Positions 1-64,000 of a stretch of DNA of 64,000 nt are shown piece after piece; within the stretch, counting starts at the first letter, position 1, and every line of letters starts with the position of its first letter. The stretch is from an uncultured Myxococcales bacterium (GTDB lineage: Bacteria; Myxococcota_A; Polyangia; Polyangiales; Polyangiaceae): positions 1 to 64,000 of the forward strand of contig CALMUT010000344.1 in NCBI GenBank assembly GCA_937872925.1, written 5' to 3'. The translations under genes were made by a program, and so were the position numbers. The notes under the pieces were generated by a model, which was not told the origin of the DNA, ran no database searches, and was given only the letters and a program-made list of their open reading frames with translations.

Positions 1-3000
1 AAGCCGAGGGGATCCGTGTCGTCCAATTCGGTGATAGTGCGGTATTGGCGGTACCCAGGTTCGTACCAAGCGTGCCCCCGATAGATGTCCCCCAAAAGCC
101 TCCGCGACGGGACACTCTCCGGGTCGAACTCCACGATCTCCGAGTACGTGCGAACCGCTTCCTCGGCGTGGCCGGCTCGCGCCAGCACATCCCCGAGCCC
201 ACGGGCAATGCCGGGCGTGAGTAGCCCCTGGTCGCGCAGTCGACGGCCGAGCGCCACGGCTTCGTCTTTGCGCTCTGCTTCTACTAAGAGTTTCACCAGG
301 CGCATGCCTCCGTTTGGATCTTCCGGCGCTTTGGCGATGGCCTCACGAAGCTTTTCAATGCGCCTATCCACGGCCTCAATGGCTGACAACTCGCGATCCA
401 CCGCGGCCCAGTCCACGCTGCCGCCGAAGAGCGTGCGTTCTACTGCCGCCACGAGTCGCACATCGACGGCTCGACGCAGGATCAACTTCGCGACGTGGCG
501 TTGCACATCCGGTCGCCCTGCAAAATGAGCCAACAGGATGCTCGCGGCGCCTTCATTGGTCACCTTGCGCTGTAGTAACTCCAGGAACGTGCGTTCCGCC
601 CGCCAGTCGTTCAGCTCGCAGGCGGCGCGCGCGGCGCGGTAGCGCTCAATCAAGTCTCCGGCATCGCCCGCGGCTTTCACGCGCTTCTGCCACAAGAGCA
701 CACGCTGCGCGAGGGGCCGAGCAGACGCGTCACTGCAGGTGGTGAGTGCCACCTCCGCGCCGGACTTTTCCGCGAGCTGTTTCAGTTCGGAAGTGACCGA
801 ACGCTCTGTGTCGTCGTCCTTTTCTAGACCGGAAGGGATCTTCCTTTTCGGTGCGGGCCGATACGCACGCTTGCGTTCCACCAAGCCCCCGCCGCTCCCC
901 TTGCCGCCGATGGCGCCTCGGCCCAAGCCGGGAGCCGGCATCGCCTTGGCGGCGGGCGCGGGCGCTTCATTTTCCGCCAGAGGATCTTCCGATGGCGCCG
1001 CGAGAGTGGGCGCCGCCGCGGCAGGAGTCTCTTCTTTGGCCATGGCGCCAACCTCGTCGTCAACGGCGCTCGGCTCCAGGTTCTTGTCGTAGCCCGGCTG
1101 CACTTCCACAGGCGGTGGACTTGCGGGTGCCCCCTGGGCCATGGGCTCAGACTTCGTGGCCACGCCCTGCTCCGCTGGCGCTTCGTCTCCTGCCATGCGT
1201 TCCAGCTTGCTGCAGCCAAAGGGCAGACTCGCCGCGGGGATCCCCGCGTGGCGCGAAGCCGCGCGGCGTTCTTCGTCGTCCGTGAGCGCGCCCAAGCGCA
1301 CCCCGCGCAGATTGGTTCGTTTGCGCGGAATGCCCATGCGCATGTACGCAGACTCGCTTTCGAGCGCCAAGATGCTCGTGAACGGAGTCATCAGCCCGTA
1401 TTCCACACCAAGGGCGACGATGCGCCCGCGTTCCGCATCGGGTCCGGAAGCGGAACCAAGCAAGCGTTTGACGTATTCCGCAGCCCAGAGCCGCGGCACG
1501 AAGTTGCTCAAGATGCTGCCATCCCGTTTGACCTCGTACTCCTGCTCGAACTTCTCCCCGCCCAGTCGCCCGCGCACTTTGACCATGCGAGGGATTTCGT
1601 GATGCGTGCGGGCCAGCACGACCACTTCCGCTCCGCGGCTGACTTTGCCCGCGGCCGACGAGAACGGCTCGTCCAACCCCGCACCCAAGTCGATCTCCAA
1701 GTCGGTGATGGTAGGGGTTTTGATGGCTGCTGCCAGCTCCAGGGCCCGGGCCGTCGTCTGTTCCGCGTCGTCCACGCGCAGGCTAATGCCCCCGCCCGCC
1801 CGCGCCAGTTCTCCCAATAGCGAGTAGTGCGCATCCGTTCCCACGCCCACACTGAAGAGCCGCGCCCGGGAGGTGCCGATCGCGCGGCGCAATCGCTCAA
1901 CGAGCTGCTCACCGCTCATGGCGCCGCTGGTAGCGATGCCATCGCCAACGTAGACAACCGCGGGTTGCTCCGCGCCGTGCAAGCGTCCAAGGGCAACGTC
2001 AAAGAGTGCAGCAAGGTCCGTTGCACCGCCCACTGCATGATCTGCAAGGGACTCCAGCGCCTTTTCGATTTCCTTGTCGTCTGCTTTTGCCAAACCGTCC
2101 TTGGGATAGAGCACGGTCGGACGCACATCGAGGGCGACCAAGGCAAAGCGATCTTCGCCGGACAGCGCGCGCAGGATGGACTCCGCCGCAGCGGTCTTCA
2201 ACTGGTGGGCAGCTTCGTCACCGGCCGCCGAAGTGTCGACGACGACCACGACGTCGCCCCGGGTCTGCTTCGCTGCCTTCCAGTCGACGTCTGGGACATA
2301 ACGCGCCAGCACGTAGTCCGCGCTCTCACCGCCGGCAGAGAAACGCGCCACGGTCATGGGCGGCCGCTTGCTCGGAAGATCCGCCTCGAGCTGAAAGTCT
2401 GCGCGGGGCGTGTAGCCCGAGCGCCGCATCGTGACCCGGCGTCCGCCGTTTTCCACGCGCGCGTCCGCCAGGGTGGCGATCTTCATTTTGGCGCCGGCGT
2501 CGCCCAGGTCCACGGACAGCGAAAACTCGCCGATTCGCACCGGATTGCCCGCGCCCATCGGGTACAGGTAGGAGAGCTTCGAACCCACCGGCGGACGCAG
2601 CTCAATGTAACGCAAGACCACCCTGCGCGTGCCACCACCGGGCACCGGGTAGATGCGAGCGCGGTAGGTCCGGCTGTCGATCCACTCCAAGATCGCCGGC
2701 GAATGGCCCGAAGCCTTTGCGGCTCCATATTGCGCCGCAGCTTCTTTTCGCTCCGAAAACTCGCCCTCCACCAACACGCCGTTGGTCTCGAGGGCAAATC
2801 CCGTCACACTGGCTCCCTCGGGCACCGTGAACCAGTACCAACCCTCCACGCCACGCTCGCCGGGGTTGAAGAAGGTCTGATCGACCTCGGTCTCCGACAG
2901 CCCTTCACGCAGAACTGCGCGTACCGACTGTCGGCTGACTTCGAGCTTCTGCGCCGGCGCTCCCGGCGCGGCGCCCACGTCCACGCCGTAGATCGATCCT

Positions 3001-3758
3001 GCACCGGTGCCCGCAAGCAGCGCGCCGGACGCAAAGTCCGCCATGCCGCCCGTCCAGTCATCCCAAAACGAAAGCGGCGCGACTGTCGGCTTGTCGGCGC
3101 CCTTCACGTTGGCCTGTTCCCCGGCTTTGACCTCTGCCCGCCCGCCTTTGCCAGTGACCGTCGCGGTGCCGCGCGCGACGTAGACAAGCACGCTGTCCCC
3201 GTCACGCCGCACGTCAAAGCCCGCCTCTGCGGCGGTGACTACGACTTCCCCGATGGTATGTGCCGTCGGCTTGCGTTCCGTGGGCGGCGCGTCCACGAAG
3301 TACTCGCCCTTTTCCAGGCTAACGGCGTCCGCCGCCAGCGAAAGTGCGCTCTGCTCGCGAATGAACAGGCGCGAGCCATCCGGCAGTCGCACCAGGGCGC
3401 GCGCACCAGCGCCGGTCGTCATGCGGGCGCTGTCCATTAGCGGCGTCCCGCTCACGGCCCGTGCGGGTCCTTCTCCAGTGTCCACGCTGACTTCGCCTGC
3501 TGCCAGCTCCAGACGCGCCTGAATGGCCAGCGCCTTGACCGGGGGCGGCTTGCGCGTCGCCACGTAGGCAATGACCGCGATGATCACTCCAAGCGCCCCG
3601 AGCGCGAGCGCGCCCCGAGTCAGGAGCTTCTTCAGGTCCGGGATTTTTTTCGCTGCGCTGACTGCCTTCACTTCGTCCACGGCTGCTCCGCTTTCTGGTT
3701 GCGCTCCGGGCGAAGGAGGGCGTCGCGCACCGGCTGCGTTGGGCCGGCGGCTCACCAT
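1..3758 (-). CDS. FecR + VIT + vWA + TPR membrane protein (3' end off window)
   Basis: Open from an ATG at 3758 to the window edge (over 1,250 codons, no stop), so the C terminus is missing. Residues 1-48 are a basic, Pro-rich cytoplasmic tail, 49-68 a single membrane helix, about 80-165 a FecR-like domain, about 265-390 a VIT domain and about 500-690 a von Willebrand A domain. An Ala/Pro/Glu-rich linker and TPR-like helical repeats follow from about residue 1000. The vWA metal site reads D508-T-S-A-A rather than DxSxS, so its third metal ligand is lost, while the Thr and second Asp motifs (GGATD, VGDG) remain. VIT/vWA proteins usually act as surface or periplasmic scaffolds. It lies 104 bases downstream of another vWA gene on the same strand. 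Domain calls are firm; the role is unknown. Confidence 0.85.
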   Translation of the reverse strand, partial: MVSRRPNAAGARRPPSPGAQPESGAAVDEVKAVSAAKKIPDLKKLLTRGALALGALGVIIAVIAYVATRKPPPVKALAIQARLELAAGEVSVDTGEGPARAVSGTPLMDSARMTTGAGARALVRLPDGSRLFIREQSALSLAADAVSLEKGEYFVDAPPTERKPTAHTIGEVVVTAAEAGFDVRRDGDSVLVYVARGTATVTGKGGRAEVKAGEQANVKGADKPTVAPLSFWDDWTGGMADFASGALLAGTGAGSIYGVDVGAAPGAPAQKLEVSRQSVRAVLREGLSETEVDQTFFNPGERGVEGWYWFTVPEGASVTGFALETNGVLVEGEFSERKEAAAQYGAAKASGHSPAILEWIDSRTYRARIYPVPGGGTRRVVLRYIELRPPVGSKLSYLYPMGAGNPVRIGEFSLSVDLGDAGAKMKIATLADARVENGGRRVTMRRSGYTPRADFQLEADLPSKRPPMTVARFSAGGESADYVLARYVPDVDWKAAKQTRGDVVVVVDTSAAGDEAAHQLKTAAAESILRALSGEDRFALVALDVRPTVLYPKDGLAKADDKEIEKALESLADHAVGGATDLAALFDVALGRLHGAEQPAVVYVGDGIATSGAMSGEQLVERLRRAIGTSRARLFSVGVGTDAHYSLLGELARAGGGISLRVDDAEQTTARALELAAAIKTPTITDLEIDLGAGLDEPFSSAAGKVSRGAEVVVLARTHHEIPRMVKVRGRLGGEKFEQEYEVKRDGSILSNFVPRLWAAEYVKRLLGSASGPDAERGRIVALGVEYGLMTPFTSILALESESAYMRMGIPRKRTNLRGVRLGALTDDEERRAASRHAGIPAASLPFGCSKLERMAGDEAPAEQGVATKSEPMAQGAPASPPPVEVQPGYDKNLEPSAVDDEVGAMAKEETPAAAAPTLAAPSEDPLAENEAPAPAAKAMPAPGLGRGAIGGKGSGGGLVERKRAYRPAPKRKIPSGLEKDDDTERSVTSELKQLAEKSGAEVALTTCSDASARPLAQRVLLWQKRVKAAGDAGDLIERYRAARAACELNDWRAERTFLELLQRKVTNEGAASILLAHFAGRPDVQRHVAKLILRRAVDVRLVAAVERTLFGGSVDWAAVDRELSAIEAVDRRIEKLREAIAKAPEDPNGGMRLVKLLVEAERKDEAVALGRRLRDQGLLTPGIARGLGDVLARAGHAEEAVRTYSEIVEFDPESVPSRRLLGDIYRGHAWYEPGYRQYRTITELDDTDPLG

Positions 3759-3862
3759 TGTCCCTCAAACAAGAGCGGGTTCTACGGTCTCACGCGCCAC
3801 GCGCATCCGCAAGCGGCAGTCCAGCCGCCCGCGGTAAGCTTCATTCCGATTCGTCCGCCGCA

Positions 3863-5332
3863 CTAGAATGCAAATTCATCCGCAGTGGATGCGTTCTTGC
3901 GGACCTGCGCGGCGGGTCGTGGTGCCGCGGCGCCCGCCGGTGCGTCTGCCGGCGGAGCTGCAAACCCTTCCGAAGCCTCACCGAGGGCACCGGATTGGTC
4001 GTCGAAGTCCGCTTTGAGTTTCTCCCGCGCTTGCGCTGGCGCCTGTGCCAACGCGGCCTGTCGCTGACGATTGACTTGATCCAAGGATCGCTTCAGGGCG
4101 CCGCGTGCCTCGCTGGTGCGGCCCGACGCGAACAAGCGGTTTGCTTCTTTCAGCGTAGCCGCCGTCTCGCTCCGTACCAGGCGGGTTTGCACAACGGGAT
4201 CGAGCTCGGCCACCTGACTCTCGTCCTCCGTCAACTGCAGCGCGAGACTGCCCGCGCAATTGCCCCGGCCGCCCAGGGCGAAGTCGTCGTAAGTCATCTT
4301 CACATCCGCCACCGGTCGCGCGCCCTGCGCGCCTTTGGCGATCGCCAGCTTGATCAACAGAGTCTTCTGCTCGCCAGCGGAGAAGGTTCCAAAGGGCACG
4401 AAGAGGCGATCGCCGTCTTGACGGAAAGTGCGGTCGAAGACGCGTTCCACCTTCACCCCTGGCGCCAACGCCAGTTCGACCTCGGTGTCTTTCGCCACGG
4501 TCTTGACCAAGCTATTGAGCTCGGCGTCGAATACCTCGGGTAGCTTCGCAGCGTTCTCTACGAAATGGTGCCGACCGTTGGACTCCAGCGCAAGCGCACT
4601 CATCACGCGCTCGTTGTACTCCACGTCCACGCCGATGGCGCTGATGCTGGCTCCCATACTGCGCACCCGAGCGCCAATGCTGCGGAACCCTTCCACGTTG
4701 CGCACTCCCGCGGTGGCCTCGCCGTCGCTGAGCAAGAGCACGCGGTCGACCATGCCGCTGCGCCGACGTAGTTGCTCCATGCCCGCGTCGATACCGCAAG
4801 AAATGCAGGTGTCTCCCCCCGCGCTGATGGCGGAAAGCGCCCGCAAAGCCCGATCCCGGGAGAAAGAATCGATGGTCGTGGACGGTACGATCGCGTCCGT
4901 TGTGGTGTTGTAGGTCACGACGCTGACCGCATCGCCGTCGCGCAGACGCCCCACCATGCCCCGCGCCGCGTCGAGGGCGTTCGACAGGCGACGTCCCTTC
5001 ATCGATCCGGAGCGATCAATCACGATGGACAAATTGAGGGGCGACGCAGCCGAGGTGGCCGCGTCCTTGTCCGCCGTCGCCGTCAGCAGCATGAAGGTTT
5101 CCCCGGGCCGCTCCGCCTGCAACGTGGGGTGGCCGAGGCGCCCCTCGAGCATGATGGTGCGACCGGCCGTGAAGGTGGCGCCGACCGCCGCCGGGGGATC
5201 CTGGGTTTCTGCGATCCCCACGGGGTCCGGGCTCAGCTCCGTGAGGGGCCGCTCCTTGGTCAAGGACCAGACGGTGACGCTCGAGAGCAGCATTCCGCAC
5301 AATGAGAGTAGTCCGACGCTCTTGACCTTCAT
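3863..5332 (-). CDS. Secreted or membrane-anchored vWA-domain protein
   Basis: 489 residues. The ATG at 5332 is chosen because it gives a signal/anchor sequence (MKVKSVGLLSLCGMLLSS) and has GAAAGGG upstream; the frame stays open 92 codons further up, but that stretch is poor in signals. A vWA domain spans about residues 98-270 with an intact MIDAS (D106-R-S-G-S110, then GGDT and LLSDGEA). A beta-rich segment follows, then a helical, Ala/Gln/Arg-rich C-terminal part from about 390 to 489. This resembles the YfbK-type vWA family, but the VIT domain is absent. The family binds metal-dependent protein ligands. It probably shares function with the following VIT/vWA gene on the same strand. No lipobox was seen. 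Confidence 0.82.
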   Translation of the reverse strand: MKVKSVGLLSLCGMLLSSVTVWSLTKERPLTELSPDPVGIAETQDPPAAVGATFTAGRTIMLEGRLGHPTLQAERPGETFMLLTATADKDAATSAASPLNLSIVIDRSGSMKGRRLSNALDAARGMVGRLRDGDAVSVVTYNTTTDAIVPSTTIDSFSRDRALRALSAISAGGDTCISCGIDAGMEQLRRRSGMVDRVLLLSDGEATAGVRNVEGFRSIGARVRSMGASISAIGVDVEYNERVMSALALESNGRHHFVENAAKLPEVFDAELNSLVKTVAKDTEVELALAPGVKVERVFDRTFRQDGDRLFVPFGTFSAGEQKTLLIKLAIAKGAQGARPVADVKMTYDDFALGGRGNCAGSLALQLTEDESQVAELDPVVQTRLVRSETAATLKEANRLFASGRTSEARGALKRSLDQVNRQRQAALAQAPAQAREKLKADFDDQSGALGEASEGFAAPPADAPAGAAAPRPAAQVRKNASTADEFAF

Positions 5333-5637
5333 GCACTCGACCCTTTCGCAGTGGAAAACGAAGCCGCGACCCAGCCCCTTACACCCGGCTGCGGGCTTTT
5401 CTACGCACCAGCTCCGAGGCGGATCTGTCCGGGAGCAATTCCCGGCCCTCACAGGCCATTTCCGGCGCAAGCGGCGCGCCGTCTCCCCCAGTGGCTCCGG
5501 GCCACAGGGATGTGACCGCAGGCTGGGGGCAGGGTCGCCTTTTTGACGATTCTGCACGCAATCCTCATCTATGTGGCGGCTGCGTGATGGCTTGCCCCGC
5601 CGGGGCATGAAGCTGCGGCCCCGCGCGTCTCACGGTG
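5333..5637. other. 305-base intergenic region with three inverted repeats
   Basis: This gap separates the vWA gene (minus) from the 5638 gene (plus), so it should hold divergent promoters. I could not pick out convincing -35/-10 pairs. It holds three hyphenated inverted repeats: CCGGGA-5-TCCCGG at 5429-5445, GTGGC-5-GCCAC at 5491-5505, and the near-perfect palindrome TGCCCCGCCGGGGCA at 5593-5607, about 30 bases before the plus-strand start. They could be operators or leader hairpins. No RNA gene was recognised. Confidence 0.4.
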
Positions 5638-6786
5638 ATGATGCGGACCTTCTGGACTTGGGCTGCGGTGTTGGTCGCCGGCTTTGCCACCTTGGCCCTG
5701 GGACCGGCGTGGTGGAGCGGGCGTCAGGCCCAAGACTTTCTAACGCCACAAAGCCCCAGGGTCCGCGGACTCGCGCGTTCCGTCGCGGCAACCAACGGAG
5801 CGGACGCGCTGGACGCACACTTTGCAACCGGCAGCGCTCGCTTCGACGGAGAGTGGGTCTTTGGCACCTACATGATGAGCGCCATGGGCCTCGGCCAGCT
5901 CGCCCACGCCGATCCCGAGATGCGCGATTGGGCGGCGGCACAGATGCTGCCCGCCCTCGATCGCCTGACGACATCGGGTGCGGCCTTTGACACGGCAGCT
6001 TGGGGCGAAGCGGCCCTCGATAGCCTCGACGCCAACCGTGGCCACGCTGCCTACCTCGGGTACATGAACTTGGCACTCTCTCTACACGTGAGCTTGGACG
6101 CGGACAGTCCGTACTCCGAATTGAATCGCCGGATCAGCGCCGCTCTCGAACGCAGGCTGCTCACAAGCGACCGCTTCGTGCTCGAGACCTATCCCGGCGA
6201 GATCTACCCCGTAGACAACATGGCAGTGGTTGCATCCATCGCCCTGGCAGATCACGCGCGCAAGCAGCCACGGCGCGCGGTCGTGCGGCGCTGGCTGGCG
6301 CACGCCGCGCGCCACTTCCAAAAAGCCGACAGCCGCCTGCTGTTTCAGAGCATGGCGGCCGACGGCATCACCCCCGGGGACGGCGAGCGCGGCTCCGGCA
6401 CGGCGCTGGCGGCATACTTCGCCTCGTTCATGAGCCCCGAGCTCAGCGCCGAGTTATTCCGCGCCCTGCAAACCCAGCTCTATGATCAAGTCCTGGGCTA
6501 CGGCGTGATCCGCGAGTACCCCTGGGGACAGTTCGGACGCGGCGACATCGACTCGGGTCCGCTGGTGCTCGGGTACAGCATCTCTGCGACTGGCTTTGCC
6601 ATGGGCGCGGCCCGCGCGAACGGCGCACCGAAGAGCTTAGACCGACTCCTGCGTACCTTCGTGCTGTTCGGGGCGCCCCTCGATCGCTCGGGGCAGAGCA
6701 GCTTCGTCTCCGGCGGCCCCCTCGGCAACGCCATCGTGCTTGCCATGCTCACGGCGCTCCCCGCATCCCATTGGAGTCAGCCATGA
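5638..6786 (+). CDS. Conserved-looking exported alpha-helical protein of unknown function
   Basis: About 382 residues. GTG 5635, ATG 5638 and ATG 5641 are consecutive possible starts. The N terminus has one hydrophobic signal/anchor helix (about residues 4-22), so most of the protein is periplasmic or membrane-tethered. The rest is rich in regularly spaced helices with aromatic and Gly motifs such as YPGEIYPVDNMAV and REYPWGQFGRGDIDSGP. This is the style of alpha/alpha-barrel proteins (glycosidase-like or linalool dehydratase-like folds). I do not recognise the family, and the fold suggestion is only an impression. Its stop overlaps the start of the next gene by ATGA, so the two are probably co-translated. 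Confidence 0.7.
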   Translation: MMRTFWTWAAVLVAGFATLALGPAWWSGRQAQDFLTPQSPRVRGLARSVAATNGADALDAHFATGSARFDGEWVFGTYMMSAMGLGQLAHADPEMRDWAAAQMLPALDRLTTSGAAFDTAAWGEAALDSLDANRGHAAYLGYMNLALSLHVSLDADSPYSELNRRISAALERRLLTSDRFVLETYPGEIYPVDNMAVVASIALADHARKQPRRAVVRRWLAHAARHFQKADSRLLFQSMAADGITPGDGERGSGTALAAYFASFMSPELSAELFRALQTQLYDQVLGYGVIREYPWGQFGRGDIDSGPLVLGYSISATGFAMGAARANGAPKSLDRLLRTFVLFGAPLDRSGQSSFVSGGPLGNAIVLAMLTALPASHWSQP

Positions 6787-7058
6787 AGCCGCGGGTCCTG
6801 CTCCTGGGCATGAGCCTGGGCTGGCTGTGTCACTTGGCTATGCACTGGGTCTTCCAACACGCCATGTACGAAAAGAGCGTCGTTTCACATCTGCTCGCCC
6901 CCAGCGCCGCAACGCCGCCCTGGGCGCTCGCCCTCGCCCTGGGCTTTCTGTATCTGCGCCTCGCGGCCCAGGTCGTGTTTCCGGTGCTGATCGCGGCATG
7001 CCTGGCACACAGCGCGATCCACGCTGCCATCCCCCGGGCACAGCGGCCGGCCGGCTGA
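6783..7058 (+). CDS. Small membrane protein, coupled to preceding gene
   Basis: 91 residues starting at the ATG that overlaps the upstream stop (ATGA). It has two or three hydrophobic stretches (about residues 5-24, 46-66 and 68-84), so it is a small integral membrane protein. Histidines lie within the hydrophobic part (CHLAMHWVFQH and AHSAIH). I recognise no family. The tight overlap with the exported 382-residue protein suggests the two work together, for example as an anchor or partner. It converges on the minus-strand gene ending at 7074. Confidence 0.65.
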   Translation: MKPRVLLLGMSLGWLCHLAMHWVFQHAMYEKSVVSHLLAPSAATPPWALALALGFLYLRLAAQVVFPVLIAACLAHSAIHAAIPRAQRPAG

Positions 7059-7073
7059 TCGCGTGTGGCTAGC

Positions 7074-8237
7074 TCAGCGCCGCCGAGGTTCAACGCGGAC
7101 TTGGCGTGCCATCTGCCGCTGCACGCGGCGATGCAACGAGCGGGGGCGCCGGGCGATCTCGCGGCGGATGTCTGCCATGGGGCGGTTGGGGATGCCGATA
7201 TGGCAGACGGGTGCGCCCGGTCGCACCACGGGCAACAGAGTCATGCCCAAAATGATGCCGGCGACGGGCGCCACCACCGTGGGACTGTCGTCCCGGAAGA
7301 ACGCATCGCAGACCGCGATGCGCTCGCCTTCATTGACCAGGTCTCCGGGGCGCGCGTGGAAGCGCAAAAGTCCGCCCGTGTGCGCCCGCACCCAGACGCT
7401 CTTCGTGATGGTGGTCTGGTACGCAGGCTCCTCGCGGCTGCCGTCGATCATGCCAAGCTCGATCAGCACATTGCGCACGCCGCGCACGCCGATCGCCACC
7501 GCGCCGGCCTCGATTTTTAGGGACTCGCCAGCTTCCAGCAAGATGGTCTTGCAACCACCCCCGCAAGCGACTTGCCGCAGGCTCCGATCGTCGCCTTTGC
7601 GGTCGACGATCGCTTCGCAACCGAACCAACGCGCCAGCTCTTCGAGCCCGGGCAAGGACAGGTCCGCGCGAACATGCGGGAAATTCGTTCGCCCCGCCGC
7701 AGCGGTGTGCAGGTCCAGCCCATAGTCGGATTTCAGCACGACCTCGCGATGGATCGCGTGCGCCAGGCGGAAAGCCAAGCTGCCCTTCGGATCCCCAGGG
7801 AAGCTGCGGTTCAAATCCCGGCGATCCGGCAGATAGCGGGTGTGGCGCTCGAATCCGAAGACGTTGACGACCGGCACCAAGATCAACGTGCCACGCAGCA
7901 GCTCGAGGTTGGAGAACATCAGCTCCCGGATCACACCGGTCCCGTTGAGTTCGTCGCCATGGACCGCGCCCGAGACAAAGACCGTGGGCCCTTTGCGGCG
8001 CCCGCGCATCACGCGCAGAGGCACGCTCACGGGCACGCCCATGCTGGTCTCGCTGACCTTCAGCGCGATGTCGCGAGTTTCACCCTTCTTGACCCGCTCG
8101 CCGGCGATAATAAAGGGGGGGACCTTCGGACTCAGGACGCGCCCCCGTTGCTCTCCGCGGTCTTTTTCTTCTTCTTGCGTGGACGACGATCTTCCGCCGG
8201 GATCAGCCCCTTGAGGGTGAGGTGCTTGCCGAAACAA
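7074..8237 (-). CDS. Succinylglutamate desuccinylase / aspartoacylase-family hydrolase
   Basis: Zinc-dependent deacylase/carboxypeptidase family (AstE/AspA, M14-like). The metal motif is GAVHGDELNG, followed by RRDLNRSFPG and GLDLHTA with the later zinc histidine. A C-terminal beta domain (about residues 285-345) has the biotinyl-like fold found in this family. The only ATG (8237) overlaps the upstream rimK-like gene by about 105 bases, and its first 35 residues look unlike the family. A non-ATG start near 8135, just after the rimK stop, would fit the family N terminus better. It is last in a protease-RimK-AspA set on the same strand. The likely role is to hydrolyse an acyl-amino-acid or peptide product made or trimmed by its neighbours (inference). 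Confidence 0.85.
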   Translation of the reverse strand: MFRQAPHPQGADPGGRSSSTQEEEKDRGEQRGRVLSPKVPPFIIAGERVKKGETRDIALKVSETSMGVPVSVPLRVMRGRRKGPTVFVSGAVHGDELNGTGVIRELMFSNLELLRGTLILVPVVNVFGFERHTRYLPDRRDLNRSFPGDPKGSLAFRLAHAIHREVVLKSDYGLDLHTAAAGRTNFPHVRADLSLPGLEELARWFGCEAIVDRKGDDRSLRQVACGGGCKTILLEAGESLKIEAGAVAIGVRGVRNVLIELGMIDGSREEPAYQTTITKSVWVRAHTGGLLRFHARPGDLVNEGERIAVCDAFFRDDSPTVVAPVAGIILGMTLLPVVRPGAPVCHIGIPNRPMADIRREIARRPRSLHRRVQRQMARQVRVEPRRR

Positions 8238-9331
8238 AGCACGACGTCGCTCAGCAGGATCTCTCTATCACCGCGGGGATTGGGGATCGTGACGCTGCCG
8301 CGCGTGATGCTCAGCACCTGCACGTCGCGCTCCCGCAACCCGGATTCCTTCAGGGTGCGGCCGCACAGCTCGCTGTCGGAAGTGACAGCAAACTCCGCAA
8401 CTCCGTAGCCGGACTTCAAGGTCAGGCGCTGCCGCAGGTCGAGCTCCGGGAACAAAACCTGCTCCTCTAGGTGCTCCATAATGGCGCCCGCAACGTCGAT
8501 CTTCGTGGCCGCTTCGATGCCCTCGAGCCCCGGGGATGAATTGACTTCCAAAATGCTTGGGCCGTCTTTGGTTTCGAGCATATCCACACCGGCTACCCGC
8601 AGGCCCATGATCTGGGCAGCGTGGATCGCGGTCCGCTCGTAGATCGGGTCGATGTTGACCGCTTCGGCACGACCGCCGCGGTGCACGTTGCTGCGGAACT
8701 CCTCGCCGACCGCAACCCGACGCATCGCCGCAACCACGCGATCGCCCACCACGAAGGCACGCATGTCGCGGCCTCGGCTCTCAGACACGAACTTCTGGAT
8801 CAGCACGTTCTGTTTGGCGCTCTGCAGCGTCTCGATGATGGCCTCGGCAACCTTCACGGTGTCTGCCAAGATCACACCAATGCCCTGAGTGCCCTCTAGC
8901 AACTTGATGATGACCGGGGCGCCGCCGACCCGCTCGATTGCTCCGAGCACGCTGGCGCGATCACGAACAAATGCGGTGGGAGGAATGCCGATGTTGTGGC
9001 GGCTCAAGATCTGCGTGCTGCGCAGCTTGTCCCGGGAGACGCTGATGGCCGTGGATGAGTTGAGGGTGAACACCCCCATCTGCTCGAACTGCCGCACAAC
9101 CGCCGTGCCGAACATGGTGATGGATGCGCCGATGCGCGGGATCACGGCGTCATAGTGGCTGAGCTCTTTGTTGCGCCAAAACAGATCCGGCTTGCCTTGC
9201 TCTAACCCCATGGCAAAGCGCAGCGTATTGAGCACTTTGACCTTGTGGCCACGCGCGAGTGCTGCCTCTCGCAATCGGCGCGTGCTGTAGGCACGCGGGC
9301 TTCGCGACAAAATGGCCATCTTCATTGTCAT
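8132..9331 (-). CDS. rimK: RimK-type ATP-grasp ligase fused to an RCK_C (TrkA-C) domain
   Basis: 399 residues. Residues about 1-95 are the RimK preATP-grasp domain and about 100-290 the ATP-grasp domain, with nucleotide-binding motifs (VIIKLLEGTQGIGV, QKFVSESRGRDMRAFVVG) and metal ligands in the GVDMLET and ILEVNSSPGLEG segments. Family members add glutamate to the C terminus of ribosomal protein S6 or to peptides. Unusually, residues about 300-380 look like a TrkA-C/RCK_C regulatory domain, followed by a short lysine-rich tail (RRPRKKKKKTAES). The start overlaps the upstream protease stop by ATGA. ATG 9325 is an alternative start. The substrate cannot be read from the sequence. Confidence 0.9.
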   Translation of the reverse strand: MTMKMAILSRSPRAYSTRRLREAALARGHKVKVLNTLRFAMGLEQGKPDLFWRNKELSHYDAVIPRIGASITMFGTAVVRQFEQMGVFTLNSSTAISVSRDKLRSTQILSRHNIGIPPTAFVRDRASVLGAIERVGGAPVIIKLLEGTQGIGVILADTVKVAEAIIETLQSAKQNVLIQKFVSESRGRDMRAFVVGDRVVAAMRRVAVGEEFRSNVHRGGRAEAVNIDPIYERTAIHAAQIMGLRVAGVDMLETKDGPSILEVNSSPGLEGIEAATKIDVAGAIMEHLEEQVLFPELDLRQRLTLKSGYGVAEFAVTSDSELCGRTLKESGLRERDVQVLSITRGSVTIPNPRGDREILLSDVVLCFGKHLTLKGLIPAEDRRPRKKKKKTAESNGGAS

Positions 9332-9807
9332 GTTGATTGCACTCGTTTCTTCTTCTTCTTCAACTTCTTCTTCGCGGTCTTTTTCTTGGGGCGACCGAGG
9401 CTGTAGCGCCGGCTGGTATCAATCACGAAGGCGTGTGATAGGGCCGACCGACCTATCAGCATCCGGAAGATCATCTTGGCGCGGCAAACCAGGGATAGTT
9501 CTATCTCGCGCTCGACGCCACCGATACGCACCTTGGCGACCACGAAGATCCGAGTTTCCGAAACTCCACTGGACGGGCGCACGCGTCCCCGCCGCGAAAC
9601 CGGCGCTTCCACGGTGACGCGGCGGTCCAGTTTGCGACGGTGCAGCCGCACATCGAAGCGGACGCGGTTGTCACCGACCTCTTGGATGTTCTCTACGTGC
9701 AGGGCGCTACTGCGCGCGCCCGTGTCCATTTTGGCCCGGAGCCGCATCACATTCCACTCGGGAATGTCGACGTACTCTGCCCAACCGATGACCAGCGGTT
9801 CGTTCAC
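9328..9807 (-). CDS. RimB-like retropepsin-fold protease (Zn_protease family)
   Basis: 159 residues from a GTG start. It belongs to the family long annotated as ATP-dependent zinc protease (PF05618), which has a retropepsin-like fold. The catalytic-type motif AKMDTGARSSALHVE is at about residues 25-39, and RMLIGRSAL follows near 115. The last 25 residues are almost all Lys (RPKKKTAKKKLKKKKKR), encoded by runs of AAG. Members commonly sit beside rimK and are thought to trim the added glutamates (family knowledge). Here the start codon of rimK overlaps its stop. It begins 60 bases after the redox operon on the same strand, so co-transcription with it is possible. Confidence 0.85.
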   Translation of the reverse strand: MNEPLVIGWAEYVDIPEWNVMRLRAKMDTGARSSALHVENIQEVGDNRVRFDVRLHRRKLDRRVTVEAPVSRRGRVRPSSGVSETRIFVVAKVRIGGVEREIELSLVCRAKMIFRMLIGRSALSHAFVIDTSRRYSLGRPKKKTAKKKLKKKKKRVQST

Positions 9808-9867
9808 AGCGTGGGTACTCTACACGAAAGCCCATGCCGGGATCTTCCTCGGAAAAGAGGCAGAGCT

Positions 9868-11967
9868 TCAACGGGCCGGTCCGGCGCGCGGCTCCTGCGG
9901 CTCCTGCGGCCCGGGCGCCGCGCCGACGGCGTCGGGGGCGAGCGGCCGATGCACTCCAATGCTCTCCAGAAACGGCCAGGGCAGAAGCGTGCCGATCAGG
10001 ACGACCACGGCATCGACGTGCAACTCGGACTCGATGCCGGCGCGCCGCAGAGTGACGCGGCCTGGGTCGATACGAGTCACTTCCGTTTCGAAGCTTAGAT
10101 CCACCCTGCCCTGCTTCTGCGCCGCTCGGAGGGCAGCGACGTTGCGCGGTTTGCCCCGTCGGAACTCCGTGCCGCGGTACGCCACAGTCACATGGGTGCC
10201 CGGTTGGTGGCTCAGCGCCACGGCGGTCTCCAACGCCGAATCCCCAAGCCCGACCACGAGCACCCGCGCGCCCGAGAAGCTCTTGGCGTCCGAGATGCCG
10301 TAAAACACTTGATTCAGCGCGTCGTCCGCAATGGGCGCTGCCAGCCGCCGCGGTGTACCGCGTCGCCCGATCGCCAAGACCACCCGTCCACACCGCAGCG
10401 CGCTTTCGACGCCCTCGGGATCCGTCGCACGCCCGACGAAGGTGCCCGCCGCTTCGGGCGTGACGGCAACGACGCGTCGGTGCTCGCGGATCTCCAAAGC
10501 CTCCTTGCGCACGATGCGCAGCCACTTCGACAGCAATTCCTCCTTGGTCGCCTCCTCCAACCAGAGCTCACCGATGAGGGGTACATCCAAGGGTTGGTCG
10601 AAAACCAACTTGCCGCGAGGAAAGCTTTGGATGCTCGATGCGACGCTTCCCTGTTCCAGTACCAGCGCAGACAGGCCCAGGTTCTTCGCCTCGAGTGCCG
10701 CGGACAAACCCGCTGGACCCGCCCCGACGATCAGCACGTCGCAGTCCGTAGCTGCGCGCTTGCGTTTGCCCTTTGCCAGTTGCCGCGCCGCGCCACGCAC
10801 CGCGTGCGCCCCTTGATTGATGGCGTTCTTGATCAGCGGCATCCCAGTCAGATCCCCCGCCAAGAACAGCCCGGGCACCTCTACGCTCTGCAGCGCATCA
10901 TCGACTCGCGGTCGGTCTAGGATGGGCTCCCCGTCTCGCACAACGATCGAACCATTGGGGCACTTCTGTTCACAAAGCGTCAGTCCACAGCAATCATCGG
11001 GGCGTGCGACTTGCGCAATGAAAGAACGCATTTCAATGACGTTGTAGGGACAGGCGTCGACGCAGGCATTGCAACCCAAGCAGGTCGTCGCGTTGATTTG
11101 TGGCAGGCGTACCACTTGGGCCGGCCGCATCCCCTCTGGCGCGACGGCGCTGCGGCGTCGCGTGCGAAACCGCAGCTGCGCTTGCCGCGACGTCCACACC
11201 AAGGCGCCGCAGAAAAGGCCAAACAGCAACCACGACCCGCGCGCCGTCGGTGGTGCCGGGGGGGTTTGCTTCAACACCAGACGTGCCGCCTCCCAGGCGC
11301 CATCCCGGGGCACGCTCTCGGCACCCGCGCTGGCGGCGGTTTGGTGTTCGTCGAAGCAGAGCGTCGCTCCGGACGTCGCGCCGCCTGGCGAGAGGCATAC
11401 GAAGATCGCATCGCGTGGATCGGCCAGGGCGTGGCACTCGCTGCAGACTTTTGCGTCTATCGTCGCGACATGCACGGGCTTGTCGGCCGAAAACCCCGTC
11501 GCCACCTCCGAGCGCACGCTCCAACCGTTGCCGTAGCGCTCCGCGACGCCGCCGCTCAACAGCGCCACTCCTTGGTCGGAGCGATGACTGTCGTGACAGG
11601 TCACGCAGTTCATTTTTCCGGCGTTGCGCATCCGCTTGTGCCCTGCGCGGGTCGTGGGGTGAGCTCCGTGACATTGGGTGCATGCACCGGTGGGCTCGGC
11701 CTGCCCATGGCAGTCACTGCAGCCCAGCCCAGCCCGCGCATGGGGCCGGGAGAGCGCGCCGGGCGACCGAAGCGCGGCCGCGCCCTCGGTGGCGAAGATG
11801 CCGACCAGGCTCGCGACCGCCGCAACGGCAGCACCGACAAACAGCCCGCTCAGCCGCCGAACGTCACTGGGTTCATCGGCCGCGGGCGGACTGGCCTTCT
11901 GGGTCGGTTTCCCGTTGCTCAATAGCGACCCCAAACGCTCAACAGATGTACGGCCAAGAAGACGCAC
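9868..11967 (-). CDS. Tetraheme cytochrome c / [4Fe-4S] ferredoxin / FAD-NAD(P) oxidoreductase fusion
   Basis: About 699 residues. GTG 11967 overlaps the upstream gene by 49 bases; a TTG at 11922 overlapping its stop is an alternative. Order: membrane helix at 42-60; four CxxCH heme sites at 83, 96, 121 and 175; second helix at about 245-260; two [4Fe-4S] motifs (C296-x2-C-x2-C-x3-C and a C326...C336 group); a PGLFLAGDLTGMPLIKNA segment at 365-382; an FAD Rossmann motif GAGPAG at 415-420; and a second nucleotide-binding Rossmann motif (VVGLGDSALE). With both helices crossing, the hemes are periplasmic and the Fe-S and flavin parts cytoplasmic, so it could pass electrons from NAD(P)H across the membrane. 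The PGLFLAGD block normally lies at the C terminus of such flavoproteins but here precedes the FAD motif. Confidence 0.88.
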   Translation of the reverse strand: MRLLGRTSVERLGSLLSNGKPTQKASPPAADEPSDVRRLSGLFVGAAVAAVASLVGIFATEGAAALRSPGALSRPHARAGLGCSDCHGQAEPTGACTQCHGAHPTTRAGHKRMRNAGKMNCVTCHDSHRSDQGVALLSGGVAERYGNGWSVRSEVATGFSADKPVHVATIDAKVCSECHALADPRDAIFVCLSPGGATSGATLCFDEHQTAASAGAESVPRDGAWEAARLVLKQTPPAPPTARGSWLLFGLFCGALVWTSRQAQLRFRTRRRSAVAPEGMRPAQVVRLPQINATTCLGCNACVDACPYNVIEMRSFIAQVARPDDCCGLTLCEQKCPNGSIVVRDGEPILDRPRVDDALQSVEVPGLFLAGDLTGMPLIKNAINQGAHAVRGAARQLAKGKRKRAATDCDVLIVGAGPAGLSAALEAKNLGLSALVLEQGSVASSIQSFPRGKLVFDQPLDVPLIGELWLEEATKEELLSKWLRIVRKEALEIREHRRVVAVTPEAAGTFVGRATDPEGVESALRCGRVVLAIGRRGTPRRLAAPIADDALNQVFYGISDAKSFSGARVLVVGLGDSALETAVALSHQPGTHVTVAYRGTEFRRGKPRNVAALRAAQKQGRVDLSFETEVTRIDPGRVTLRRAGIESELHVDAVVVLIGTLLPWPFLESIGVHRPLAPDAVGAAPGPQEPQEPRAGPAR

Positions 11968-14222
11968 AAGAGACCAAGGGTCAGCACGTGGGCTGGCAAC
12001 ACGGCTCGCAGCACGAAGGTCAGGATCCGCCGGGCCGGAAGCGCACGGATCTCGACGACCGTGCGGGTCAGTTCCGCAATTTCCGTTGCATGGGCTGACG
12101 CCTTTTCACCCAGCATGTCGAAGAGCTGCTGGTTCAAGCGATCCTCTTCTTGACGCAGGGTGCGTCCAGACGCCGCCAATAGTAGCCCGCCCCAAGGGGC
12201 ACGGGCGTAGGGCAGGAGCACGCGGCGGACCAGCAGCTTGATAGCCTCGCTCTTGCCGCTAGTTGCCCGAAACAGACGATCCATTAGCCGCAACCGCTCA
12301 CGGGAGAAGTCTTCGGGTAGCAGGCCCTTTCGTTCCAAGCGGGTCAAAATCGGAGGCAGCAACTTGTAGGCAGCGTACCCCAGCACGCCCAGCAGGCTGC
12401 TGCACCAGAACACGGCGCCAACGTAGGTATGCGCTGACTTTGGTAGCGAGACCCCGGCGTGCAACGCCACCGCGCCGAGCGCTGCGAACCCGAGCCAGAC
12501 ATGCAACCGGAATGACGCGCGGGTCGTCATTGGCATCGGCAACGGGTCCGACGCTTCGGCGCGGGCGCCGCGCGTACGTTTCGGCATATTTCGGTAGCGA
12601 CGCTTCTGAACGCCGTAGACAAACAGCGCCAGGACCAGCCCAAGCGAAAGCCAGCCAAAGGCTAGCCCCATTCCGCTACTTGCCGACAGTTGACCCCCGG
12701 CGTGCAGCCCAGCGCCCATTCCGGTGACGCTCAGCCCAAAGAAGATCGGGAGCGGACGCAGCAGTCCAAAGGCTGCGCTCCGTTTCGTGGCCTTGTCTGC
12801 GGGCGCGGGCTCCCGACCGGGGAACAGCGCGAGCACTTCTGCAAAGTCGCGGGATGGATCCACCCGCAAGATGCTTCCCGTCGGACACGCCGCCACACAC
12901 GCCGGGCCGGCACGCTCCCGACACAGATCGCACTTCGTGGCCACCAGCGCGCTCGTGCCCACGCCGCCCTCCGCATTGCTCGCAGTCGGTGGAGCTGCGC
13001 CCTCGGCGCGTGGGGACATACGGATATTGTCCCAGGGGCACGCCTTGGCGCAGGCGCCGCAACCCGTGCACAGCGCCTCGCGGATGAATACCTCGCCACG
13101 GGGATCGCGCCCGATGGCGCCCGTGGGGCAGTCGATCATGCACGCGGGATTGTCACAATGCTGGCAGCTGTTGGGCACGAGCAAGCTACTGGGCGCTTCG
13201 GCCACTTGCAGCGCAGTAACAATCTTGTCGCCGCGGCGCACGAGCCGCGTCGCCCCGTGCACGTCCGCGCAAGCGCTCGAGCACTGACCGCAGCGCACGC
13301 AGCTATCCTGATCGATCACGAGCAGCGACCGCGCCACGTGCATGCGGTACAGATCGCCCAGCACGTGACTCGTCGCGTTCTTATTGCGCCCAGCGACCAA
13401 GTCGCGCTGCACGTCGTCACGCCCTTGTGCCACGCGACGCAGCCGGCCGAGCAGCGCCGGGCTGCGATCCACCGCGCTGCGCAGTGCGCCGCGGGGCAGC
13501 GCAAGCAGATGCACATTCCCCAGGGCCACCGCGGAACCATCATGGGGCTCGCCGCTCAACACCGCATCGTCACCAAGCACGTCGCCGCGACTCAAATACG
13601 CCGTGACGCGGGTGCGGCCTGCGTCTTCCACCTGCAGCTGGATCAGACCTGCAACGAGCACATAGGCCAAGTCCGCCGGCTCACCGGTTTGGTAGACGAA
13701 ATTGCCCCGCTCGACTTGCTTCCACTGCGCCGCATCGATCAACATGGCAAACTCGGCGTCTGGCAGGTCCGAGCCCAAGGCGGACGCGAAAAGCGCGTCA
13801 CGCGAGAGAGCGCGGCGCAATGAGCGCTGCTCGCGAGCGATCACATCTTCCGCGACACCTCCGCGCACCCTTGCCCGAGAGACCAACGCAAAAGGCACCT
13901 CGACGGCGCAGGCGTCTGTCTTGGCTTGGGCCCGGGACAGCCGCGTGGCTCCCGTCACCGTGGCTTCTTCGCCAAACAAGTCGCCGCGCAGAGCGCTGCG
14001 CAATGTGCTTACGCTGTCTTCGCCTCGGCGCACGGCGCGGAGCTGCACTTCGCCAGAAACGACCACAAAGAGAGCGTCGGCAGATTGTCCTTCTTCGTAG
14101 AAGGCTCCGCCGGCCTTGCAGTCAACGACGCGACTCGAAAGCGACAGATCCTGGCGCGCGCGTGCATCCAAATCGCGAAAGAACGGCGTCGCAAACGCCT
14201 GAGCCAGCGCCGCTTCGTTCAA
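11919..14222 (-). CDS. Two cNMP-binding-like domains + four-cluster ferredoxin + membrane domain
   Basis: 767 residues, ATG overlapping the upstream stop. Residues about 10-130 and 150-265 are two CRP-like cyclic-nucleotide-binding folds. Then come four cysteine sets typical of DmsB/HybA-like electron-transfer subunits: C308/311/314/318, C353/356/361/365, C385/388/391/395 and C431/434/442/446. The C-terminal 290 residues hold about five hydrophobic helices with histidines in or near them (GLHAGG, RLHVWLG, VALHAG, LPAHVL, LAVHLL), as in diheme b-type membrane subunits. The protein therefore combines ligand sensing with Fe-S and probably heme b electron transfer at the inner membrane. It most likely links the neighbouring cytochromes to each other or to quinone (inference). 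Confidence 0.88.
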   Translation of the reverse strand: MNEAALAQAFATPFFRDLDARARQDLSLSSRVVDCKAGGAFYEEGQSADALFVVVSGEVQLRAVRRGEDSVSTLRSALRGDLFGEEATVTGATRLSRAQAKTDACAVEVPFALVSRARVRGGVAEDVIAREQRSLRRALSRDALFASALGSDLPDAEFAMLIDAAQWKQVERGNFVYQTGEPADLAYVLVAGLIQLQVEDAGRTRVTAYLSRGDVLGDDAVLSGEPHDGSAVALGNVHLLALPRGALRSAVDRSPALLGRLRRVAQGRDDVQRDLVAGRNKNATSHVLGDLYRMHVARSLLVIDQDSCVRCGQCSSACADVHGATRLVRRGDKIVTALQVAEAPSSLLVPNSCQHCDNPACMIDCPTGAIGRDPRGEVFIREALCTGCGACAKACPWDNIRMSPRAEGAAPPTASNAEGGVGTSALVATKCDLCRERAGPACVAACPTGSILRVDPSRDFAEVLALFPGREPAPADKATKRSAAFGLLRPLPIFFGLSVTGMGAGLHAGGQLSASSGMGLAFGWLSLGLVLALFVYGVQKRRYRNMPKRTRGARAEASDPLPMPMTTRASFRLHVWLGFAALGAVALHAGVSLPKSAHTYVGAVFWCSSLLGVLGYAAYKLLPPILTRLERKGLLPEDFSRERLRLMDRLFRATSGKSEAIKLLVRRVLLPYARAPWGGLLLAASGRTLRQEEDRLNQQLFDMLGEKASAHATEIAELTRTVVEIRALPARRILTFVLRAVLPAHVLTLGLLCVFLAVHLLSVWGRY

Positions 14223-17200
14223 GGCAACTCCACACGAGCACGAGCGAGTTCGATGATCTCGAGTCGGTCCAGCGCGTCTGCGCTCATCAGCGGGCGCCCG
14301 GGGCGCTTCTTGGCTTCGTATTCGACAAAGGCACGCAACAAGAAGGGCGGAAAGGCTCGGAATAGCAGGCGGGCCTCGACGCTTTTGGCAGCGCCCGCAA
14401 GCGCCAGATCGTAGGTGAATGTCACGGGCTGTCCGGGAGCCAAGGAGCGTCGGTCGATGATGGCGTCCGGCGCCTTGAGCACGCCGCGGGATGCGTCGAG
14501 CGCGCCCACGGGGAAGTACGTCTCAAACAGCGCATCCTCCCCACTGAGGTTGCTGGTGCACTCGCCCGTGTCAATGTCGTAGCTACCGTCTGCGAAGCGA
14601 TCGGCACGCGTGCGATCTTGGCCCGGCAGCGCCGAACACGTACCGTCGGATTCGACGCGACCGATGCACACCACACAACGCAGGAATCCGTTTTGAAAAT
14701 TGATCAATCCCAAGCCGCGGAAACGCGTGCCGCCTCGGGTAGGGTTGGGTTGCCAGCGCGGCACATCGGGTCCGTCCGTCACGTCCGCGCCGAACAGTCC
14801 CTGCGGCCGCCCTTGGCCATCCAGGAAGCGGTCATCGGTATTCACCCGGAGAAACACCTTGTCCTTTAGGTCCTGGTCGGGTCGGTCGACGCGCCCGACT
14901 TCGTACAGCACGCGTCCGCTGGCGTCGCTCACCGTCAGATGCACCCAGAGCTCCCGCTCCTGACTGAATCCGGCGGGGACTCGATGCCCGGCACCAACGT
15001 TTTCCACAGTGACGGGCAGTGAAAGGCTCCGGCCGCTGGCCCGCGGCGGGCCCAAGCTGAGCTGCACTGAAGACGCGAGCAGCATCTTCGCGCGGCGGGT
15101 CACGGACTGCGGCATGGCAAACACGTCCGTCCAGTCGCCGCCCGCGAGCCCCTCGTCAAAGCTCGGGTCTAGGGGGATCTCAACGCCGCTGAAGTAGTGC
15201 AAACTCAGCGGTCGGGGCTTTTGAGATCCCGTCGCGGCGAGCCCAGTCGGATAGCTTCCCGGCGGGCGCGCGACAAAGCGTGTGCCCGGCGGGCAGGCGG
15301 TGGCGGTCGCACTGCCTGGGGTAGGCGCCGGCCCACTTTCGTTTGCTGCCTCTTGCACACAGACCCCCGGGTACTGGGTCATATGACAATCCTGACAGCT
15401 CGCGGCCTTGCGCCCCGCACGCTGTTCGAGCTCCGCCCATGCCGCCCACTCACTGTAGGCGTTGCGCAAGCGCTTGAAGTGCTCTCCGCGCTCACGAACG
15501 CCGACGACGTCCGTGCCGAACAAGCGCACGTCGTGACACGCGCCGCAGAAGTCGCTCGATTGCAGGTATGCGCGGGTCTCAGCATCGGGTCGGGCGTGCG
15601 CTCCCCCGGGCGCGCGGTCCCCGCGAAAGAACAGGTCCGGGTCGATGGCGTAGCCGCTGTTGCCAATGCCCACGCGGCCGCGGCTGTCCTCGGGACGCGC
15701 GTTGAAGCGTCGTCCAGTCGCCGCCGACACCCAGAACGTATTGCCAAGATCCGTCGCCGCGGTGCGCCCAGCGCCCGGCGCGTGGACTTGATGACAGAAG
15801 CTGCAGGAGATCCCTTCCAACGCGCGGTCCGTAAGCGCCTCGCGCAGGGTGGGATTGGCCCCCTGGCCCCGGGCGTTCCACGCCGGAACCGTGCTGCCCA
15901 AGTTGTCCGCGGGGGAGTGACAATTCACGCACCAATGCTCGCCGCCGGATCCCGTCAAGGACTGACCGCTCTGACGGTCGCGACATGCGGTGCTCGGGTC
16001 GGCCTTGCGCAATACGCCAGCGCCGTTGGGGCAGTCGAAGTCGCGCCCCACTTGTTCCTCGATCAACATCTCGAGGGATTGAAAGAGCGGACTCTTCACC
16101 GAGTGCGCCATCACCGATCGCCGCCACTCTCCAGCCTGCCGGGGGTGGCAACTCGCGCAGTCGCCGGAGAGCATCTTCGCGGCGACCAGCGGCTCGCGCT
16201 GTTTGAGAGGCGGGCGCTCGGCGGTCGTGCCGCGAGGGAGTCCCCACCAGAAAAGCGCGCCAGCGCCCAGTCCGAGCACGAGCGCGAGGGCGGTCATCCG
16301 GCGGGGGCCCGCCCCCCCCCCCAACGAGGCTGGTGGCGCAGGCGCAACGGGGGGTCTCGCCCCCGGGGGATCGGGATCCGAAGAAGAGGCGCGGGGCGCC
16401 TCTGCGCGCTTCTCAGCGACCGCCGGTGAAGCTTGCATTCGAGTCGGCTTCCCGGCAGCGCTCGCACCACTTTCGGTCACGCGGGTCAGCAGATCGAGCA
16501 TCTCAAGCGCGCTCGCTGGACGCTCCTGTGCGTCTGGATCCAGGCTGCGCAAACACAAAGACTGCAGTCCCGGAGGCAGGCTCTGGGCCAATTCAGGTGC
16601 GAAGGGAGCAGGCGGCCGACCGGCGCGCGCTTCGAGGGAAAGTCGCAATCCGCGGCCGCCGAAGGCATGCTCCCCGGAGAGCAAGCGATACAAGATCAGC
16701 CCCGTGACGTAGCGATTGGCAGCGTTGTTCCACGGACTCCCATCACTTTGCTCCGGGGGCGTCCATCGCGGCGAGGTCCGGCTAGACCGCCCGATCTTCG
16801 CTTGGTCCTGCGCGCCAACCAGAGCCAACACCAGGGCGTCTGCTGCGAGGTGCACGGCGTGGCCATCGACGGCGACGTCCCCCAAAGACAGCGCCCCGGG
16901 GAACAGCGCCTCACGTTCCGCAAAAGCGAGGGCGCGGAGCAAGTTCGTCGTGATGCCTAGGGCAGCTTCGAGGGGCAGCGCGCCGCCAGGCTCCAGGAGC
17001 GCGGTCAGGGTTGGCACGCCGGAAGCACGCTCCAGCCAGAGCTGCGACCCGTGCTGTCCACCCCGACGGAATCGCCCAATGCCCTCGGCGCCCAGCTCCA
17101 ACAACCGCCGCCACGCGGGGCGATCGCTTTCGTCTAACAGCCAGAGTTCACGGTTGCCGTCCAGGCGATACCGCCGGGCACGCCCAAGCTCCGGTAGCGC

Positions 17201-17242
17201 AGGACCCGCGCTGATCCCCGGAATGACGGGCGCATCCGTCAC
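14219..17242 (-). CDS. Pseudokinase fused to a membrane-anchored five-heme cytochrome c
   Basis: 1,007 residues, ATG overlapping the kinase stop. Residues about 20-255 follow a protein-kinase fold (WTPPEQ for the APE region, GLILYRLLSGEHAFGG for helix F), but the catalytic HRDxKxxN site is replaced by PGALSLGDVAVDG and no DFG or ATP lysine is seen, so it should be inactive. A Pro/Ala linker leads to a membrane helix at about 317-336. The periplasmic part has five CxxCH sites near residues 359 (CASCH), 436 (CVNCH), 478 (CSFCH), 565 (CGACH) and 614 (CQDCH). A beta-rich C-terminal domain contains the multiheme-family motif NVGAGHRVPAGF. A run of 11 G (coding strand) lies just before the helix. 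Kinase pocket and heme domain sit on opposite sides of the membrane. Confidence 0.87.
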   Translation of the reverse strand: MTDAPVIPGISAGPALPELGRARRYRLDGNRELWLLDESDRPAWRRLLELGAEGIGRFRRGGQHGSQLWLERASGVPTLTALLEPGGALPLEAALGITTNLLRALAFAEREALFPGALSLGDVAVDGHAVHLAADALVLALVGAQDQAKIGRSSRTSPRWTPPEQSDGSPWNNAANRYVTGLILYRLLSGEHAFGGRGLRLSLEARAGRPPAPFAPELAQSLPPGLQSLCLRSLDPDAQERPASALEMLDLLTRVTESGASAAGKPTRMQASPAVAEKRAEAPRASSSDPDPPGARPPVAPAPPASLGGGAGPRRMTALALVLGLGAGALFWWGLPRGTTAERPPLKQREPLVAAKMLSGDCASCHPRQAGEWRRSVMAHSVKSPLFQSLEMLIEEQVGRDFDCPNGAGVLRKADPSTACRDRQSGQSLTGSGGEHWCVNCHSPADNLGSTVPAWNARGQGANPTLREALTDRALEGISCSFCHQVHAPGAGRTAATDLGNTFWVSAATGRRFNARPEDSRGRVGIGNSGYAIDPDLFFRGDRAPGGAHARPDAETRAYLQSSDFCGACHDVRLFGTDVVGVRERGEHFKRLRNAYSEWAAWAELEQRAGRKAASCQDCHMTQYPGVCVQEAANESGPAPTPGSATATACPPGTRFVARPPGSYPTGLAATGSQKPRPLSLHYFSGVEIPLDPSFDEGLAGGDWTDVFAMPQSVTRRAKMLLASSVQLSLGPPRASGRSLSLPVTVENVGAGHRVPAGFSQERELWVHLTVSDASGRVLYEVGRVDRPDQDLKDKVFLRVNTDDRFLDGQGRPQGLFGADVTDGPDVPRWQPNPTRGGTRFRGLGLINFQNGFLRCVVCIGRVESDGTCSALPGQDRTRADRFADGSYDIDTGECTSNLSGEDALFETYFPVGALDASRGVLKAPDAIIDRRSLAPGQPVTFTYDLALAGAAKSVEARLLFRAFPPFLLRAFVEYEAKKRPGRPLMSADALDRLEIIELARARVELP
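16312..16322. repeat. 11-base C homopolymer (poly-G on the coding strand) inside a gene
   Basis: The tract codes for Gly residues just before the membrane helix of the pseudokinase-cytochrome protein. A slip of one base would end the pseudokinase part out of frame. An ATG at 16297, 15 bases beyond the tract, sits exactly at the start of the membrane helix and could in principle start a separate cytochrome polypeptide. Tracts this long are prone to replication slippage and to sequencing error. Confidence 0.9.
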
Positions 17243-18396
17243 CGCAGACCGCCGCCCGCCGCCGCGGACGCGGACGGCGTTTCCGGGCGGGAGCCGTCGC
17301 TAGTTCCGGCACGCACAAAATACGTGACCACTGCGGCGAAGAGCGACAGTGCCACGATCACCATGACGCCGACCTTCGGGCTGAGTTCTTTTTGAGCAGT
17401 GGCTCTCTCAACCAGCGCGAGGGTGTCAGCGCGCATAACGGGCTTCTTGCCTGCGGGCGCGGCAGCTTCGGGTTTTTCCGCGGCGCGGGGTGCTTCAGCT
17501 TCGGGGAGCGGTTCGGTGACTGGCGCGCGTTTCGAAATGGGCGCGGTCGTGCCGCTGGCCCGGGATCGCGGCGCCCGCGTCAAGGACGGGGCAAAGGGAT
17601 CGAGGTCGTGCAGCACATCGCGGGCAGACCCGGGGCGGTCGTCCGGAGACTTCTCAAGCAACTCGAGAACCAAGCGCTCCACGCCCCGCGGCAGGCCGGC
17701 GCGCACGGCCTCGGGAAGATCCGGCGGCTTCTGCGTGCACTGCGCGTTCAGGAGTTCCCGGGGAGACGCACTTTCAAAGGGCGGGCTGCCCGCCAACATC
17801 TCGTACAGCACGAGTCCGAGGCAATACAAATCACTGCGCGCATCTACGCCCGTTGCGTCAATCTGCTCCGGGCTCATGTACTGCAGCGTGCCCACGCTAT
17901 GGGTCGTCGTGCCGCTGAGAGCTTGCAGCACCTTGGCGATGCCAAAATCCATGACTTTCACCGTGCCGTCATCGAGCACCATGACGTTCTCGGGTTTCAA
18001 GTCCCGGTGCACGATGGGCGGCTGTTGCCGATGTGCTGCGGCCAAGGCGGACGCAATTTGCACCGTGATTCCGACGGCATCTTCCCAACTCAGAGCGGCG
18101 CTGTCCGTGAGTACCGCGCGCAGCGTGCGGCCCTCCAAGAACTCCAGCGCCATCACCAGTTGGTCGTCGCTCTCCGTGCAGGCGAGGCAACGCACGATGT
18201 TGGGATGATCGAGGTGGGCCAGGATCGTCATCTCGTTCAAGAACAGCCGGCGCCCTTCTTCCGACTTGGAAAACTCCGGGCGCAGCACCTTCAGTGCCAC
18301 CCGGCGCTTGCTCAGGCGCTCTTCGGCTTCGTAGACCTTGCCCATGCCGCCCTCGCCGACCAAGCCACGGACTAGGTACTCACCGATGCGCTCCAT
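17239..18396 (-). CDS. Hanks-type Ser/Thr protein kinase with C-terminal membrane helix
   Basis: 385 residues from the ATG at 18396, preceded by AAGGTGAGG. A frame extension to 18498 exists but covers a likely promoter, so the shorter start is preferred. All catalytic parts are present: glycine loop GEGGMG at 14-19, ATP lysine K36, HRDLKPEN at 130-137, DFG at 150-152 and SPE at 175-177. A Pro/Ala-rich linker leads to one membrane helix at about residues 340-362, with almost nothing after it, so there is no external sensor domain. It is first in the redox operon, and its stop overlaps the next start. It may phosphorylate or pair with the pseudokinase fused to the cytochrome (inference). Confidence 0.92.
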   Translation of the reverse strand: MERIGEYLVRGLVGEGGMGKVYEAEERLSKRRVALKVLRPEFSKSEEGRRLFLNEMTILAHLDHPNIVRCLACTESDDQLVMALEFLEGRTLRAVLTDSAALSWEDAVGITVQIASALAAAHRQQPPIVHRDLKPENVMVLDDGTVKVMDFGIAKVLQALSGTTTHSVGTLQYMSPEQIDATGVDARSDLYCLGLVLYEMLAGSPPFESASPRELLNAQCTQKPPDLPEAVRAGLPRGVERLVLELLEKSPDDRPGSARDVLHDLDPFAPSLTRAPRSRASGTTAPISKRAPVTEPLPEAEAPRAAEKPEAAAPAGKKPVMRADTLALVERATAQKELSPKVGVMVIVALSLFAAVVTYFVRAGTSDGSRPETPSASAAAGGGLR

Positions 18397-18699
18397 TGCC
18401 TCACCTTCTACGTGTGATGGCCCGAGAGGTGCTCCGGCCACAGGCGAGGGTACCCGAAACCGAGGCGCCCCTTCAATTTCTCCAATAAGTTCCGCCATTT
18501 GACTGTGTTGTCACCCGCAGACTTCACCCGGCATTGGACAAAACCCAGTGGCCTCCAGCTGTGAAAACGTGACGGGAGGGCCCCAGCTAACAGCGGCGCA
18601 GCATTTTCGCCCGGCTCTGAGGCGCCGAGATCCCTGAGCCCTGGGCCACAACCTGGCCGCCGTCAATCCGAGCCGGCATGCCTCTGATACCCTGGGGCC
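18397..18699. other. Divergent intergenic region, kinase operon / GLFV dehydrogenase
   Basis: This 303-base gap lies between the minus-strand kinase operon and the plus-strand dehydrogenase gene. It holds the candidate kinase promoter described separately. Near the dehydrogenase there is only a weak TGATAC about 10 bases before its ATG, too close for an ordinary leader. No RNA gene or terminator was seen. Confidence 0.4.
18447..18476 (-). promoter_or_regulatory. Candidate sigma-70-like promoter of the redox-kinase operon
   Basis: On the minus strand, TTGAAG (18476-18471) and TACCCT (18452-18447) are spaced by 18 bases. Transcription would start near 18440, about 45 bases before the kinase ATG at 18396. 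This is pattern matching only. If correct, it rules out the longer kinase start at 18498. Confidence 0.4.
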
Positions 18700-20028
18700 A
18701 TGGGGCTCTTCGACGCATTGGACGCGGGCGAACTGACGACGCTGCGAGTGCTGAATGCCGGGGATGGCAATTTCTCTCTCAGCGCGAGTCGTACCTTCGA
18801 ACCGGACTGGAACTTTGGCGACTACGGAAGGCGCTATGCGGTCGATCAGATCCCGTGCCCCAGCGCGCGCTGTCTGAGTGATCCAGAAACGCGAACGTTC
18901 TTAGAACAGAGTTACGCAAGCGCGGCGCTCGAAGCGTTGCTTGCCGGCATGCGTCGACAACGCCACGAGATGGTCTGGCTCTGCAGTCATGCGAAGCTGA
19001 AAATCCGTGTCGCGCATTTCATCCACTCCAGCACCCTTGGTCTACGTCAGCCGCAGCACGCGCTGCGCGCCGGGGGGATCCGCCGCTACGCGCCCGATAC
19101 AAACGAGGAGAGCGCCCTGGCAACTGGACTCAACCTGTCACGAGCCATGAGCTACAAATGCGCTCAGGCGGAACTGCCCTACGGCGGCAGCAAAACCGCG
19201 CTCTTTAGTGCTGCCATCGAGAAGGACGACGACGCTCGCCTTGGGTTCCTGGCGTACTGCATCGACAGCGGGCACTTGATGACCGGCCCGGACGTGGGAT
19301 TGTCCGGAGAGCTGATCGACGCGCTCAGCACTCGCTACACCCCCAACATTCTATGCGGCGCAACCACGCCCATGGGCTCGACGGGCGCACCGACTGCCGA
19401 GGGGATCTTCATTGCGATTCGCGCCGCGGCAGCGTTTTTGTGGGACAGTTCCAAACTCGAGGGCAGGAGCGCCGTGCTACAGGGGCTCGGCAGCGTGGGA
19501 CTGGCACTGCTTCAGCGACTGGCCACCGCTGGCATGCGGGTGTCCGCCTACGATCCGGATCCGGCACGGGTAAAGCTCGCGCTGACTGCCGTTCCGTCCC
19601 TGACGGTGCTGCCCCCAGAGAACCTGCTCGGTGCCGAATGCGACCTGTTCGCGCCTTGCGCCACGGGCGCCGTGATCGGGCACGCGCAAGTCCCGCAACT
19701 GAAGTGCAAACTGATCTACGGTGCAGCCAACAACGCCCTCGACGCCAACTCGATCGAAGACGAGATCGTGCTGGCAAAAGCCCTGGCAGCCCGGGGGATC
19801 CTCACCCAACCGGATTGGTCCATTACCGTCGGCGGTGTGATCGCCGGGCATGAAGAACGCACTCACGCGGGACTGTCCAGCGTCAAACGCGTGCATGCAG
19901 CCTTGGCCCGTATCTGCGGCGCCAAAACCACCGAGCTTCTGGCGACGGCTGCGGAGCGCAAGATCACACCCACCGAGCTTGCCTACGAACGCGTGCACGC
20001 AAGGCTCGCCGACGCCACGGCCAGCTGA
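18700..20028 (+). CDS. Glu/Leu/Phe/Val-type amino acid dehydrogenase
   Basis: 442 residues, somewhat longer than leucine dehydrogenases. Oxidative deamination of an amino acid with NAD(P). The dimerisation/substrate domain has the catalytic-type lysine motif LPYGGSKTAL, and an N-terminal lysine in AKLKIRVAH. The coenzyme domain begins with GLGSVGLALL at about residue 265. The conserved NNAL appears in GAANNALD. The substrate cannot be settled by eye: the motif pattern is nearer to leucine/phenylalanine dehydrogenases than to hexameric glutamate dehydrogenase. It stands alone on the plus strand, divergent from the redox operon. Confidence 0.85.
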   Translation: MGLFDALDAGELTTLRVLNAGDGNFSLSASRTFEPDWNFGDYGRRYAVDQIPCPSARCLSDPETRTFLEQSYASAALEALLAGMRRQRHEMVWLCSHAKLKIRVAHFIHSSTLGLRQPQHALRAGGIRRYAPDTNEESALATGLNLSRAMSYKCAQAELPYGGSKTALFSAAIEKDDDARLGFLAYCIDSGHLMTGPDVGLSGELIDALSTRYTPNILCGATTPMGSTGAPTAEGIFIAIRAAAAFLWDSSKLEGRSAVLQGLGSVGLALLQRLATAGMRVSAYDPDPARVKLALTAVPSLTVLPPENLLGAECDLFAPCATGAVIGHAQVPQLKCKLIYGAANNALDANSIEDEIVLAKALAARGILTQPDWSITVGGVIAGHEERTHAGLSSVKRVHAALARICGAKTTELLATAAERKITPTELAYERVHARLADATAS

Positions 20029-20179
20029 TCGCAACCAGAGCCTGGCCGCGTCGGGGGTGCGGCTTCCCGCGCGAAGGTTGCCTGGGCCCCTGAGACCGCG
20101 CCGTCCGGGCCGGGACAAAGCCCGCTGAATTTGCGTCGGGGGTTGCGCGAGCCCACTTTCTGCTACACCTTGGCGCCAA

Positions 20180-20920
20180 ATGGACGCCTCGGGCAGTCAC
20201 GACGCCAATCGCGCGTATTACAACGCCTTTAGTGAAGGCTACGAATCCCATCGGGGCGACAACGACCCCGGCGGCTACCACGATTTGCTGGACGAACTCG
20301 AAGCTGGCTACGTGGAGCGGTTCGGCCGTGACGGCGAAGTGCTTGAAGTCGGCTGCGGGACTGGCTTGGTGCTGAGCCGCATCGAGCGTTTCGCGCGTCG
20401 TGCCCAGGGCGTGGATCTATCCCCGGGCATGCTCGAGCGTGCCCGCGCGCGCGGCCTCTCCGTGGTGGAGGGTTCGGCTACGGAGCTGCCCTTTGAAAAC
20501 GAGAGCTTCGACGTCACCTGCTCCTTCAAGGTACTGGCGCACATCCCGGACATAGAAAAAGCGCTCTCGGAAATGGCTCGGGTGACGCGCCCCGGCGGCA
20601 CGGTCGTGGCCGAGTTCTACAACCCGCTGAGTTTTCGTGGCCTAGCAAAACGTCTCGCGCCCGCCGGCCGGGTTGCCGAAGGCACCCATGAAGACCGCGT
20701 CTTCACCCGCTTCGACACGCCCCTGGACATCCGCCGCCTCGTGCCCGACGGCATGAGCATCGTCGGCTCGCGAGGCATCCGCATCGCGACCCCCGCGGCG
20801 CGCCTGATGCGAATTCCCGTGGCCCGTACGGTGTTCCGCGGCGCAGAGCGCGCCCTATGCGATTCGCCGCTGCGCTTCTTCGCAGGCTTCTTCGTCGTCG
20901 CGATGCGGCGGGCTCGCTAA
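20180..20920 (+). CDS. Class I SAM-dependent methyltransferase
   Basis: 246 residues. The SAM-binding motif I is EVLEVGCGTGLVL (about residues 53-65), followed by acidic GVDLSPGML, motif II ELPFENESFDVT and the post-motif VTRPGGTVVAEFYNP. This is the UbiE/type-11 methyltransferase pattern. The acceptor is unknown. The C-terminal 60 residues are basic and hydrophobic (FRGAERALCDSPLRFFAG), perhaps for membrane or lipid contact. The gap to the next plus-strand gene is 20 bases, so the two may form an operon with the ferritin-like protein. Confidence 0.88.
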   Translation: MDASGSHDANRAYYNAFSEGYESHRGDNDPGGYHDLLDELEAGYVERFGRDGEVLEVGCGTGLVLSRIERFARRAQGVDLSPGMLERARARGLSVVEGSATELPFENESFDVTCSFKVLAHIPDIEKALSEMARVTRPGGTVVAEFYNPLSFRGLAKRLAPAGRVAEGTHEDRVFTRFDTPLDIRRLVPDGMSIVGSRGIRIATPAARLMRIPVARTVFRGAERALCDSPLRFFAGFFVVAMRRAR

Positions 20921-20940
20921 ACGCCGGAACCACCGTGGCC

Positions 20941-21795
20941 ATGCACGACCGTCCCACCGCGTGGTGGCTACAGACCCTGCAGCGCCGCCGCAGCCGCACC
21001 GAAACCACCCTCGGCAAGGCGCCGCTGCACTTCGCGACCCCCGCGGCGCAAGATGCGGCGATTCGTTTCTTCAATGCGGCGTTACGGGCAGAGGAGTCCG
21101 GACAGGCACAGGCCTATGGCCTCGCAGAGAGCCTTGCGGCGTCGGATCCAGACCTCGCCGAAGTGCTGCAGCTGTATGGAGACGAAGAGGGCTGGCACCG
21201 CGAGCTGCTCTTGGAGTTCTTGAGTCGCCTCGGCGGTACGGTGCGGCCTATGGGACGGGTCACCCGCGCGCTCTACCAAGTCTACGGCCGCGCCAAGCGT
21301 ATGGAATCCATCGTGCTGACGAACCTGATGTTCGAAACGATTGGCTCCACGACCTACCGCATGGCGCTGCGCAACGTTCAGGATGAAGAAGCGCGAAAGA
21401 TGCTCACCATCTTGACCCGTGACGAAGCGTTCCACGTGCCGCTGAACGTGCACTTCCTGCGACGCGTGCTCGTCGGCAAGAGCGCGGCGGACCGCCTGCG
21501 TCTGTTTGTGCTGTATCGCTTGGTCTTCGTCAGCTTGCTCCTGCTGCCCTTGGCCAGCCGACCCAAGGCGGGTGCCTTCGACGATCTTTCCGTGGCAGAG
21601 CTGTCGCGGGGCTATGGCAGAGAACTGGCCCGGGTATTTTCGTCGGCGCCGGATCTAGGCCTGCCCCCCCCATGGCTGCTGTTGCGGCTGATCGGCGTGG
21701 GCCCTGCAGACGCGGCGAAGGCACACAGCCCGACCAGCGCCCGAGCCGCCGAGGCCGCCGCCGATCGCAGCCACCTGCAAGTGTCCGCGCTTTAG
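20941..21795 (+). CDS. Ferritin-like diiron-type protein
   Basis: 284 residues. The ATG at 20941 is preferred to an upstream start at 20857 that would overlap the methyltransferase. It has the paired metal pattern of ferritin-like four-helix proteins: a Glu in ALRAEESGQ, EExxH in GDEEGWHREL, a Glu in LMFETIGS, and ExxH in RDEAFHVPL. A hydrophobic segment follows (LFVLYRLVFVSLLLLPLAS), suggesting membrane association. Such proteins oxidise organic substrates or store iron. Next to a methyltransferase it may act in lipid or quinone modification, but that is a guess. Confidence 0.75.
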   Translation: MHDRPTAWWLQTLQRRRSRTETTLGKAPLHFATPAAQDAAIRFFNAALRAEESGQAQAYGLAESLAASDPDLAEVLQLYGDEEGWHRELLLEFLSRLGGTVRPMGRVTRALYQVYGRAKRMESIVLTNLMFETIGSTTYRMALRNVQDEEARKMLTILTRDEAFHVPLNVHFLRRVLVGKSAADRLRLFVLYRLVFVSLLLLPLASRPKAGAFDDLSVAELSRGYGRELARVFSSAPDLGLPPPWLLLRLIGVGPADAAKAHSPTSARAAEAAADRSHLQVSAL

Positions 21796-21841
21796 AGCGC
21801 CGAGCTTCAGGTTCCGTGGCGCGACGGCGGGCACATCCCCG

Positions 21842-22825
21842 TCAGAAACGACCCACGGCGCCGAGACCGACCCCGTCCGCAAACGGGACCAACGTGGGGC
21901 GCACGAACGCGTCGCTCTTGCTGCGGCTGGCGGGGCTCTGCAGCTCCTTGGGCAAGGCGCGCTTCTTGGTGCGCCGGAACTCGGGCTCGAAGGACAGCTG
22001 CGCTTCGACGATGCCTCCTGCGGCTACGGCGAGGAATCCCCAGCTGGAAAAGGTGAGTACATCCTGGGCGGTCTTGAGGTTTGCGTTCAGCTCGTCGCGC
22101 TTCGGCGCGTCGGCGTCGTCGATGCGCGCGTTCAAATTCAGCTGCACGATCATGGCGCCCAGGGCCGTACCTGCCAGCGCCACTTCCGTACCCAGGAATA
22201 AATAGCCCAGGGCCGTATCGTCGTTTTGAAACTGGCCCACGCCAAAGGGTACAGCAGCCAACCAGCGGCGGTTCTTGGTGACTACGGTCTCCCGCGCGGC
22301 AAACAGCTCGAGCTTTTCAACGCGTTCCTTCTCTTTGGCCCGGCGCTTCGCGGCTGCTTCGGCGGCTGCGCGCGCTTTCTTGAAGCGTTCCTCCTCGGCG
22401 CGCTTGATCTCGTCGAGCATGCCCGCTTGCACGCTGATGAACCGTTCCACGACTTCCTGCGGGAACATCAGTCGGTCGGGCGGCCGCATTTGCGGGTTCT
22501 CGCGGATCGCGAAGCGCAACTGCTCGTCGGCGTCCCGGCCGCGTCCCGAGGCCAGCAAGCACGCAGCGAAATAGACGCGCGTGCGCTCGATCACGTCGGC
22601 ATCTTCGAGCTTGGGATCCGTCGGAGACAGCAGGCGCTCAGACTCGGACGCGCACTCCGCGTACTTTCCCGAGTCGAACAGCGAAGCGACCCGCGCCAAC
22701 TCCGCGTCGTCGCTGAGGTCGATCCGCGCCGGGCCCGGGCGGTCCGGCTGCGCCGCGGTGGGCAGGGCCAGCGCCAAAGTCGCGGCGGCCGTGAGGGCCC
22801 GGGCAGATTGCAGCGCCGTTCGCAT
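21842..22825 (-). CDS. Exported TPR-like protein with C-terminal membrane segments
   Basis: About 327 residues from ATG 22825, which gives a clear signal peptide (MRTALQSARALTAAATLALA, cleavage near AAQP). An earlier in-frame start at 22900 lacks this. Residues 30-125 are TPR-like helices (SLFDSGKYAECASESERLL, AACLLASGRG). A charged coiled-coil region follows (about 145-185), then two hydrophobic segments (GYLFLGTEVALAGTALGAM and FSSWGFLAVAAGGIV). I have the impression this architecture recurs in myxobacteria downstream of kinases, with no known activity. It follows a Ser/Thr kinase on the same strand after 128 bases. Confidence 0.7.
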   Translation of the reverse strand: MRTALQSARALTAAATLALALPTAAQPDRPGPARIDLSDDAELARVASLFDSGKYAECASESERLLSPTDPKLEDADVIERTRVYFAACLLASGRGRDADEQLRFAIRENPQMRPPDRLMFPQEVVERFISVQAGMLDEIKRAEEERFKKARAAAEAAAKRRAKEKERVEKLELFAARETVVTKNRRWLAAVPFGVGQFQNDDTALGYLFLGTEVALAGTALGAMIVQLNLNARIDDADAPKRDELNANLKTAQDVLTFSSWGFLAVAAGGIVEAQLSFEPEFRRTKKRALPKELQSPASRSKSDAFVRPTLVPFADGVGLGAVGRF

Positions 22826-22953
22826 CCAGAGGAGTCTCGCCGGAGGTTCCGGAAGCTGAGATTCGTCCGGCGGTAGCGTCCGCGTCAACCGGAACCACAA
22901 ACCCTCGCAGGAAATCCCTCAGCAGCGGCCTAGCAGCGCGCCAAGAAGCCGAG

Positions 22954-24759
22954 TTAGTTCCACTGGAGCGGGACACGATCGCCCGGACGCAGCTCAACGG
23001 ACTGCTGTCGGACACCGCTCTGATCGGGTCCGGTGATGGTGCAGGTCCCGGAAGTCAGCGGTTTCGACAGCGTCACAGTACGCGTGGCGCCCGCCGCCAG
23101 GGGCCCCGTAAAGAAGGTGCACGTCGCCGTCGCGCCTTCACCCACCAACGAAACCGTCGCGTCCAGGTACCCGATGTGTCCGCTGACTGGCTGCGGACCT
23201 TCGCCCGCCACAATGTTCACCGTTTGCACGGCTGGCTTTTTGCAGCACTCGGGCGACGGAGGAACGAATTCGAATTGGTGAGGTCCAAGGGGCAGCTCAA
23301 ACAGCGTGCCAAACCACTTGGTCTCGACACCGTCGACGCGAAGCTTCCCGCCTCCCGCGCCAGTGATGTTGACCCGCACCATCCGCGTCCCACCTGCGGG
23401 CGGCGCCGCACTGACCGGCAAGCGCGGTCGGGCTCTCGTGACTTCGGGCGGCGGGTCTGGCACCACAGGCCGTTTCGTCGGGACCGGCGCCGGCGGCGTG
23501 ACGACGTACTCGCGCGTCGGGACGCTGGACACGCTTGATTCGGGGAGCACCGCTAGCTGCGGCTGCCGCGTGGCCCGTGCCACCGCAAATGCCACCAGCC
23601 CGAGGGTGGCGCTCGCCAGCACGATGCCTCCACCGCGCAGCAGGATGCGACGATAGCGCTCGCGCTTCTCCATGCCGGCGACTTGCTCCAGGAGGTCGCG
23701 ATCATTGGGTCGGAAAGCCAGCGCGCGGTTGAACCAAGCGGCAGCTGCCGGCACGTCCCTCGCCGCGCGGGCCTTCTTGCCCAGGGTGACCAGCTTGGGC
23801 ACCAGGCGGTCTTCGTAGCTTTTTGCGTAGGCTTCTGGATCTGCCAGGAATTCAGCCAGCTCCTTGCGCGGCTCGGTATACCCGACGCGATCGAGCTCCT
23901 TTTTGAGCACGTCGCAGAAATCGGCGACGGATGCGAAGCGGGCGTCCTGTTCCCGCGCCAGGGCGCGCTCCACGGCGCGACTGAGGAAAACGCCAATGCT
24001 GGGCCGCGCGCGCTCCGCCGGCGTGAACGTTCCGTCGAGCACCTTGCGCAGCACCTGGGCGGGGTTCTTACCGTCGAAGGGCAATCGGCCCACCATGCAT
24101 TCGTAGAGCAGCACGCCCATGCCAAACACGTCCGAGCGTGCGTCAACGTCGCCACCTTCGATTTGCTCCGGCGCCATGTGGGCCGGAGAGCCGAGCACTT
24201 GCCCCGTGCTGGTCACGCCCTGGGCGTCTAGCAACTTAGCGATGCCGAAGTCTGCGATCTTGATGCGCGCGTGCTGCGCGCTTTCCGGCCCCTCGCGGGC
24301 ACTGCTCGGCGGCCGCATGTTCACCAGCACGTTCTCCGGCTTGATGTCGCGATGGATCACGCCATGCAGATGCGCGTGCTCCAAGGCCGCGCCGATCTCC
24401 AGGGCGATCGCCGCGGCGATCTCCGCGGGCACACACTTCCGATCCGCGAGTAGTTGGCGTAGGGTCGTGCCCTCGACCAGTTCCACAACCAGGTAGCGCT
24501 CGGGATCGTCTTCATCGGAGACGTCGTAGACCTCCACGATGTTCTGGTGTTTGAGCTTGGCCACGGCCCTGGCTTCGCTCACAAAGCGGGCGGCGACTTC
24601 GGCGTTCTCGCGCAGATGCTTGTGGATCACCTTCACGGCCACGTCCCGACCCAGGCGCCGGTCCTTCGCGCGATAGACCGTGGCCATGCCGCCGTGGCCG
24701 ATCTCTTCGAGCACCTCGTACTTGTCGAGGCTCGGCGTGGTCGGCGCCAACGCGATCAT
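22954..24759 (-). CDS. Ser/Thr protein kinase with extracytoplasmic beta domain
   Basis: 601 residues. The kinase domain spans about 14-275 with a complete catalytic set: GHGGMATVY, AVK43, HRDIKPENVLV, DFG and MAPEQ. Residues about 300-375 resemble a helical/TPR segment. One membrane helix is at about 375-398. A Pro-rich linker and a beta-rich outer domain follow, with an exposed-type CCKK site and PEGA-like folds (GGGKLRVDGVETKWFGT). The sensor would therefore face the periplasm. It starts 10 bases after the pyruvate kinase stop on the same strand, so the two are probably co-transcribed. Confidence 0.92.
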   Translation of the reverse strand: MIALAPTTPSLDKYEVLEEIGHGGMATVYRAKDRRLGRDVAVKVIHKHLRENAEVAARFVSEARAVAKLKHQNIVEVYDVSDEDDPERYLVVELVEGTTLRQLLADRKCVPAEIAAAIALEIGAALEHAHLHGVIHRDIKPENVLVNMRPPSSAREGPESAQHARIKIADFGIAKLLDAQGVTSTGQVLGSPAHMAPEQIEGGDVDARSDVFGMGVLLYECMVGRLPFDGKNPAQVLRKVLDGTFTPAERARPSIGVFLSRAVERALAREQDARFASVADFCDVLKKELDRVGYTEPRKELAEFLADPEAYAKSYEDRLVPKLVTLGKKARAARDVPAAAAWFNRALAFRPNDRDLLEQVAGMEKRERYRRILLRGGGIVLASATLGLVAFAVARATRQPQLAVLPESSVSSVPTREYVVTPPAPVPTKRPVVPDPPPEVTRARPRLPVSAAPPAGGTRMVRVNITGAGGGKLRVDGVETKWFGTLFELPLGPHQFEFVPPSPECCKKPAVQTVNIVAGEGPQPVSGHIGYLDATVSLVGEGATATCTFFTGPLAAGATRTVTLSKPLTSGTCTITGPDQSGVRQQSVELRPGDRVPLQWN

Positions 24760-24769
24760 CCGGAAAGCC

Positions 24770-26170
24770 TCATGGCATCAGCTCGACACGCACCGTATTC
24801 GTGGACCCGCGCCCGCCAACCGGAGCGCCACACACTAAGACGAAGCGCTGCCCGGATCCGATCCACTTTTCCGCGGTGATCAGCTGACGCACGCTTTGGA
24901 TCAGGCGCTCCAAATCCGAGTCCACGTCGAGATTCTTTGGAATAACGCCCCAAAGCAGAGACAACCGGCGCAACGTCTTGGCATCCGGAGATAGCGCGAT
25001 GATGGGCACCGTCGGGCGCGCCTTGGACACCAAGCGCGCCGTGGACCCGCTCTCGGTCAAGGCAACAATCAGTTCCGCGCCGATTTCCTCGGCGATGCGG
25101 CAAGCGGAATTCGCGATGGCTTCCGGCGTGGTGCCACCCGGCGGCGAGGCCTTCGGATCGTAGAATCGACTGGCCTCCGCCCGGCGGATGATGCGGTCCA
25201 TCATTTGGCAGGAACGGATGGGGTATTTGCCGGTTGCCGTCTCCGCCGAGAGCATGACGCCGTCAGCGCCACCGTAAATCGCGCTCGCCACGTCACTGGC
25301 CTCCGCCCGCGTCGGGCGTGGAGCATCCGTCATGGACTGCAGCATCTCCGTGGCGATGATGGCCGGCTTGCGCAGCAAGCGGCACGCGCCCACGATTTCA
25401 CGTTGCACGATCGGCACGACCTCGGGCGGTAGCTCCACACCGAGATCCCCCCGCGCGACCATCACCGCGTCACTCTCTGCGACGATCGCCTCGATGCGCT
25501 CCACCGCAGAAGGCGTTTCGATCTTGCTCACGATGGGGGTTGGCCGACCCAAGGCTTCGCAGAGGCCCCGCAATTCGCGCACGTCGTCTTCGGAGCGCAC
25601 GAAGGACAGCGCCAGGTAGTCCACGCCCATTTCCAAAGCGTGACGCAGATCGCTGCGATCCTTGTCGGTGATCGCCCCCAGGCGCAGGCGCGCAGCGGGA
25701 AGATTGACACCCATGCGCGCTCGTAAGGCGCCCCCGTGCTCCACCTTGCAGGACACGCGCCCGTCCGCGATGCGCTCTACGCTGAGCTCGATGGCGCCGT
25801 CGCCCAGCAAGACGTGATCGCCCACGGCCATGTCCTCAGCGAGATGGTCGTAGCCAACGGCAAGTTCCGTGGGCGTCGACTCGGCGCCAGCAAATAACGT
25901 CACGGTTTCGCCCGCTTCGACGGAAGCGGGCCCCCCGGTGCCCGTGCGGATCTTCGGACCGCAAAGGTCTGCCAAGATGGCCACGGTGCGACCGGTATCG
26001 GCGCTCGCCCGGCGCAGGCGCTCCGCCATCTTGGCGTGGCTTTCCGGGTCGCCGTGGGAGAAATTGAGGCGCGCAACATCCATGCCCGCTTGGACCAGTT
26101 CCGTGACACGCGCCGAGTCGGCCACCGCAGGTCCTACGGTGCAGACGATCTTTGCGCGCCGATCGGGCAT
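24770..26170 (-). CDS. pyk: Pyruvate kinase
   Basis: 466 residues from ATG 26170 (the frame continues to 26209, but the family begins at RRAKIVCTVGPA). It transfers phosphate from phosphoenolpyruvate to ADP, the last step of glycolysis. Visible motifs: ARLNFSHGDPESH, ILADLCGPKIRTG, SFVRSEDDVRE, the metal-site VMVARGDLGVELP, IIATEMLQSM and PTRAEASDVASAI. The C-terminal allosteric domain is present. It converges with nothing: lysA diverges from it with 125 bases between the starts. A Ser/Thr kinase follows 10 bases downstream. Confidence 0.97.
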   Translation of the reverse strand: MPDRRAKIVCTVGPAVADSARVTELVQAGMDVARLNFSHGDPESHAKMAERLRRASADTGRTVAILADLCGPKIRTGTGGPASVEAGETVTLFAGAESTPTELAVGYDHLAEDMAVGDHVLLGDGAIELSVERIADGRVSCKVEHGGALRARMGVNLPAARLRLGAITDKDRSDLRHALEMGVDYLALSFVRSEDDVRELRGLCEALGRPTPIVSKIETPSAVERIEAIVAESDAVMVARGDLGVELPPEVVPIVQREIVGACRLLRKPAIIATEMLQSMTDAPRPTRAEASDVASAIYGGADGVMLSAETATGKYPIRSCQMMDRIIRRAEASRFYDPKASPPGGTTPEAIANSACRIAEEIGAELIVALTESGSTARLVSKARPTVPIIALSPDAKTLRRLSLLWGVIPKNLDVDSDLERLIQSVRQLITAEKWIGSGQRFVLVCGAPVGGRGSTNTVRVELMP

Positions 26171-26295
26171 ATCTGCCCCAGGATGCCACAGCTCTGCCCC
26201 TCGCGGCACCTGGGGCGGTGGACTCGCCCCGAACCCCCCGCCGGCCGCACATTCCCCCGGGAAACGCCCGCCAAGTCCTGCTATGGGACCCTGCC

Positions 26296-27552
26296 ATGCC
26301 CGGATTCGACCGAAGTGCCCAGGGACACGCGCAGCTTGGCGGCACGCCCTTATCCAAATTGCTCGCCGAGTCGAAGCAAGCCACGCCAGTATTCCTCTAC
26401 GACCTCGACGCCATCGCCGCCTCTACCCGCGCGCTGGTGCTTGCCTTCGGCGCGACGCGCCACGTCGTTGCGTACGCCGTGAAGGCCAATACCGCGGGCT
26501 CCGTCGTGCGAGCCGTAGTGGAAGCCGGTGGCGGCGCGGATACGGTCAGCGGCGGGGAGCTGGCAGTTGCCCTCGGGGCCGGCGCGCCTCCGGATCGCAT
26601 CGTGATGAGCGGCGTCGCGAAACTGGATTGGGAACTCGACCGCGCCATCGCCGCGGGCATCCGCGCGATCCAACTGGAGAGCGTCGAAGAGATCGCCAGA
26701 GTCGCCGCCCGGGCCAAAGCCGCGGGCAAGCGCGCGCGGGTGAGCGTGCGCGTGAACCCCGACGTGAATATCGATTCCCACGCCCACATCGCGACCGGGC
26801 ACGATGAAGCCAAGTTCGGCATCGTGCGCTCGGATCTGGGTGCAACCTGGGACACGCTGGCCGCCCACGCGGCGGAGCTCGAGCTTGCCGGGGTCAGCAC
26901 CCACGTCGGATCCATGCTTGCAACCGTGGGGCCGTACATCGAGTCCGCACAGGTGGTTTGCGACATTGCTCGGGATTGGCGGGCCCGCGGCGCGAAATTG
27001 GATTTTTTGGATTTTGGCGGAGGGTTCGGCATCGACTACGGCAAGGGGCCGGTGACGCCGCCTGCCGATTTCGCCAAGGCGTCTTGTGCGCTCGCCGAAA
27101 AAGCCGGCCATGGAGATCTGTGCCTGATCGTCGAGCCCGGACGCGCCTTGGTGGCGTCCCACGGCGTGTTGATCGCGCGTGTGGTTCAGGAAAAGCGGAG
27201 CAGCGCGCGGCGCTTCTGCCTGGTGGACGCCGGCATGAACGACTTGATCCGTCCCGCGCTGTACCAAGCCCGCCACCGCGTGGAGCCCCTGGACCGCGCG
27301 CCAAGTCCACCAGCGGCCCAGGTCGTCGGCCCCGTCTGCGAAAGCGCAGACGACTTCGGCTTGCACGAACTGGGGGATCCCCTACCCGAGCTGGTAGTGA
27401 TCCGAGACGTTGGCGCCTACGGCTTCACCATGGGCAGCGCCTACAACGGCCGGCCCCTGGCGACGGAAGTGTTCGTGCGCGGTGGCAAAGTCGTGCACGT
27501 CAGCGCCGCACGCAGCGTCGACGCCTGGGTACAGAGTCGCCTCGACGCGTAA
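26296..27552 (+). CDS. lysA: Diaminopimelate decarboxylase
   Basis: 418 residues, normal for the family. It removes CO2 from meso-diaminopimelate to give L-lysine, using PLP. The PLP lysine lies in VVAYAVKANTA (about residue 60). Other family motifs are GGGADTVSGGELAVAL, LDFGGGFGIDYG, EPGRALVASHG, and the cysteine-containing GPVCESADDFG near the active site. ATG 26296 is chosen because homology begins with the TPVFLYDLDAI segment about 30 residues in. It diverges from pyk. Confidence 0.96.
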   Translation: MPGFDRSAQGHAQLGGTPLSKLLAESKQATPVFLYDLDAIAASTRALVLAFGATRHVVAYAVKANTAGSVVRAVVEAGGGADTVSGGELAVALGAGAPPDRIVMSGVAKLDWELDRAIAAGIRAIQLESVEEIARVAARAKAAGKRARVSVRVNPDVNIDSHAHIATGHDEAKFGIVRSDLGATWDTLAAHAAELELAGVSTHVGSMLATVGPYIESAQVVCDIARDWRARGAKLDFLDFGGGFGIDYGKGPVTPPADFAKASCALAEKAGHGDLCLIVEPGRALVASHGVLIARVVQEKRSSARRFCLVDAGMNDLIRPALYQARHRVEPLDRAPSPPAAQVVGPVCESADDFGLHELGDPLPELVVIRDVGAYGFTMGSAYNGRPLATEVFVRGGKVVHVSAARSVDAWVQSRLDA

Positions 27553-27617
27553 CCTCCGGTCTCTCGCGGGACGCGGGTGCCCGCGATGCGCCACCTTGCG
27601 ACCCAACAAAAAAACCG

Positions 27618-29795
27618 CTAGTTGCTGCCGCCGCCGCGTTTCAGGGCGGGCATCTTCACCGAGGAGCGCCGTCGGCGCGTGGCCGACGATTTGGACGCCG
27701 CGCGGGTGGAGCTCGAGCTGTCCACGCGGCGGGTGCCGCTGCCACGGGGCGAAGGCGTCATGCTCCGCGTGCGGTACACTTCACCGTCGACCACGACTTC
27801 GACGCCAAGCGAGCGGCAGCGTCGAGCCAGCTTTTCGACGTCCACGCCTGGGTTGATCAGCAACCCCGCCGGCGGCGATGGTTCGACGAACAAATCCGCT
27901 GTCTGGCGCCGCGTGCGCAGCATCTCCCGCAGCTCTTCGTCCTCGACCCACAAGAAGCCTTGGGTCGGAATGAATTCCGCGCGGCCCAATACAGCGGCCG
28001 CCTGCGCCAACATACGCTCGATGGGATCGGGCAATTCCACGATCGACTCGAGGCGACTGCGAATGAAGTCGGAGTCGTAGCCAGCCGCAAGGGCGAGGCT
28101 GATAGCGTGGGGGGTGATCGAAAGGTCGAGCCCGACGCTGATGGCGCCAATCTCCACAAAGGGCGCGAGGGAAAGCACGTCTCCGATACGCGCGTTGGAA
28201 CCCACGCGGAGCACTTGCCCGTCCAGATAGGCGCTCGGGTCCGCCGCCGGGGCGGACGCCTCTGGGTCGAGCAGCACTCGGCCGCGGGGTGTGATGCGGA
28301 GCGTCGGACCGGAATCGTCATCGTCCGGCTCGCCCAAATCCACGACGCCCAAATGGTGCAAGGTCTCAAGGGCGATGCGTCGGGCAATTTCCGGCGGCGC
28401 GGCGGGCTCAACACCGGCGCGCTGCCCCCAACGCGTCAACAGTCGCCCCACCCCGGGAGTGCGGCTGTCTGCGCGGACGTACGCCGCGACCGCTTCCCAA
28501 GGTGCCCAGCGCCCATCAGAGAGCTCCCGCAGGGCGTCGAGCACCATCTCGCGCAGCACCCCAACGGAGCTCGCTTCGCGCACTTCGCTAGCCACTCGCA
28601 AGACTTCCCCGTCCGGGCGCGCATCGTCCCAGGCGCCGCCCTGACGCCAGGCGTTGAACAGCAGCTGAGAGAGCGCACCCACGCTCATGGATCCGGGCGG
28701 AGACGCGGTGTTCACCGCAGACGGATCCCAAAGGCCCACTGCGCGAGAAAGCGAGGCAATCATCGCAACGGTTTCTGGCTGAGCGCCGAAACGCGTGGAG
28801 AGCTTGCTGATCAGCGAACGCGGCGTGCCGATGCCGGGCTTCACTTCGATGGCAGGGTCCCGGGTGACCAGCGCCATGGCGAGGGTGAGGGGCACCGGAT
28901 CGGCGGCGAAGCTCGCGCGACGTGGCGCGTGATCTTCTTCCAATACGAAGCTGCGGATCTCTCGGCGCTGCGCCTCACGCTCGGCCCGGCGCTGGGCGCC
29001 GACGAGGCGCGCCACTTCCGACGGAATGACGTGTCGATTCGGGTGCACCGGAACCAAGAATCCGCGGCGCTCCAGAGCGAAACCAACACCACGACGCGTG
29101 GGCGTCGCGCCCGTCGCGCCGCGCAGCCGCATGGGCTCTCGCTCCAAGTCGAGCAACTCCTCGGTCTCGACTTCGCCGCCTACCTTCTCGATGGCACGCA
29201 AGAGCTTGCGCTCGAGCGGCGCAAGCTCGTCAATCTCTTCTCGCAAGCGGTCTGGGTCGTTCAACACCAGCCACGCAGCCTCGAAGGACAGCGCATAGGG
29301 AGGAGTTGCCGGGCGCCCCAAGTAGTGAGACGCGATGGCGGCGGCGACTTCGGGATTCGCCTGAGAAACGAGAGCGCGCAAACCACGCGGATCTTCGCCC
29401 TCCCAACTCCGCACTTGAACCATGTACGCAATGGGCAGCACCAACTCGACCTTGCCGTCTTCCGCGCCCCGCGCGAAGACGATGCCGCTTGCGACGAGTG
29501 GCTGCACCGCGGGGGGGAGGCTGTCGACGACCAACACACCCTTGGCTTCAGCAATGCGATAGAACAGCTCGGCAGTCGGCCCGGGCAAGCGCGAGGGGTC
29601 ACGTGCTTCAGGCAAGTTGATCAACGCACGCGCCACCTGCGACGGGACGTCGATGCGTTTTTGTTCGTCGACGACGACGCCCACTCGCTCGATCAGCTTC
29701 GACAGTTCGCGCGGAGGCAACGCTCGCAACACATCACCAATGGGTAACGCCCGAAGCCCCGGACTCTTGCGTGAACGCTGTTTCTTGCTGCTCAT
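27618..29795 (-). CDS. XPB/Ssl2 N-terminal-like (helicase-associated) protein
   Basis: 725 residues. The C-terminal third (about 480-680) carries the pattern of the helicase XPB/Ssl2 N-terminal domain: PSAYLDGQVLRVGSNA, a FVEIGAISVGLDLSITPHA block, and GVDVEKLARRCRSLGVEVV near the end. The rest is helical with winged-helix-like pieces. No Walker motifs are present, so it is not itself a helicase. In other bacteria such proteins accompany an XPB-type helicase; none lies in this window. The last 60 residues are Ser/Arg/Lys-rich. It probably works with DNA repair or transcription enzymes, but this is inference. Confidence 0.6.
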   Translation of the reverse strand: MSSKKQRSRKSPGLRALPIGDVLRALPPRELSKLIERVGVVVDEQKRIDVPSQVARALINLPEARDPSRLPGPTAELFYRIAEAKGVLVVDSLPPAVQPLVASGIVFARGAEDGKVELVLPIAYMVQVRSWEGEDPRGLRALVSQANPEVAAAIASHYLGRPATPPYALSFEAAWLVLNDPDRLREEIDELAPLERKLLRAIEKVGGEVETEELLDLEREPMRLRGATGATPTRRGVGFALERRGFLVPVHPNRHVIPSEVARLVGAQRRAEREAQRREIRSFVLEEDHAPRRASFAADPVPLTLAMALVTRDPAIEVKPGIGTPRSLISKLSTRFGAQPETVAMIASLSRAVGLWDPSAVNTASPPGSMSVGALSQLLFNAWRQGGAWDDARPDGEVLRVASEVREASSVGVLREMVLDALRELSDGRWAPWEAVAAYVRADSRTPGVGRLLTRWGQRAGVEPAAPPEIARRIALETLHHLGVVDLGEPDDDDSGPTLRITPRGRVLLDPEASAPAADPSAYLDGQVLRVGSNARIGDVLSLAPFVEIGAISVGLDLSITPHAISLALAAGYDSDFIRSRLESIVELPDPIERMLAQAAAVLGRAEFIPTQGFLWVEDEELREMLRTRRQTADLFVEPSPPAGLLINPGVDVEKLARRCRSLGVEVVVDGEVYRTRSMTPSPRGSGTRRVDSSSSTRAASKSSATRRRRSSVKMPALKRGGGSN

Positions 29796-30008
29796 TGTCT
29801 AGCCAGTCCCCTCACTACGGACAGTGGTCGTACGTTTTCAGGAAACAGCGCTTTTTGCCATCTGTCCAGGACTGCGTGCGACCTAAGGCCCTGGCCCGGC
29901 ATTTTCACGGGGGAGTTAGCCAGCCAGCCGGGCGTGTCTTACTTTTTCCTACAATGGGCACTTCGAGGACTTGTAGTCCCCAGACAGGCGGCGGTAAGTC
30001 CCCTGGCG

Positions 30009-31307
30009 GTGATTCTTCGAGACCCGGTACACGGCCTGGTGTCCTTCGAGACGGACGAACAATCCATTGTGGTGGAGTTGCTCGAGACGCGCGAAGTGCA
30101 ACGGCTGCGACACATCCGTCAACTGGGATTGACGAGCCTGGCGTACCCCGGCGCGGACCACACGCGATTCTCCCATGCCCTCGGCGCGGCCTTCGTGATG
30201 ACGCGTTTCATCACGCGCATGCGCTCGCTGCACGAAGCCCTACCGTTCTGGCAGCGTCTGACCACCGAGCGCGCCCGGGACGCGCTGGCGGCGTCTCTGC
30301 TTCACGATATTGGGCACGGTCCCTTTTCTCATCTATTCGAAGAAGCCTTACCCGAGTGTCCGCGCCACGAATCCTGGACTAGCCGCGTCCTTTTGGACGA
30401 CAGCACCGAGGTGCATCGCGTGCTGACGCGCTACGACGCGTCGCTACCACAGCGCGTCGCCGAGCTCGTGCACGGGCATCACGAACTGCCGTTCTTGGCG
30501 CGCGCCGTCAGTGGCACCTTCGACGTCGACCGCTGTGACTATCTGCTACGTGACGCGTACTTCACCGGCGTGGGCTATGGCAGCTTCGATCTGGATTGGT
30601 TGCTACGAAGCTTTCGCCTTGGGGTGCCCAAAGCACCGGGTCAGGCGCCTCCGCTGGCGGTCGATGGTGCCAAGGGGCTGCCCGCCATCGAGTCCTTCAT
30701 CTTGGCGCGCTTGTTCATGTTCCAGCAGGTGTACTTCCACAAAGCCAGCCGGGCGAGCGAGTGGATGGTGGCGCGCATCTTAGGACGATTGCGCCAACTC
30801 GCCCTCGACGATGTCCGCGTGGCCGGAACTCCACCCGCGGTGCTGTCTCTGGCTACGACGGGCGACGCAAGCCTGGGCGACTACCTCGCCCTGGACGACA
30901 CCGTGCTCTGGACGGCGCTCTCTAGCTTCCGACGCGCGAAGGATCCCATCCTTTCGGATCTATCCACCCGCCTAATGGCCCGCAAGCTCTTCAAAACCTA
31001 CGAGCTCTATGGAGACGCCCAGAAGCCGGAGGTTCGCTACGAAGCCCTGGCCCGGGCACGCGAAATTGCCTCCAAGTCCGGACTCGACGCCGAAACCTAT
31101 GTGGGGTTGGACTGCGCCTCGGACCTGCCCTTCGACGACCAGGATTCTTCCCTGAGCGTGATTTTTCCCGGCGGTGTCGCCAAAAAGCCAGCGGATGTTT
31201 CTTATCTTCTGGGGCGCCTACGCGCGGAACGCGTGGAGCGGGTGCGCCTGATTTTCGCGCCGGAGCTACGCGAAGAGATCGATCGGGCGCTGAAAGACGT
31301 CACATGA
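30009..31307 (+). CDS. HD-domain phosphohydrolase (dNTPase-like)
   Basis: About 432 residues from GTG 30009, where family homology begins (ILRDPVHGLV). An upstream GTG at 29934 is in frame. Metal-binding HD motifs are clear: HTRFSHALG, LLHDIGHGPFSH, HGHHEL and DVDRCDYLLRD. This is the COG1078/SAMHD1-like group, which hydrolyses dNTPs or related phosphate esters. Its stop overlaps the start of the next gene by ATGA. The 213 bases upstream hold no recognised gene. Confidence 0.9.
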   Translation: MILRDPVHGLVSFETDEQSIVVELLETREVQRLRHIRQLGLTSLAYPGADHTRFSHALGAAFVMTRFITRMRSLHEALPFWQRLTTERARDALAASLLHDIGHGPFSHLFEEALPECPRHESWTSRVLLDDSTEVHRVLTRYDASLPQRVAELVHGHHELPFLARAVSGTFDVDRCDYLLRDAYFTGVGYGSFDLDWLLRSFRLGVPKAPGQAPPLAVDGAKGLPAIESFILARLFMFQQVYFHKASRASEWMVARILGRLRQLALDDVRVAGTPPAVLSLATTGDASLGDYLALDDTVLWTALSSFRRAKDPILSDLSTRLMARKLFKTYELYGDAQKPEVRYEALARAREIASKSGLDAETYVGLDCASDLPFDDQDSSLSVIFPGGVAKKPADVSYLLGRLRAERVERVRLIFAPELREEIDRALKDVT

Positions 31308-31978
31308 GAGGCGGGCTGCGCGCCTTCCTCTGCCTCTTGGGCGTATGCGCGCAAGCCTCGGCGCAGTCGGCGCAAGACGCGCCCACACAGACGTGGTCAC
31401 CAGGCAACCCGACCACGTCCCAGCTAGAAGACGAAGTTCAGCCCGGCGACGAGGGGCCACTGACCGACGGCGTGTACGGACGGCTGGATGGCGACATGAC
31501 GGCCGCCGTCGCCCTCGGCGCCGCTGTCGGCGACGCTCGCAGCTACCTCGCAGCGGATCTGAGCCTGCACTACTTTTGGACGGTGGGCATCTACGCCAAC
31601 CTACGCGAGGGCTTGGGGGGAGACGCGCGGGAGTTCGAGCGTGCGGGAGGCGTGGGCGTCGAGGTGCGACCGCTATTTCTGCCGCGCCTTTTGCTCGACA
31701 TGCAAGGCCGCTCGGCACTGCTCGATCTGACCCTGGACTCACTGTCCTTTGGGCTCGGCGCCTACTTTGCCGATGAGGCGCGTCCAACCGCCAGCAGCCG
31801 GGGCGTCGAACTCTCCCTGGGGCTGTCGGTGCCGCTATTTCGATCCGCGAACGGACCCTTTATCCGGCTGCGCGGGGAGCGACGCCTTGGGAGTGCCGCC
31901 GACGAAAGCTCCGAGTCGTTGCTAACGATGCAGCTTGCGTGGCACGGCATTTGGGCGTCCCCGCTGTCGTCGCCGTGA
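31304..31978 (+). CDS. Exported beta-rich (outer-membrane-like) protein
   Basis: 224 residues with a signal peptide (RAFLCLLGVCAQASA, cleavage near AQS). The mature part alternates short hydrophobic strands (AADLSLHYFWTVGIYANLRE, ELSLGLSVPLF, FIRLRGERRL, TMQLAWHGIW), as in small outer-membrane beta barrels. I recognise no family. It overlaps the HD phosphohydrolase by 4 bases, so it is probably co-translated, though a shared function is not obvious. Confidence 0.7.
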   Translation: MRGGLRAFLCLLGVCAQASAQSAQDAPTQTWSPGNPTTSQLEDEVQPGDEGPLTDGVYGRLDGDMTAAVALGAAVGDARSYLAADLSLHYFWTVGIYANLREGLGGDAREFERAGGVGVEVRPLFLPRLLLDMQGRSALLDLTLDSLSFGLGAYFADEARPTASSRGVELSLGLSVPLFRSANGPFIRLRGERRLGSAADESSESLLTMQLAWHGIWASPLSSP

Positions 31979-31992
31979 GCTGAGCATCGCGG

Positions 31993-33162
31993 TCAGTCCT
32001 TGCGCACGACCGGCACGTGGTCCTGCAGGCTATCGTCGATGGCTTCCGCTTCGCGCTTGAAAAAGTCTATCGCCACACTAGACAGGCGCTGGTCCAAAAA
32101 CCAATGCGAGCTGTAGGTGCGCACGGGTTCGAAGCCGCGGGCGCGCTTGTGTTCCCCACCCGCACCGGGCTCGAAGCGAGACAAGCCGCGACGGATGCAC
32201 TCCTCGATGCCTGCGTAGTAGCAGACGTTGAAATGCAGGCAGTCCCGGTCGTCAATGGCGCCCCAGTAGCGGCCAAAGAGTGCGCGCTCCCCGACCAGGT
32301 TGAAGGCCGCCGCAACAGGTCTGTTGCTGGCCGTGTCCCGCGCAATCACGCACAACACGCTGTCGGGCATCGCCGCAACGATGGCGTGAAAGAAGTCACG
32401 GCTGAGGTACTGCCGGCCCCAGTAATAGCGCTCGACGGTGCTCCGGTAGCAATCGAAGACATGATCCACCAACGCCGCGTCGAGCTCACGACCGGTTCGG
32501 ATCTCCAGGCGCGTGCCTTGCTCGCCCAGGGCCCGGCGCTCCCGCTTGAGCTGGTGGCGCCGCTTGCTGCTCATCTTCGACAGGAATTCGTCGAAGCGTG
32601 CATAGCCCTGGTTCTGCCAATGGAACTGTACTCCCACGCGTTGCGCCATGCCGGCAGCCGCTAAGGCGTCGGCCTCTTCCCGAGACGAAAACAGCACATG
32701 CGCTCCGGACAGTTCGAAGCTCTCGACCACCTTCGCTGCGCCCGCCGCGATAGCGCGGGTCAGCTCGGGTCGGTCGGAAGGATCGGCGCATAAGAGCCGC
32801 GCGCCCGTCGCGGGCGTGAAGGGCGACGCCAGGATCAACTTGGGGTAGTAGGCAACGCCCAGTCGGTGTTGGGCAAAGTCCGCGATGCCGTGATCGAATA
32901 CAAACTCCCCCTGGCTATTGCCCTTCACGTAAGCAGGCGCCACGCCGATGAGCTGGTCCCCGCGGTAGAGCGCCATGTGCATGGGGGCCCAACCATGCTC
33001 CGGATGTACCGCGCCAGTTTCTTCTAGGGCGTGGAGGAATTCGTAGCGCAGGAACGGCGGGGTTTCCGAGTCCGCTTGGCCATTCCACGCGTCCCGCCCG
33101 ATTTCGCTGATGGCGCTGTGGGTGCGCAACTCAATCATGGGTTTCGACCGCGCGGGGCTCAT
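31993..33162 (-). CDS. FemAB-like (DUF482) GNAT-type acyltransferase
   Basis: 389 residues. ATG 33162, or ATG 33138 eight codons later. The sequence matches the COG3146/FemAB_like family (PF04339): FLRYEFLHALEETGAV, PAYVKGNSQGEFVFDHGIAD, YPKLILASPFTPATG, and FEPGAGGEHKRARGFEPVRTYSSHW near the end (shown here as pieces). FemAB relatives transfer amino acids from tRNA to lipid or peptidoglycan precursors; this subfamily is uncharacterised. It follows the cardiolipin synthase by 15 bases, which fits a cell-envelope role. Confidence 0.85.
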   Translation of the reverse strand: MSPARSKPMIELRTHSAISEIGRDAWNGQADSETPPFLRYEFLHALEETGAVHPEHGWAPMHMALYRGDQLIGVAPAYVKGNSQGEFVFDHGIADFAQHRLGVAYYPKLILASPFTPATGARLLCADPSDRPELTRAIAAGAAKVVESFELSGAHVLFSSREEADALAAAGMAQRVGVQFHWQNQGYARFDEFLSKMSSKRRHQLKRERRALGEQGTRLEIRTGRELDAALVDHVFDCYRSTVERYYWGRQYLSRDFFHAIVAAMPDSVLCVIARDTASNRPVAAAFNLVGERALFGRYWGAIDDRDCLHFNVCYYAGIEECIRRGLSRFEPGAGGEHKRARGFEPVRTYSSHWFLDQRLSSVAIDFFKREAEAIDDSLQDHVPVVRKD

Positions 33163-33177
33163 AGGTGAAATGGCACA

Positions 33178-34353
33178 TCACCAGAGTTTTCTGAAACGGT
33201 AGGCGACCTGTTCCACGGCGCGTTCTGCGAGAGAGCGCTGCTCAAACTCTTCGCTGGTCACCTCGTGGCTTTGCTCCAAATCCGCCAGGTAGGACTGCTC
33301 CATGACCGCACCAAAACGCCGGTCATTCACCGCCAGATTGACCTCCAGATTCGACTTCAGGGATCGATAGTCCATATTGAAGGTCCCGATAGTGCTCCAG
33401 ATACCGTCCACCACTGCGGTTTTGGAGTGCAGCACGTTCTTCTGCAACTCGAATATGCGCACGCCGGCCTTGAGCAGGCGGGCATAGATGGCGCGACTCG
33501 CCATGCGCACGATGGGCACATCGCTCTGCCCCGGCAGTAGCACACGCACGTCGACGCCACGGCGCGCGGCTCGGATCAGCGCGCGGCGAATCACCCGGTC
33601 CGGCACAAAGTAACTGTTGGCGAGCCAAATCCGGCGCTGAGCGCGATACATATGCGCCACGTAGGCGCGCACGATCTCGCGGCGCTTCTTGTGAAACGCT
33701 TCGCCAAGCACTCGCACTTGCTGGCCTCCCTCGTCGGGCAGCCCTGCGGCTTTCGGGGCCAAAGCTGGAAGCAATCGAAGGGGCGGGTGACCCGAGGCCT
33801 GCCAAGTGCTCTGGAAGCAATCCGACAACCCACGCACCGCTGGTCCTTCGACCCGCACCATGTCGTCGCGAAAGCCATCGCCACCCTCGCTCACATCCAG
33901 CCAGGGATCTGCCAGGTTGATACCGCCGGTGAAACCAACGCTGCCATCCACGACTAGGATCTTGCGATGATCGCGGCGCGACAAGCGGTCCAAACGGAAG
34001 CGATGACGCCAAGGCAGCACGGGGCCAAACTCATGCACTTGTACGCCAACCTCGGCCAGGCGTTCGAACTGGTTGCGATCCGTTTCGAGGGAGCCGACCC
34101 CGTCGTAAATCACGCAGACCTCCGCCCCGCGCCGCCGCGCGCCGCTCAGTGCCGTCGCAAAGCGCCGGCCGATGCGGTCTGAACCAAACCAGTACATCTC
34201 GAGCAACACTTGCTGCTGGGCGCCAGCAATAGCCGCGAGCATTTCCGGAAATGCTTCGGTGCCATTGCGCAATAGAGACACCGAGTGCCCAGCAACGAAG
34301 TGCTCGTTTAGGCGACGAAACTTTCGCGGTGGCTGCTGGCGAATGAGCGGCAT
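33178..34353 (-). CDS. cls: Cardiolipin synthase-type phospholipase D protein
   Basis: 391 residues with two HKD motifs, HRKILVVDGSVGFTGG at about residue 130 and HSKTAVVDGIWSTIGTFN near 310. This is the pattern of bacterial cardiolipin synthases, which join phosphatidyl groups. Its length and lack of N-terminal membrane helices resemble ClsB rather than ClsA. It lies between the symporter (5 bases upstream) and the FemAB-like gene (15 bases downstream), so the three form a compact operon. Confidence 0.9.
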   Translation of the reverse strand: MPLIRQQPPRKFRRLNEHFVAGHSVSLLRNGTEAFPEMLAAIAGAQQQVLLEMYWFGSDRIGRRFATALSGARRRGAEVCVIYDGVGSLETDRNQFERLAEVGVQVHEFGPVLPWRHRFRLDRLSRRDHRKILVVDGSVGFTGGINLADPWLDVSEGGDGFRDDMVRVEGPAVRGLSDCFQSTWQASGHPPLRLLPALAPKAAGLPDEGGQQVRVLGEAFHKKRREIVRAYVAHMYRAQRRIWLANSYFVPDRVIRRALIRAARRGVDVRVLLPGQSDVPIVRMASRAIYARLLKAGVRIFELQKNVLHSKTAVVDGIWSTIGTFNMDYRSLKSNLEVNLAVNDRRFGAVMEQSYLADLEQSHEVTSEEFEQRSLAERAVEQVAYRFRKLW

Positions 34354-34358
34354 GGGAG

Positions 34359-35633
34359 CTATCCGCCGCTGGCGAGGATCCCCGTCTCGCCCTCGCTACG
34401 TCCGATCACGACTGCCGCCGTCGTATCCCCCAGCACGTTCACTGCCGTTCGGCACATATCCAAGATGCGATCCACGGCCAAGATCAAACCGACTGCTTCC
34501 AAGGGCAAGCCGATGGTGGTGAGGATCAGTGTGATGGCCACCAAACTGGCGGCTGGGATCCCGGCGACACCAATGGAAGTGAGGAGCGCCACCACAACGA
34601 TAGTGAGCATCTGGCCAAAACTGAGCTGCAACCCGTAGGCTTGGGCAATGAACATCGCCGCCACACACTCGTAGAGGGCAGTTCCGTCCATGTTCACGGT
34701 CGCACCGAGAGGCAAGGTGAAGGACGTCACCCGCTTGGACACGCCGGCTCGTCGTTCCACGCAATCCAGAGTCAGCGGCAGGGTCGCAGACGAGGAGGCC
34801 GTCGAAAACGCCATCAACATCGCCGGCGCGACGGCACGCAGATGCGCGACAGGATTGACGCGTCCCAAGACGCGAAGCAACAGCGGCAGCGTGACAAAGG
34901 CGTGCACCGCCAATGCCACGATCACCACCAGCGTGAACGAAAGCAGCGGTCGCAGCGCACCGAAGCCGGTCGTCAGCACGACCTTGGCGACCAAAAAGAA
35001 CACACCCACCGGGGCGAACTTCATCACAAGGTCCGTGATCAGCAGCATGATCTCGTAGATGCCGTTCCAGAACGACATCACGACGCTGCCGTGGCGCTCG
35101 GGGATCTTCGTGAGCATGAACCCGAAGAGCAATGCAAAGAAGATCAACCCGAGCATCTGCCCCTCAGCAGCGTCCTTGAAGACGTTCTCAGGCACGAGAC
35201 GCAGGAAGACTTCCACCACGTCTTTCTGCGAGCGCCCGGCGACCTCGGCGGTCACCTCAGCGGTGTCTGCGGAAAGGCCAATCAAGTCCTTCGCGGGTCG
35301 ACCGTCCACCACCCCCGGCTGGACGTTGGCCACCAAGACCAGTCCCACGACGATCGCCAAAAGCGACGTCAGCGCGTAGTAGCCGACGGTCTTGAGGCCC
35401 ATGCGCCCGAGCTGCACGCCGCTACCCATGCCGGCGACCGCCGCAATGATCGACGAGAGGATCAGCGGCACCACCAGCATCTTGAGGGCGCGCAAGAATA
35501 GCGAGCCGAAAAACTCGCAGACCCCCGCCACGCTGGCGCCAAGAAAACCTGCCTCAGCCGGCACGGTCAGCCCCACCAGCACTGCCAAGGCCAGTGCGAT
35601 GAAGATCTGGAAATGGAGCTTGAGTTTCGGCAC
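34359..35633 (-). CDS. Dicarboxylate/amino acid:cation symporter (DAACS)
   Basis: About 424 residues. GTG 35633 is chosen as nearest to family homology; further GTG codons occur upstream at 35678 and 35702. It imports C4-dicarboxylates or glutamate/aspartate with H+ or Na+. Motifs: a helix-loop with FSTASSSATLPLTL, the metal-site LPLGATVNMDGTALYE, and VAGIPAASLVAITLIL. About eight membrane helices plus two re-entrant loops fit the family. It heads the symporter-cls-femAB set. Confidence 0.92.
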   Translation of the reverse strand: MPKLKLHFQIFIALALAVLVGLTVPAEAGFLGASVAGVCEFFGSLFLRALKMLVVPLILSSIIAAVAGMGSGVQLGRMGLKTVGYYALTSLLAIVVGLVLVANVQPGVVDGRPAKDLIGLSADTAEVTAEVAGRSQKDVVEVFLRLVPENVFKDAAEGQMLGLIFFALLFGFMLTKIPERHGSVVMSFWNGIYEIMLLITDLVMKFAPVGVFFLVAKVVLTTGFGALRPLLSFTLVVIVALAVHAFVTLPLLLRVLGRVNPVAHLRAVAPAMLMAFSTASSSATLPLTLDCVERRAGVSKRVTSFTLPLGATVNMDGTALYECVAAMFIAQAYGLQLSFGQMLTIVVVALLTSIGVAGIPAASLVAITLILTTIGLPLEAVGLILAVDRILDMCRTAVNVLGDTTAAVVIGRSEGETGILASGG

Positions 35634-35723
35634 GCAGGCGGAGCGTATCCGAAAGCGCACATTCAGTGCAGTGATCACGCCGCTTGGCTTCCCAGCCCAC
35701 ACGACTTACACGTTGGTACCCTC

Positions 35724-36665
35724 GTGGCACTGGATTTCGGCTTACTGGCGCTCGGCGTCCTCGCGCTCTATTTTGGCGCAGAATGGCTTGTGCGCGGCGC
35801 AGCCGGCTTGGCGCGCGCCTTCGGCGTCAGCCCCCTCGTCGTGGGGCTCACGATCGTGAGCTATGGCACGAGCGCACCTGAGCTTGCGGTCAGCGTGGTG
35901 GCGGCGCAGGGCGGCAAGCCCGACATCGCCCTGGGCAACGTGGTGGGTTCCAACATCGCGAACATCGCGCTCATTCTTGGCATCACCGCGCTGATCGCGC
36001 CGCCGCAGGTCGAAGGGAGACTGATCCGACGCGAACTGCCGATCCTGATGCTCTCCGCCCTGGCGCTCCCCGTCACGCTGCTCAGCGGATCCATCGAACG
36101 CTACGAAGGTATCTTGCTGACGTTCGCGGCAGTGGCCTTCACCCTGCTGACTTTCCGCTGGGCGCGAGTGGCCGCCGTCGGTCCCGCACAGTCGTCCCGG
36201 GACGACGTGCCCTGGTCACGACGCGGCGGACTACTGCTGTTGTCCATCCTGGGGCTGGCCGTACTGCTGATTGGCGGCAACGTGTTCGTGAAGGGTGCGG
36301 TCGGCTTGGCCACGGCGTTTGGTATGAGCGAAAAGACTGTCGGGCTGACGGTGGTGGCCGTGGGCACGTCGTTGCCGGAGCTCGCGGCTTCCTTGGTCGC
36401 CGCGCTGCGCGGGCATTCGGAATTGGCCGTGGGCAACGTGGTCGGCTCCAACATATTCAACGTGCTGCTGATCCTGGGTGTGACCAGCACGATCTCGCCC
36501 ATACCGGGCTCCCTGGCAGCCGGGCGCTTTGACCTGAGCGTCATGATCGGCCTGACAGCAGTCTCGGTCTTCGTGATGCGGCGCCAGCGGGTGATCACGC
36601 GCTGGGAAGGCGCGGTGCTGACAGGGATCTACGTGACCTTCCTGGCGGTGCTGGCGCTGAACTGA
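35724..36665 (+). CDS. Calcium/sodium exchanger (YrbG/CaxA type)
   Basis: 313 residues from GTG 35724; the frame extends upstream but into the divergent symporter's start region. It has the two inverted alpha-repeats of the family: LVVGLTIVSYGTSAPELAV with GNVVGSNIANIALILG in the first half, and TVGLTVVAVGTSLPELAAS with GNVVGSNIFNVLLILG in the second. About ten membrane helices. It exchanges Ca2+ for Na+ or H+ at the inner membrane. Confidence 0.93.
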   Translation: MALDFGLLALGVLALYFGAEWLVRGAAGLARAFGVSPLVVGLTIVSYGTSAPELAVSVVAAQGGKPDIALGNVVGSNIANIALILGITALIAPPQVEGRLIRRELPILMLSALALPVTLLSGSIERYEGILLTFAAVAFTLLTFRWARVAAVGPAQSSRDDVPWSRRGGLLLLSILGLAVLLIGGNVFVKGAVGLATAFGMSEKTVGLTVVAVGTSLPELAASLVAALRGHSELAVGNVVGSNIFNVLLILGVTSTISPIPGSLAAGRFDLSVMIGLTAVSVFVMRRQRVITRWEGAVLTGIYVTFLAVLALN

Positions 36666-36827
36666 ATCTACGGGCGTGCGGCGCCGCCGGGGAAAGGCGC
36701 GGGGAACGTTGGCGGGGGAAGAACGCGCGGGCGCCAACCGTAAGCTCGTGGTGTATCGGACTCATTCGCTATGCGCATGGATTCACGAAAAATAGAAAAG
36801 GGCCCGAACTCTTCGGGGACTCGCGCT

Positions 36828-37958
36828 ATGCTCCACAGGCCTATGTTGAATCGCTTTGCCAGCGCCTTCTTGATCGCGAGCGTCGCTGCCGCCATTGGCT
36901 GCGAGTACTCCAGCGGCTCGTCGAGTCGACGCCCCGCTGCGGCTCCCCCCCCCGGCTATGGCCCAACACCCCCTGGCTACGCCCAGCAGCCGGGCTACGG
37001 ACAAGCGCCCCCGGGCCAGCAGGGTTACCCACCTGGACAAGCGCCGCCGACGGGGTACACGCCGGCGCCCGGCGCGCCCGCGCCTACGGCCCCCACTGCG
37101 ACCGCACCGCCATCGAGTCCTCTGCCGCCCGTCGGCTTCGATCCCATCAACGCGGTGGACATCAACTTCCTACGCCTGCGCGCCCAGGCCATCATCCAAG
37201 AACTCACCGGGGCGCTGGCTTCCCAAAACCAGTCCCGAGTACAGGGGATCCCGCTGGTGGTGGACGACAAGGTCGGAAGCGTGAACGCATTCGCCGCGTG
37301 CACTAAGAGCGGCAAGAGCGTCATGGCGATCAGTGATGGGCTCTTGGACATCGAGGCGCATCTGGCGCAGGCCAAGGCCTCGGACGAGATTTTCGGCGGC
37401 AACAAGACCGATCAGTACATCCAGTACCTGGCGAAGTACCAGAAGCCCGGCGCGCCCATCGTGCGCCCGCCCGCGGGATTCTTCCCGCCCGCGCAGCAAA
37501 ACGACGGCCGCAAAGTCAAACGACAGCACGAGATCTTGGACGAGCAGATCGCATTCGTGCTCGGCCACGAGCTCGGCCACCACTACCTGGGGCACCTACC
37601 CTGCACCGCGTCCGGCGCGGGTGCGGTGACCGCCGCAGAGGCCAGCCATATTCTCTCAGGAGTGATCCCCATTTTCAACCAGCCGAACGAGCTGGCCGCA
37701 GACGTCAGCGGCACCCAAAACGTGCTGGCTGCCGGGGCCAAACGCAGCGGCTATCACTGGACTGAGCAGGGCGGCTTGCTCACCATGCAGTTCTTCTCGG
37801 GCCTCGACCGCTTTTCTCCGGTGGACATCGTATTCGGCTTCGAGCGTTCCCACCCGCCCCCTTTCGTTCGAGTACCGGTGATCCAGCAGACGGCTGCCAG
37901 CTACCGTTCCGGCAGCACAAGCCCGTTTCCGTTTCCGATCCCCGGCTTCGGCATGTAG
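36828..37958 (+). CDS. M48-like zinc metalloprotease lipoprotein
   Basis: About 376 residues. ATG 36828, or ATG 36843 five codons later. A lipobox follows a hydrophobic signal (LIASVAAAIGC). Residues about 25-100 are Pro/Gly/Gln/Tyr-rich repeats (PPGYAQQPGYGQAPPGQQ), partly encoded by a 9-C run at 36945-36953. The protease domain has the zinc site VLGHELGHHYLGH and the third ligand in NELAADVSG. This fits M48-type peptidases, though spacing between motifs is unusual. It is probably attached to the outer membrane, acting in the periplasm. The type III-like flhB family gene begins 79 bases downstream. Confidence 0.85.
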   Translation: MLHRPMLNRFASAFLIASVAAAIGCEYSSGSSSRRPAAAPPPGYGPTPPGYAQQPGYGQAPPGQQGYPPGQAPPTGYTPAPGAPAPTAPTATAPPSSPLPPVGFDPINAVDINFLRLRAQAIIQELTGALASQNQSRVQGIPLVVDDKVGSVNAFAACTKSGKSVMAISDGLLDIEAHLAQAKASDEIFGGNKTDQYIQYLAKYQKPGAPIVRPPAGFFPPAQQNDGRKVKRQHEILDEQIAFVLGHELGHHYLGHLPCTASGAGAVTAAEASHILSGVIPIFNQPNELAADVSGTQNVLAAGAKRSGYHWTEQGGLLTMQFFSGLDRFSPVDIVFGFERSHPPPFVRVPVIQQTAASYRSGSTSPFPFPIPGFGM

Positions 37959-38037
37959 CGGGTGAAGACAGTGCGCAACTGCGCCGGGTCTTGACCGATA
38001 ACAGCGGGCGGCGCACTCTCGCTGCCGCCCGCACGCT

Positions 38038-39069
38038 ATGAGCGAAAAAACCGAGGAAGCCACCCCAAGGAAACTGCGCAAGGCGCGGGAGGATGGCGAC
38101 AGCCCAGTCTCCGGGGCCCTGGTGCAAGGGGTCGGATTCCTGGTCGCCGTGGCAGTGGCTCCCGCGGCACTGTCCGCCACGGCCGCCCGTGGCGGAGAAC
38201 TCATCGTTCGCGCGATCCAGTCTCCGCTGCAGCGGGCATCGGCCGTAGACATCGCCCGTGACGTCACGACGCTCACTTTGCCGATGGTGGGTGCAGCGGC
38301 CATCGCAGCGCTCTCCGTGGGCTTGGTGCAAAGCGGAGGCGTCGTGGCCTTCAAGAAGCTCGCGCCGGATCTGAATCGCGCCAACCCGGTCTCGGGCCTA
38401 AAAAACATCTTCAGCGCGCAACGGCTGATCAGCGTGGCGCGCTCTTTAGTGGCCGCCTTGGTGGTCGGCTACCTCGCGGTGCGCCTGCTAGTCGACCACG
38501 CGCCGGATCTTTCCTATGCCGCCGGTAGCGGCGCTTCGGCGGCCGTGGTCGCCGGGGATCTCGCGACGCGGCTCCTGTGGATAGCCGCGTTAGTGGGCCT
38601 GGGGCTGGCCGCGGTCGACCTGCTGATCGTGCACTGGTCTTGGCGCAAGCGCCACCGCATGGCCAAGGACGAAATCAAGCGGGAGTTCAAAGAGAGCGAA
38701 GGCGATCCGGAGCTGCAAGCGGCGCGCAAACGGGCGCATCAGGAGATGCTCGAAGGGGCGACGCTTCACGCCGTCAAGAACGCCAGCGTTGTCGTCGTCA
38801 ATCCGACGCATCTAGCTGTGGCACTGCACTACCAAGACGGGGACGAGGACAGCGGTGCGCCCACCGTCGTCGCCCAGGGACGCGGCGAACTCGCGCGACG
38901 CATGATGGACGCGGCCCGCGCGTACTCGGTGCCGATCATTCGAGATGTGCCGGTCGCACGGGCACTGTCTGAGCTCGAAGTAGGCGACGAGATCCCGGAG
39001 AACCTATACGAGGCCGTCGCGGAGATCTTGCGCGAAGCGTGGAGCGAATCCGAGTCGGGGCCGCAATAG
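38038..39069 (+). CDS. FlhB/SctU-family type III export protein
   Basis: 343 residues, normal for the family. It opens with the signature MSEKTEEATPRKLRKAREDG, has four membrane helices (about 30-50, 85-105, 135-155, 175-200), a cytoplasmic linker, and the self-cleaving NPTH motif at N255-P256. FlhB/SctU proteins switch substrate class in flagellar or injectisome export. The cytoplasmic part suits SctU as much as FlhB. No other flagellar or type III gene is in the window. It is convergent with the 39074 gene. Confidence 0.93.
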   Translation: MSEKTEEATPRKLRKAREDGDSPVSGALVQGVGFLVAVAVAPAALSATAARGGELIVRAIQSPLQRASAVDIARDVTTLTLPMVGAAAIAALSVGLVQSGGVVAFKKLAPDLNRANPVSGLKNIFSAQRLISVARSLVAALVVGYLAVRLLVDHAPDLSYAAGSGASAAVVAGDLATRLLWIAALVGLGLAAVDLLIVHWSWRKRHRMAKDEIKREFKESEGDPELQAARKRAHQEMLEGATLHAVKNASVVVVNPTHLAVALHYQDGDEDSGAPTVVAQGRGELARRMMDAARAYSVPIIRDVPVARALSELEVGDEIPENLYEAVAEILREAWSESESGPQ

Positions 39070-39073
39070 CCGC

Positions 39074-41272
39074 CTAGCGCGGCGGACGCGCCGAAGTGCT
39101 TTCCCCAACTGCTTGCCAGAGTTGCTGCGCCGTCACGTCACCCGCGGACTCGGAGAGCTGCGCCAAAAAGCGCGCCGTCACGTGTTGACCGTGCACGTCG
39201 CCGGCTTCGCGAGCCCGCGCCAGTCCGTTGAGGCCTTCGAGCAAGGCTTCTCGGCTCCGTCCCCCGCGAGCGAGCCCCACGGCAAGCGCAAGCGCCGCAC
39301 GACTCCGGTCGAGGGGCGGGAGATCTGCGGCCAGCGCTTTGGCTTGCCGCAGGCAACTCAGTGCTCTGGGCACGTCGTCGCGGGCCAAACTGGCCATTCC
39401 TTCCAAGCGCAGGGCGATGTGCGGCTCCACGCCCCCGGCTGCCAGTTCCGAAGCCAATTCGAGGGCAGCGGTGTGATCCCCATCCCGCAGCGCCTGAACG
39501 AAACGCGTCGCCGTGGGAGACTCGCCCAGAAAGTCTGGGCCCGCCTTGGGATGCGTCAGGCTCACCGGCGGCACGCTCTCCCGCTGCAGTCCGGCGCGAT
39601 CGGCGATGGCGCCTCCGAGCAGGCCGCGGGATTCCAGAACCGCGGGTTCGCCCGTCTCGGTGAATTTCACCAACGCATCTGCAGACTTGGCGAGACCGGC
39701 GGCCCGCGCTGCTGAGCCTCCTCGGCGCAGCAGTGGCAACGCACCGTCCACGTCGCCGCCCAGCAGCGCGTGCACGCCGGCGGTCACTGCGCCCAAGGGC
39801 GTGTCTTTTTCCGCGAGCCAAGCGGACGCTCGTCGGTGCAGCCGCGCCCGCCGCGCCTCCGGCAGCGCCGCCAGCGCGACGTCGCGCACCGACGAAAACT
39901 GAAACGACACCGCATCGGGATTGGAGGAAAGCCAGCCGCGACGGGACAAGCGCTGCAACGCGGCGGCCACCTGGGACTCCTCTTCGCGTTCGACCAGATG
40001 CGCCAAATCAGCCTGCGTCGCGCTGCCGCCCCAGACCGCCAGGGCCCCGAGTATCAGCTTGTCCGCGTCAGCAAACCAGCGCAGGCGACGCTCGATCCAA
40101 TGTTGAGCCGAACACGGCCGGTTGCGACCCGCGACGCTGACGCGCAGTGCCGCCTCGTCTCCGCGGTCGACGACGAGCCCACTTTCAACGGCCTCAAGGG
40201 TCGATTCACGCACCCCCAGAGGACTGTCGCTGCCACGTCGTGCCAGCCGGGCCGTATCCTTTTCGACCAGGCCCGGCACGAGGCTCTGCACCAGCGCGCG
40301 GGCGGAGGCGTCGTCGAATCCCCCCAGAGAGCCCGAGCGGGTCGCCACCTGTCCGGGGCTGGTGCGACGTAGAATCACGGCAACCTTGCCTCGCGCCTGG
40401 GCAGCGAGCACCGCGGCCATGCTGTCCGCATCGAGCCGCTCCGCATCGTCAACGCAGATCAAGCCCCCGGGCCCCAATGCTGCTTCCAGCAACTCTGCGC
40501 AGGCGTCGATTTCGAGCCCCTCGCCGGCGCATAGGCTTTCCAGGGAAGCCGCCACCGCGGGCAAGAGGGCGCCACTCCTCAATTGCGAAGCCGCCTCCCG
40601 CAGTGCGCCCAGGGGCTCCCCCAAACGCGGCACCAAGGTCATGACCTTGCCACGGTGACGCTGCGACAATTCGAGCAGCGCGCGGCTGCCGCCGCCCCCC
40701 CGGGGAGCGCAGATCTCGACGCACTCCCCGGGGCCGGGTGGATCGGGCAGTACACGTGAAAGCCATTGCGGTTGCGCGGGCAACTGCGGCAGCGCGCCGG
40801 GACGCAACGGCAACGTGCGATCCAATCGCAGGCCACGCACGCGTTCCTTCCCGAGCAGGCCCAAGCGCGAACCGCGAGTGAGCACCTCGCCGCTCTGCGC
40901 TTGAGGCAACGCCGGCGAGAGGAGGACCTCCCCCACCCGCGCGATCCGAGAAAGCTGCACGGCTTTCCGCATTGCCTCCCCGGAAGAAAGCGCGACCGTG
41001 GAGGCCGCGTCTACGAGCACCGTCAGCACACCTTGGGCGAGGCCCGCGGAACTCTGTGGAGGCAGCGCAACAACGAGTTCGATGGCGTCTTCAATGGCGT
41101 CGGGAGCGAAATCAAATGCGACCATCCCGCTCTGCCACGCGACGACTCGTGCACCTTGTGCGTTCGCGCGACCCAATAGTTCGAGCAACTCGGCGTCATC
41201 TTCGCCGCGGCCGCGCTGGCGCACGCACAGCACCAATCGCTCCGCCGCGTCACTGTCGGATGGAGAGGTCAC
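39074..41272 (-). CDS. STAND/AAA-like ATPase relative with degenerate nucleotide sites
   Basis: 732 residues, GTG start. Residues about 1-160 look like a worn-down class III cyclase homology region (GMVAFDFAPDAIEDAIELV, then AMRKAVQLSRIARVGEVLLS). Next comes an ATPase-like core in which the P-loop reads APRGGGGSRALLEL, with no GK[ST] lysine, while a Walker-B-like strand (GLICVDDAERLD) remains. The C-terminal half is helical, TPR-like. This is the layout of cyclase-coupled MalT-type ATPases, but probably without activity. It starts 12 bases after pspA on the same strand, so it may modulate the envelope-stress response (inference). Confidence 0.6.
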   Translation of the reverse strand: MTSPSDSDAAERLVLCVRQRGRGEDDAELLELLGRANAQGARVVAWQSGMVAFDFAPDAIEDAIELVVALPPQSSAGLAQGVLTVLVDAASTVALSSGEAMRKAVQLSRIARVGEVLLSPALPQAQSGEVLTRGSRLGLLGKERVRGLRLDRTLPLRPGALPQLPAQPQWLSRVLPDPPGPGECVEICAPRGGGGSRALLELSQRHRGKVMTLVPRLGEPLGALREAASQLRSGALLPAVAASLESLCAGEGLEIDACAELLEAALGPGGLICVDDAERLDADSMAAVLAAQARGKVAVILRRTSPGQVATRSGSLGGFDDASARALVQSLVPGLVEKDTARLARRGSDSPLGVRESTLEAVESGLVVDRGDEAALRVSVAGRNRPCSAQHWIERRLRWFADADKLILGALAVWGGSATQADLAHLVEREEESQVAAALQRLSRRGWLSSNPDAVSFQFSSVRDVALAALPEARRARLHRRASAWLAEKDTPLGAVTAGVHALLGGDVDGALPLLRRGGSAARAAGLAKSADALVKFTETGEPAVLESRGLLGGAIADRAGLQRESVPPVSLTHPKAGPDFLGESPTATRFVQALRDGDHTAALELASELAAGGVEPHIALRLEGMASLARDDVPRALSCLRQAKALAADLPPLDRSRAALALAVGLARGGRSREALLEGLNGLARAREAGDVHGQHVTARFLAQLSESAGDVTAQQLWQAVGESTSARPPR

Positions 41273-41284
41273 GTTTCGTTCGGT

Positions 41285-42016
41285 TCAGCTGTCGACGCGA
41301 ACCTTCTTCTTCAACGCGGAAAGCTCGTCGTCTATTTCGCTAGTGCCGGCATTCTTTTCATCGGCCGAACCGCCGTACTCCAATGCACGAAACTTGGCTT
41401 CGACTTCGCCTTGAGTCATCCCGCCGGGGCCACGCCCGGAGCCGAGGGCTTCTTCGACCTCGCGCTGCGCTTGCACCGCCGCCTCAACGCCCTCGATTTG
41501 GTCTTCCATGCGGCGGAACTCTCCGAAAGCACCACCGCCGACCGGCGCGCCAAGACCTTCCACGCCGCCGCCTGCCTTGGCCTGCTGCACACGCGCGGCC
41601 AACGTGCCTTTCTTGGCTTCCAGTTCCTGGAACTTGGCTTCCATGCGCTCAAGCTCCGCCTTCATTTCCAGGGCGTTGCTGCGCTGTTCCCCACGCAGCG
41701 CTTCGGCGCGATCGCGTTCCTGGGTCAGGCGCTTCTTCTGCACCAAAGCCTCACGCGCCAGATCGTCGTCGGAATGCTTGACGGCGAGTTCAGCGCGCTT
41801 CGCCCACTTCTCGACCTCCTTGTCGATCTCTTCGGTTTTCCCGCGGAGTTGCTTCTCCGCAGCAACACTGCGCACGACTTCCTGTCGCGCAGCCTTGAGT
41901 TGCTCCCGCATCTCGCTGAGAGTGAGGTCGATGCTTTTTTTGGGGTCCTCCGCCTTGTCCAACAAGGAATTGAAGTTCGACGAAATCACGCGGCCCATAC
42001 GGTCGAAAATCCCCAT
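41285..42016 (-). CDS. pspA: PspA/IM30-family membrane-stress protein
   Basis: 243 residues, almost all coiled coil. The N-terminal amphipathic helix is MGIFDRMGRVISSNFNSLLD, and LDKAEDPKKSIDLTLSEM is a PspA hallmark. PspA/IM30 proteins polymerise on damaged inner membrane and preserve the proton gradient. A Gly-rich break at about 148-160 precedes a short helix, as in bacterial homologues. No pspF or pspBC genes are nearby. It is followed 12 bases later by the degenerate ATPase gene, and diverges from the peroxiredoxin gene. Confidence 0.93.
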   Translation of the reverse strand: MGIFDRMGRVISSNFNSLLDKAEDPKKSIDLTLSEMREQLKAARQEVVRSVAAEKQLRGKTEEIDKEVEKWAKRAELAVKHSDDDLAREALVQKKRLTQERDRAEALRGEQRSNALEMKAELERMEAKFQELEAKKGTLAARVQQAKAGGGVEGLGAPVGGGAFGEFRRMEDQIEGVEAAVQAQREVEEALGSGRGPGGMTQGEVEAKFRALEYGGSADEKNAGTSEIDDELSALKKKVRVDS

Positions 42017-42179
42017 GGCCGGACTCTGCCACGGCCGCCGAGACGGCCGCTAGCGGCTCCGCCTCAAAAATTCGCAGGCCGGCCGTATTTCTTCAGTTTT
42101 GTGCCGGATCCGGGGCTGGCACCGAGGGCAGCCCCCCGGCGCCCCCCAGCCACGGCGGCTCCGGTATGCTGCCTCCAAC

Positions 42180-42647
42180 ATGGCAGCACAACTCAGCGCC
42201 GGCGACGTGGTCGAGGACTTCACCCTGCCCGCCCACGGTGAAGGCAGTTTCCGCTTGTACGCAGCCCTCGAACGCGGGCCCGTCGTGTTGTTCTTCTACC
42301 CAAAGGACGACACGCCTGTGTGCATCGCGGAGGCGTGCGCGTTTCGAGATCGCCATGAAGTCTTCCTGAGCCACGGCGCTCAGGTGGTCGGGGTGAGTGG
42401 CGACTCCCTGGAGAAACATGAGGCGTTTGCCGGCCGCCATGACCTGCCCTACACACTGCTCAGTGATGTGGGCGGAAAGGTGCGCGCGCTCTTCCGGGTC
42501 AAGAAGACTCTTGGCTTCTTTGACGGACGCGTCACCTTCGTCATTGGTACCGGCGGCAAGATATTGCATGCCTTTTCAAGCGCGCTCGATGCCCGACGAC
42601 ACGTGGAAGAATCCTTGGCGTCCTTGGAGCGCCTGCGCCAAAGCTGA
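42180..42647 (+). CDS. Peroxiredoxin (BCP/PrxQ-like)
   Basis: 155 residues from ATG 42180. It reduces peroxides in the cytoplasm. The peroxidatic site is DDTPVCIAEACAFRD, where the usual TPxCT is TPVCI; a second Cys lies five residues later as in PrxQ/BCP proteins. VVLFFYPKDDTP and GVSGDSLEKHEAF are other family motifs. It diverges from pspA and converges on the lpd gene. Confidence 0.93.
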   Translation: MAAQLSAGDVVEDFTLPAHGEGSFRLYAALERGPVVLFFYPKDDTPVCIAEACAFRDRHEVFLSHGAQVVGVSGDSLEKHEAFAGRHDLPYTLLSDVGGKVRALFRVKKTLGFFDGRVTFVIGTGGKILHAFSSALDARRHVEESLASLERLRQS

Positions 42648-42670
42648 GCGCCGTAGCCCAGCTGCGGCGC
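42648..42670 (+). terminator. Possible hairpin between convergent genes
   Basis: GCGCCG (42648-42653) and CGGCGC (42665-42670) form a 6-bp stem with an 11-base loop just after the peroxiredoxin stop. There is no T run, so a factor-independent terminator is doubtful. Confidence 0.25.
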
Positions 42671-42699
42671 GCGCCGCTTCTGCCGCCAAGCCGCCGCCT

Positions 42700-44112
42700 T
42701 CAGCGATTGACGACGTGAATCGCGTGTCCGAGGGATGCGGCCGCGGCTTCCATCAGGGATTCCCCTAAGGTGGGGTGTGGGTGCACGGTCAGGGCCATGT
42801 CTTCGGCCGTCGCCACCATTTCCAAGGCAAGTGCCGCCTCGCTGATCAGGTCGCTGGCGTTGGGTCCAACGATGTGCACGCCCAGGATCCGGCCCGTCTT
42901 CCGATCCGTAACCAATTTCACGAACCCGTCGGTTTCTCGGATGCTCATCGCGCGCCCCAGCGCGGCGAAAGGGAACTTGCCGATGGCCACGTCGTAGCCC
43001 TGCTCTTTCGCCTCGACGTCGGTCATGCCCGCGGACGCGATTTCAGGGTCCGTGAAGATGATGCCGGGGATGGTGATCCAGTCCTTGGCCGAGGCCTTTC
43101 CTGCCAGCGCTTCCGCGCACACCTCGCCTTCCTTGCTCGCCTTGTGCGCCAGCATTGGAGCACCCGAGACATCGCCGATGGCCCAGACGCCGGGCACGTT
43201 GGTGCGACAGCACTCGTCCGTGCGCACAAATCCGCGCTCGTCGATGACAACCCCCAATTCCTCGAGCCCGATCCCGCGGGAACGCGGTTTCATGCCCACG
43301 GCTACGAGCATCACGTCGCACGCCAAAGAAGCCGGCGCGTCGGCGCCCGATAGCCGCACCGTGAGCGAACCATCCGCGCCAGCCTCATAGCCGACGGCCT
43401 TCGTCGACTTGTAGATCTTCGCGCCCCGTTTGCTCAGGGTGCGCTCGACAACACGAACGCACTCGGCATCTACCCCAGGTAGCAGCGACGGCGTGAGCTC
43501 GACGATCGTCAACTCGGCGCCAAAGGCCTGGTACACCATGCCCAACTCCAAGCCGATGACGCCGCCCCCGACGACCACTAGACGCTTCGGCACTTCCTGA
43601 AGGCTCACGGCCTGCCGCGCGCCAATCACCCGCGTTCCGTCGAACTGAAGACCGGGCACTTGGATCGTCTCGCTGCCGGTGGCCACCACAATGCCTTTGC
43701 GCGCAGTGAGCGTGACGTTGCCCCCGCCCTTTTTCGCGACGTCGACCGTCGTCGCGCTGCTGAGCCGGCCGCGACCGTCAAAAGTGGTCGCGCTGTTCGC
43801 TTTGAGTAGCTGCCGCACGCCGCCAGTGAGCTTCTTGACGATGCCGTCTTTCCAACTCTGCATCTTCTGGGTGTCGAGCTGCGCCGACGCGAAGGAGAGC
43901 CCTTGAACCGACGCTTGCTGCGCCTTGTGAAAAAGGTGCGCCGTGCTGATCAAGGCCTTGGAAGGAATGCAGCCCCAGTTCAAGCACACGCCGCCGTATT
44001 CTTCTTCTTCAACGCAGGCGACGCTGAGACCAAGTTGCCCTAGGCGGATGGCGCATACGTAACCGCCCGGGCCCCCGCCGACGACGATGACGTCAAAAGT
44101 GGTGTCACTCAT
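42700..44112 (-). CDS. lpdA: Dihydrolipoyl dehydrogenase (E3)
   Basis: 470 residues. It reoxidises dihydrolipoamide in 2-oxoacid dehydrogenase complexes using FAD and NAD+. It shows the FAD motif VVGGGPGGYVCA, the redox disulfide GGVCLNWGCIPSKA, the NAD motif VVGGGVIGLELG, and the C-terminal His-Glu active site HPHPTLGE. It follows the E1 alpha gene on the same strand after 75 bases, so it probably serves the same complex. Confidence 0.97.
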   Translation of the reverse strand: MSDTTFDVIVVGGGPGGYVCAIRLGQLGLSVACVEEEEYGGVCLNWGCIPSKALISTAHLFHKAQQASVQGLSFASAQLDTQKMQSWKDGIVKKLTGGVRQLLKANSATTFDGRGRLSSATTVDVAKKGGGNVTLTARKGIVVATGSETIQVPGLQFDGTRVIGARQAVSLQEVPKRLVVVGGGVIGLELGMVYQAFGAELTIVELTPSLLPGVDAECVRVVERTLSKRGAKIYKSTKAVGYEAGADGSLTVRLSGADAPASLACDVMLVAVGMKPRSRGIGLEELGVVIDERGFVRTDECCRTNVPGVWAIGDVSGAPMLAHKASKEGEVCAEALAGKASAKDWITIPGIIFTDPEIASAGMTDVEAKEQGYDVAIGKFPFAALGRAMSIRETDGFVKLVTDRKTGRILGVHIVGPNASDLISEAALALEMVATAEDMALTVHPHPTLGESLMEAAAASLGHAIHVVNR

Positions 44113-44187
44113 GGGTCGCGCCTATATCACGGATCAGCGGCGGCACTCAGCCGCCACGCCCCCGACGCGTACCCGCCACCTCGGGGC

Positions 44188-45288
44188 TCAATGCGACGGC
44201 GGCTTGCCCTGGCGCAACAACTCGCCGAGCTGTTCTTCCAGGTGCCACGGACGTGCGGCATACACGTCGTCGAATAGGGACTCGCGCGGTGGCGGCGGCG
44301 CGTGCTCGGCAGTCTTGATCGCGGCCGAGATTTCGTCGGTGAGCTCGCTGTCGATGGCAGCTTCGCGGTCGTCGGATAGCGCTCCGCGACTGCGCAGCAG
44401 CTTCTGAAGCCGCTCGACCGGGTCTTTCTTGGCCCAGGCTTTCACTTCTTCTTCACTGCGGTAACGGGTGGGGTCGTCACTGGTGGAATGCGCCCCGATC
44501 CGGTACGTCACACACTCCACGAAGGTCGCGCCCTCCCCGGACCGCGCACGGCTCACGGCGTCGCGAATGGCGGCAAAGCATGCCACGACGTCGTTGCCGT
44601 CCACGCGGATCGCGGGCAGACCGTAGGCCCGCGCTTTGACGGCGATGGTTTCGGATGCCGTCTGCCGTTCCGTAGGCACGCTGATACTCCACCCGTTATT
44701 CTGACAGATCAGAACGCAGGGAACGCGATACACGCCGGCGAAGTTCATCGCGTTGTGGAAGTCCGGCTGGCTGGTGGCGCCATCCCCCAAAAAACCGATC
44801 GTCACCGTCCGATCCCCGCGGAGCTTCGCGGCCCAGGCGGCACCCACGGCCTGGGGCACCTGGGGCCCAATGCAACTGCCCCAGGAGACTTGATTGACGC
44901 TGCGTCCGCTCATATGGCTCGGCATCTGGCGGCCTTTGAGCACGTCCAAGCTGTTGCCAAACACTTGCGCCAGGTAGGTGGCGAGCGGAAAGCCCCGCGC
45001 CAGCATGATCGCGCTTTCGCGGAGCGCCGGAAACACCCAGTCCCCCGGGTCCGTGGCGCATGCCGTGGCAACTGGGGGCGCTTCTTGGCCCGTGCAGGTG
45101 CCGTAGAAGCCCACGCGACCTTGGCGCTGCAACCCGACCATGCGTGTCTCGAGGATCCGCAAGCGGCGCATTTGTCGATACATGTCCAGGAGCAGGTCTT
45201 CGCCCGCAGGCAATTCTCCGCTTCCCAGGAACACGCCGGCTTCGTCAACGAGCTGAAACAAACCAAGATCCGCGTTGGCACTTTCCAT
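44188..45288 (-). CDS. 2-oxoacid dehydrogenase E1 alpha subunit
   Basis: 366 residues from ATG 45288; the frame runs 146 codons further upstream but overlaps the preceding HEAT gene. It binds thiamine pyrophosphate (GDGATSQPDFHNAMNFAG ... NN) and decarboxylates a 2-oxoacid. The sequence YRIGAHSTSDDPTRYRS is closer to branched-chain 2-oxoacid dehydrogenases than to pyruvate dehydrogenase E1 alpha, so either is possible. E1 beta and E2 genes are not adjacent. It lies between the HEAT gene and lpdA in one direction. Confidence 0.9.
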   Translation of the reverse strand: MESANADLGLFQLVDEAGVFLGSGELPAGEDLLLDMYRQMRRLRILETRMVGLQRQGRVGFYGTCTGQEAPPVATACATDPGDWVFPALRESAIMLARGFPLATYLAQVFGNSLDVLKGRQMPSHMSGRSVNQVSWGSCIGPQVPQAVGAAWAAKLRGDRTVTIGFLGDGATSQPDFHNAMNFAGVYRVPCVLICQNNGWSISVPTERQTASETIAVKARAYGLPAIRVDGNDVVACFAAIRDAVSRARSGEGATFVECVTYRIGAHSTSDDPTRYRSEEEVKAWAKKDPVERLQKLLRSRGALSDDREAAIDSELTDEISAAIKTAEHAPPPPRESLFDDVYAARPWHLEEQLGELLRQGKPPSH

Positions 45289-45352
45289 GGGCGGGCTTGG
45301 GACTACCACGACTTCGGTCTCGCTGTTTAGAGCAGATCTCAGAACCCAGAGC

Positions 45353-46384
45353 TCAGGCCTCTGCGCTTTCTGAGAGTAGTTCGAGGGCCCGTGCGATGGC
45401 GTCGGGATCGGCACCCCCGGGCTCACGCGCGAGCGCCTCGAGTTTCGGCCGCGCTTCGACAATCCGTGCTTCTCCGGCGGCCACCACGGCCAGCGTCCGG
45501 CCGTCTCGAGTCCATGCGGAAAGCCCACTGACAATGCTGCGTCGCGCGCGGGCGTCCCCCATCCGCGCCAGGGCAACGCGGGCATGCCATGACAGCGGAC
45601 TCGAGCCGAACCAGCCGCCAAAGGCGCGCCGGCGAAGGCCGGGGAGCGCGGCACGGATGCGGTGTTTGCCAGCCAACGCAAGGGCTTCGGCCTCATCTTC
45701 TGCGGAAAGACCGGCCGCCCTGCCATTTAGCAGGCTCGCCAGCAGATCCGCGCCGGATGGGTCTTCCGCACGCACCAGCACGACGGCCGCCACGAGTCGT
45801 ACCATGGCCGCATCGTCCTTGGCCGCCTTGCGCGCGGCGGCAAGCAAGCTCCGGGGCGGCGGCGTCGATTCGGTCCAGGCTTCTTCGGCTAGCCGCAGCG
45901 CGATGTACCGCACCTCGGGGTCCTCGTCGTCGTGCGCCCGGGTGAGTGCATCGGCAAAGGCCGATTCGGACAGCACATTGCGTGCGGCGATCAAGGCTTG
46001 GAATCGCATCTCCGGAGCGAGATCGGAGAGCAAGAGTCGCGTCGCGTGCTGCACCCGCCCGTCGGAGGCCTTGCCCAGTTCCCCCACCGCCACCAGGGCC
46101 ATCTGGCGAACCCGGAGCGCCGGATCCTCCAAAGCGTCGCACAGTTCGTCTAGGTGCTCGGCCGCGCCAACGTCCGCCAAAATCACTGCAGCCTCGGCGC
46201 GCACAGCGACGGCGGCGTCATGGGACAACGTGCGGCAGAGCGCGGTGCGCGCCTCCTCCTGCGCGGGCCCAGTGGCGTGACGACCGAGGTCCCGGACTGC
46301 GCTGAGGCGTACTTCGAGTTTGGCACTCTTCAGATCGCGCAGACATGCACTGATATTGCGCGGGAGCAGGCGGGGACCGAACAC
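45353..46384 (-). CDS. HEAT-repeat protein
   Basis: 343 residues, GTG start. It is a solenoid of about eight HEAT-like helical pairs (for example VRAEAAVILADVGAAEHLDE, VRQMALVAVGELGKASDGRV, VRYIALRLAEEAWTE). Such proteins bind partners rather than catalyse. It lies 64 bases upstream of the E1 alpha gene on the same strand, so it may scaffold or regulate that complex, but that is only contextual. Confidence 0.8.
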   Translation of the reverse strand: MFGPRLLPRNISACLRDLKSAKLEVRLSAVRDLGRHATGPAQEEARTALCRTLSHDAAVAVRAEAAVILADVGAAEHLDELCDALEDPALRVRQMALVAVGELGKASDGRVQHATRLLLSDLAPEMRFQALIAARNVLSESAFADALTRAHDDEDPEVRYIALRLAEEAWTESTPPPRSLLAAARKAAKDDAAMVRLVAAVVLVRAEDPSGADLLASLLNGRAAGLSAEDEAEALALAGKHRIRAALPGLRRRAFGGWFGSSPLSWHARVALARMGDARARRSIVSGLSAWTRDGRTLAVVAAGEARIVEARPKLEALAREPGGADPDAIARALELLSESAEA

Positions 46385-46522
46385 GGGCGGAGCCTATCGC
46401 GTTTTTGCGCACAATCTCCCTTTGGCGAAACCGCGCCGGGAAACCTCGGCGGGCAGCGCTTGCGGTGGCCTGGCGGGCGGGGGATCGTCCCCGCCGTGCA
46501 TTCCCCCGGCACGGGCAACCCG

Positions 46523-47140
46523 ATGGAAGACCCACCGCACAAGCCCTCCGACGCGGAGCTCTCAGCCTATGTGCGTCGCAGTCTGGCCATGTCCGTTTTG
46601 GGCGTGTGCGCCCTGCTGGCGGCCATCGGCTATCTGAGCCTCCGTCACGAACGCGAGATGCGTCTGGTCACTGACTGGGTCTACGACGCTCTCGGCTTTC
46701 CTGGACTGATGGGCATCTTGTTCCTGAGCGATTCGGTCATCACTCCCATTCCCCCGGACGCACTGCTCGTGGTCATCTCCAAAAGCGAGTTGCACCAACA
46801 CTGGCCCGCAGTGATTCTGTTCGTGGGCTGTTTTTCCGCCGTGGCTGGCTGCACTGGGTACTTTATCGCCAGCCATGCCGGTCAAACCCGTCTGGCGAAC
46901 TGGCTGCTGTCACATGCATCAAGCCGCGCAAAAGCCGTGGTCGTGCGCTACGGCAAGTGGGCGGTCGCCCTCGGCGCCGTCACGCCGATCCCCTTCAGCG
47001 TCACCTGCTGGTTTGCGGGCGTTTTTGGCATCCCGTTCCGAGCCTTTGCCCCCATGACCTTGCTGCGGGTTCCCCGCTTCTTCGTCTACTACGCCGCCAT
47101 TGCCTACGGTCGCGATCTGCTGCAGTGGTTCCAACCGTAA
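46523..47140 (+). CDS. DedA/YqaA-like (VTT domain) membrane protein
   Basis: 205 residues from ATG 46523. About five membrane helices. The VTT-type core shows FLSDSVITPIPPDALLVV and ALGAVTPIPFSVTCWFAGVF, with the paired P-I-P motifs typical of the family. DedA-type proteins flip or scramble phospholipids and undecaprenyl phosphate. The N-terminal 20 residues are cytoplasmic and charged. It is followed by the FHA gene after 131 bases, where I see no RNA or terminator. Confidence 0.8.
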   Translation: MEDPPHKPSDAELSAYVRRSLAMSVLGVCALLAAIGYLSLRHEREMRLVTDWVYDALGFPGLMGILFLSDSVITPIPPDALLVVISKSELHQHWPAVILFVGCFSAVAGCTGYFIASHAGQTRLANWLLSHASSRAKAVVVRYGKWAVALGAVTPIPFSVTCWFAGVFGIPFRAFAPMTLLRVPRFFVYYAAIAYGRDLLQWFQP

Positions 47141-47271
47141 ATCCACACCAGGTAGGCAAACGTGAGCCGTTGTGCGACCGTTTCTCCCAATGGACGCCCA
47201 AGGACTGCGGCGAACGCGAATTCAGCGCTTCACGTTTTGCCTCCAGAACCGTTAACATCTTCGGTGGACAA

Positions 47272-47898
47272 ATGGCTGCGCACTGGATTCGTTTCAAAGG
47301 GACCCATTTCCCGGTCCGCCGCGAGGAAACGGTCATCGGCCGCAGCGCCTATTGCAGCATCGTGCTCAGCAACGAACTTGCATCCCGGCAGCACTGCGCT
47401 TTGAAAGCGGCCCCGGAAGGCCTGGTGCTCACGGACCTTGGCAGTCGTAACGGCACTTATGTCAATGGCGAGCGCGTAGACGGCTCGCGTTTGCTGGCCG
47501 CCGGAGACTTGATCAAGGTCGGCACGGATCTCTTGGAAGTTCTGGATGCCGACGTGCCCACGCGCAAGGCAGCGACTCAGACCAGCAGAGTGCCGACGGA
47601 CGAAAACGAGGTCTACGAGGACGGCACGACCCGTACCAATGTGGATCTTCTGGAATTCATCGAGGGCTTGAGCAACGCGGCCGGCTCCTTCCCCGCCGAC
47701 CCCACGGCCACCGCCATCGAACACTCCCTGGCGAGCCTGCTCAAACGCCACACGGACCAAGGGGAGCCCATCGGGAAATCCCAGTCCACCCGCATTCTGG
47801 CCGTCATCGAGCGCGTGGATTCCTGGTTCCCGCAGGGCGAGCGCAGGGCATGGGCGGAGCGCATGCGCGAGCAGATCCGGGAAGTCGGCGGGGTGTGA
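47272..47898 (+). CDS. FHA-domain protein
   Basis: 208 residues from ATG 47272. Residues about 8-90 are a forkhead-associated domain with the phosphothreonine-binding residues in GRSAYCSIVLSN, ASRQHC and LGSRNGTYVNG. FHA domains bind proteins phosphorylated by Ser/Thr kinases, many of which are in this genome. The C-terminal 100 residues are helical and unknown. Its stop overlaps the start of the histidine kinase gene (GTGA), so the two are translationally coupled. Confidence 0.9.
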   Translation: MAAHWIRFKGTHFPVRREETVIGRSAYCSIVLSNELASRQHCALKAAPEGLVLTDLGSRNGTYVNGERVDGSRLLAAGDLIKVGTDLLEVLDADVPTRKAATQTSRVPTDENEVYEDGTTRTNVDLLEFIEGLSNAAGSFPADPTATAIEHSLASLLKRHTDQGEPIGKSQSTRILAVIERVDSWFPQGERRAWAERMREQIREVGGV

Positions 47899-49328
47899 GC
47901 GTCCTCGTCGTCACCACAGATGATGCGGCGGCCCGCGCACTGTGTTTTGCCCTGGAGCGCACCGGGCAAACAGTCACCTGGGAAACCTCCATAAGCGGAG
48001 CGCGCGCCCGCGTGTCCACCGCAGCACCGTTGGTCCTGGTCACCGACGCAGGACTCGCGGACCACGAGCTACTGCTTGACGAGATCCTGCGAGATCGCCC
48101 GTGGACGAGCGTGCACGTCATGACGGAGACCTCCACGCCCGCAGGCGTCTCGGCCATCTCGAAGCCCTTCGACGCCAGCGAGATTGCCCTGCTGCTGGGG
48201 CGTGAGCGAGAGATCGCTCGGACCGAGGAACGGCGCATCAAGCTGCAGCGGCAACTGGAACACTCTGAGCGCCTGGTGGCCATCGGGCGACTCTCGGCGA
48301 GCATGGCGCACGAGATCAACAATCCGCTAAGCGTGATCTGTGCCGCGGTGGAGCTGGTCACCGAAGCGGCATCCAGACACCGGGACGTGGAGCTGAGTGA
48401 GTGCGCGGAAGATATGCAGCTCGCAGCCACCCGCATTCGGGGATTCGTCCAGCACATTTGTGGCTACGCCCGCCGGGAACGTCCGGAGTTGAAGGACCAA
48501 TCGGTCAGCGAGGCCGTCGACGTCGCGCTACGCATGGTGCGCCCGCGAGCGCGGGATCGCAACGTCACCATCTTTCCGGGCAGCCTGTCGAGTCTGACGG
48601 TGCCCCACGACGCAACTCGCATCTCGCAAGCGGTACTGAATCTGCTGTCGAACGCCGTAGACGCCGCTGCGGAGGGCGGCAAGCAAGTCTGGCTCACCGT
48701 GGAGAGCAGCGACGACGGCGTGCAAATCCTCGTCGACGACGACGGCCAGGGCGTGCCGGAAGAGCTCCTGGAGCGCATGTTTGAACCCTTCGCCACGACC
48801 AAGCCACCCGGCCAAGGCACGGGGCTTGGGCTCGCCATCACCCGGCAGATTGTCTCCGACCATGCCGGCAGCGTCACTCTCAGCCCGCGCGATGAAGCCG
48901 GCATGCGGGCGCGCCTCTGGCTACCGGCATTCCGCCCCGAACGCCATCGCGTGCTGGTCGTGGAAGACGACCCGGCTGTGCGCCGGGCATTGGTCGCAGA
49001 TCTGCGCCGACAGCGCTTCGTTGTCGAGGCCGTCGGCTCCCTCGCCGAAGTGCGGGCACAGCTCAAGAAGCCGCTGGAAGCCGTTGTTACGGATCTTACC
49101 TTGCACGATGGCAGCGGAGCGGATCTGCTGGAGATGCTCTCCAGCGAGTATCCGCAGGTAGGTCGGGTGGTTGTGTCCGGCCGGGTGGACCTGGATACGC
49201 CCCATGCAGACTTCCGCATCCTCAAGCCATGGGATCGCGTCGAACTGGCCGCCGCGGTTCGCAGCGCCTGTCTGCTTGTCCGCTCCGGCCGAAACGCCCG
49301 CACGACGCAGTCCCCCCCGGCCATCTAG
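47895..49328 (+). CDS. Hybrid histidine kinase (receiver-like N, HisKA, HATPase, receiver)
   Basis: 477 residues from GTG 47895. An N-terminal receiver-like domain (about 1-105, with VLVTDAGLADHE and SKPFD) is followed by the H-box MAHEINNPLSVI, an ATP-binding domain with NLLSNAVDAA, DDDGQGVPEE and GTGLGLAI, and a true receiver (VLVVEDDPAVRR, VVTDLTLHDGSG, LKPW). It has no membrane helix, so it is cytoplasmic. Both a histidine-phosphate route and the coupled FHA protein (Thr-phosphate recognition) could feed into one pathway. Confidence 0.92.
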   Translation: MSVLVVTTDDAAARALCFALERTGQTVTWETSISGARARVSTAAPLVLVTDAGLADHELLLDEILRDRPWTSVHVMTETSTPAGVSAISKPFDASEIALLLGREREIARTEERRIKLQRQLEHSERLVAIGRLSASMAHEINNPLSVICAAVELVTEAASRHRDVELSECAEDMQLAATRIRGFVQHICGYARRERPELKDQSVSEAVDVALRMVRPRARDRNVTIFPGSLSSLTVPHDATRISQAVLNLLSNAVDAAAEGGKQVWLTVESSDDGVQILVDDDGQGVPEELLERMFEPFATTKPPGQGTGLGLAITRQIVSDHAGSVTLSPRDEAGMRARLWLPAFRPERHRVLVVEDDPAVRRALVADLRRQRFVVEAVGSLAEVRAQLKKPLEAVVTDLTLHDGSGADLLEMLSSEYPQVGRVVVSGRVDLDTPHADFRILKPWDRVELAAAVRSACLLVRSGRNARTTQSPPAI

Positions 49329-49348
49329 ACGATAGCCGCGGCGGCGCC

Positions 49349-50155
49349 CTAGGTTCTGCCCACCCAGCGCCGCAGCCCCTCGCTGGCAAGCTGGAGGCTG
49401 CCACTGACCACCATCACCGTCAGCGCTCCCACCGCAAGCACGTGCGGTGCGCGCAGCATTGAAAGTGTGCCCTGCTCCATCAGTGAGCCGAGGCTCACGC
49501 CATCCGCAGGGCCCAGGCCGACCAAGCCCAGCGCCGTTTCACCGATCACGATACCCGCCGCCGCGGTGCCAAGCTGGATCGCAACAGGGCCTAGCAAATT
49601 GGGCATCACGTGTTTGAGGATGATGACGCCGTGGGAGACTCCGAGCGCCTGAGCGGCCTCTACGAACTGAGACTGTCCGAGCACGCGCGCCTGCACACTG
49701 GCGATACGTGCAAAGGGCGCCCATACCGTCAGACAGAACACCGCTCCGATATGAAGGCGGGACGGCACGGCGACCGCGCTCAGCACGGCAAGCGCCAACA
49801 AGAACGTCGGGAAGGATTGCGTCAGATCGCAGGCTCGCAACAGCCAGCGCTGCGCTTTTCCGCCCGCAAGTCCAGCAGTCGTGCCGAGGGGCGTCCCAAG
49901 CGTGAAGCCAAACAGCGCCACGACTGCGGCGAGCCCGAGCGCGCGAAATGTGGCGTGAAAAACTAGCGCAAACAGATCCACGCCCGCATCGCCGGAGCCA
50001 AATGGCCGCGTGCTGTCCGGACCCGCCCACGCAAGCTCCAGGGTCAGCCGCGTCGGCGAACGATCCGAGAGCACGACAAAGGCAAAAGCAACGAGGGCCA
50101 CGGCGAGCGCGGGCAAGACACGGGAAAACACAGAAACGCGCGTCACCTGGCTCAT
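49349..50155 (-). CDS. ABC transporter permease, peptide type (DppC-like)
   Basis: 268 residues from ATG 50155, which overlaps the upstream permease stop. About five membrane helices. The ATPase-contact EAA-type loop is FVEAAQALGVSHGVIILKHV, ending MPNLLGPV as in DppC/OppC. It forms the inner-membrane channel with the DppB-like partner. No ATPase gene is in the window. Confidence 0.88.
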   Translation of the reverse strand: MSQVTRVSVFSRVLPALAVALVAFAFVVLSDRSPTRLTLELAWAGPDSTRPFGSGDAGVDLFALVFHATFRALGLAAVVALFGFTLGTPLGTTAGLAGGKAQRWLLRACDLTQSFPTFLLALAVLSAVAVPSRLHIGAVFCLTVWAPFARIASVQARVLGQSQFVEAAQALGVSHGVIILKHVMPNLLGPVAIQLGTAAAGIVIGETALGLVGLGPADGVSLGSLMEQGTLSMLRAPHVLAVGALTVMVVSGSLQLASEGLRRWVGRT

Positions 50156-51126
50156 GCGGCGGTCCTTGGGTCCAGCGTAGCGCTCGCGAAGGCAGCCGCA
50201 GCCTGCGCCAGGACAAACAGACACCCCGCCGCGACCACGCTTGCTTCGAGCACCGGGATGTCCCGCGCCGCGTAGGCGTTGAGCATCAGAGTTCCAAGCC
50301 CCGGGCGCTCGAAGAGCCGCTCCAGCACGACGGCCCCACCGAGCAACGCGCCGAGCTGCGTGGCAATCACCACGGAGATGGGCGCAAACGCCGCGGGCAG
50401 CGCATGTACGACCCACACGCGAATTGACGTCGCGCCCTTCGCACGCGCCACATCGAGGAACTTGGCCCGCGCCTGGTCCAACAATGCGGCCCGCCCGATC
50501 CGCCCAACCTGTGCGGCCAGGGGGATCGACAAGAGCCCCGACGCAAAGAGCAGCCCCGCCACCCCCGCGTCGGGATCCCCAGGCAGCGGCGCCCATTGGC
50601 GGTCGACGGCAAACAGGTAGGTCAACAGCGGGGCAAAAGCGATCAGCGGCGTGGCTGCAAACGCGAGGATGCCGCGGTGCGCCCACTCGCGCCGGGCGCC
50701 CAGCCACGGGCCGACGGATAGCAGCGCTGCAGCGATGCCGCCCACTGCGCCGAGCAGCACCGCGACTCCGGACAGTGCGGCCGTGGGCCCGAGCGCCCGC
50801 CCAACTTCCCCAAACGCCTTTGTGCCGGGACGCGCCAGCGAGTCGCCCAGATCCAATACAAACAACCCCTTGAGGTAGTGGAGGTATTGCAGCCAGAGCG
50901 GGCGGTCGAGCCCGAGCCGCGCGCGTAGGGCGGCTCGTTCCAGCTCAGGCGCTTGATCGCCCAAGATCAGCGCAGCGGGGTCCCCGGGCAGTAGGCGCAG
51001 TGCCAAAAACACCAAGGTCGCGAGCACCAGCAGCACGAGTAGTGCGCCAAAACTGCGTTCCGCCACCTTCAACAAGACCGGCACGACCCGGCTCGCGCGC
51101 GCCTGGTCCCGCCGGTGGTCTGTCAT
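50152..51126 (-). CDS. ABC transporter permease, peptide type (DppB-like)
   Basis: 324 residues from ATG 51126, overlapping the lipoprotein stop by ATGA. It has the DppB/OppB pattern: one N-terminal helix, a periplasmic segment (LGLDRPLWLQYLHYLKGLF, LDLGDS), then the membrane channel with the EAA-like loop DVARAKGATSIRVWVVHA. Peptide or related substrates are likely. The gene pair lacks its own binding-protein and ATPase genes nearby. Confidence 0.88.
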   Translation of the reverse strand: MTDHRRDQARASRVVPVLLKVAERSFGALLVLLVLATLVFLALRLLPGDPAALILGDQAPELERAALRARLGLDRPLWLQYLHYLKGLFVLDLGDSLARPGTKAFGEVGRALGPTAALSGVAVLLGAVGGIAAALLSVGPWLGARREWAHRGILAFAATPLIAFAPLLTYLFAVDRQWAPLPGDPDAGVAGLLFASGLLSIPLAAQVGRIGRAALLDQARAKFLDVARAKGATSIRVWVVHALPAAFAPISVVIATQLGALLGGAVVLERLFERPGLGTLMLNAYAARDIPVLEASVVAAGCLFVLAQAAAAFASATLDPRTAA

Positions 51127-51890
51127 GCGTCCGTGGCAGCATCTGCGGCGCCGGCTTCCGCGTCGAGCGCGGCGTCCCCGGCGTCCGTGCCGGCGTCCCC
51201 GGCGTCCGTCGCAGCATCGGTCGTCGCGGAGTCCGGCGCGGCAGCGTCGCTGCCCGCGTCGGCGCTTCCAAAGCAAACGCCGCCGGCACTCTTCGGCAGC
51301 TTTGCGCAGCTGGCAGGGCAGCTTACGCAGCTGGCGCCGGCGTTCCCGCAGGCCAGAGCCTCGGTACCCGAGCGGCAGAACCCGAGTACGTCACAGCAGC
51401 CAGCGCAGCTCTGCGCGCTGCACCCCTGTGCGGGTTCGCAGATATCCGTCGACGCGCTACTTACGGGCGCCGCTCCGAATGCAACGATACACACCTTGCC
51501 GCTGACGTCCCCATACTCCGCAATCGTGGCCTTCCAGGGATTCTCGCGACCCAGATCAATGCATTGGTAGCCGGAGCGACAGTCGCCGTTGCCCTCACAA
51601 CTGCGCATGCAAAAAGTGCGACGCAGGCGATCCCCAGACTGGGGGTCGGGACAAACCGAACTGGGGCTGTTCTTGAATGCGACGCAGACCGCCTCATCTG
51701 GACAAGTCCCGGGCTCGCAATTGAAGATGGTGCAATAGCCACCGGGCAGAGTCGTGTCACACAGGCGTTCGCCCGCGTTAGAGCAATCCGTGCTGACCGA
51801 GCACTCATCACCGATTTCGGGCTTGCAGCCGTACAGCCCACACACCAGGGCGAGCACGAGCCAAAGGCGGTTTTGATGCAGCCAAGTCAA
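51123..51890 (-). CDS. Cysteine-rich lipoprotein coupled to ABC permeases
   Basis: 255 residues from a TTG at 51890, which gives a lipoprotein signal ending LVCGLYGC. The mature part has about 25 cysteines in EGF-like or disulfide-rich modules (DECSVSTDCSNAGERLC, FCMRSCEGNGDCRSGYQC), then a low-complexity Ala/Asp/Thr tail of about 50 residues with DNA repeats of 18 bases (51171-51188 and 51192-51209). This style recalls myxobacterial cell-surface proteins. It is not a recognisable solute-binding protein. Its stop overlaps the DppB-like start. Confidence 0.7.
   Translation of the reverse strand: MTWLHQNRLWLVLALVCGLYGCKPEIGDECSVSTDCSNAGERLCDTTLPGGYCTIFNCEPGTCPDEAVCVAFKNSPSSVCPDPQSGDRLRRTFCMRSCEGNGDCRSGYQCIDLGRENPWKATIAEYGDVSGKVCIVAFGAAPVSSASTDICEPAQGCSAQSCAGCCDVLGFCRSGTEALACGNAGASCVSCPASCAKLPKSAGGVCFGSADAGSDAAAPDSATTDAATDAGDAGTDAGDAALDAEAGAADAATDA
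51171..51209. repeat. Two 18-base direct repeats in the lipoprotein tail
   Basis: The 18-base unit (GGCGTCCCCGGCGTCCGT on the plus strand) occurs at 51171-51188 and again at 51192-51209, three bases apart. It encodes part of the Ala/Asp-rich tail of the minus-strand lipoprotein. Such units can change copy number. Confidence 0.75.
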
Positions 51891-51962
51891 AGCGTCGCGG
51901 ACTTTAGCCGTCCGAGGGAAAAAGTCACCCAGGAAGCGTTCGGTGCTGCTAAATCCGCGAGA

Positions 51963-52838
51963 GTGAGGACGGCGAGCACCTGGAGGGTCCTGCGCGGGTG
52001 GTGCACGGCCACGCTACTCGCGGGTTGCGGCGGCGGCGCGCCGCTGCTGCATCCGGTGCATCCGCTGCCACCGGATCAAGTGAGTTTCGGTGCGGGCGTG
52101 AGCCACACTGTGGTGCTCGGCGAAGCCGACGAGCAGCTGGCAAACGCCAAATCTGCCTCCGCGTCCGGGGGCGCCGCGTCCCCGGAAGGTCAGGATGCCA
52201 TCCTGACCGGTGCGCTCGCGGAATCCATGACGTCGCCAGGCATCGCGCCCTGGGTGGGCGCGCGCGCGGGGCTTGGCTACAACACCGAGGCGGGACTCAC
52301 CTACACCGGGCGCAGCGCGCGCCTCGACGCCCGTCATGTGTTCATCGACGAGTCCCTTGCCCTCAGCGTCGGTTTGGGTGCAAGCGGCCGCTTGGCCCCG
52401 CGGGGCTCCGACGGCGGCAGCGTTCCCGGCGTCGACACCAGCGCGGTCACCGGTTTCGGCATCGATCTACCCGTCCTCGTGGGCTACCGCAGCCCGGGGC
52501 AATTGCTCTCGGTCTATGGGGGCGTTCGGGCGCACTTTGACCGCGCCTTCGGGGATGTGCCGATACGTCTCTTTGCGGATCCCACCGAAGAGCGCGTTGG
52601 GGATCTGGACGCCATACGCGTCGGCGGCAGCGGGCTGGTCGGCATGCTGATCGGCGTCGAGCCCATTTGGATCGCATTGGAAGCCAGCGTGGGAGTGTTC
52701 CACGGCGATGGATTTCTACGCTACCCCTCCAGCGGCCCGGGTCAGCCCGGCCAGCCCGGCCAGCCCGGTCGGCGCGTCGACACCAGCTGGACCGCGCCGA
52801 TCGTCTCCCCCGCCGGAGCCCTGCTGACCCGGTTTTAG
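51963..52838 (+). CDS. Probable lipoprotein with beta-rich domain
   Basis: About 291 residues from GTG 51963, which gives a signal with lipobox (ATLLAGC). The frame is open further upstream, but that part is antisense to the lipoprotein gene on the other strand. The mature protein alternates Gly-rich strands (ALSVGLGASGRLAPRG, GFGIDLPVLVGYRSPGQLL, LLSVYGGVRAHFDRAFGDV), as in outer-membrane beta barrels. A QPGQPGQPG repeat lies near the C terminus. I recognise no family. It heads a plus-strand set with the next lipoprotein and a kinase. Confidence 0.6.
   Translation: MRTASTWRVLRGWCTATLLAGCGGGAPLLHPVHPLPPDQVSFGAGVSHTVVLGEADEQLANAKSASASGGAASPEGQDAILTGALAESMTSPGIAPWVGARAGLGYNTEAGLTYTGRSARLDARHVFIDESLALSVGLGASGRLAPRGSDGGSVPGVDTSAVTGFGIDLPVLVGYRSPGQLLSVYGGVRAHFDRAFGDVPIRLFADPTEERVGDLDAIRVGGSGLVGMLIGVEPIWIALEASVGVFHGDGFLRYPSSGPGQPGQPGQPGRRVDTSWTAPIVSPAGALLTRF
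52743..52769 (+). repeat. Three tandem 9-base repeats
   Basis: CAGCCCGGC occurs three times in a row (52743-52751, 52752-52760, and 52761-52769 with a final T), encoding QPGQPGQPG near the C terminus of the 51963 gene product. Copy number may vary. Confidence 0.85.
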
Positions 52839-52982
52839 CGCGGAGCCTCAGAGCCGTGCGCCAGAGCAGGGACGGTGTGGAGACGGTGCGGAGACGACCC
52901 GAACCCGTCGTTTTCACGCCTTTTCCGCCGTGCTCCTCAACGCCGACTTGCCTGCGCCGCGGCCGGGACTTACCATTGTTCA

Positions 52983-53837
52983 GTGCGCAGTCGGACTTAC
53001 TTGAACAGCCGCGCCCTGCTGGCCTTGGGCAGCCTCGCGGCCCTGGGTTGCTCGGCGGAAATTGAGCCCTACAGCGCCGACGCGGAAAGCGGTTCCACCC
53101 ATGCGCTCGTGAGCATCGAGCGCAGTAGCGCCGAGGACGGAACCCAGCGAGCCCAAGCGATCGCCACGTTCGTGCAGCTCCCTGCGGAAGCAGACGCCCG
53201 CGCGGTGCTTGAATCCGTCGGCCTCAAACCAGCCCTACCCGCGCTGGGCCAGTGTGTCACAGCCGGCGCCGCCGCTCCGAGTTATCGCGGAAGTGTGGAG
53301 TTGATCCAGGCAGGCGAAGTGCGCGTCAGCGTCGCGGGCACAACGACGGTGCTCGCGCCGCATGCGTTCCCCACTGTCACCGACGTCGTATCCGGCATCG
53401 TATACACAACTCGCGACCAGTCCGCGGAACCATTCCCCACTGCAAGCGACTACACCCTCAAGGTGGACGGCGAGCTCGGCAACCTCTCGGTCACGCGTAG
53501 CGCTCCCAACGAGCTTTCCGCGGTGACGGTGAACGGCGTGCCGCTGCGCGACGCTGGTGACATCAGCGCAGCCGCGCCGATGGATCTCACCTGGAGCGTC
53601 GGCGCTCCTGGCGATTTGTTGTGGGTTGAGGTCGGCGCCGCTGACGGAACCTCCACGCTGTGCAGCTTCCGTGATGAGGAGGGGGCAGCTACGATCGCGG
53701 GCGGCAGCTTCACGGCCGGCGCCGCGCGCATTGCTTTGCATCGTGTGCGCGTGGCGGAGTTTTCCGCGCCCGGCGTCGCGCTCGGAGAGCTCCGCTTTGA
53801 TTTCGAGCTCACGGCGTCCCTGCGCATCGTTCCGTGA
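52983..53837 (+). CDS. Lipoprotein of unknown function
   Basis: 284 residues from GTG 52983. The signal ends in a lipobox (GSLAALGC). The mature part is predicted beta-rich (SGSTHALVSIERSS, VRVSVAGTTTVLAPHAFP, GDLLWVEVGAADGTSTLCSF), with two later cysteines (C at about 92 and 226) that could pair. I recognise no family. Its stop overlaps the GTG of the kinase gene downstream, so the two are made together. Confidence 0.7.
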   Translation: MRSRTYLNSRALLALGSLAALGCSAEIEPYSADAESGSTHALVSIERSSAEDGTQRAQAIATFVQLPAEADARAVLESVGLKPALPALGQCVTAGAAAPSYRGSVELIQAGEVRVSVAGTTTVLAPHAFPTVTDVVSGIVYTTRDQSAEPFPTASDYTLKVDGELGNLSVTRSAPNELSAVTVNGVPLRDAGDISAAAPMDLTWSVGAPGDLLWVEVGAADGTSTLCSFRDEEGAATIAGGSFTAGAARIALHRVRVAEFSAPGVALGELRFDFELTASLRIVP

Positions 53838-55744
53838 ACGACGCGGAAATCGACCGCCTAGAAGCCGCCGACCAGCTCGAAGCGGCAGCGGCATTGGCCC
53901 AATCGCTGGGACAGCCCGCCCGAGCCAGCGCCCTCTTTGAACGTGCCTGCGACTTCGATTCCGCCGCGAAGTCGGCGCTGGCCCACGGGGACTATGCGCG
54001 CGCCTTCGAGCTAAGTGCCCTGGCAAAGAACGTCCGCCTCGAAGCGCAAGCTTGCGAAGGCCTAACGCAAGACGTGAGCGCCGCCGAGCGCGCAGCCGCG
54101 AGTGTGGAGGCCCGTGGCCTACACGCCAGCGCCGCGCGACTGTGGTTGGCACTCGACGCGCCCGGCAACGCGGCGCGCTGTTTCGAAAACGCAGGCGATC
54201 CCTTGCGCGCAGCGCAGGCACACCGCGCAGCCCAAGAGCCGCGCGGTGCCGCGCGCTGCCTCGAAACACTGCTTCGAGTCAGCCCGGACCGGCACGACGC
54301 CCGGCTCTTGCTCGGCGAAATCTTGACGGAACATGGCCGCGCACGCGCGGCGGTGCGCAGCCTACAGCTCATTCCCGCCGACCAACCCGAATACGCTGCC
54401 GCCCTCACCCTCTTGGCGCAGGGCTTTAGCCAACTCGGCATGCACGACGCGGCCGAAGACGCGAAGCAGCGGCTAGGCGTCCTTGGCGGGCCCGTGCCGC
54501 CGATTGCAAACGCGCAGCCGACCACGACACAACCAGAGACCGTGCTCTTCGGTCGGTACCGCGTGGTGCGTGAGGTCGCCCGCACCCCGACCGCGCGCGT
54601 GCTCGAAGCCACCGACCGCATCAGTGGTGCGCGGGTGGCTCTGAAGATCTTCGCCATTTCCACCCTGCGCGACAGCGGTCGCGACGCATTGCGACGCTTC
54701 GAGCGGGAAGCCGAAGTGCTGTCGGGGCTGCGCCACCCGAGCATCCTGGAGCTCTTGGCCTATCTGCCCGACGGTCCGGCAGTGGTGCTGCCCTGGATGG
54801 CGGGAGGCTCTTTCTCGGACCTCCTCGCCCGAGGGCCCGTCGCACCGGCCCGTGCTGCCGAAATCACCATCGCCGTGCTCAGCGCACTGGGCGAAGCGCA
54901 CCGCCGTGGCATCCTGCATCGCGACGTCAAGCCCGCCAACGTCCTATTCGATGAAGCAGGCGGTGCCCGGCTCGCGGACTTCGGCACGGCGCACGTCAGC
55001 GATTCGGCCGCGACGGTGACCGCCGGCGTCATCGGAACCCTGGGTTACATGGCGCCGGAGCAACGCAGCGGTGCACCGGCCAACGTGCGGAGCGACATCT
55101 ACGGCGCGGGTGCGCTTTTGGCGCACGGGCTCACCGGCGCGCCGCCGGACGCCGGACTTGGCGTTCTGTCGCGTGACTTGACTGAAGCGCATCAATCCGT
55201 GCTGGACCGTTTGATCGGAGAAGAAGCGAAGCGACCGGCCGACACGGGCGAGGCCATTGCACTGATGCGCTCAGTGCCGTGGCCGGTAGACGTTCCGCAG
55301 CATCGGGTCGAAACGCCGCCCATCGCCACAACAGCGCGCGAGTATGGCGGGCGCTTGCGAAGCTCCGCGAACGGCAGATGGCAGGACAGTCTGCTCGGAC
55401 GCGACGTCCTGGTCGTCGCCGCGCAAGGCGCCGTATACGAGCGCGCGCTGGCATTCGCGCGTGCAGACCACCCGGCTCTGGCTTCCGTGCTGTCACACCA
55501 GGCGGATCACGAAACGGTGTGGGTCGAGGACTTCCCGATTGCCGATCCGGCTGCGCCGCTCACCGAAGGCGAGCGCGCAACACTCTCGCAAGCGCTCGAA
55601 GCACTGCACCGCGCTGGCGCAGCGCACGGCGCCGTGGATCGCAAACATCTGCGCCATGTCGGAGATCAGGTGCTGCTGCGCTTTCCGATGCAGCCGTACC
55701 ACCACGACCCGGAGCGCGACCTGGTTGATCTAGCCACGCTGTGA
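53834..55744 (+). CDS. TPR-Ser/Thr kinase with a second kinase-like lobe
   Basis: 636 residues from GTG 53834. Residues about 1-220 are TPR-like. The kinase domain (about 235-490) keeps the ATP lysine (VALKIF), HRDVKPANVL, DFG and MAPEQ, but the glycine loop is replaced by VREVARTPTARVLE. After a short linker, residues about 510-636 look like a partial second kinase domain (LSQALEALHRAGAAHGAVDRKHLR) lacking catalytic residues. There is no membrane helix. It is coupled by GTGA to a lipoprotein gene. Confidence 0.85.
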   Translation: MNDAEIDRLEAADQLEAAAALAQSLGQPARASALFERACDFDSAAKSALAHGDYARAFELSALAKNVRLEAQACEGLTQDVSAAERAAASVEARGLHASAARLWLALDAPGNAARCFENAGDPLRAAQAHRAAQEPRGAARCLETLLRVSPDRHDARLLLGEILTEHGRARAAVRSLQLIPADQPEYAAALTLLAQGFSQLGMHDAAEDAKQRLGVLGGPVPPIANAQPTTTQPETVLFGRYRVVREVARTPTARVLEATDRISGARVALKIFAISTLRDSGRDALRRFEREAEVLSGLRHPSILELLAYLPDGPAVVLPWMAGGSFSDLLARGPVAPARAAEITIAVLSALGEAHRRGILHRDVKPANVLFDEAGGARLADFGTAHVSDSAATVTAGVIGTLGYMAPEQRSGAPANVRSDIYGAGALLAHGLTGAPPDAGLGVLSRDLTEAHQSVLDRLIGEEAKRPADTGEAIALMRSVPWPVDVPQHRVETPPIATTAREYGGRLRSSANGRWQDSLLGRDVLVVAAQGAVYERALAFARADHPALASVLSHQADHETVWVEDFPIADPAAPLTEGERATLSQALEALHRAGAAHGAVDRKHLRHVGDQVLLRFPMQPYHHDPERDLVDLATL

Positions 55745-55787
55745 CGTCTCCCAGATCCCGTGACTTCGGGTATGCTCCCGCGCCGGG

Positions 55788-57200
55788 ATGACGGAAAAAG
55801 AAGAAACCGCAGCCGAAGCGGGCGAGAGCCGCGGCAGGTTCAGCAGCAGATTGGGCTTCGTTCTCGCGGCCGCGGGCTCCGCCGTGGGGCTCGGCAACGT
55901 CTGGAAGTTCCCATACATAGCCGGGGAAAACGGCGGCGGACTATTCGTACTGATCTATCTGGGCTGTGTACTTGTCGTCGGTCTGCCCGTGATGATCGCG
56001 GAGGTCTTGATCGGTCGCCGCGCGCAGCGCTCTCCAGCAGGCGCGTTCCAGTTTGTCGCAGGCGAGCAAACCGCGTGGCGTCTCGTGGGTTGGATGGGCG
56101 TCGTCGCGGGCTTTGTGATTCTCTCGTACTACAGCGTCGTCGCCGGCTGGACGCTGAACTACGCCTTCATGGGCATCAATCGCTTCTTCGTCGGCAAGGA
56201 CGCCGAGCAGATCGCAACGGCCTTTGGCACATTGTACGGCGCCGGGGACATCAACGTATTTTGGCATCTGGTGTTCATGATCACCACCGTCGGCATTGTC
56301 ATCGGTGGGGTTCAACGCGGGATCGAGGCCTGGTCCCGGGTGCTCATGCCGGCACTCTTGGTGATGATGGCGGCCCTAGTGGTGCACGCCATGTTCCAAC
56401 CCGGCTTCGGCCGGGCGCTGTCGTTCCTGTTTGCACCGCATTCAGACAAACTGACGGCCGCCGGCATTCTGGAGGCACTGGGGCACTCGTTCTTCACGCT
56501 GAGCCTGGGCATGGGCGCGATGCTGACCTATGGCAGCTATCTGTCGAAAGACCGCGATCTGGTTGCTTCCTCCGCCCTGGTGAGCGTGCTCGACACCGTG
56601 GTCGCCCTGATGGCGTGTTTGGTGCTGTTCCCGGTCATTTTTAGCATTGGCCTTGAGCCCAGCGCCGGCCCGGGGCTGGTCTTCAAGAGCATGCCGCTCG
56701 CACTCACGCAAATGCGTGGCGGGGTGGTGCTGATCATCGTTTTCTTTGCGCTCTTGTTCTTTGCAGCGCTCACCAGTGCCATCTCGTTGCTCGAAGTCGT
56801 CGCCAGCACAGTGATCGATCAACTCGGCTGGCCCCGCCGGCGCGCGGTGTTGCTCTGCGGAGCCGCGGTGTTTCTTTTCGGGCTGCCTTCGGCCCTCAGT
56901 GGCTCCGGCGCGGTGTTTGGGAAATGGTCCGCCCTCTTCGGCAAGAATTTCTTCGACTCGATGGACTACCTGGCATCTAATTGGCTCTTGCCCCTCGGCG
57001 GATTGTTCATGGCGTTGTTTGTAGGCTGGGCCATGCCCGATCAGGCGCGTCGGGAAGAGTTCCAGACGGGTTCGAAATTCGGTCGGTTCTACGGCGTGTG
57101 GCTCTTCGCCCTCCGCTTCGTGGTGCCCATCGCCGTCTTGGCGGTCTGGTTATTTTCCGTAGAAATCTTGCCCAAGGCCTGGCTCACCGGCGGAAAGTAG
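55788..57200 (+). CDS. Sodium:neurotransmitter symporter (NSS/SNF) family transporter
   Basis: 470 residues. It co-transports amino acids or related compounds with Na+. The hallmark first helix is GFVLAAAGSAVGLGNVWKFPYIAGENGG (shown in pieces: AAAGSAVGLGNVWKFPY), binding Na+ and substrate, and further helices follow the LeuT pattern, twelve in all. The N terminus is a charged cytoplasmic tail. A lipase-like gene starts 4 bases after its stop. Confidence 0.93.
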   Translation: MTEKEETAAEAGESRGRFSSRLGFVLAAAGSAVGLGNVWKFPYIAGENGGGLFVLIYLGCVLVVGLPVMIAEVLIGRRAQRSPAGAFQFVAGEQTAWRLVGWMGVVAGFVILSYYSVVAGWTLNYAFMGINRFFVGKDAEQIATAFGTLYGAGDINVFWHLVFMITTVGIVIGGVQRGIEAWSRVLMPALLVMMAALVVHAMFQPGFGRALSFLFAPHSDKLTAAGILEALGHSFFTLSLGMGAMLTYGSYLSKDRDLVASSALVSVLDTVVALMACLVLFPVIFSIGLEPSAGPGLVFKSMPLALTQMRGGVVLIIVFFALLFFAALTSAISLLEVVASTVIDQLGWPRRRAVLLCGAAVFLFGLPSALSGSGAVFGKWSALFGKNFFDSMDYLASNWLLPLGGLFMALFVGWAMPDQARREEFQTGSKFGRFYGVWLFALRFVVPIAVLAVWLFSVEILPKAWLTGGK

Positions 57201-57204
57201 GCAC

Positions 57205-58341
57205 ATGCCGGCCCCGCATCGCGTCTACTTCGTCCCCGGCATGTTCGGCTTCGGCAGGCTCGCCGGCTATGACTATTTCCATCACGTGCGCACCGCCTTG
57301 GAGACACGCTTCGCCGATGCCGGCTGCGAGATGGTCTCCGAAGTCGTTCCCACGCCCCCGACGTCAAGCCTCCGCTTTCGGGCGCGCATGCTGGCCAAAG
57401 CCATCCAAAAGTCTCACGGCGACGACGACGGCCCTATCCATTTGGTTGGCCACTCGACGGGTGGACTCGATATTCGGCTGTTGCTCTCTCCCACCACCAA
57501 CTTGAAAAGCGATGACCCAGGACGTCTCAGCTGGCGGCCCCGCGTCACGACGGCCGTTTCTTTCAACACGCCGCACTACGGCACGCCTCTCGCATCGTAC
57601 TTCGCGACCGTAAGTGGTACCCGTGTGTTGTACGCACTCAGCTTGATGACCGTAGTTTCGCTGACCCTCGGCGAACCTTCCCTGGCGGTATTTTCAAAGC
57701 TTCTCGCGGCGTTGGGCGGCATCGAGCAAGTCCTGGGCGGAGATCTCAAGCTGGTGTCACGTGGGACCAACTTGATCCTGCGCTTCGTGGATCGCGAGGG
57801 CCGAGAAGAGGTCGTGGATTTCTTGTCGAAGGTGCGCGTGGATCAGGGCGGGGTGGTGCAAATCATGCCCGAAGCCATGGACCTATTCAACGCCGCGGCG
57901 GAGGACGATCCGACCGTACGCTACGGCAGCGTGTTGACTGCCGCTCCCCCACCGGAGGCGCTGCGTTTCGCCAAGCGTGTGCGTTCTCCCTACGCCGCAT
58001 TGACTGCGGCCATGTTCGCTACCCTTTATGGTTTCACCAGCCAACAGCATAAGATGTATCCCTACGCGAAACCGACCGGAGAAGAAGCGCGCCTGCTGAA
58101 GAGCGGTATTTTGCACGAGCTAAGCAATCGCTCCAACGATGGCATCGTCCCCACTCTGAGCATGCTCCATGGAAAACTGCTGTGGTGCGGAGAAGGCGAC
58201 CACCTGGACGTGCTCGGGCACTTCCAAGACGATCAGACGCCAAACCAACACGTGGACTGGGTCACAAGCGGCGCGCATTTCACCCGGGACCGCTTCCGCT
58301 CCCTGATGGACGCAGTCGCGCAATTCCAGCTCGCGACTTGA
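57205..58341 (+). CDS. Alpha/beta-hydrolase esterase/lipase
   Basis: 378 residues, ATG 4 bases after the transporter stop. It opens with VYFVPGMFGFGRLAGYDYF, typical of lipases, and has the nucleophile elbow LVGHSTGGLDIR at about residue 80, with Ser as nucleophile. A His near the end (GEGDHLDVLGHF) and an Asp (SNDGIVPT) could complete the triad. No signal peptide is seen, so it is probably cytoplasmic. The substrate is unknown. Confidence 0.85.
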   Translation: MPAPHRVYFVPGMFGFGRLAGYDYFHHVRTALETRFADAGCEMVSEVVPTPPTSSLRFRARMLAKAIQKSHGDDDGPIHLVGHSTGGLDIRLLLSPTTNLKSDDPGRLSWRPRVTTAVSFNTPHYGTPLASYFATVSGTRVLYALSLMTVVSLTLGEPSLAVFSKLLAALGGIEQVLGGDLKLVSRGTNLILRFVDREGREEVVDFLSKVRVDQGGVVQIMPEAMDLFNAAAEDDPTVRYGSVLTAAPPPEALRFAKRVRSPYAALTAAMFATLYGFTSQQHKMYPYAKPTGEEARLLKSGILHELSNRSNDGIVPTLSMLHGKLLWCGEGDHLDVLGHFQDDQTPNQHVDWVTSGAHFTRDRFRSLMDAVAQFQLAT

Positions 58342-58351
58342 AACGTCGGCG

Positions 58352-58828
58352 TCAGCCTGCGTCAGTCGTCTTTTGGGGCGCTGGGGCGCCGACGATCTTG
58401 TAAACTAGCTCGCGCTCTTCGCCCCCGCGCATGAAGGTCACGCGAAGCTCAGGGGCGTTCCGCAAGGACTCGAAGGCTGCGAAGGCGTCGGTGTCCCGCT
58501 CGATACTGCGACCGTTGACGCGAGTCACGATGTCGCCGGGCATGAGATCCACGCCATCCCAGAACTCCGGGGGTGAGAGCCCAACGATGCGAAAACCAAC
58601 GAAGCGTCCACCCTGCAGGCTGGGTTCGACTTCGACGTGTTGCAGAAAGTGCCCCAGGCCCGCTTCGACCGTGGCTGTGATCTCCTCTCGGGTGAAGTCC
58701 ACTCGCGGAGCCTTCGCCTCTTGCTTCGGCGCGGTCTGCGCTTTGGCAGGCGACGGCGCTGGAACGTTGCCGCCGCAGCCAAAACAGATCAGCCCCAACC
58801 CGAAAATCGCTGACACTTTCGCCTTCAT
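58352..58828 (-). CDS. PDZ-domain lipoprotein
   Basis: 158 residues from ATG 58828. A signal sequence ends with GLICFGC, a lipobox-like site. After an Ala/Pro linker comes a PDZ domain (about residues 70-150) with LMPGDIVTRVNGRSIE and ERELVYKIVG. The layout resembles the PDZ part of GspC-like or protease-adaptor proteins. It has no catalytic domain. It is convergent with the lipase-like gene. Confidence 0.8.
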   Translation of the reverse strand: MKAKVSAIFGLGLICFGCGGNVPAPSPAKAQTAPKQEAKAPRVDFTREEITATVEAGLGHFLQHVEVEPSLQGGRFVGFRIVGLSPPEFWDGVDLMPGDIVTRVNGRSIERDTDAFAAFESLRNAPELRVTFMRGGEERELVYKIVGAPAPQKTTDAG

Positions 58829-58953
58829 CGCTCCGGAATATGGGCAGTTTCGCCGCGGCTGGGCAAATTCCCCGCTCCGCCCACGCAAATGCCGCGTTTC
58901 AAGGGACCCGACGCCCGGCTGGGGCAGGCGCGCTGAGGCGCTTGGCCCCCGGC

Positions 58954-59622
58954 CTACGGTGCGGACACGACGCGAAGCGCGGCGTCTAGGATGGCGCCCG
59001 CAACGGCATCGACTTCGCCGTCGCTCGAAAGATGAACCACGTGGTCGTCGGGCACCAGCACTTCGGCGCGTTGGTAGACCTCCACCAAACGACGCTGAAT
59101 GATCGGATCCTCGAAGAGCTCCTCCGTGGACCCGCGAGTGCGTCGCCGTTCCGCGGCTCGTTCTGCGGGGATGTCCAGCACAAGCGTCAAGTCCGGTCGC
59201 AGCGCGCGGGCATTCAACTCACGGATCCACGCAATTGCTGACTCCTCCTCGGGAGCCGTAACGGACTGATAGGCCAGGCTCGAAATGTCGTAGCGGTCCG
59301 AGATGACGATGGCGCCATCACGCAGTGCCGGCACGATGACGGAGTCTAGGTGATCGAGGCGGTCCGCTGCGAAGAGCAGCGCCATCGTGGACCAAGCGAA
59401 AGCCCGCGGCCCGCTCGTGCCCGGGACAAACAGGCGTTTCTGTAGGATCTGTCGGATCAACGCGCCGACGGGTCCCGTGGTCGGTTCGCAGGTCAGGCGC
59501 ACGTCCCTGCCCTGCTTGCCGAGGGTCTTCGAAAGGCGCTTGGCATGGGTGGTGGTGCCGGCTCCATCGATGCCCTCAAGCACGATGAATCTACCCGGGA
59601 ACGGTCGTGTGGCGTCGGTCAT
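58954..59622 (-). CDS. tmk: Thymidylate kinase with an unusual P-loop
   Basis: 222 residues. It phosphorylates dTMP to dTDP. Motifs: P-loop EGIDGAGTTTHAK, ISDRYDISSLAYQ (DRY), and the LID RAAERRRTRGS. In most homologues the P-loop reads GxxGxGK[ST]; here the lysine is a threonine (codons GGC-ACC-ACC). The LID segment is basic and may supply the missing charge. Its start overlaps the panC stop by 4 bases, so it follows panB-panC in one unit. Confidence 0.93.
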   Translation of the reverse strand: MTDATRPFPGRFIVLEGIDGAGTTTHAKRLSKTLGKQGRDVRLTCEPTTGPVGALIRQILQKRLFVPGTSGPRAFAWSTMALLFAADRLDHLDSVIVPALRDGAIVISDRYDISSLAYQSVTAPEEESAIAWIRELNARALRPDLTLVLDIPAERAAERRRTRGSTEELFEDPIIQRRLVEVYQRAEVLVPDDHVVHLSSDGEVDAVAGAILDAALRVVSAP

Positions 59623-60488
59623 GGCTGCGGGGCTGGGTCCTCTCCGAGCACTACGTTGTCAATGAGGCGCGTGGCGCCGGCAAACGCCGCTAGCGCCAGC
59701 AATGCGCGGGACGAGATTTGCGCGTCCTGGGCAAGGGGCGTGATCTCGCTGGGGTCCGCGAGGACCGCGTAGTCGAGTCTGAGCTCCGCAGCGTCGACAA
59801 TCCTGCGAACTGCGCTCAGGATCTCCGTGCAGCTCCGCTCGCCGGCGGCGAACCGTGCCGTCGCCTCCGTCAGCGCGCGGGGGATGGCCAGCGCCTGGGA
59901 GCGCTGATCGGAACTGAGATACGCGTTGCGCGACGAACGCGCTAAGCCGTCCGCTTCCCGCACGATGGGATGTCCGATGACTTCCACGGGGAGACCCAAA
60001 TCCCTGGCCAATCGCTCGACGACCTTCAGCTGCTGGTAGTCCTTGCGGCCGAACACCGCCACACACTTGCCCGTCAACCCAAAGAGCTTCGCGACGACGG
60101 TAGCGACGCCCTCGAAGTGGCCCGGGCGCGAACTCCCGCAGAGGTGATCCGTGAGCCCCTCGACCCGCACGCGAGTCCTCTCGCCTTCGGGGTAGATCTC
60201 TTCGACAGGCGGACAAAACGCCAGGGCGACGCCGCGCTCGGCGCAAGCCGCAAGGTCCGCCTCGAGCGGCCGCGGATATTTGGTGTAGTCCTCGGTGGGT
60301 CCGAACTGGGTCGGGTTGACGAAGATGCTGACCACAACGGCATCCGCGTGACGCTTGGCTTCGTCCACGAGCGCCAGATGCCCCGCATGCAGCGCACCCA
60401 TGGTCGGCACGAGCGCGACGCGCTGGCCCGAGCGGCGTAACGCTTCACACGCCTCTCGGTAGGACTGTGCAGAGCGCTCGACCTGCAC
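59619..60488 (-). CDS. panC: Pantoate-beta-alanine ligase
   Basis: 289 residues from GTG 60488 (one-base overlap with the panB stop). It joins pantoate and beta-alanine using ATP to give pantothenate. Motifs: MGALHAGHLALVD with the HAGH nucleotide site, SIFVNPTQFG, FGRKDYQQLKVVERL, and SSRNAYLS. Length is normal. The start of tmk overlaps its stop. Confidence 0.97.
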   Translation of the reverse strand: MQVERSAQSYREACEALRRSGQRVALVPTMGALHAGHLALVDEAKRHADAVVVSIFVNPTQFGPTEDYTKYPRPLEADLAACAERGVALAFCPPVEEIYPEGERTRVRVEGLTDHLCGSSRPGHFEGVATVVAKLFGLTGKCVAVFGRKDYQQLKVVERLARDLGLPVEVIGHPIVREADGLARSSRNAYLSSDQRSQALAIPRALTEATARFAAGERSCTEILSAVRRIVDAAELRLDYAVLADPSEITPLAQDAQISSRALLALAAFAGATRLIDNVVLGEDPAPQP

Positions 60489-61384
60489 TAGCCCTCGTCA
60501 CTTGCCGGGCCGTAGCCCGGAGGAGTGGAACGCACCACAGACTTTGCACCCGTTGGATCGCCGGGCTTCTTTTCCTTCTTCATGCCAAAGCTATGGGCTG
60601 CGTCTGGAAACGACCCGGCTTGCACCTCGCGCACATACGCTTCGGTCGCGGCAACCACCGCATCGCCTAGCTCCGCGAAACGTTTGACGAACTTCGGTTT
60701 GATATCCCGATACATGCCCAAAAAATCATAGCAAACGAGCACCTGACCATCGCAGTGTGGCCCAGCGCCGATGCCGATCGTCGGGATGTCGATGGTCTCC
60801 GTGATACGGCGGCCGAGATCTGCAGGGAGCCCTTCGAGCACGACGCTGTACGCGCCGGCGTCCGCTAAAGCCTGGGCGTCGGCAAGCACACGTGCCGCTG
60901 CCTCCTCCTGTTGCCCCTGGACGCGGAAGCCACCCATGGCGTGCACGGACTGGGGCGTGAGGCCCACGTGACCCATAACGGGAATGCCGGCGCTCACGAT
61001 GCGGTGCACATGCTCCGCGACCGTTTGGCCACCTTCGAGTTTCACCGCCTCGAAGGCGCCGGACTTCAACATGCTGCCTGCAGCGTCGAGGGCCCGTTCG
61101 GGCGAAACCTGAAAGCTCATGAAGGGCATGTCGCCGACGATCTGAGCGCGACGCGTCGCCCGAGCCACCGCACGGCCGTGATAGCAAATCTCCTCGACGG
61201 TCACCGGCAGGGTGTTCGGGAGCCCCTGCACCACCATGCCCAGGGAGTCGCCGACCAGCAGCACGTCTGCGCCGCCTTGGTCGAGCAGCCGCGCCATGGT
61301 GGCGTCGTACGCCGTCAGCATGGCGATTTTCGGCCCCTGACGCTTGCGCGCCCGGATCCCCGGAACGGTCACTTTGTCGGTCAT
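60488..61384 (-). CDS. panB: 3-methyl-2-oxobutanoate hydroxymethyltransferase
   Basis: 298 residues from ATG 61384, with GGAGG upstream. It makes ketopantoate, the first step of pantothenate synthesis. Motifs: MLTAYDATMARLLDQGGAD, VGDSLGMVVQG, VKLEGGQTV, GHVGLTPQSVH, and IGIGAGPHCDGQVLV. It is followed by panC and tmk as an operon. The C-terminal 40 residues are a basic, low-complexity tail beyond the usual end. Confidence 0.97.
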   Translation of the reverse strand: MTDKVTVPGIRARKRQGPKIAMLTAYDATMARLLDQGGADVLLVGDSLGMVVQGLPNTLPVTVEEICYHGRAVARATRRAQIVGDMPFMSFQVSPERALDAAGSMLKSGAFEAVKLEGGQTVAEHVHRIVSAGIPVMGHVGLTPQSVHAMGGFRVQGQQEEAAARVLADAQALADAGAYSVVLEGLPADLGRRITETIDIPTIGIGAGPHCDGQVLVCYDFLGMYRDIKPKFVKRFAELGDAVVAATEAYVREVQAGSFPDAAHSFGMKKEKKPGDPTGAKSVVRSTPPGYGPASDEG

Positions 61385-61446
61385 GAGCCTCCGCCAGCCT
61401 CCTTATCCGTTTTTTTCCCTGTCGCAAAACCCCGCAGACTCTGCAG

Positions 61447-61463
61447 ACTGCCGTCGAGGCAGT
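61447..61463. promoter_or_regulatory. Inverted repeat between divergent panB and 61499 genes
   Basis: ACTGCC (61447-61452) and GGCAGT (61458-61463) flank a 5-base spacer in the 114-base divergent gap. Overlapping its left side, GCAGACT occurs twice in a row two bases apart. It could be an operator shared by both promoters. Confidence 0.3.
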
Positions 61464-61498
61464 GGCGCGCCGGCGAAAGCGGCGTTAATTTGGGACTC

Positions 61499-63316
61499 AT
61501 GGCCTCTCCCGAGCCCGGAAGCGCGGATTTTTCAACACGATTTTCGCGTTTGTCGCGCCGCGTTCGGGGACGCCTCGTCGCCCGGCGCGTGCTGACGGGC
61601 CTGAGTCTCGGCGCATTGGCGTCGGCCCTCGTCGCCCTCGGCCTGTGGTGGCAGCGGCTGTCGGACTTCCGCCCTTGGGCCATCGGACTGTGCCTCGTCG
61701 GTGGGGCGGTCGGGTTGGCGTTGGCTCTGCGGAAGCGCTGGAGCGATTCCCACGTTGCGCTGTACCTGGACGCCAAGCTCGGATCCCAAGAAGCCATCAG
61801 CACGGCCGTCGAGCTCGACGCAGAGCAGGGCGCTTCGGGCGTTGTGATCCGTGACGCAGCCCGTGCCCTCGCGACGCCGGACGCAGAACGCGCGAGACCA
61901 CGCGTGCTCTCGCGCATGCATGTGCTTGGCCCCATCGGCGTCGCCGCGCTCACATACCTGTGCCTGATCCCGGTACGACCAGCACCGCCCGAGGCCGAGC
62001 TGGCGCCGGGGGCGCAGATGGTTCAGCTCGCAGAATTGCTCGGCTTGGAGAAGATCGAAGCCCTGGAGAAGTTGGACGGTCGCGACGCCGCACAAGACGA
62101 GCGCCTTAAGAAGATCGCCGAGGACGCCAAGAAGCTGCGTAGCGATCTGGCCAAGGGCATGGAGAAACGCGACGCGCAATCTCGAATCGCGAAGCTGCGC
62201 GATGACATCGCCTCCGAACGCCTGCAACTCACAGACGAAAAGAACCGCCCGGGCATGGAAGCTGCGGTGCAGAAGCTCAACAAGAGCCCACACCTCAAGG
62301 ATGCCGCCAAAGCCCTGGGCAACGGCGACCTGGTCGCATTCGATCGCGAGATGCAGCGGCTGGCCAACTTGGCGGAAGAAGACGCCCGAAAAGCCGCGAA
62401 AGAGGCCCTGGAAGAGGCGAAGAAAGCCGCCAAAGACAAGGGCGCTCATGGCCTGGCCGAAGCGCTGGAAGAACAACAGAAGAAGTTTGAAGAGCGGGAG
62501 AGCAAAGCCGAGGCGCTTCGCGAATTGGCAAAAGAACTAGGCGACGCGGGCAAGCTCAGCAAAGAAGCACAGGAAGACCTGGAAGAGTTCGGAAGCTCCG
62601 GCAGCCCAGAGTCCGCAAAGCGCTTGGCCGAGTCCCTGAACAAGGCCCTCGAGGGGCTGACAGAAGAAGAGCGCAAGCGACTCGCCGAGAAGCTGAAGCA
62701 GCAACTCGAAAAACGCGGGACTGATGGGTCCATGAACCCTATGACCAAGGAGCAACTGGAGGAAATGCAGCGGCGGCTCGCGTCACCCGAGGGCCAGAAA
62801 GAACTCCAAGAACAGCTCAGGGAAATGGCCAAAGAAGACCCGAGCCAGCAGGCGGAGCGCGAGAAGGGGCTGAACGACGCTGACCGTGGTGGAGCGGACG
62901 CAGAGCGCGGTTTGGGAATGCCCATGCCAACGCCCGGTGGTCCCCCTGCACCCGGGGCGGGTGACCCAGGCAAAGGCAAGGGCGACCAAGCTGGTGACGG
63001 CAAGGGCAAAAGCAGCGACGGCAAACAAGCCGGCGGTCCTGGCGGCAAGAAAGACACGGGAGAGGGGGACCACAAAGGCAGCACTCCAAAACTCTCCGCC
63101 AAAGAACTGCGATCCAAAGCTGCAGCCAAGGTCAATCCCGGCGCTCCCCTGCACGGCACGACCTTGGGTCGATCCGGAGCGCGCCCCGGTGAAACCGCCA
63201 ATCGAGCTGGCAAGGGTGCTTTGGGCAAGGTCGCGCCTGGCGAGATGAACGGAGTCGAACGCTCAGAAGTGCCGGAAGAATACCGCGAGCAAGTCGGACG
63301 CTACTTCCAGCCCTGA
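61499..63316 (+). CDS. DUF4175-like membrane coiled-coil protein
   Basis: 605 residues from ATG 61499; the upstream open frame overlaps panB and is rejected. Two or three membrane helices near the N terminus (about 33-52, 57-75 and 145-162) are followed by about 300 residues of charged coiled coil (EEAKKAAKDKGAHGLAEALE type), then a Gly/Lys-rich low-complexity stretch. The last residues, VPEEYREQVGRYFQP, match the ending typical of DUF4175-type proteins, which precede moxR in Bat-like clusters. Its role there is unknown. The moxR gene follows after 60 bases. Confidence 0.75.
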   Translation: MASPEPGSADFSTRFSRLSRRVRGRLVARRVLTGLSLGALASALVALGLWWQRLSDFRPWAIGLCLVGGAVGLALALRKRWSDSHVALYLDAKLGSQEAISTAVELDAEQGASGVVIRDAARALATPDAERARPRVLSRMHVLGPIGVAALTYLCLIPVRPAPPEAELAPGAQMVQLAELLGLEKIEALEKLDGRDAAQDERLKKIAEDAKKLRSDLAKGMEKRDAQSRIAKLRDDIASERLQLTDEKNRPGMEAAVQKLNKSPHLKDAAKALGNGDLVAFDREMQRLANLAEEDARKAAKEALEEAKKAAKDKGAHGLAEALEEQQKKFEERESKAEALRELAKELGDAGKLSKEAQEDLEEFGSSGSPESAKRLAESLNKALEGLTEEERKRLAEKLKQQLEKRGTDGSMNPMTKEQLEEMQRRLASPEGQKELQEQLREMAKEDPSQQAEREKGLNDADRGGADAERGLGMPMPTPGGPPAPGAGDPGKGKGDQAGDGKGKSSDGKQAGGPGGKKDTGEGDHKGSTPKLSAKELRSKAAAKVNPGAPLHGTTLGRSGARPGETANRAGKGALGKVAPGEMNGVERSEVPEEYREQVGRYFQP

Positions 63317-63376
63317 ACCGGCGCGAAAGCCCGTGGCTGAAAAAGCGCAGAAACCACGCTAGGCTCGCCCGGCCTC

Positions 63377-64000
63377 ATGACCCAGCCCAGCCACGACGCC
63401 TTCGGCGCACGCCTCGAGCAAGCCCGGGACTCCAGTAGTCGCCTCCGTACAGCGATCGCCACCGTGATCGTCGGACAAGAGGCCGTAGTGGAGCAAGTGC
63501 TGTGGGCGCTGGTCGCCGGCGGCCACGTGCTCTTGGAAGGTGCCCCCGGACTTGGCAAGACGCTGCTGGTGCGCACCCTAGCGTCGGCGCTTGATCTCAA
63601 GTTCTCGCGCATCCAGTTCACGCCAGATCTGATGCCCAGCGACGTCACCGGCACGAACGTATTGGTGATGGACGCCCAAGGCGGCAGCGACGGTCGCTTC
63701 TAATTCCATCGCGGGCCCATCTTCGGCCAGGTCGTGCTCTCGGATGAAATCAACCGCGCCACGCCGAAGACCCAAAGCGCGCTGCTCGAAGCGATGCAAG
63801 AGCACGCCGTGACGATCGCGGGCACGCGCCATGCGTTAGAAGAACCGTTTTTTGTGTTGGCCACGGAAAACCCCATCGAGATGGAAGGCACCTACCCACT
63901 GCCGGAAGCCCAGCTGGATCGCTTTCTGCTGAAGGTACTGGTGCCGTCCCCAGCTGAAGAAGTCCTGACGCAGATCCTCACACGCACGACCGGACACGCG
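63377..64000 (+). pseudogene. MoxR-type AAA ATPase, interrupted by in-frame TAA (3' end off window)
   Basis: ATG 63377. Residues 1-108 are a normal MoxR start with the Walker [17 protein letters not shown] at 63701-63703 then replaces what should be a sense codon (the family usually has Glu, GAA or GAG, in RFEFHRGP). After it the same frame continues to the window edge with no further stop and full MoxR conservation: [20 protein letters not shown] (Walker B), [20 protein letters not shown] (sensor). It is therefore one moxR frame with a single nonsense change. As read, the product would stop before Walker B and be inactive. A sequencing error is equally possible. Confidence 0.85.

Follow-up and report, generated by a model that had tools for sequence, protein, structure and literature searches.

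A Ser/Thr kinase and a cytochrome-fused pseudokinase co-inherited with a predicted inner-membrane electron conduit in Myxococcota

Regulation of multiheme electron conduits is usually viewed at the level of gene expression. Four minus-strand genes of an uncultured Myxococcales bacterium, located at positions 9868-18396 of the window (i.e. the whole 64,000-nt stretch of DNA analysed here), raise the question of whether electron flow could instead be controlled, or sensed, by a dedicated protein kinase. A preliminary description of the locus had claimed that the genes overlap and encode an active-looking kinase, a pseudokinase carrying five hemes, a protein with two cNMP-like domains, four Fe-S motifs and a membrane domain, and a tetraheme/Fe-S/FAD-NAD(P) protein, and that phosphorylation is thereby wired to a transmembrane redox chain that is not a recognised standard pathway.

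Gene set and layout

The four ORFs are present as claimed, and they share 4 bases at each junction, that is, at 17239-17242 (GTGA), 14219-14222 (TTGA) and 11919-11922 (TTGA). For the last gene (protein 4), a start at 11922 fits this series of overlaps better than the GTG at 11967, with which the protein would be 699 aa long. The cysteines of the heme and metal sites are invariant across 24-26 homologues, truncated homologues aside, which rules out a chance origin of the heme and Fe-S motifs. The module appears to consist of five genes, encoding the kinase, the pseudokinase-pentaheme cytochrome, the cNMP/Fe-S/cytochrome b protein, the tetraheme/Fe-S/flavin protein and a von Willebrand A (VWA) protein (Table 1). 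The first reading of the locus had noted neither the two H-x13-H motifs of protein 3, nor that the flavin domain of protein 4 is circularly permuted, nor the fifth (VWA) gene.

Table 1. Features of the five-gene module in the window
Feature	Positions	Strand	Basis or remark
Protein 1: active-type Ser/Thr kinase, 385 aa from ATG 18396	17239..18396	-	Pfam Pkinase; motifs; orthologue distribution
Protein 2, 1007 aa: pseudokinase, one TM helix, pentaheme cytochrome c and beta domain	14219..17242	-	motifs, profiles, fold model
Protein 2: pseudokinase domain, kinase fold	16451..17200	-	hhalign; Foldseek; catalytic Lys/HRD/DFG lost in homologues
Protein 2: five c-type heme motifs, residues 362, 438, 480, 566, 616	15383..16159	-	CXXCH count; 5ze8 homology
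Protein 3, 767 aa: two cNMP-binding domains, four [4Fe-4S] motifs and a predicted diheme cytochrome b domain	11919..14222	-	
Protein 3: cNMP domain A, Glu and Arg of the phosphate-binding cassette conserved	13878..14189	-	
Protein 3: cNMP domain B, cassette degenerate (in the window, Glu is replaced by Asp and Arg by His)	13443..13820	-	
Protein 3: four [4Fe-4S] motifs, Fer4_11 (pfam13247) type	12858..13325	-	
Protein 3: five-TM domain, H-x13-H at 574/588 and 745/759, two predicted b hemes	11922..12785	-	
Protein 4, 684 aa: TM helix, periplasmic tetraheme, second TM helix, two [4Fe-4S] motifs and circularly permuted FAD/NAD(P) domain	9868..11922	-	
Protein 4: four c-type heme motifs	11428..11745	-	
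Protein 4: C-terminal-type FAD motif (PGLFLAGDLTGMPLIKNAINQG) ahead of Rossmann fold	10795..10911	-	circular permutation
Protein 4: FAD and NAD(P) Rossmann domains (GAGPAG, GLGDSA), YpdA/TrxR-like	9949..10746	-	
Signal/anchor and von Willebrand A domain, invariant TCxxC, 489 aa, putative periplasmic VWA	3863..5332	-	fifth module gene

The kinase and the pseudokinase-pentaheme cytochrome

Protein 1 matches the Pkinase family of Pfam with E=1e-55, and its motifs (GEGGMG, VALK, HRDLKPEN, DFG and PEQ) include all those by which an active kinase is recognised, i.e. the Gly loop, the VAIK lysine, HRD and DFG; the catalytic motifs are invariant in 21 homologues. The kinase ends in one C-terminal TM helix followed by a short periplasmic tail, beyond which no sensor domain was found by domain and TM analysis. 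It thus has the complete catalytic motifs of PknB-type Ser/Thr kinases but lacks PASTA or other sensor domains, and its partner is instead a pseudokinase of the same fold fused to a cytochrome.

This partner, protein 2, carries five CXXCH motifs behind one TM helix (shuffle mean 0.01), as had been described. Its N-terminal domain aligns with the kinases of the module itself (hhalign probability 99.7, E=1.3e-25), and a predicted model of the domain (pLDDT 74) matches PknB-type kinases (Foldseek E=2.7e-10). Of 21 homologues, 20 lack the catalytic Lys, HRD and DFG, and the remaining one has a lone DFG string of uncertain register; many homologues keep the P-P-E-Q end of the activation loop and helix F. 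Judged from profiles and the fold model, the N-terminus of protein 2 is therefore a pseudokinase, that is, a kinase fold without catalytic motifs.

The structure model of the cytochrome part was too poor for use (pLDDT 38). By sequence, the heme region is homologous to the pentaheme cytochrome c552 5ze8 (hmmsearch E=1.3e-24), and more weakly to MccSep, MccA and NrfA-type chains; a second stretch matching 5ze8 lies in the beta domain after the hemes. Cytochrome c552 is a free protein, whereas the module version adds the N-terminal pseudokinase and eight extra non-heme cysteines (404/420, 628/650 and 856/859/869/895), which are missing from the free relatives in the alignment and are most simply read as forming disulfides. 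The homology to these chains could suggest that the module is a dedicated periplasmic reductase, e.g. for iron or for nitrogen or sulfur oxyanions, in which the pentaheme would be the catalytic end and the kinase a minor accessory. This would agree with the finding that, in Nitratiruptor and Shinella, free pentaheme relatives neighbour the iron-uptake genes for FTR1 and imelysin. However, these relatives are only 23-26% identical, and all five heme sites are ordinary CXXCH motifs, with no substrate site shown, so that such a reductase appears quite improbable, and a role in iron uptake, as drawn from the FTR1 neighbours of distant pentahemes, is considered here as a rival only.

The membrane and flavin proteins

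Protein 3 was found to contain two cNMP domains (PF00027), 16 Fe-S cysteines and five predicted TM helices, in line with its first description. The Fe-S part matches PF13247 (E=2e-11) and precedes the membrane domain in one chain. In cNMP domain A the Glu and Arg of the cassette are kept in the window and in nearly all homologues, whereas in domain B Asp replaces Glu and, in the window, Arg is changed to His. The same genome encodes 11 class III cyclase domains, and a cyclic nucleotide is a plausible ligand.

The two H-x13-H motifs of the membrane domain are invariant and lie ~171 residues apart in homologues; the probability of at least two such motifs in the shuffled domain of the window was 0.007. 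He et al. (2017) based their prediction of two b hemes per inner-membrane protein of PCC3 and PCC4 on HX13H pairs (PMC5566968). Furthermore, the domain aligned with a profile of 21 diheme-b inner-membrane proteins, taken from PCC-like loci of Acidobacteria, Gemmatimonadetes, Myxococcota, Sphingobium and Emticicia, with an hhalign E of 3.3e-18, as against E values of 0.1 to 0.9 for 18 unrelated multi-TM control proteins in the same comparison. The membrane domain is thus predicted to be a diheme cytochrome b. In PCC3/PCC4 these motifs have the refinements WX3H and SGXXG. A Trp before the TM5 His occurs in many homologues but not in the window, and of SGXXG only GXXG is kept; FHA-type relatives have WX3HX13H on both helices.

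Protein 4 likewise proved to have the claimed parts, namely four CXXCH motifs (shuffle mean 0.014), two 4Fe-4S motifs and a TrxR/YpdA-like FAD/NAD(P) domain. The TrxR-type C-terminal FAD motif precedes the Rossmann fold, which means that the flavin domain is circularly permuted; the equivalent parts of a Sphingobium fusion protein are in the normal order. The bacillithiol disulfide reductase YpdA/Bdr needs a redox Cys in its FAD loop. Protein 4 shares the FAD and NAD(P) Rossmann domains of YpdA/Bdr and thioredoxin-reductase-like flavoproteins, but it is permuted, is fused to Fe-S and heme domains, and has no redox Cys in this loop (GAGPAG), the motif being GxGPAG in all homologues.

Conservation and co-inheritance

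The pentaheme gene was detected (E<1e-190) in 22 of 379 Myxococcota genomes, and the genes for proteins 3 and 4 in the identical 22; outside Myxococcota, one pattern scan covered genome contigs and a plasmid set. The gene finder missed some starts and genes (e.g. the kinase in G007 and P0004 in G291), and the calls were corrected by genome searches. Every assembled locus has the three redox genes in colinear order, interrupted by a single gene in L123. Homologues that never keep the order had been named as evidence that would speak against the first reading; the order is in fact conserved among them. One further genome (G378, 86% complete) has only protein 4, on a 4-kb contig, and the VWA gene.

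The kinase gene lies directly upstream of the redox genes in most loci. Elsewhere it is divergent with the VWA gene (L116 and L117), beside the VWA gene (L123), downstream (L108) or unlinked (G365). A kinase orthologue was present in all 22 module genomes versus 0/30 sampled genomes without the module (Fisher p=3.7e-15, a value that ignores relatedness and, since the module genomes are related, overstates independence); the 30 genomes gave ~57 to 370 candidate kinase hits each, of which at most 87 or 64 were scored per genome. Moreover, in contrasts within the same genus between genomes with and without the module (g4, g9 and g50), the kinase orthologue tracks the module. The kinase belongs to the module, being kept even when unlinked. 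The claimed wiring of phosphorylation to the redox chain is thus backed by gene order and by co-inheritance, although co-inheritance of the kinase and redox genes is silent on which way control runs.

A gene for a VWA protein with an invariant TCxxC repeatedly adjoins module loci, and it is present in 22/22 module genomes versus 9/357 others. In the genus of the window, unrelated genes lie between it and the rest of the module; in the window itself, these are RimB, RimK and AstE/AspA-like genes and genes of the opposite strand. Clustering of neighbours gave five families in 18-21 genus-level loci, the kinase and pseudokinase falling into one cluster, and the next family in 7 loci, mostly of Labilithrix. 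The RimB/RimK genes (8132-9807) were rejected as module members because they are located there only in the genus of the window. Among the conserved neighbours of the module loci, there was no outer-membrane beta-barrel porin, no terminal reductase, and no large multiheme or 10-heme cytochrome; the 4-heme and 5-heme proteins are present.

A kinase-coupled electron conduit and its alternatives

We consider it somewhat probable (roughly 0.55) that the five genes encode a kinase-coupled inner-membrane electron conduit leading from NAD(P)H to periplasmic cytochromes. NAD(P)H would reduce the FAD of protein 4, electrons would pass through the two [4Fe-4S] clusters of this protein to the four of protein 3, and the two b hemes of protein 3 would take them across the membrane, where a periplasmic acceptor would receive them from the protein 4 tetraheme and the protein 2 pentaheme. 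On the cytoplasmic side, the pseudokinase tail of protein 2 would dock the dedicated kinase. This kinase, by phosphorylating the complex, and a nucleotide bound to cNMP domain A would jointly switch electron flow, with the VWA protein as a putative periplasmic partner or scaffold. From TM helices and c-heme location we infer a topology with flavin and Fe-S inside and c hemes outside the membrane, which supports the transmembrane redox chain of the preliminary description; the order and direction of electron transfer, the phosphorylation target, the nucleotide ligand and the VWA role are likewise inferred, and export as the direction, gating by cyclic nucleotides and the substrate are to be read as putative.

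As to the signalling part, the kinase unit may be built into the electron-transfer complex, with the pseudokinase coupling the redox state of the hemes to phosphorylation, so that phosphorylation would gate, or be gated by, electron flow; we would give this slightly less than even odds. A dedicated kinase that is gained and lost with the redox chain, along with a pseudokinase fused to a cytochrome, suggests a post-translational, local control or sensing of electron flow. The gene set is soil-myxobacterial, and it would let a cell control, or sense, electron flow by phosphorylation.

The same arrangement could also be that of a redox receptor, in which the oxidation state of the periplasmic hemes would be relayed through the pseudokinase to the kinase, the output would be a phosphorylation signal, and NAD(P)H would only set the resting potential. 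The receptor-like fusion of pseudokinase and cytochrome through one TM helix, the kinase without a sensor of its own and the missing terminal reductase and porin are all consistent with this. Nonetheless, nine c hemes, six Fe-S clusters, two b hemes and a flavin exceed the needs of a sensor, and relatives appear to belong to respiratory conduits that include porins and large multihemes, which makes a receptor rather unlikely.

Relation to PCC3/PCC4 and FHA/cNMP systems

The inner-membrane protein of PCC3 and PCC4 has five TM helices and two HX13H motifs, and extra redox genes occur in the clusters; PCC4 has multihemes with 4, 5 and 10 hemes, and in its subgroup II a pfam13247 Fe-S protein lies upstream of the membrane protein (PMC5566968). 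The module shares the five-TM protein with two HX13H motifs, the pfam13247 Fe-S part and the 4- and 5-heme multihemes. In contrast, it has no porin, decaheme or extracellular multiheme, its Fe-S and membrane parts form one protein with two cNMP domains, and it possesses a pseudokinase-fused pentaheme, a dedicated kinase and a VWA gene. Proteins 3 and 4 are, on sequence evidence, homologous to the inner-membrane part of PCC3/PCC4-type clusters, the comparison having used PCC-like loci and the link to the named families being made by shared anatomy and neighbours. Because the porin and large multihemes are absent, the module is not classed as a PCC3/PCC4 member; it resembles the inner half of PCC-type conduits, and derivation from a PCC-type module is the best reading. 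It also points to NAD(P)H, and not quinone alone, as the inner partner of the PCC3/PCC4-type unit. Dependence of the module on a separate PCC3-like conduit is not favoured, as most module genomes have one protein-4-type match (E<=1e-40; <=3 candidates scored per genome).

The claim that the locus represents no recognised pathway thus does not hold as worded, because proteins 3 and 4 have relatives in PCC3/PCC4-type clusters. No published account of a kinase, pseudokinase or cNMP domain combined with a PCC-type module was found in the open-access papers searched; domain architectures of the PCC4 redox genes are given in the supplements of He et al., so that a published cNMP/flavin architecture in PCC4 is possible.

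Electrons could also run through the conduit in reverse, i.e. the cytochromes would take up electrons from the periplasm for the reduction of NAD(P)+ in the cytoplasm, driven by the membrane potential across the b hemes. PCC3 and PCC4 have indeed been put forward as electron-uptake systems of iron oxidisers (PMC5566968), but the direction is itself untested even for PCC3 (PMC12442390), and the module has no linked entry point in the outer membrane; we regard reverse flow as improbable.

Two core proteins of the same kind, one with two cNMP domains and four Fe-S clusters (with or without the diheme b domain) and one combining multiheme, Fe-S and FAD/NAD(P) parts, are found in FHA/cNMP multiheme-flavin systems of other Myxococcota (L124-L128 and L133) and of Sphingobium plasmids (L144). 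Instead of the kinase and pseudokinase, these systems have FHA or FHA-like domains, between one and four in number, together with heptahemes and octahemes. The FHA and cNMP domains of the relatives imply that the wiring of the module to phospho-reading and nucleotide domains is recurrent, the kinase-pseudokinase form being the variant seen here. The membrane diheme-b and NAD(P)-flavin module of PCC3/PCC4 clusters is therefore a reusable unit, found repeatedly in combination with cNMP, FHA and kinase signalling domains. In other Myxococcota, octaheme cytochromes lie beside distant homologues of proteins 3 and 4, and the multiheme-flavin proteins of these relatives have three or four FHA domains where tested; beta-barrel-like proteins matching no Pfam family occur at L126 and L128. 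In Sphingobium, three neighbouring genes encode a fusion of flavin-cNMP-cNMP-Fe-S architecture, a diheme-b protein of 296 aa and a multiheme that bears a YscD domain of FHA-like type.

The VWA protein and the genes around it

An invariant TCISCG motif occupies, in the VWA protein of the module, the site at which VWA domains usually carry the MIDAS threonine, and it constitutes a CxxC pair within the redox gene set. The VWA protein that adjoins a free pentaheme cytochrome at locus L149 is 27% identical to that of the module. This locus hints that the pairing of pentaheme and VWA protein is older than the kinase.

A trio of genes lies between the VWA gene and the rest of the module; within the genus, its RimB-like and RimK members hold the same position in the other species as well (L104). 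The large protein neighbouring the VWA gene apparently comprises VWA-like and FecR-like parts, as judged by eye, and in the genera g9 and g22 its relatives, too, adjoin the VWA gene (L105, L155).

Features of the module and of compared loci
Feature	Location	Strand
1226-aa protein, neighbour of VWA gene	window 3-3680	-
VWA protein	window 3863-5332	-
RimB-like retropepsin, RimK ATP-grasp with TrkA_C tail, AstE/AspA-family deacylase	window 7074-9807	-
Free pentaheme cytochrome and adjoining VWA protein	L149 1289-5070	
Module kinase, 639 aa	L108 5479-7398	
Second, heme-free Fe-S/flavin relative of protein 4	L142 8139-9464 (contig C1 of the window's own genome, G000)	
Plasmid-borne PCC-like cluster	L144 10876-16051	

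Variants and related loci

The module kinase of the L108 species has a long extra C-terminal region beyond the TM helix. The L142 relative of protein 4 (the tetraheme/Fe-S/flavin protein) adjoins a short six-heme ORF close to the contig end, and L142 is perhaps a separate locus resembling the PCC3/PCC4 putative porin-cytochrome clusters (PCC-like).

PCC-like clusters were also found on the Sphingobium plasmid carrying L144 and on 11 other Sphingobium plasmids, of ~0.9-1.3 Mb. In L144, the one cluster whose composition was read in detail, a single protein unites a flavin part with two cNMP and four Fe-S parts; it is accompanied by an FHA-like multiheme protein and by an inner-membrane protein of the diheme-b type. 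Five loci of other Myxococcota (L124, L125, L126, L128 and L133) encode giant proteins of 1079-1360 aa, each a single chain that carries 6-7 hemes and Fe-S clusters together with FHA-like repeats and a flavin domain in permuted form.
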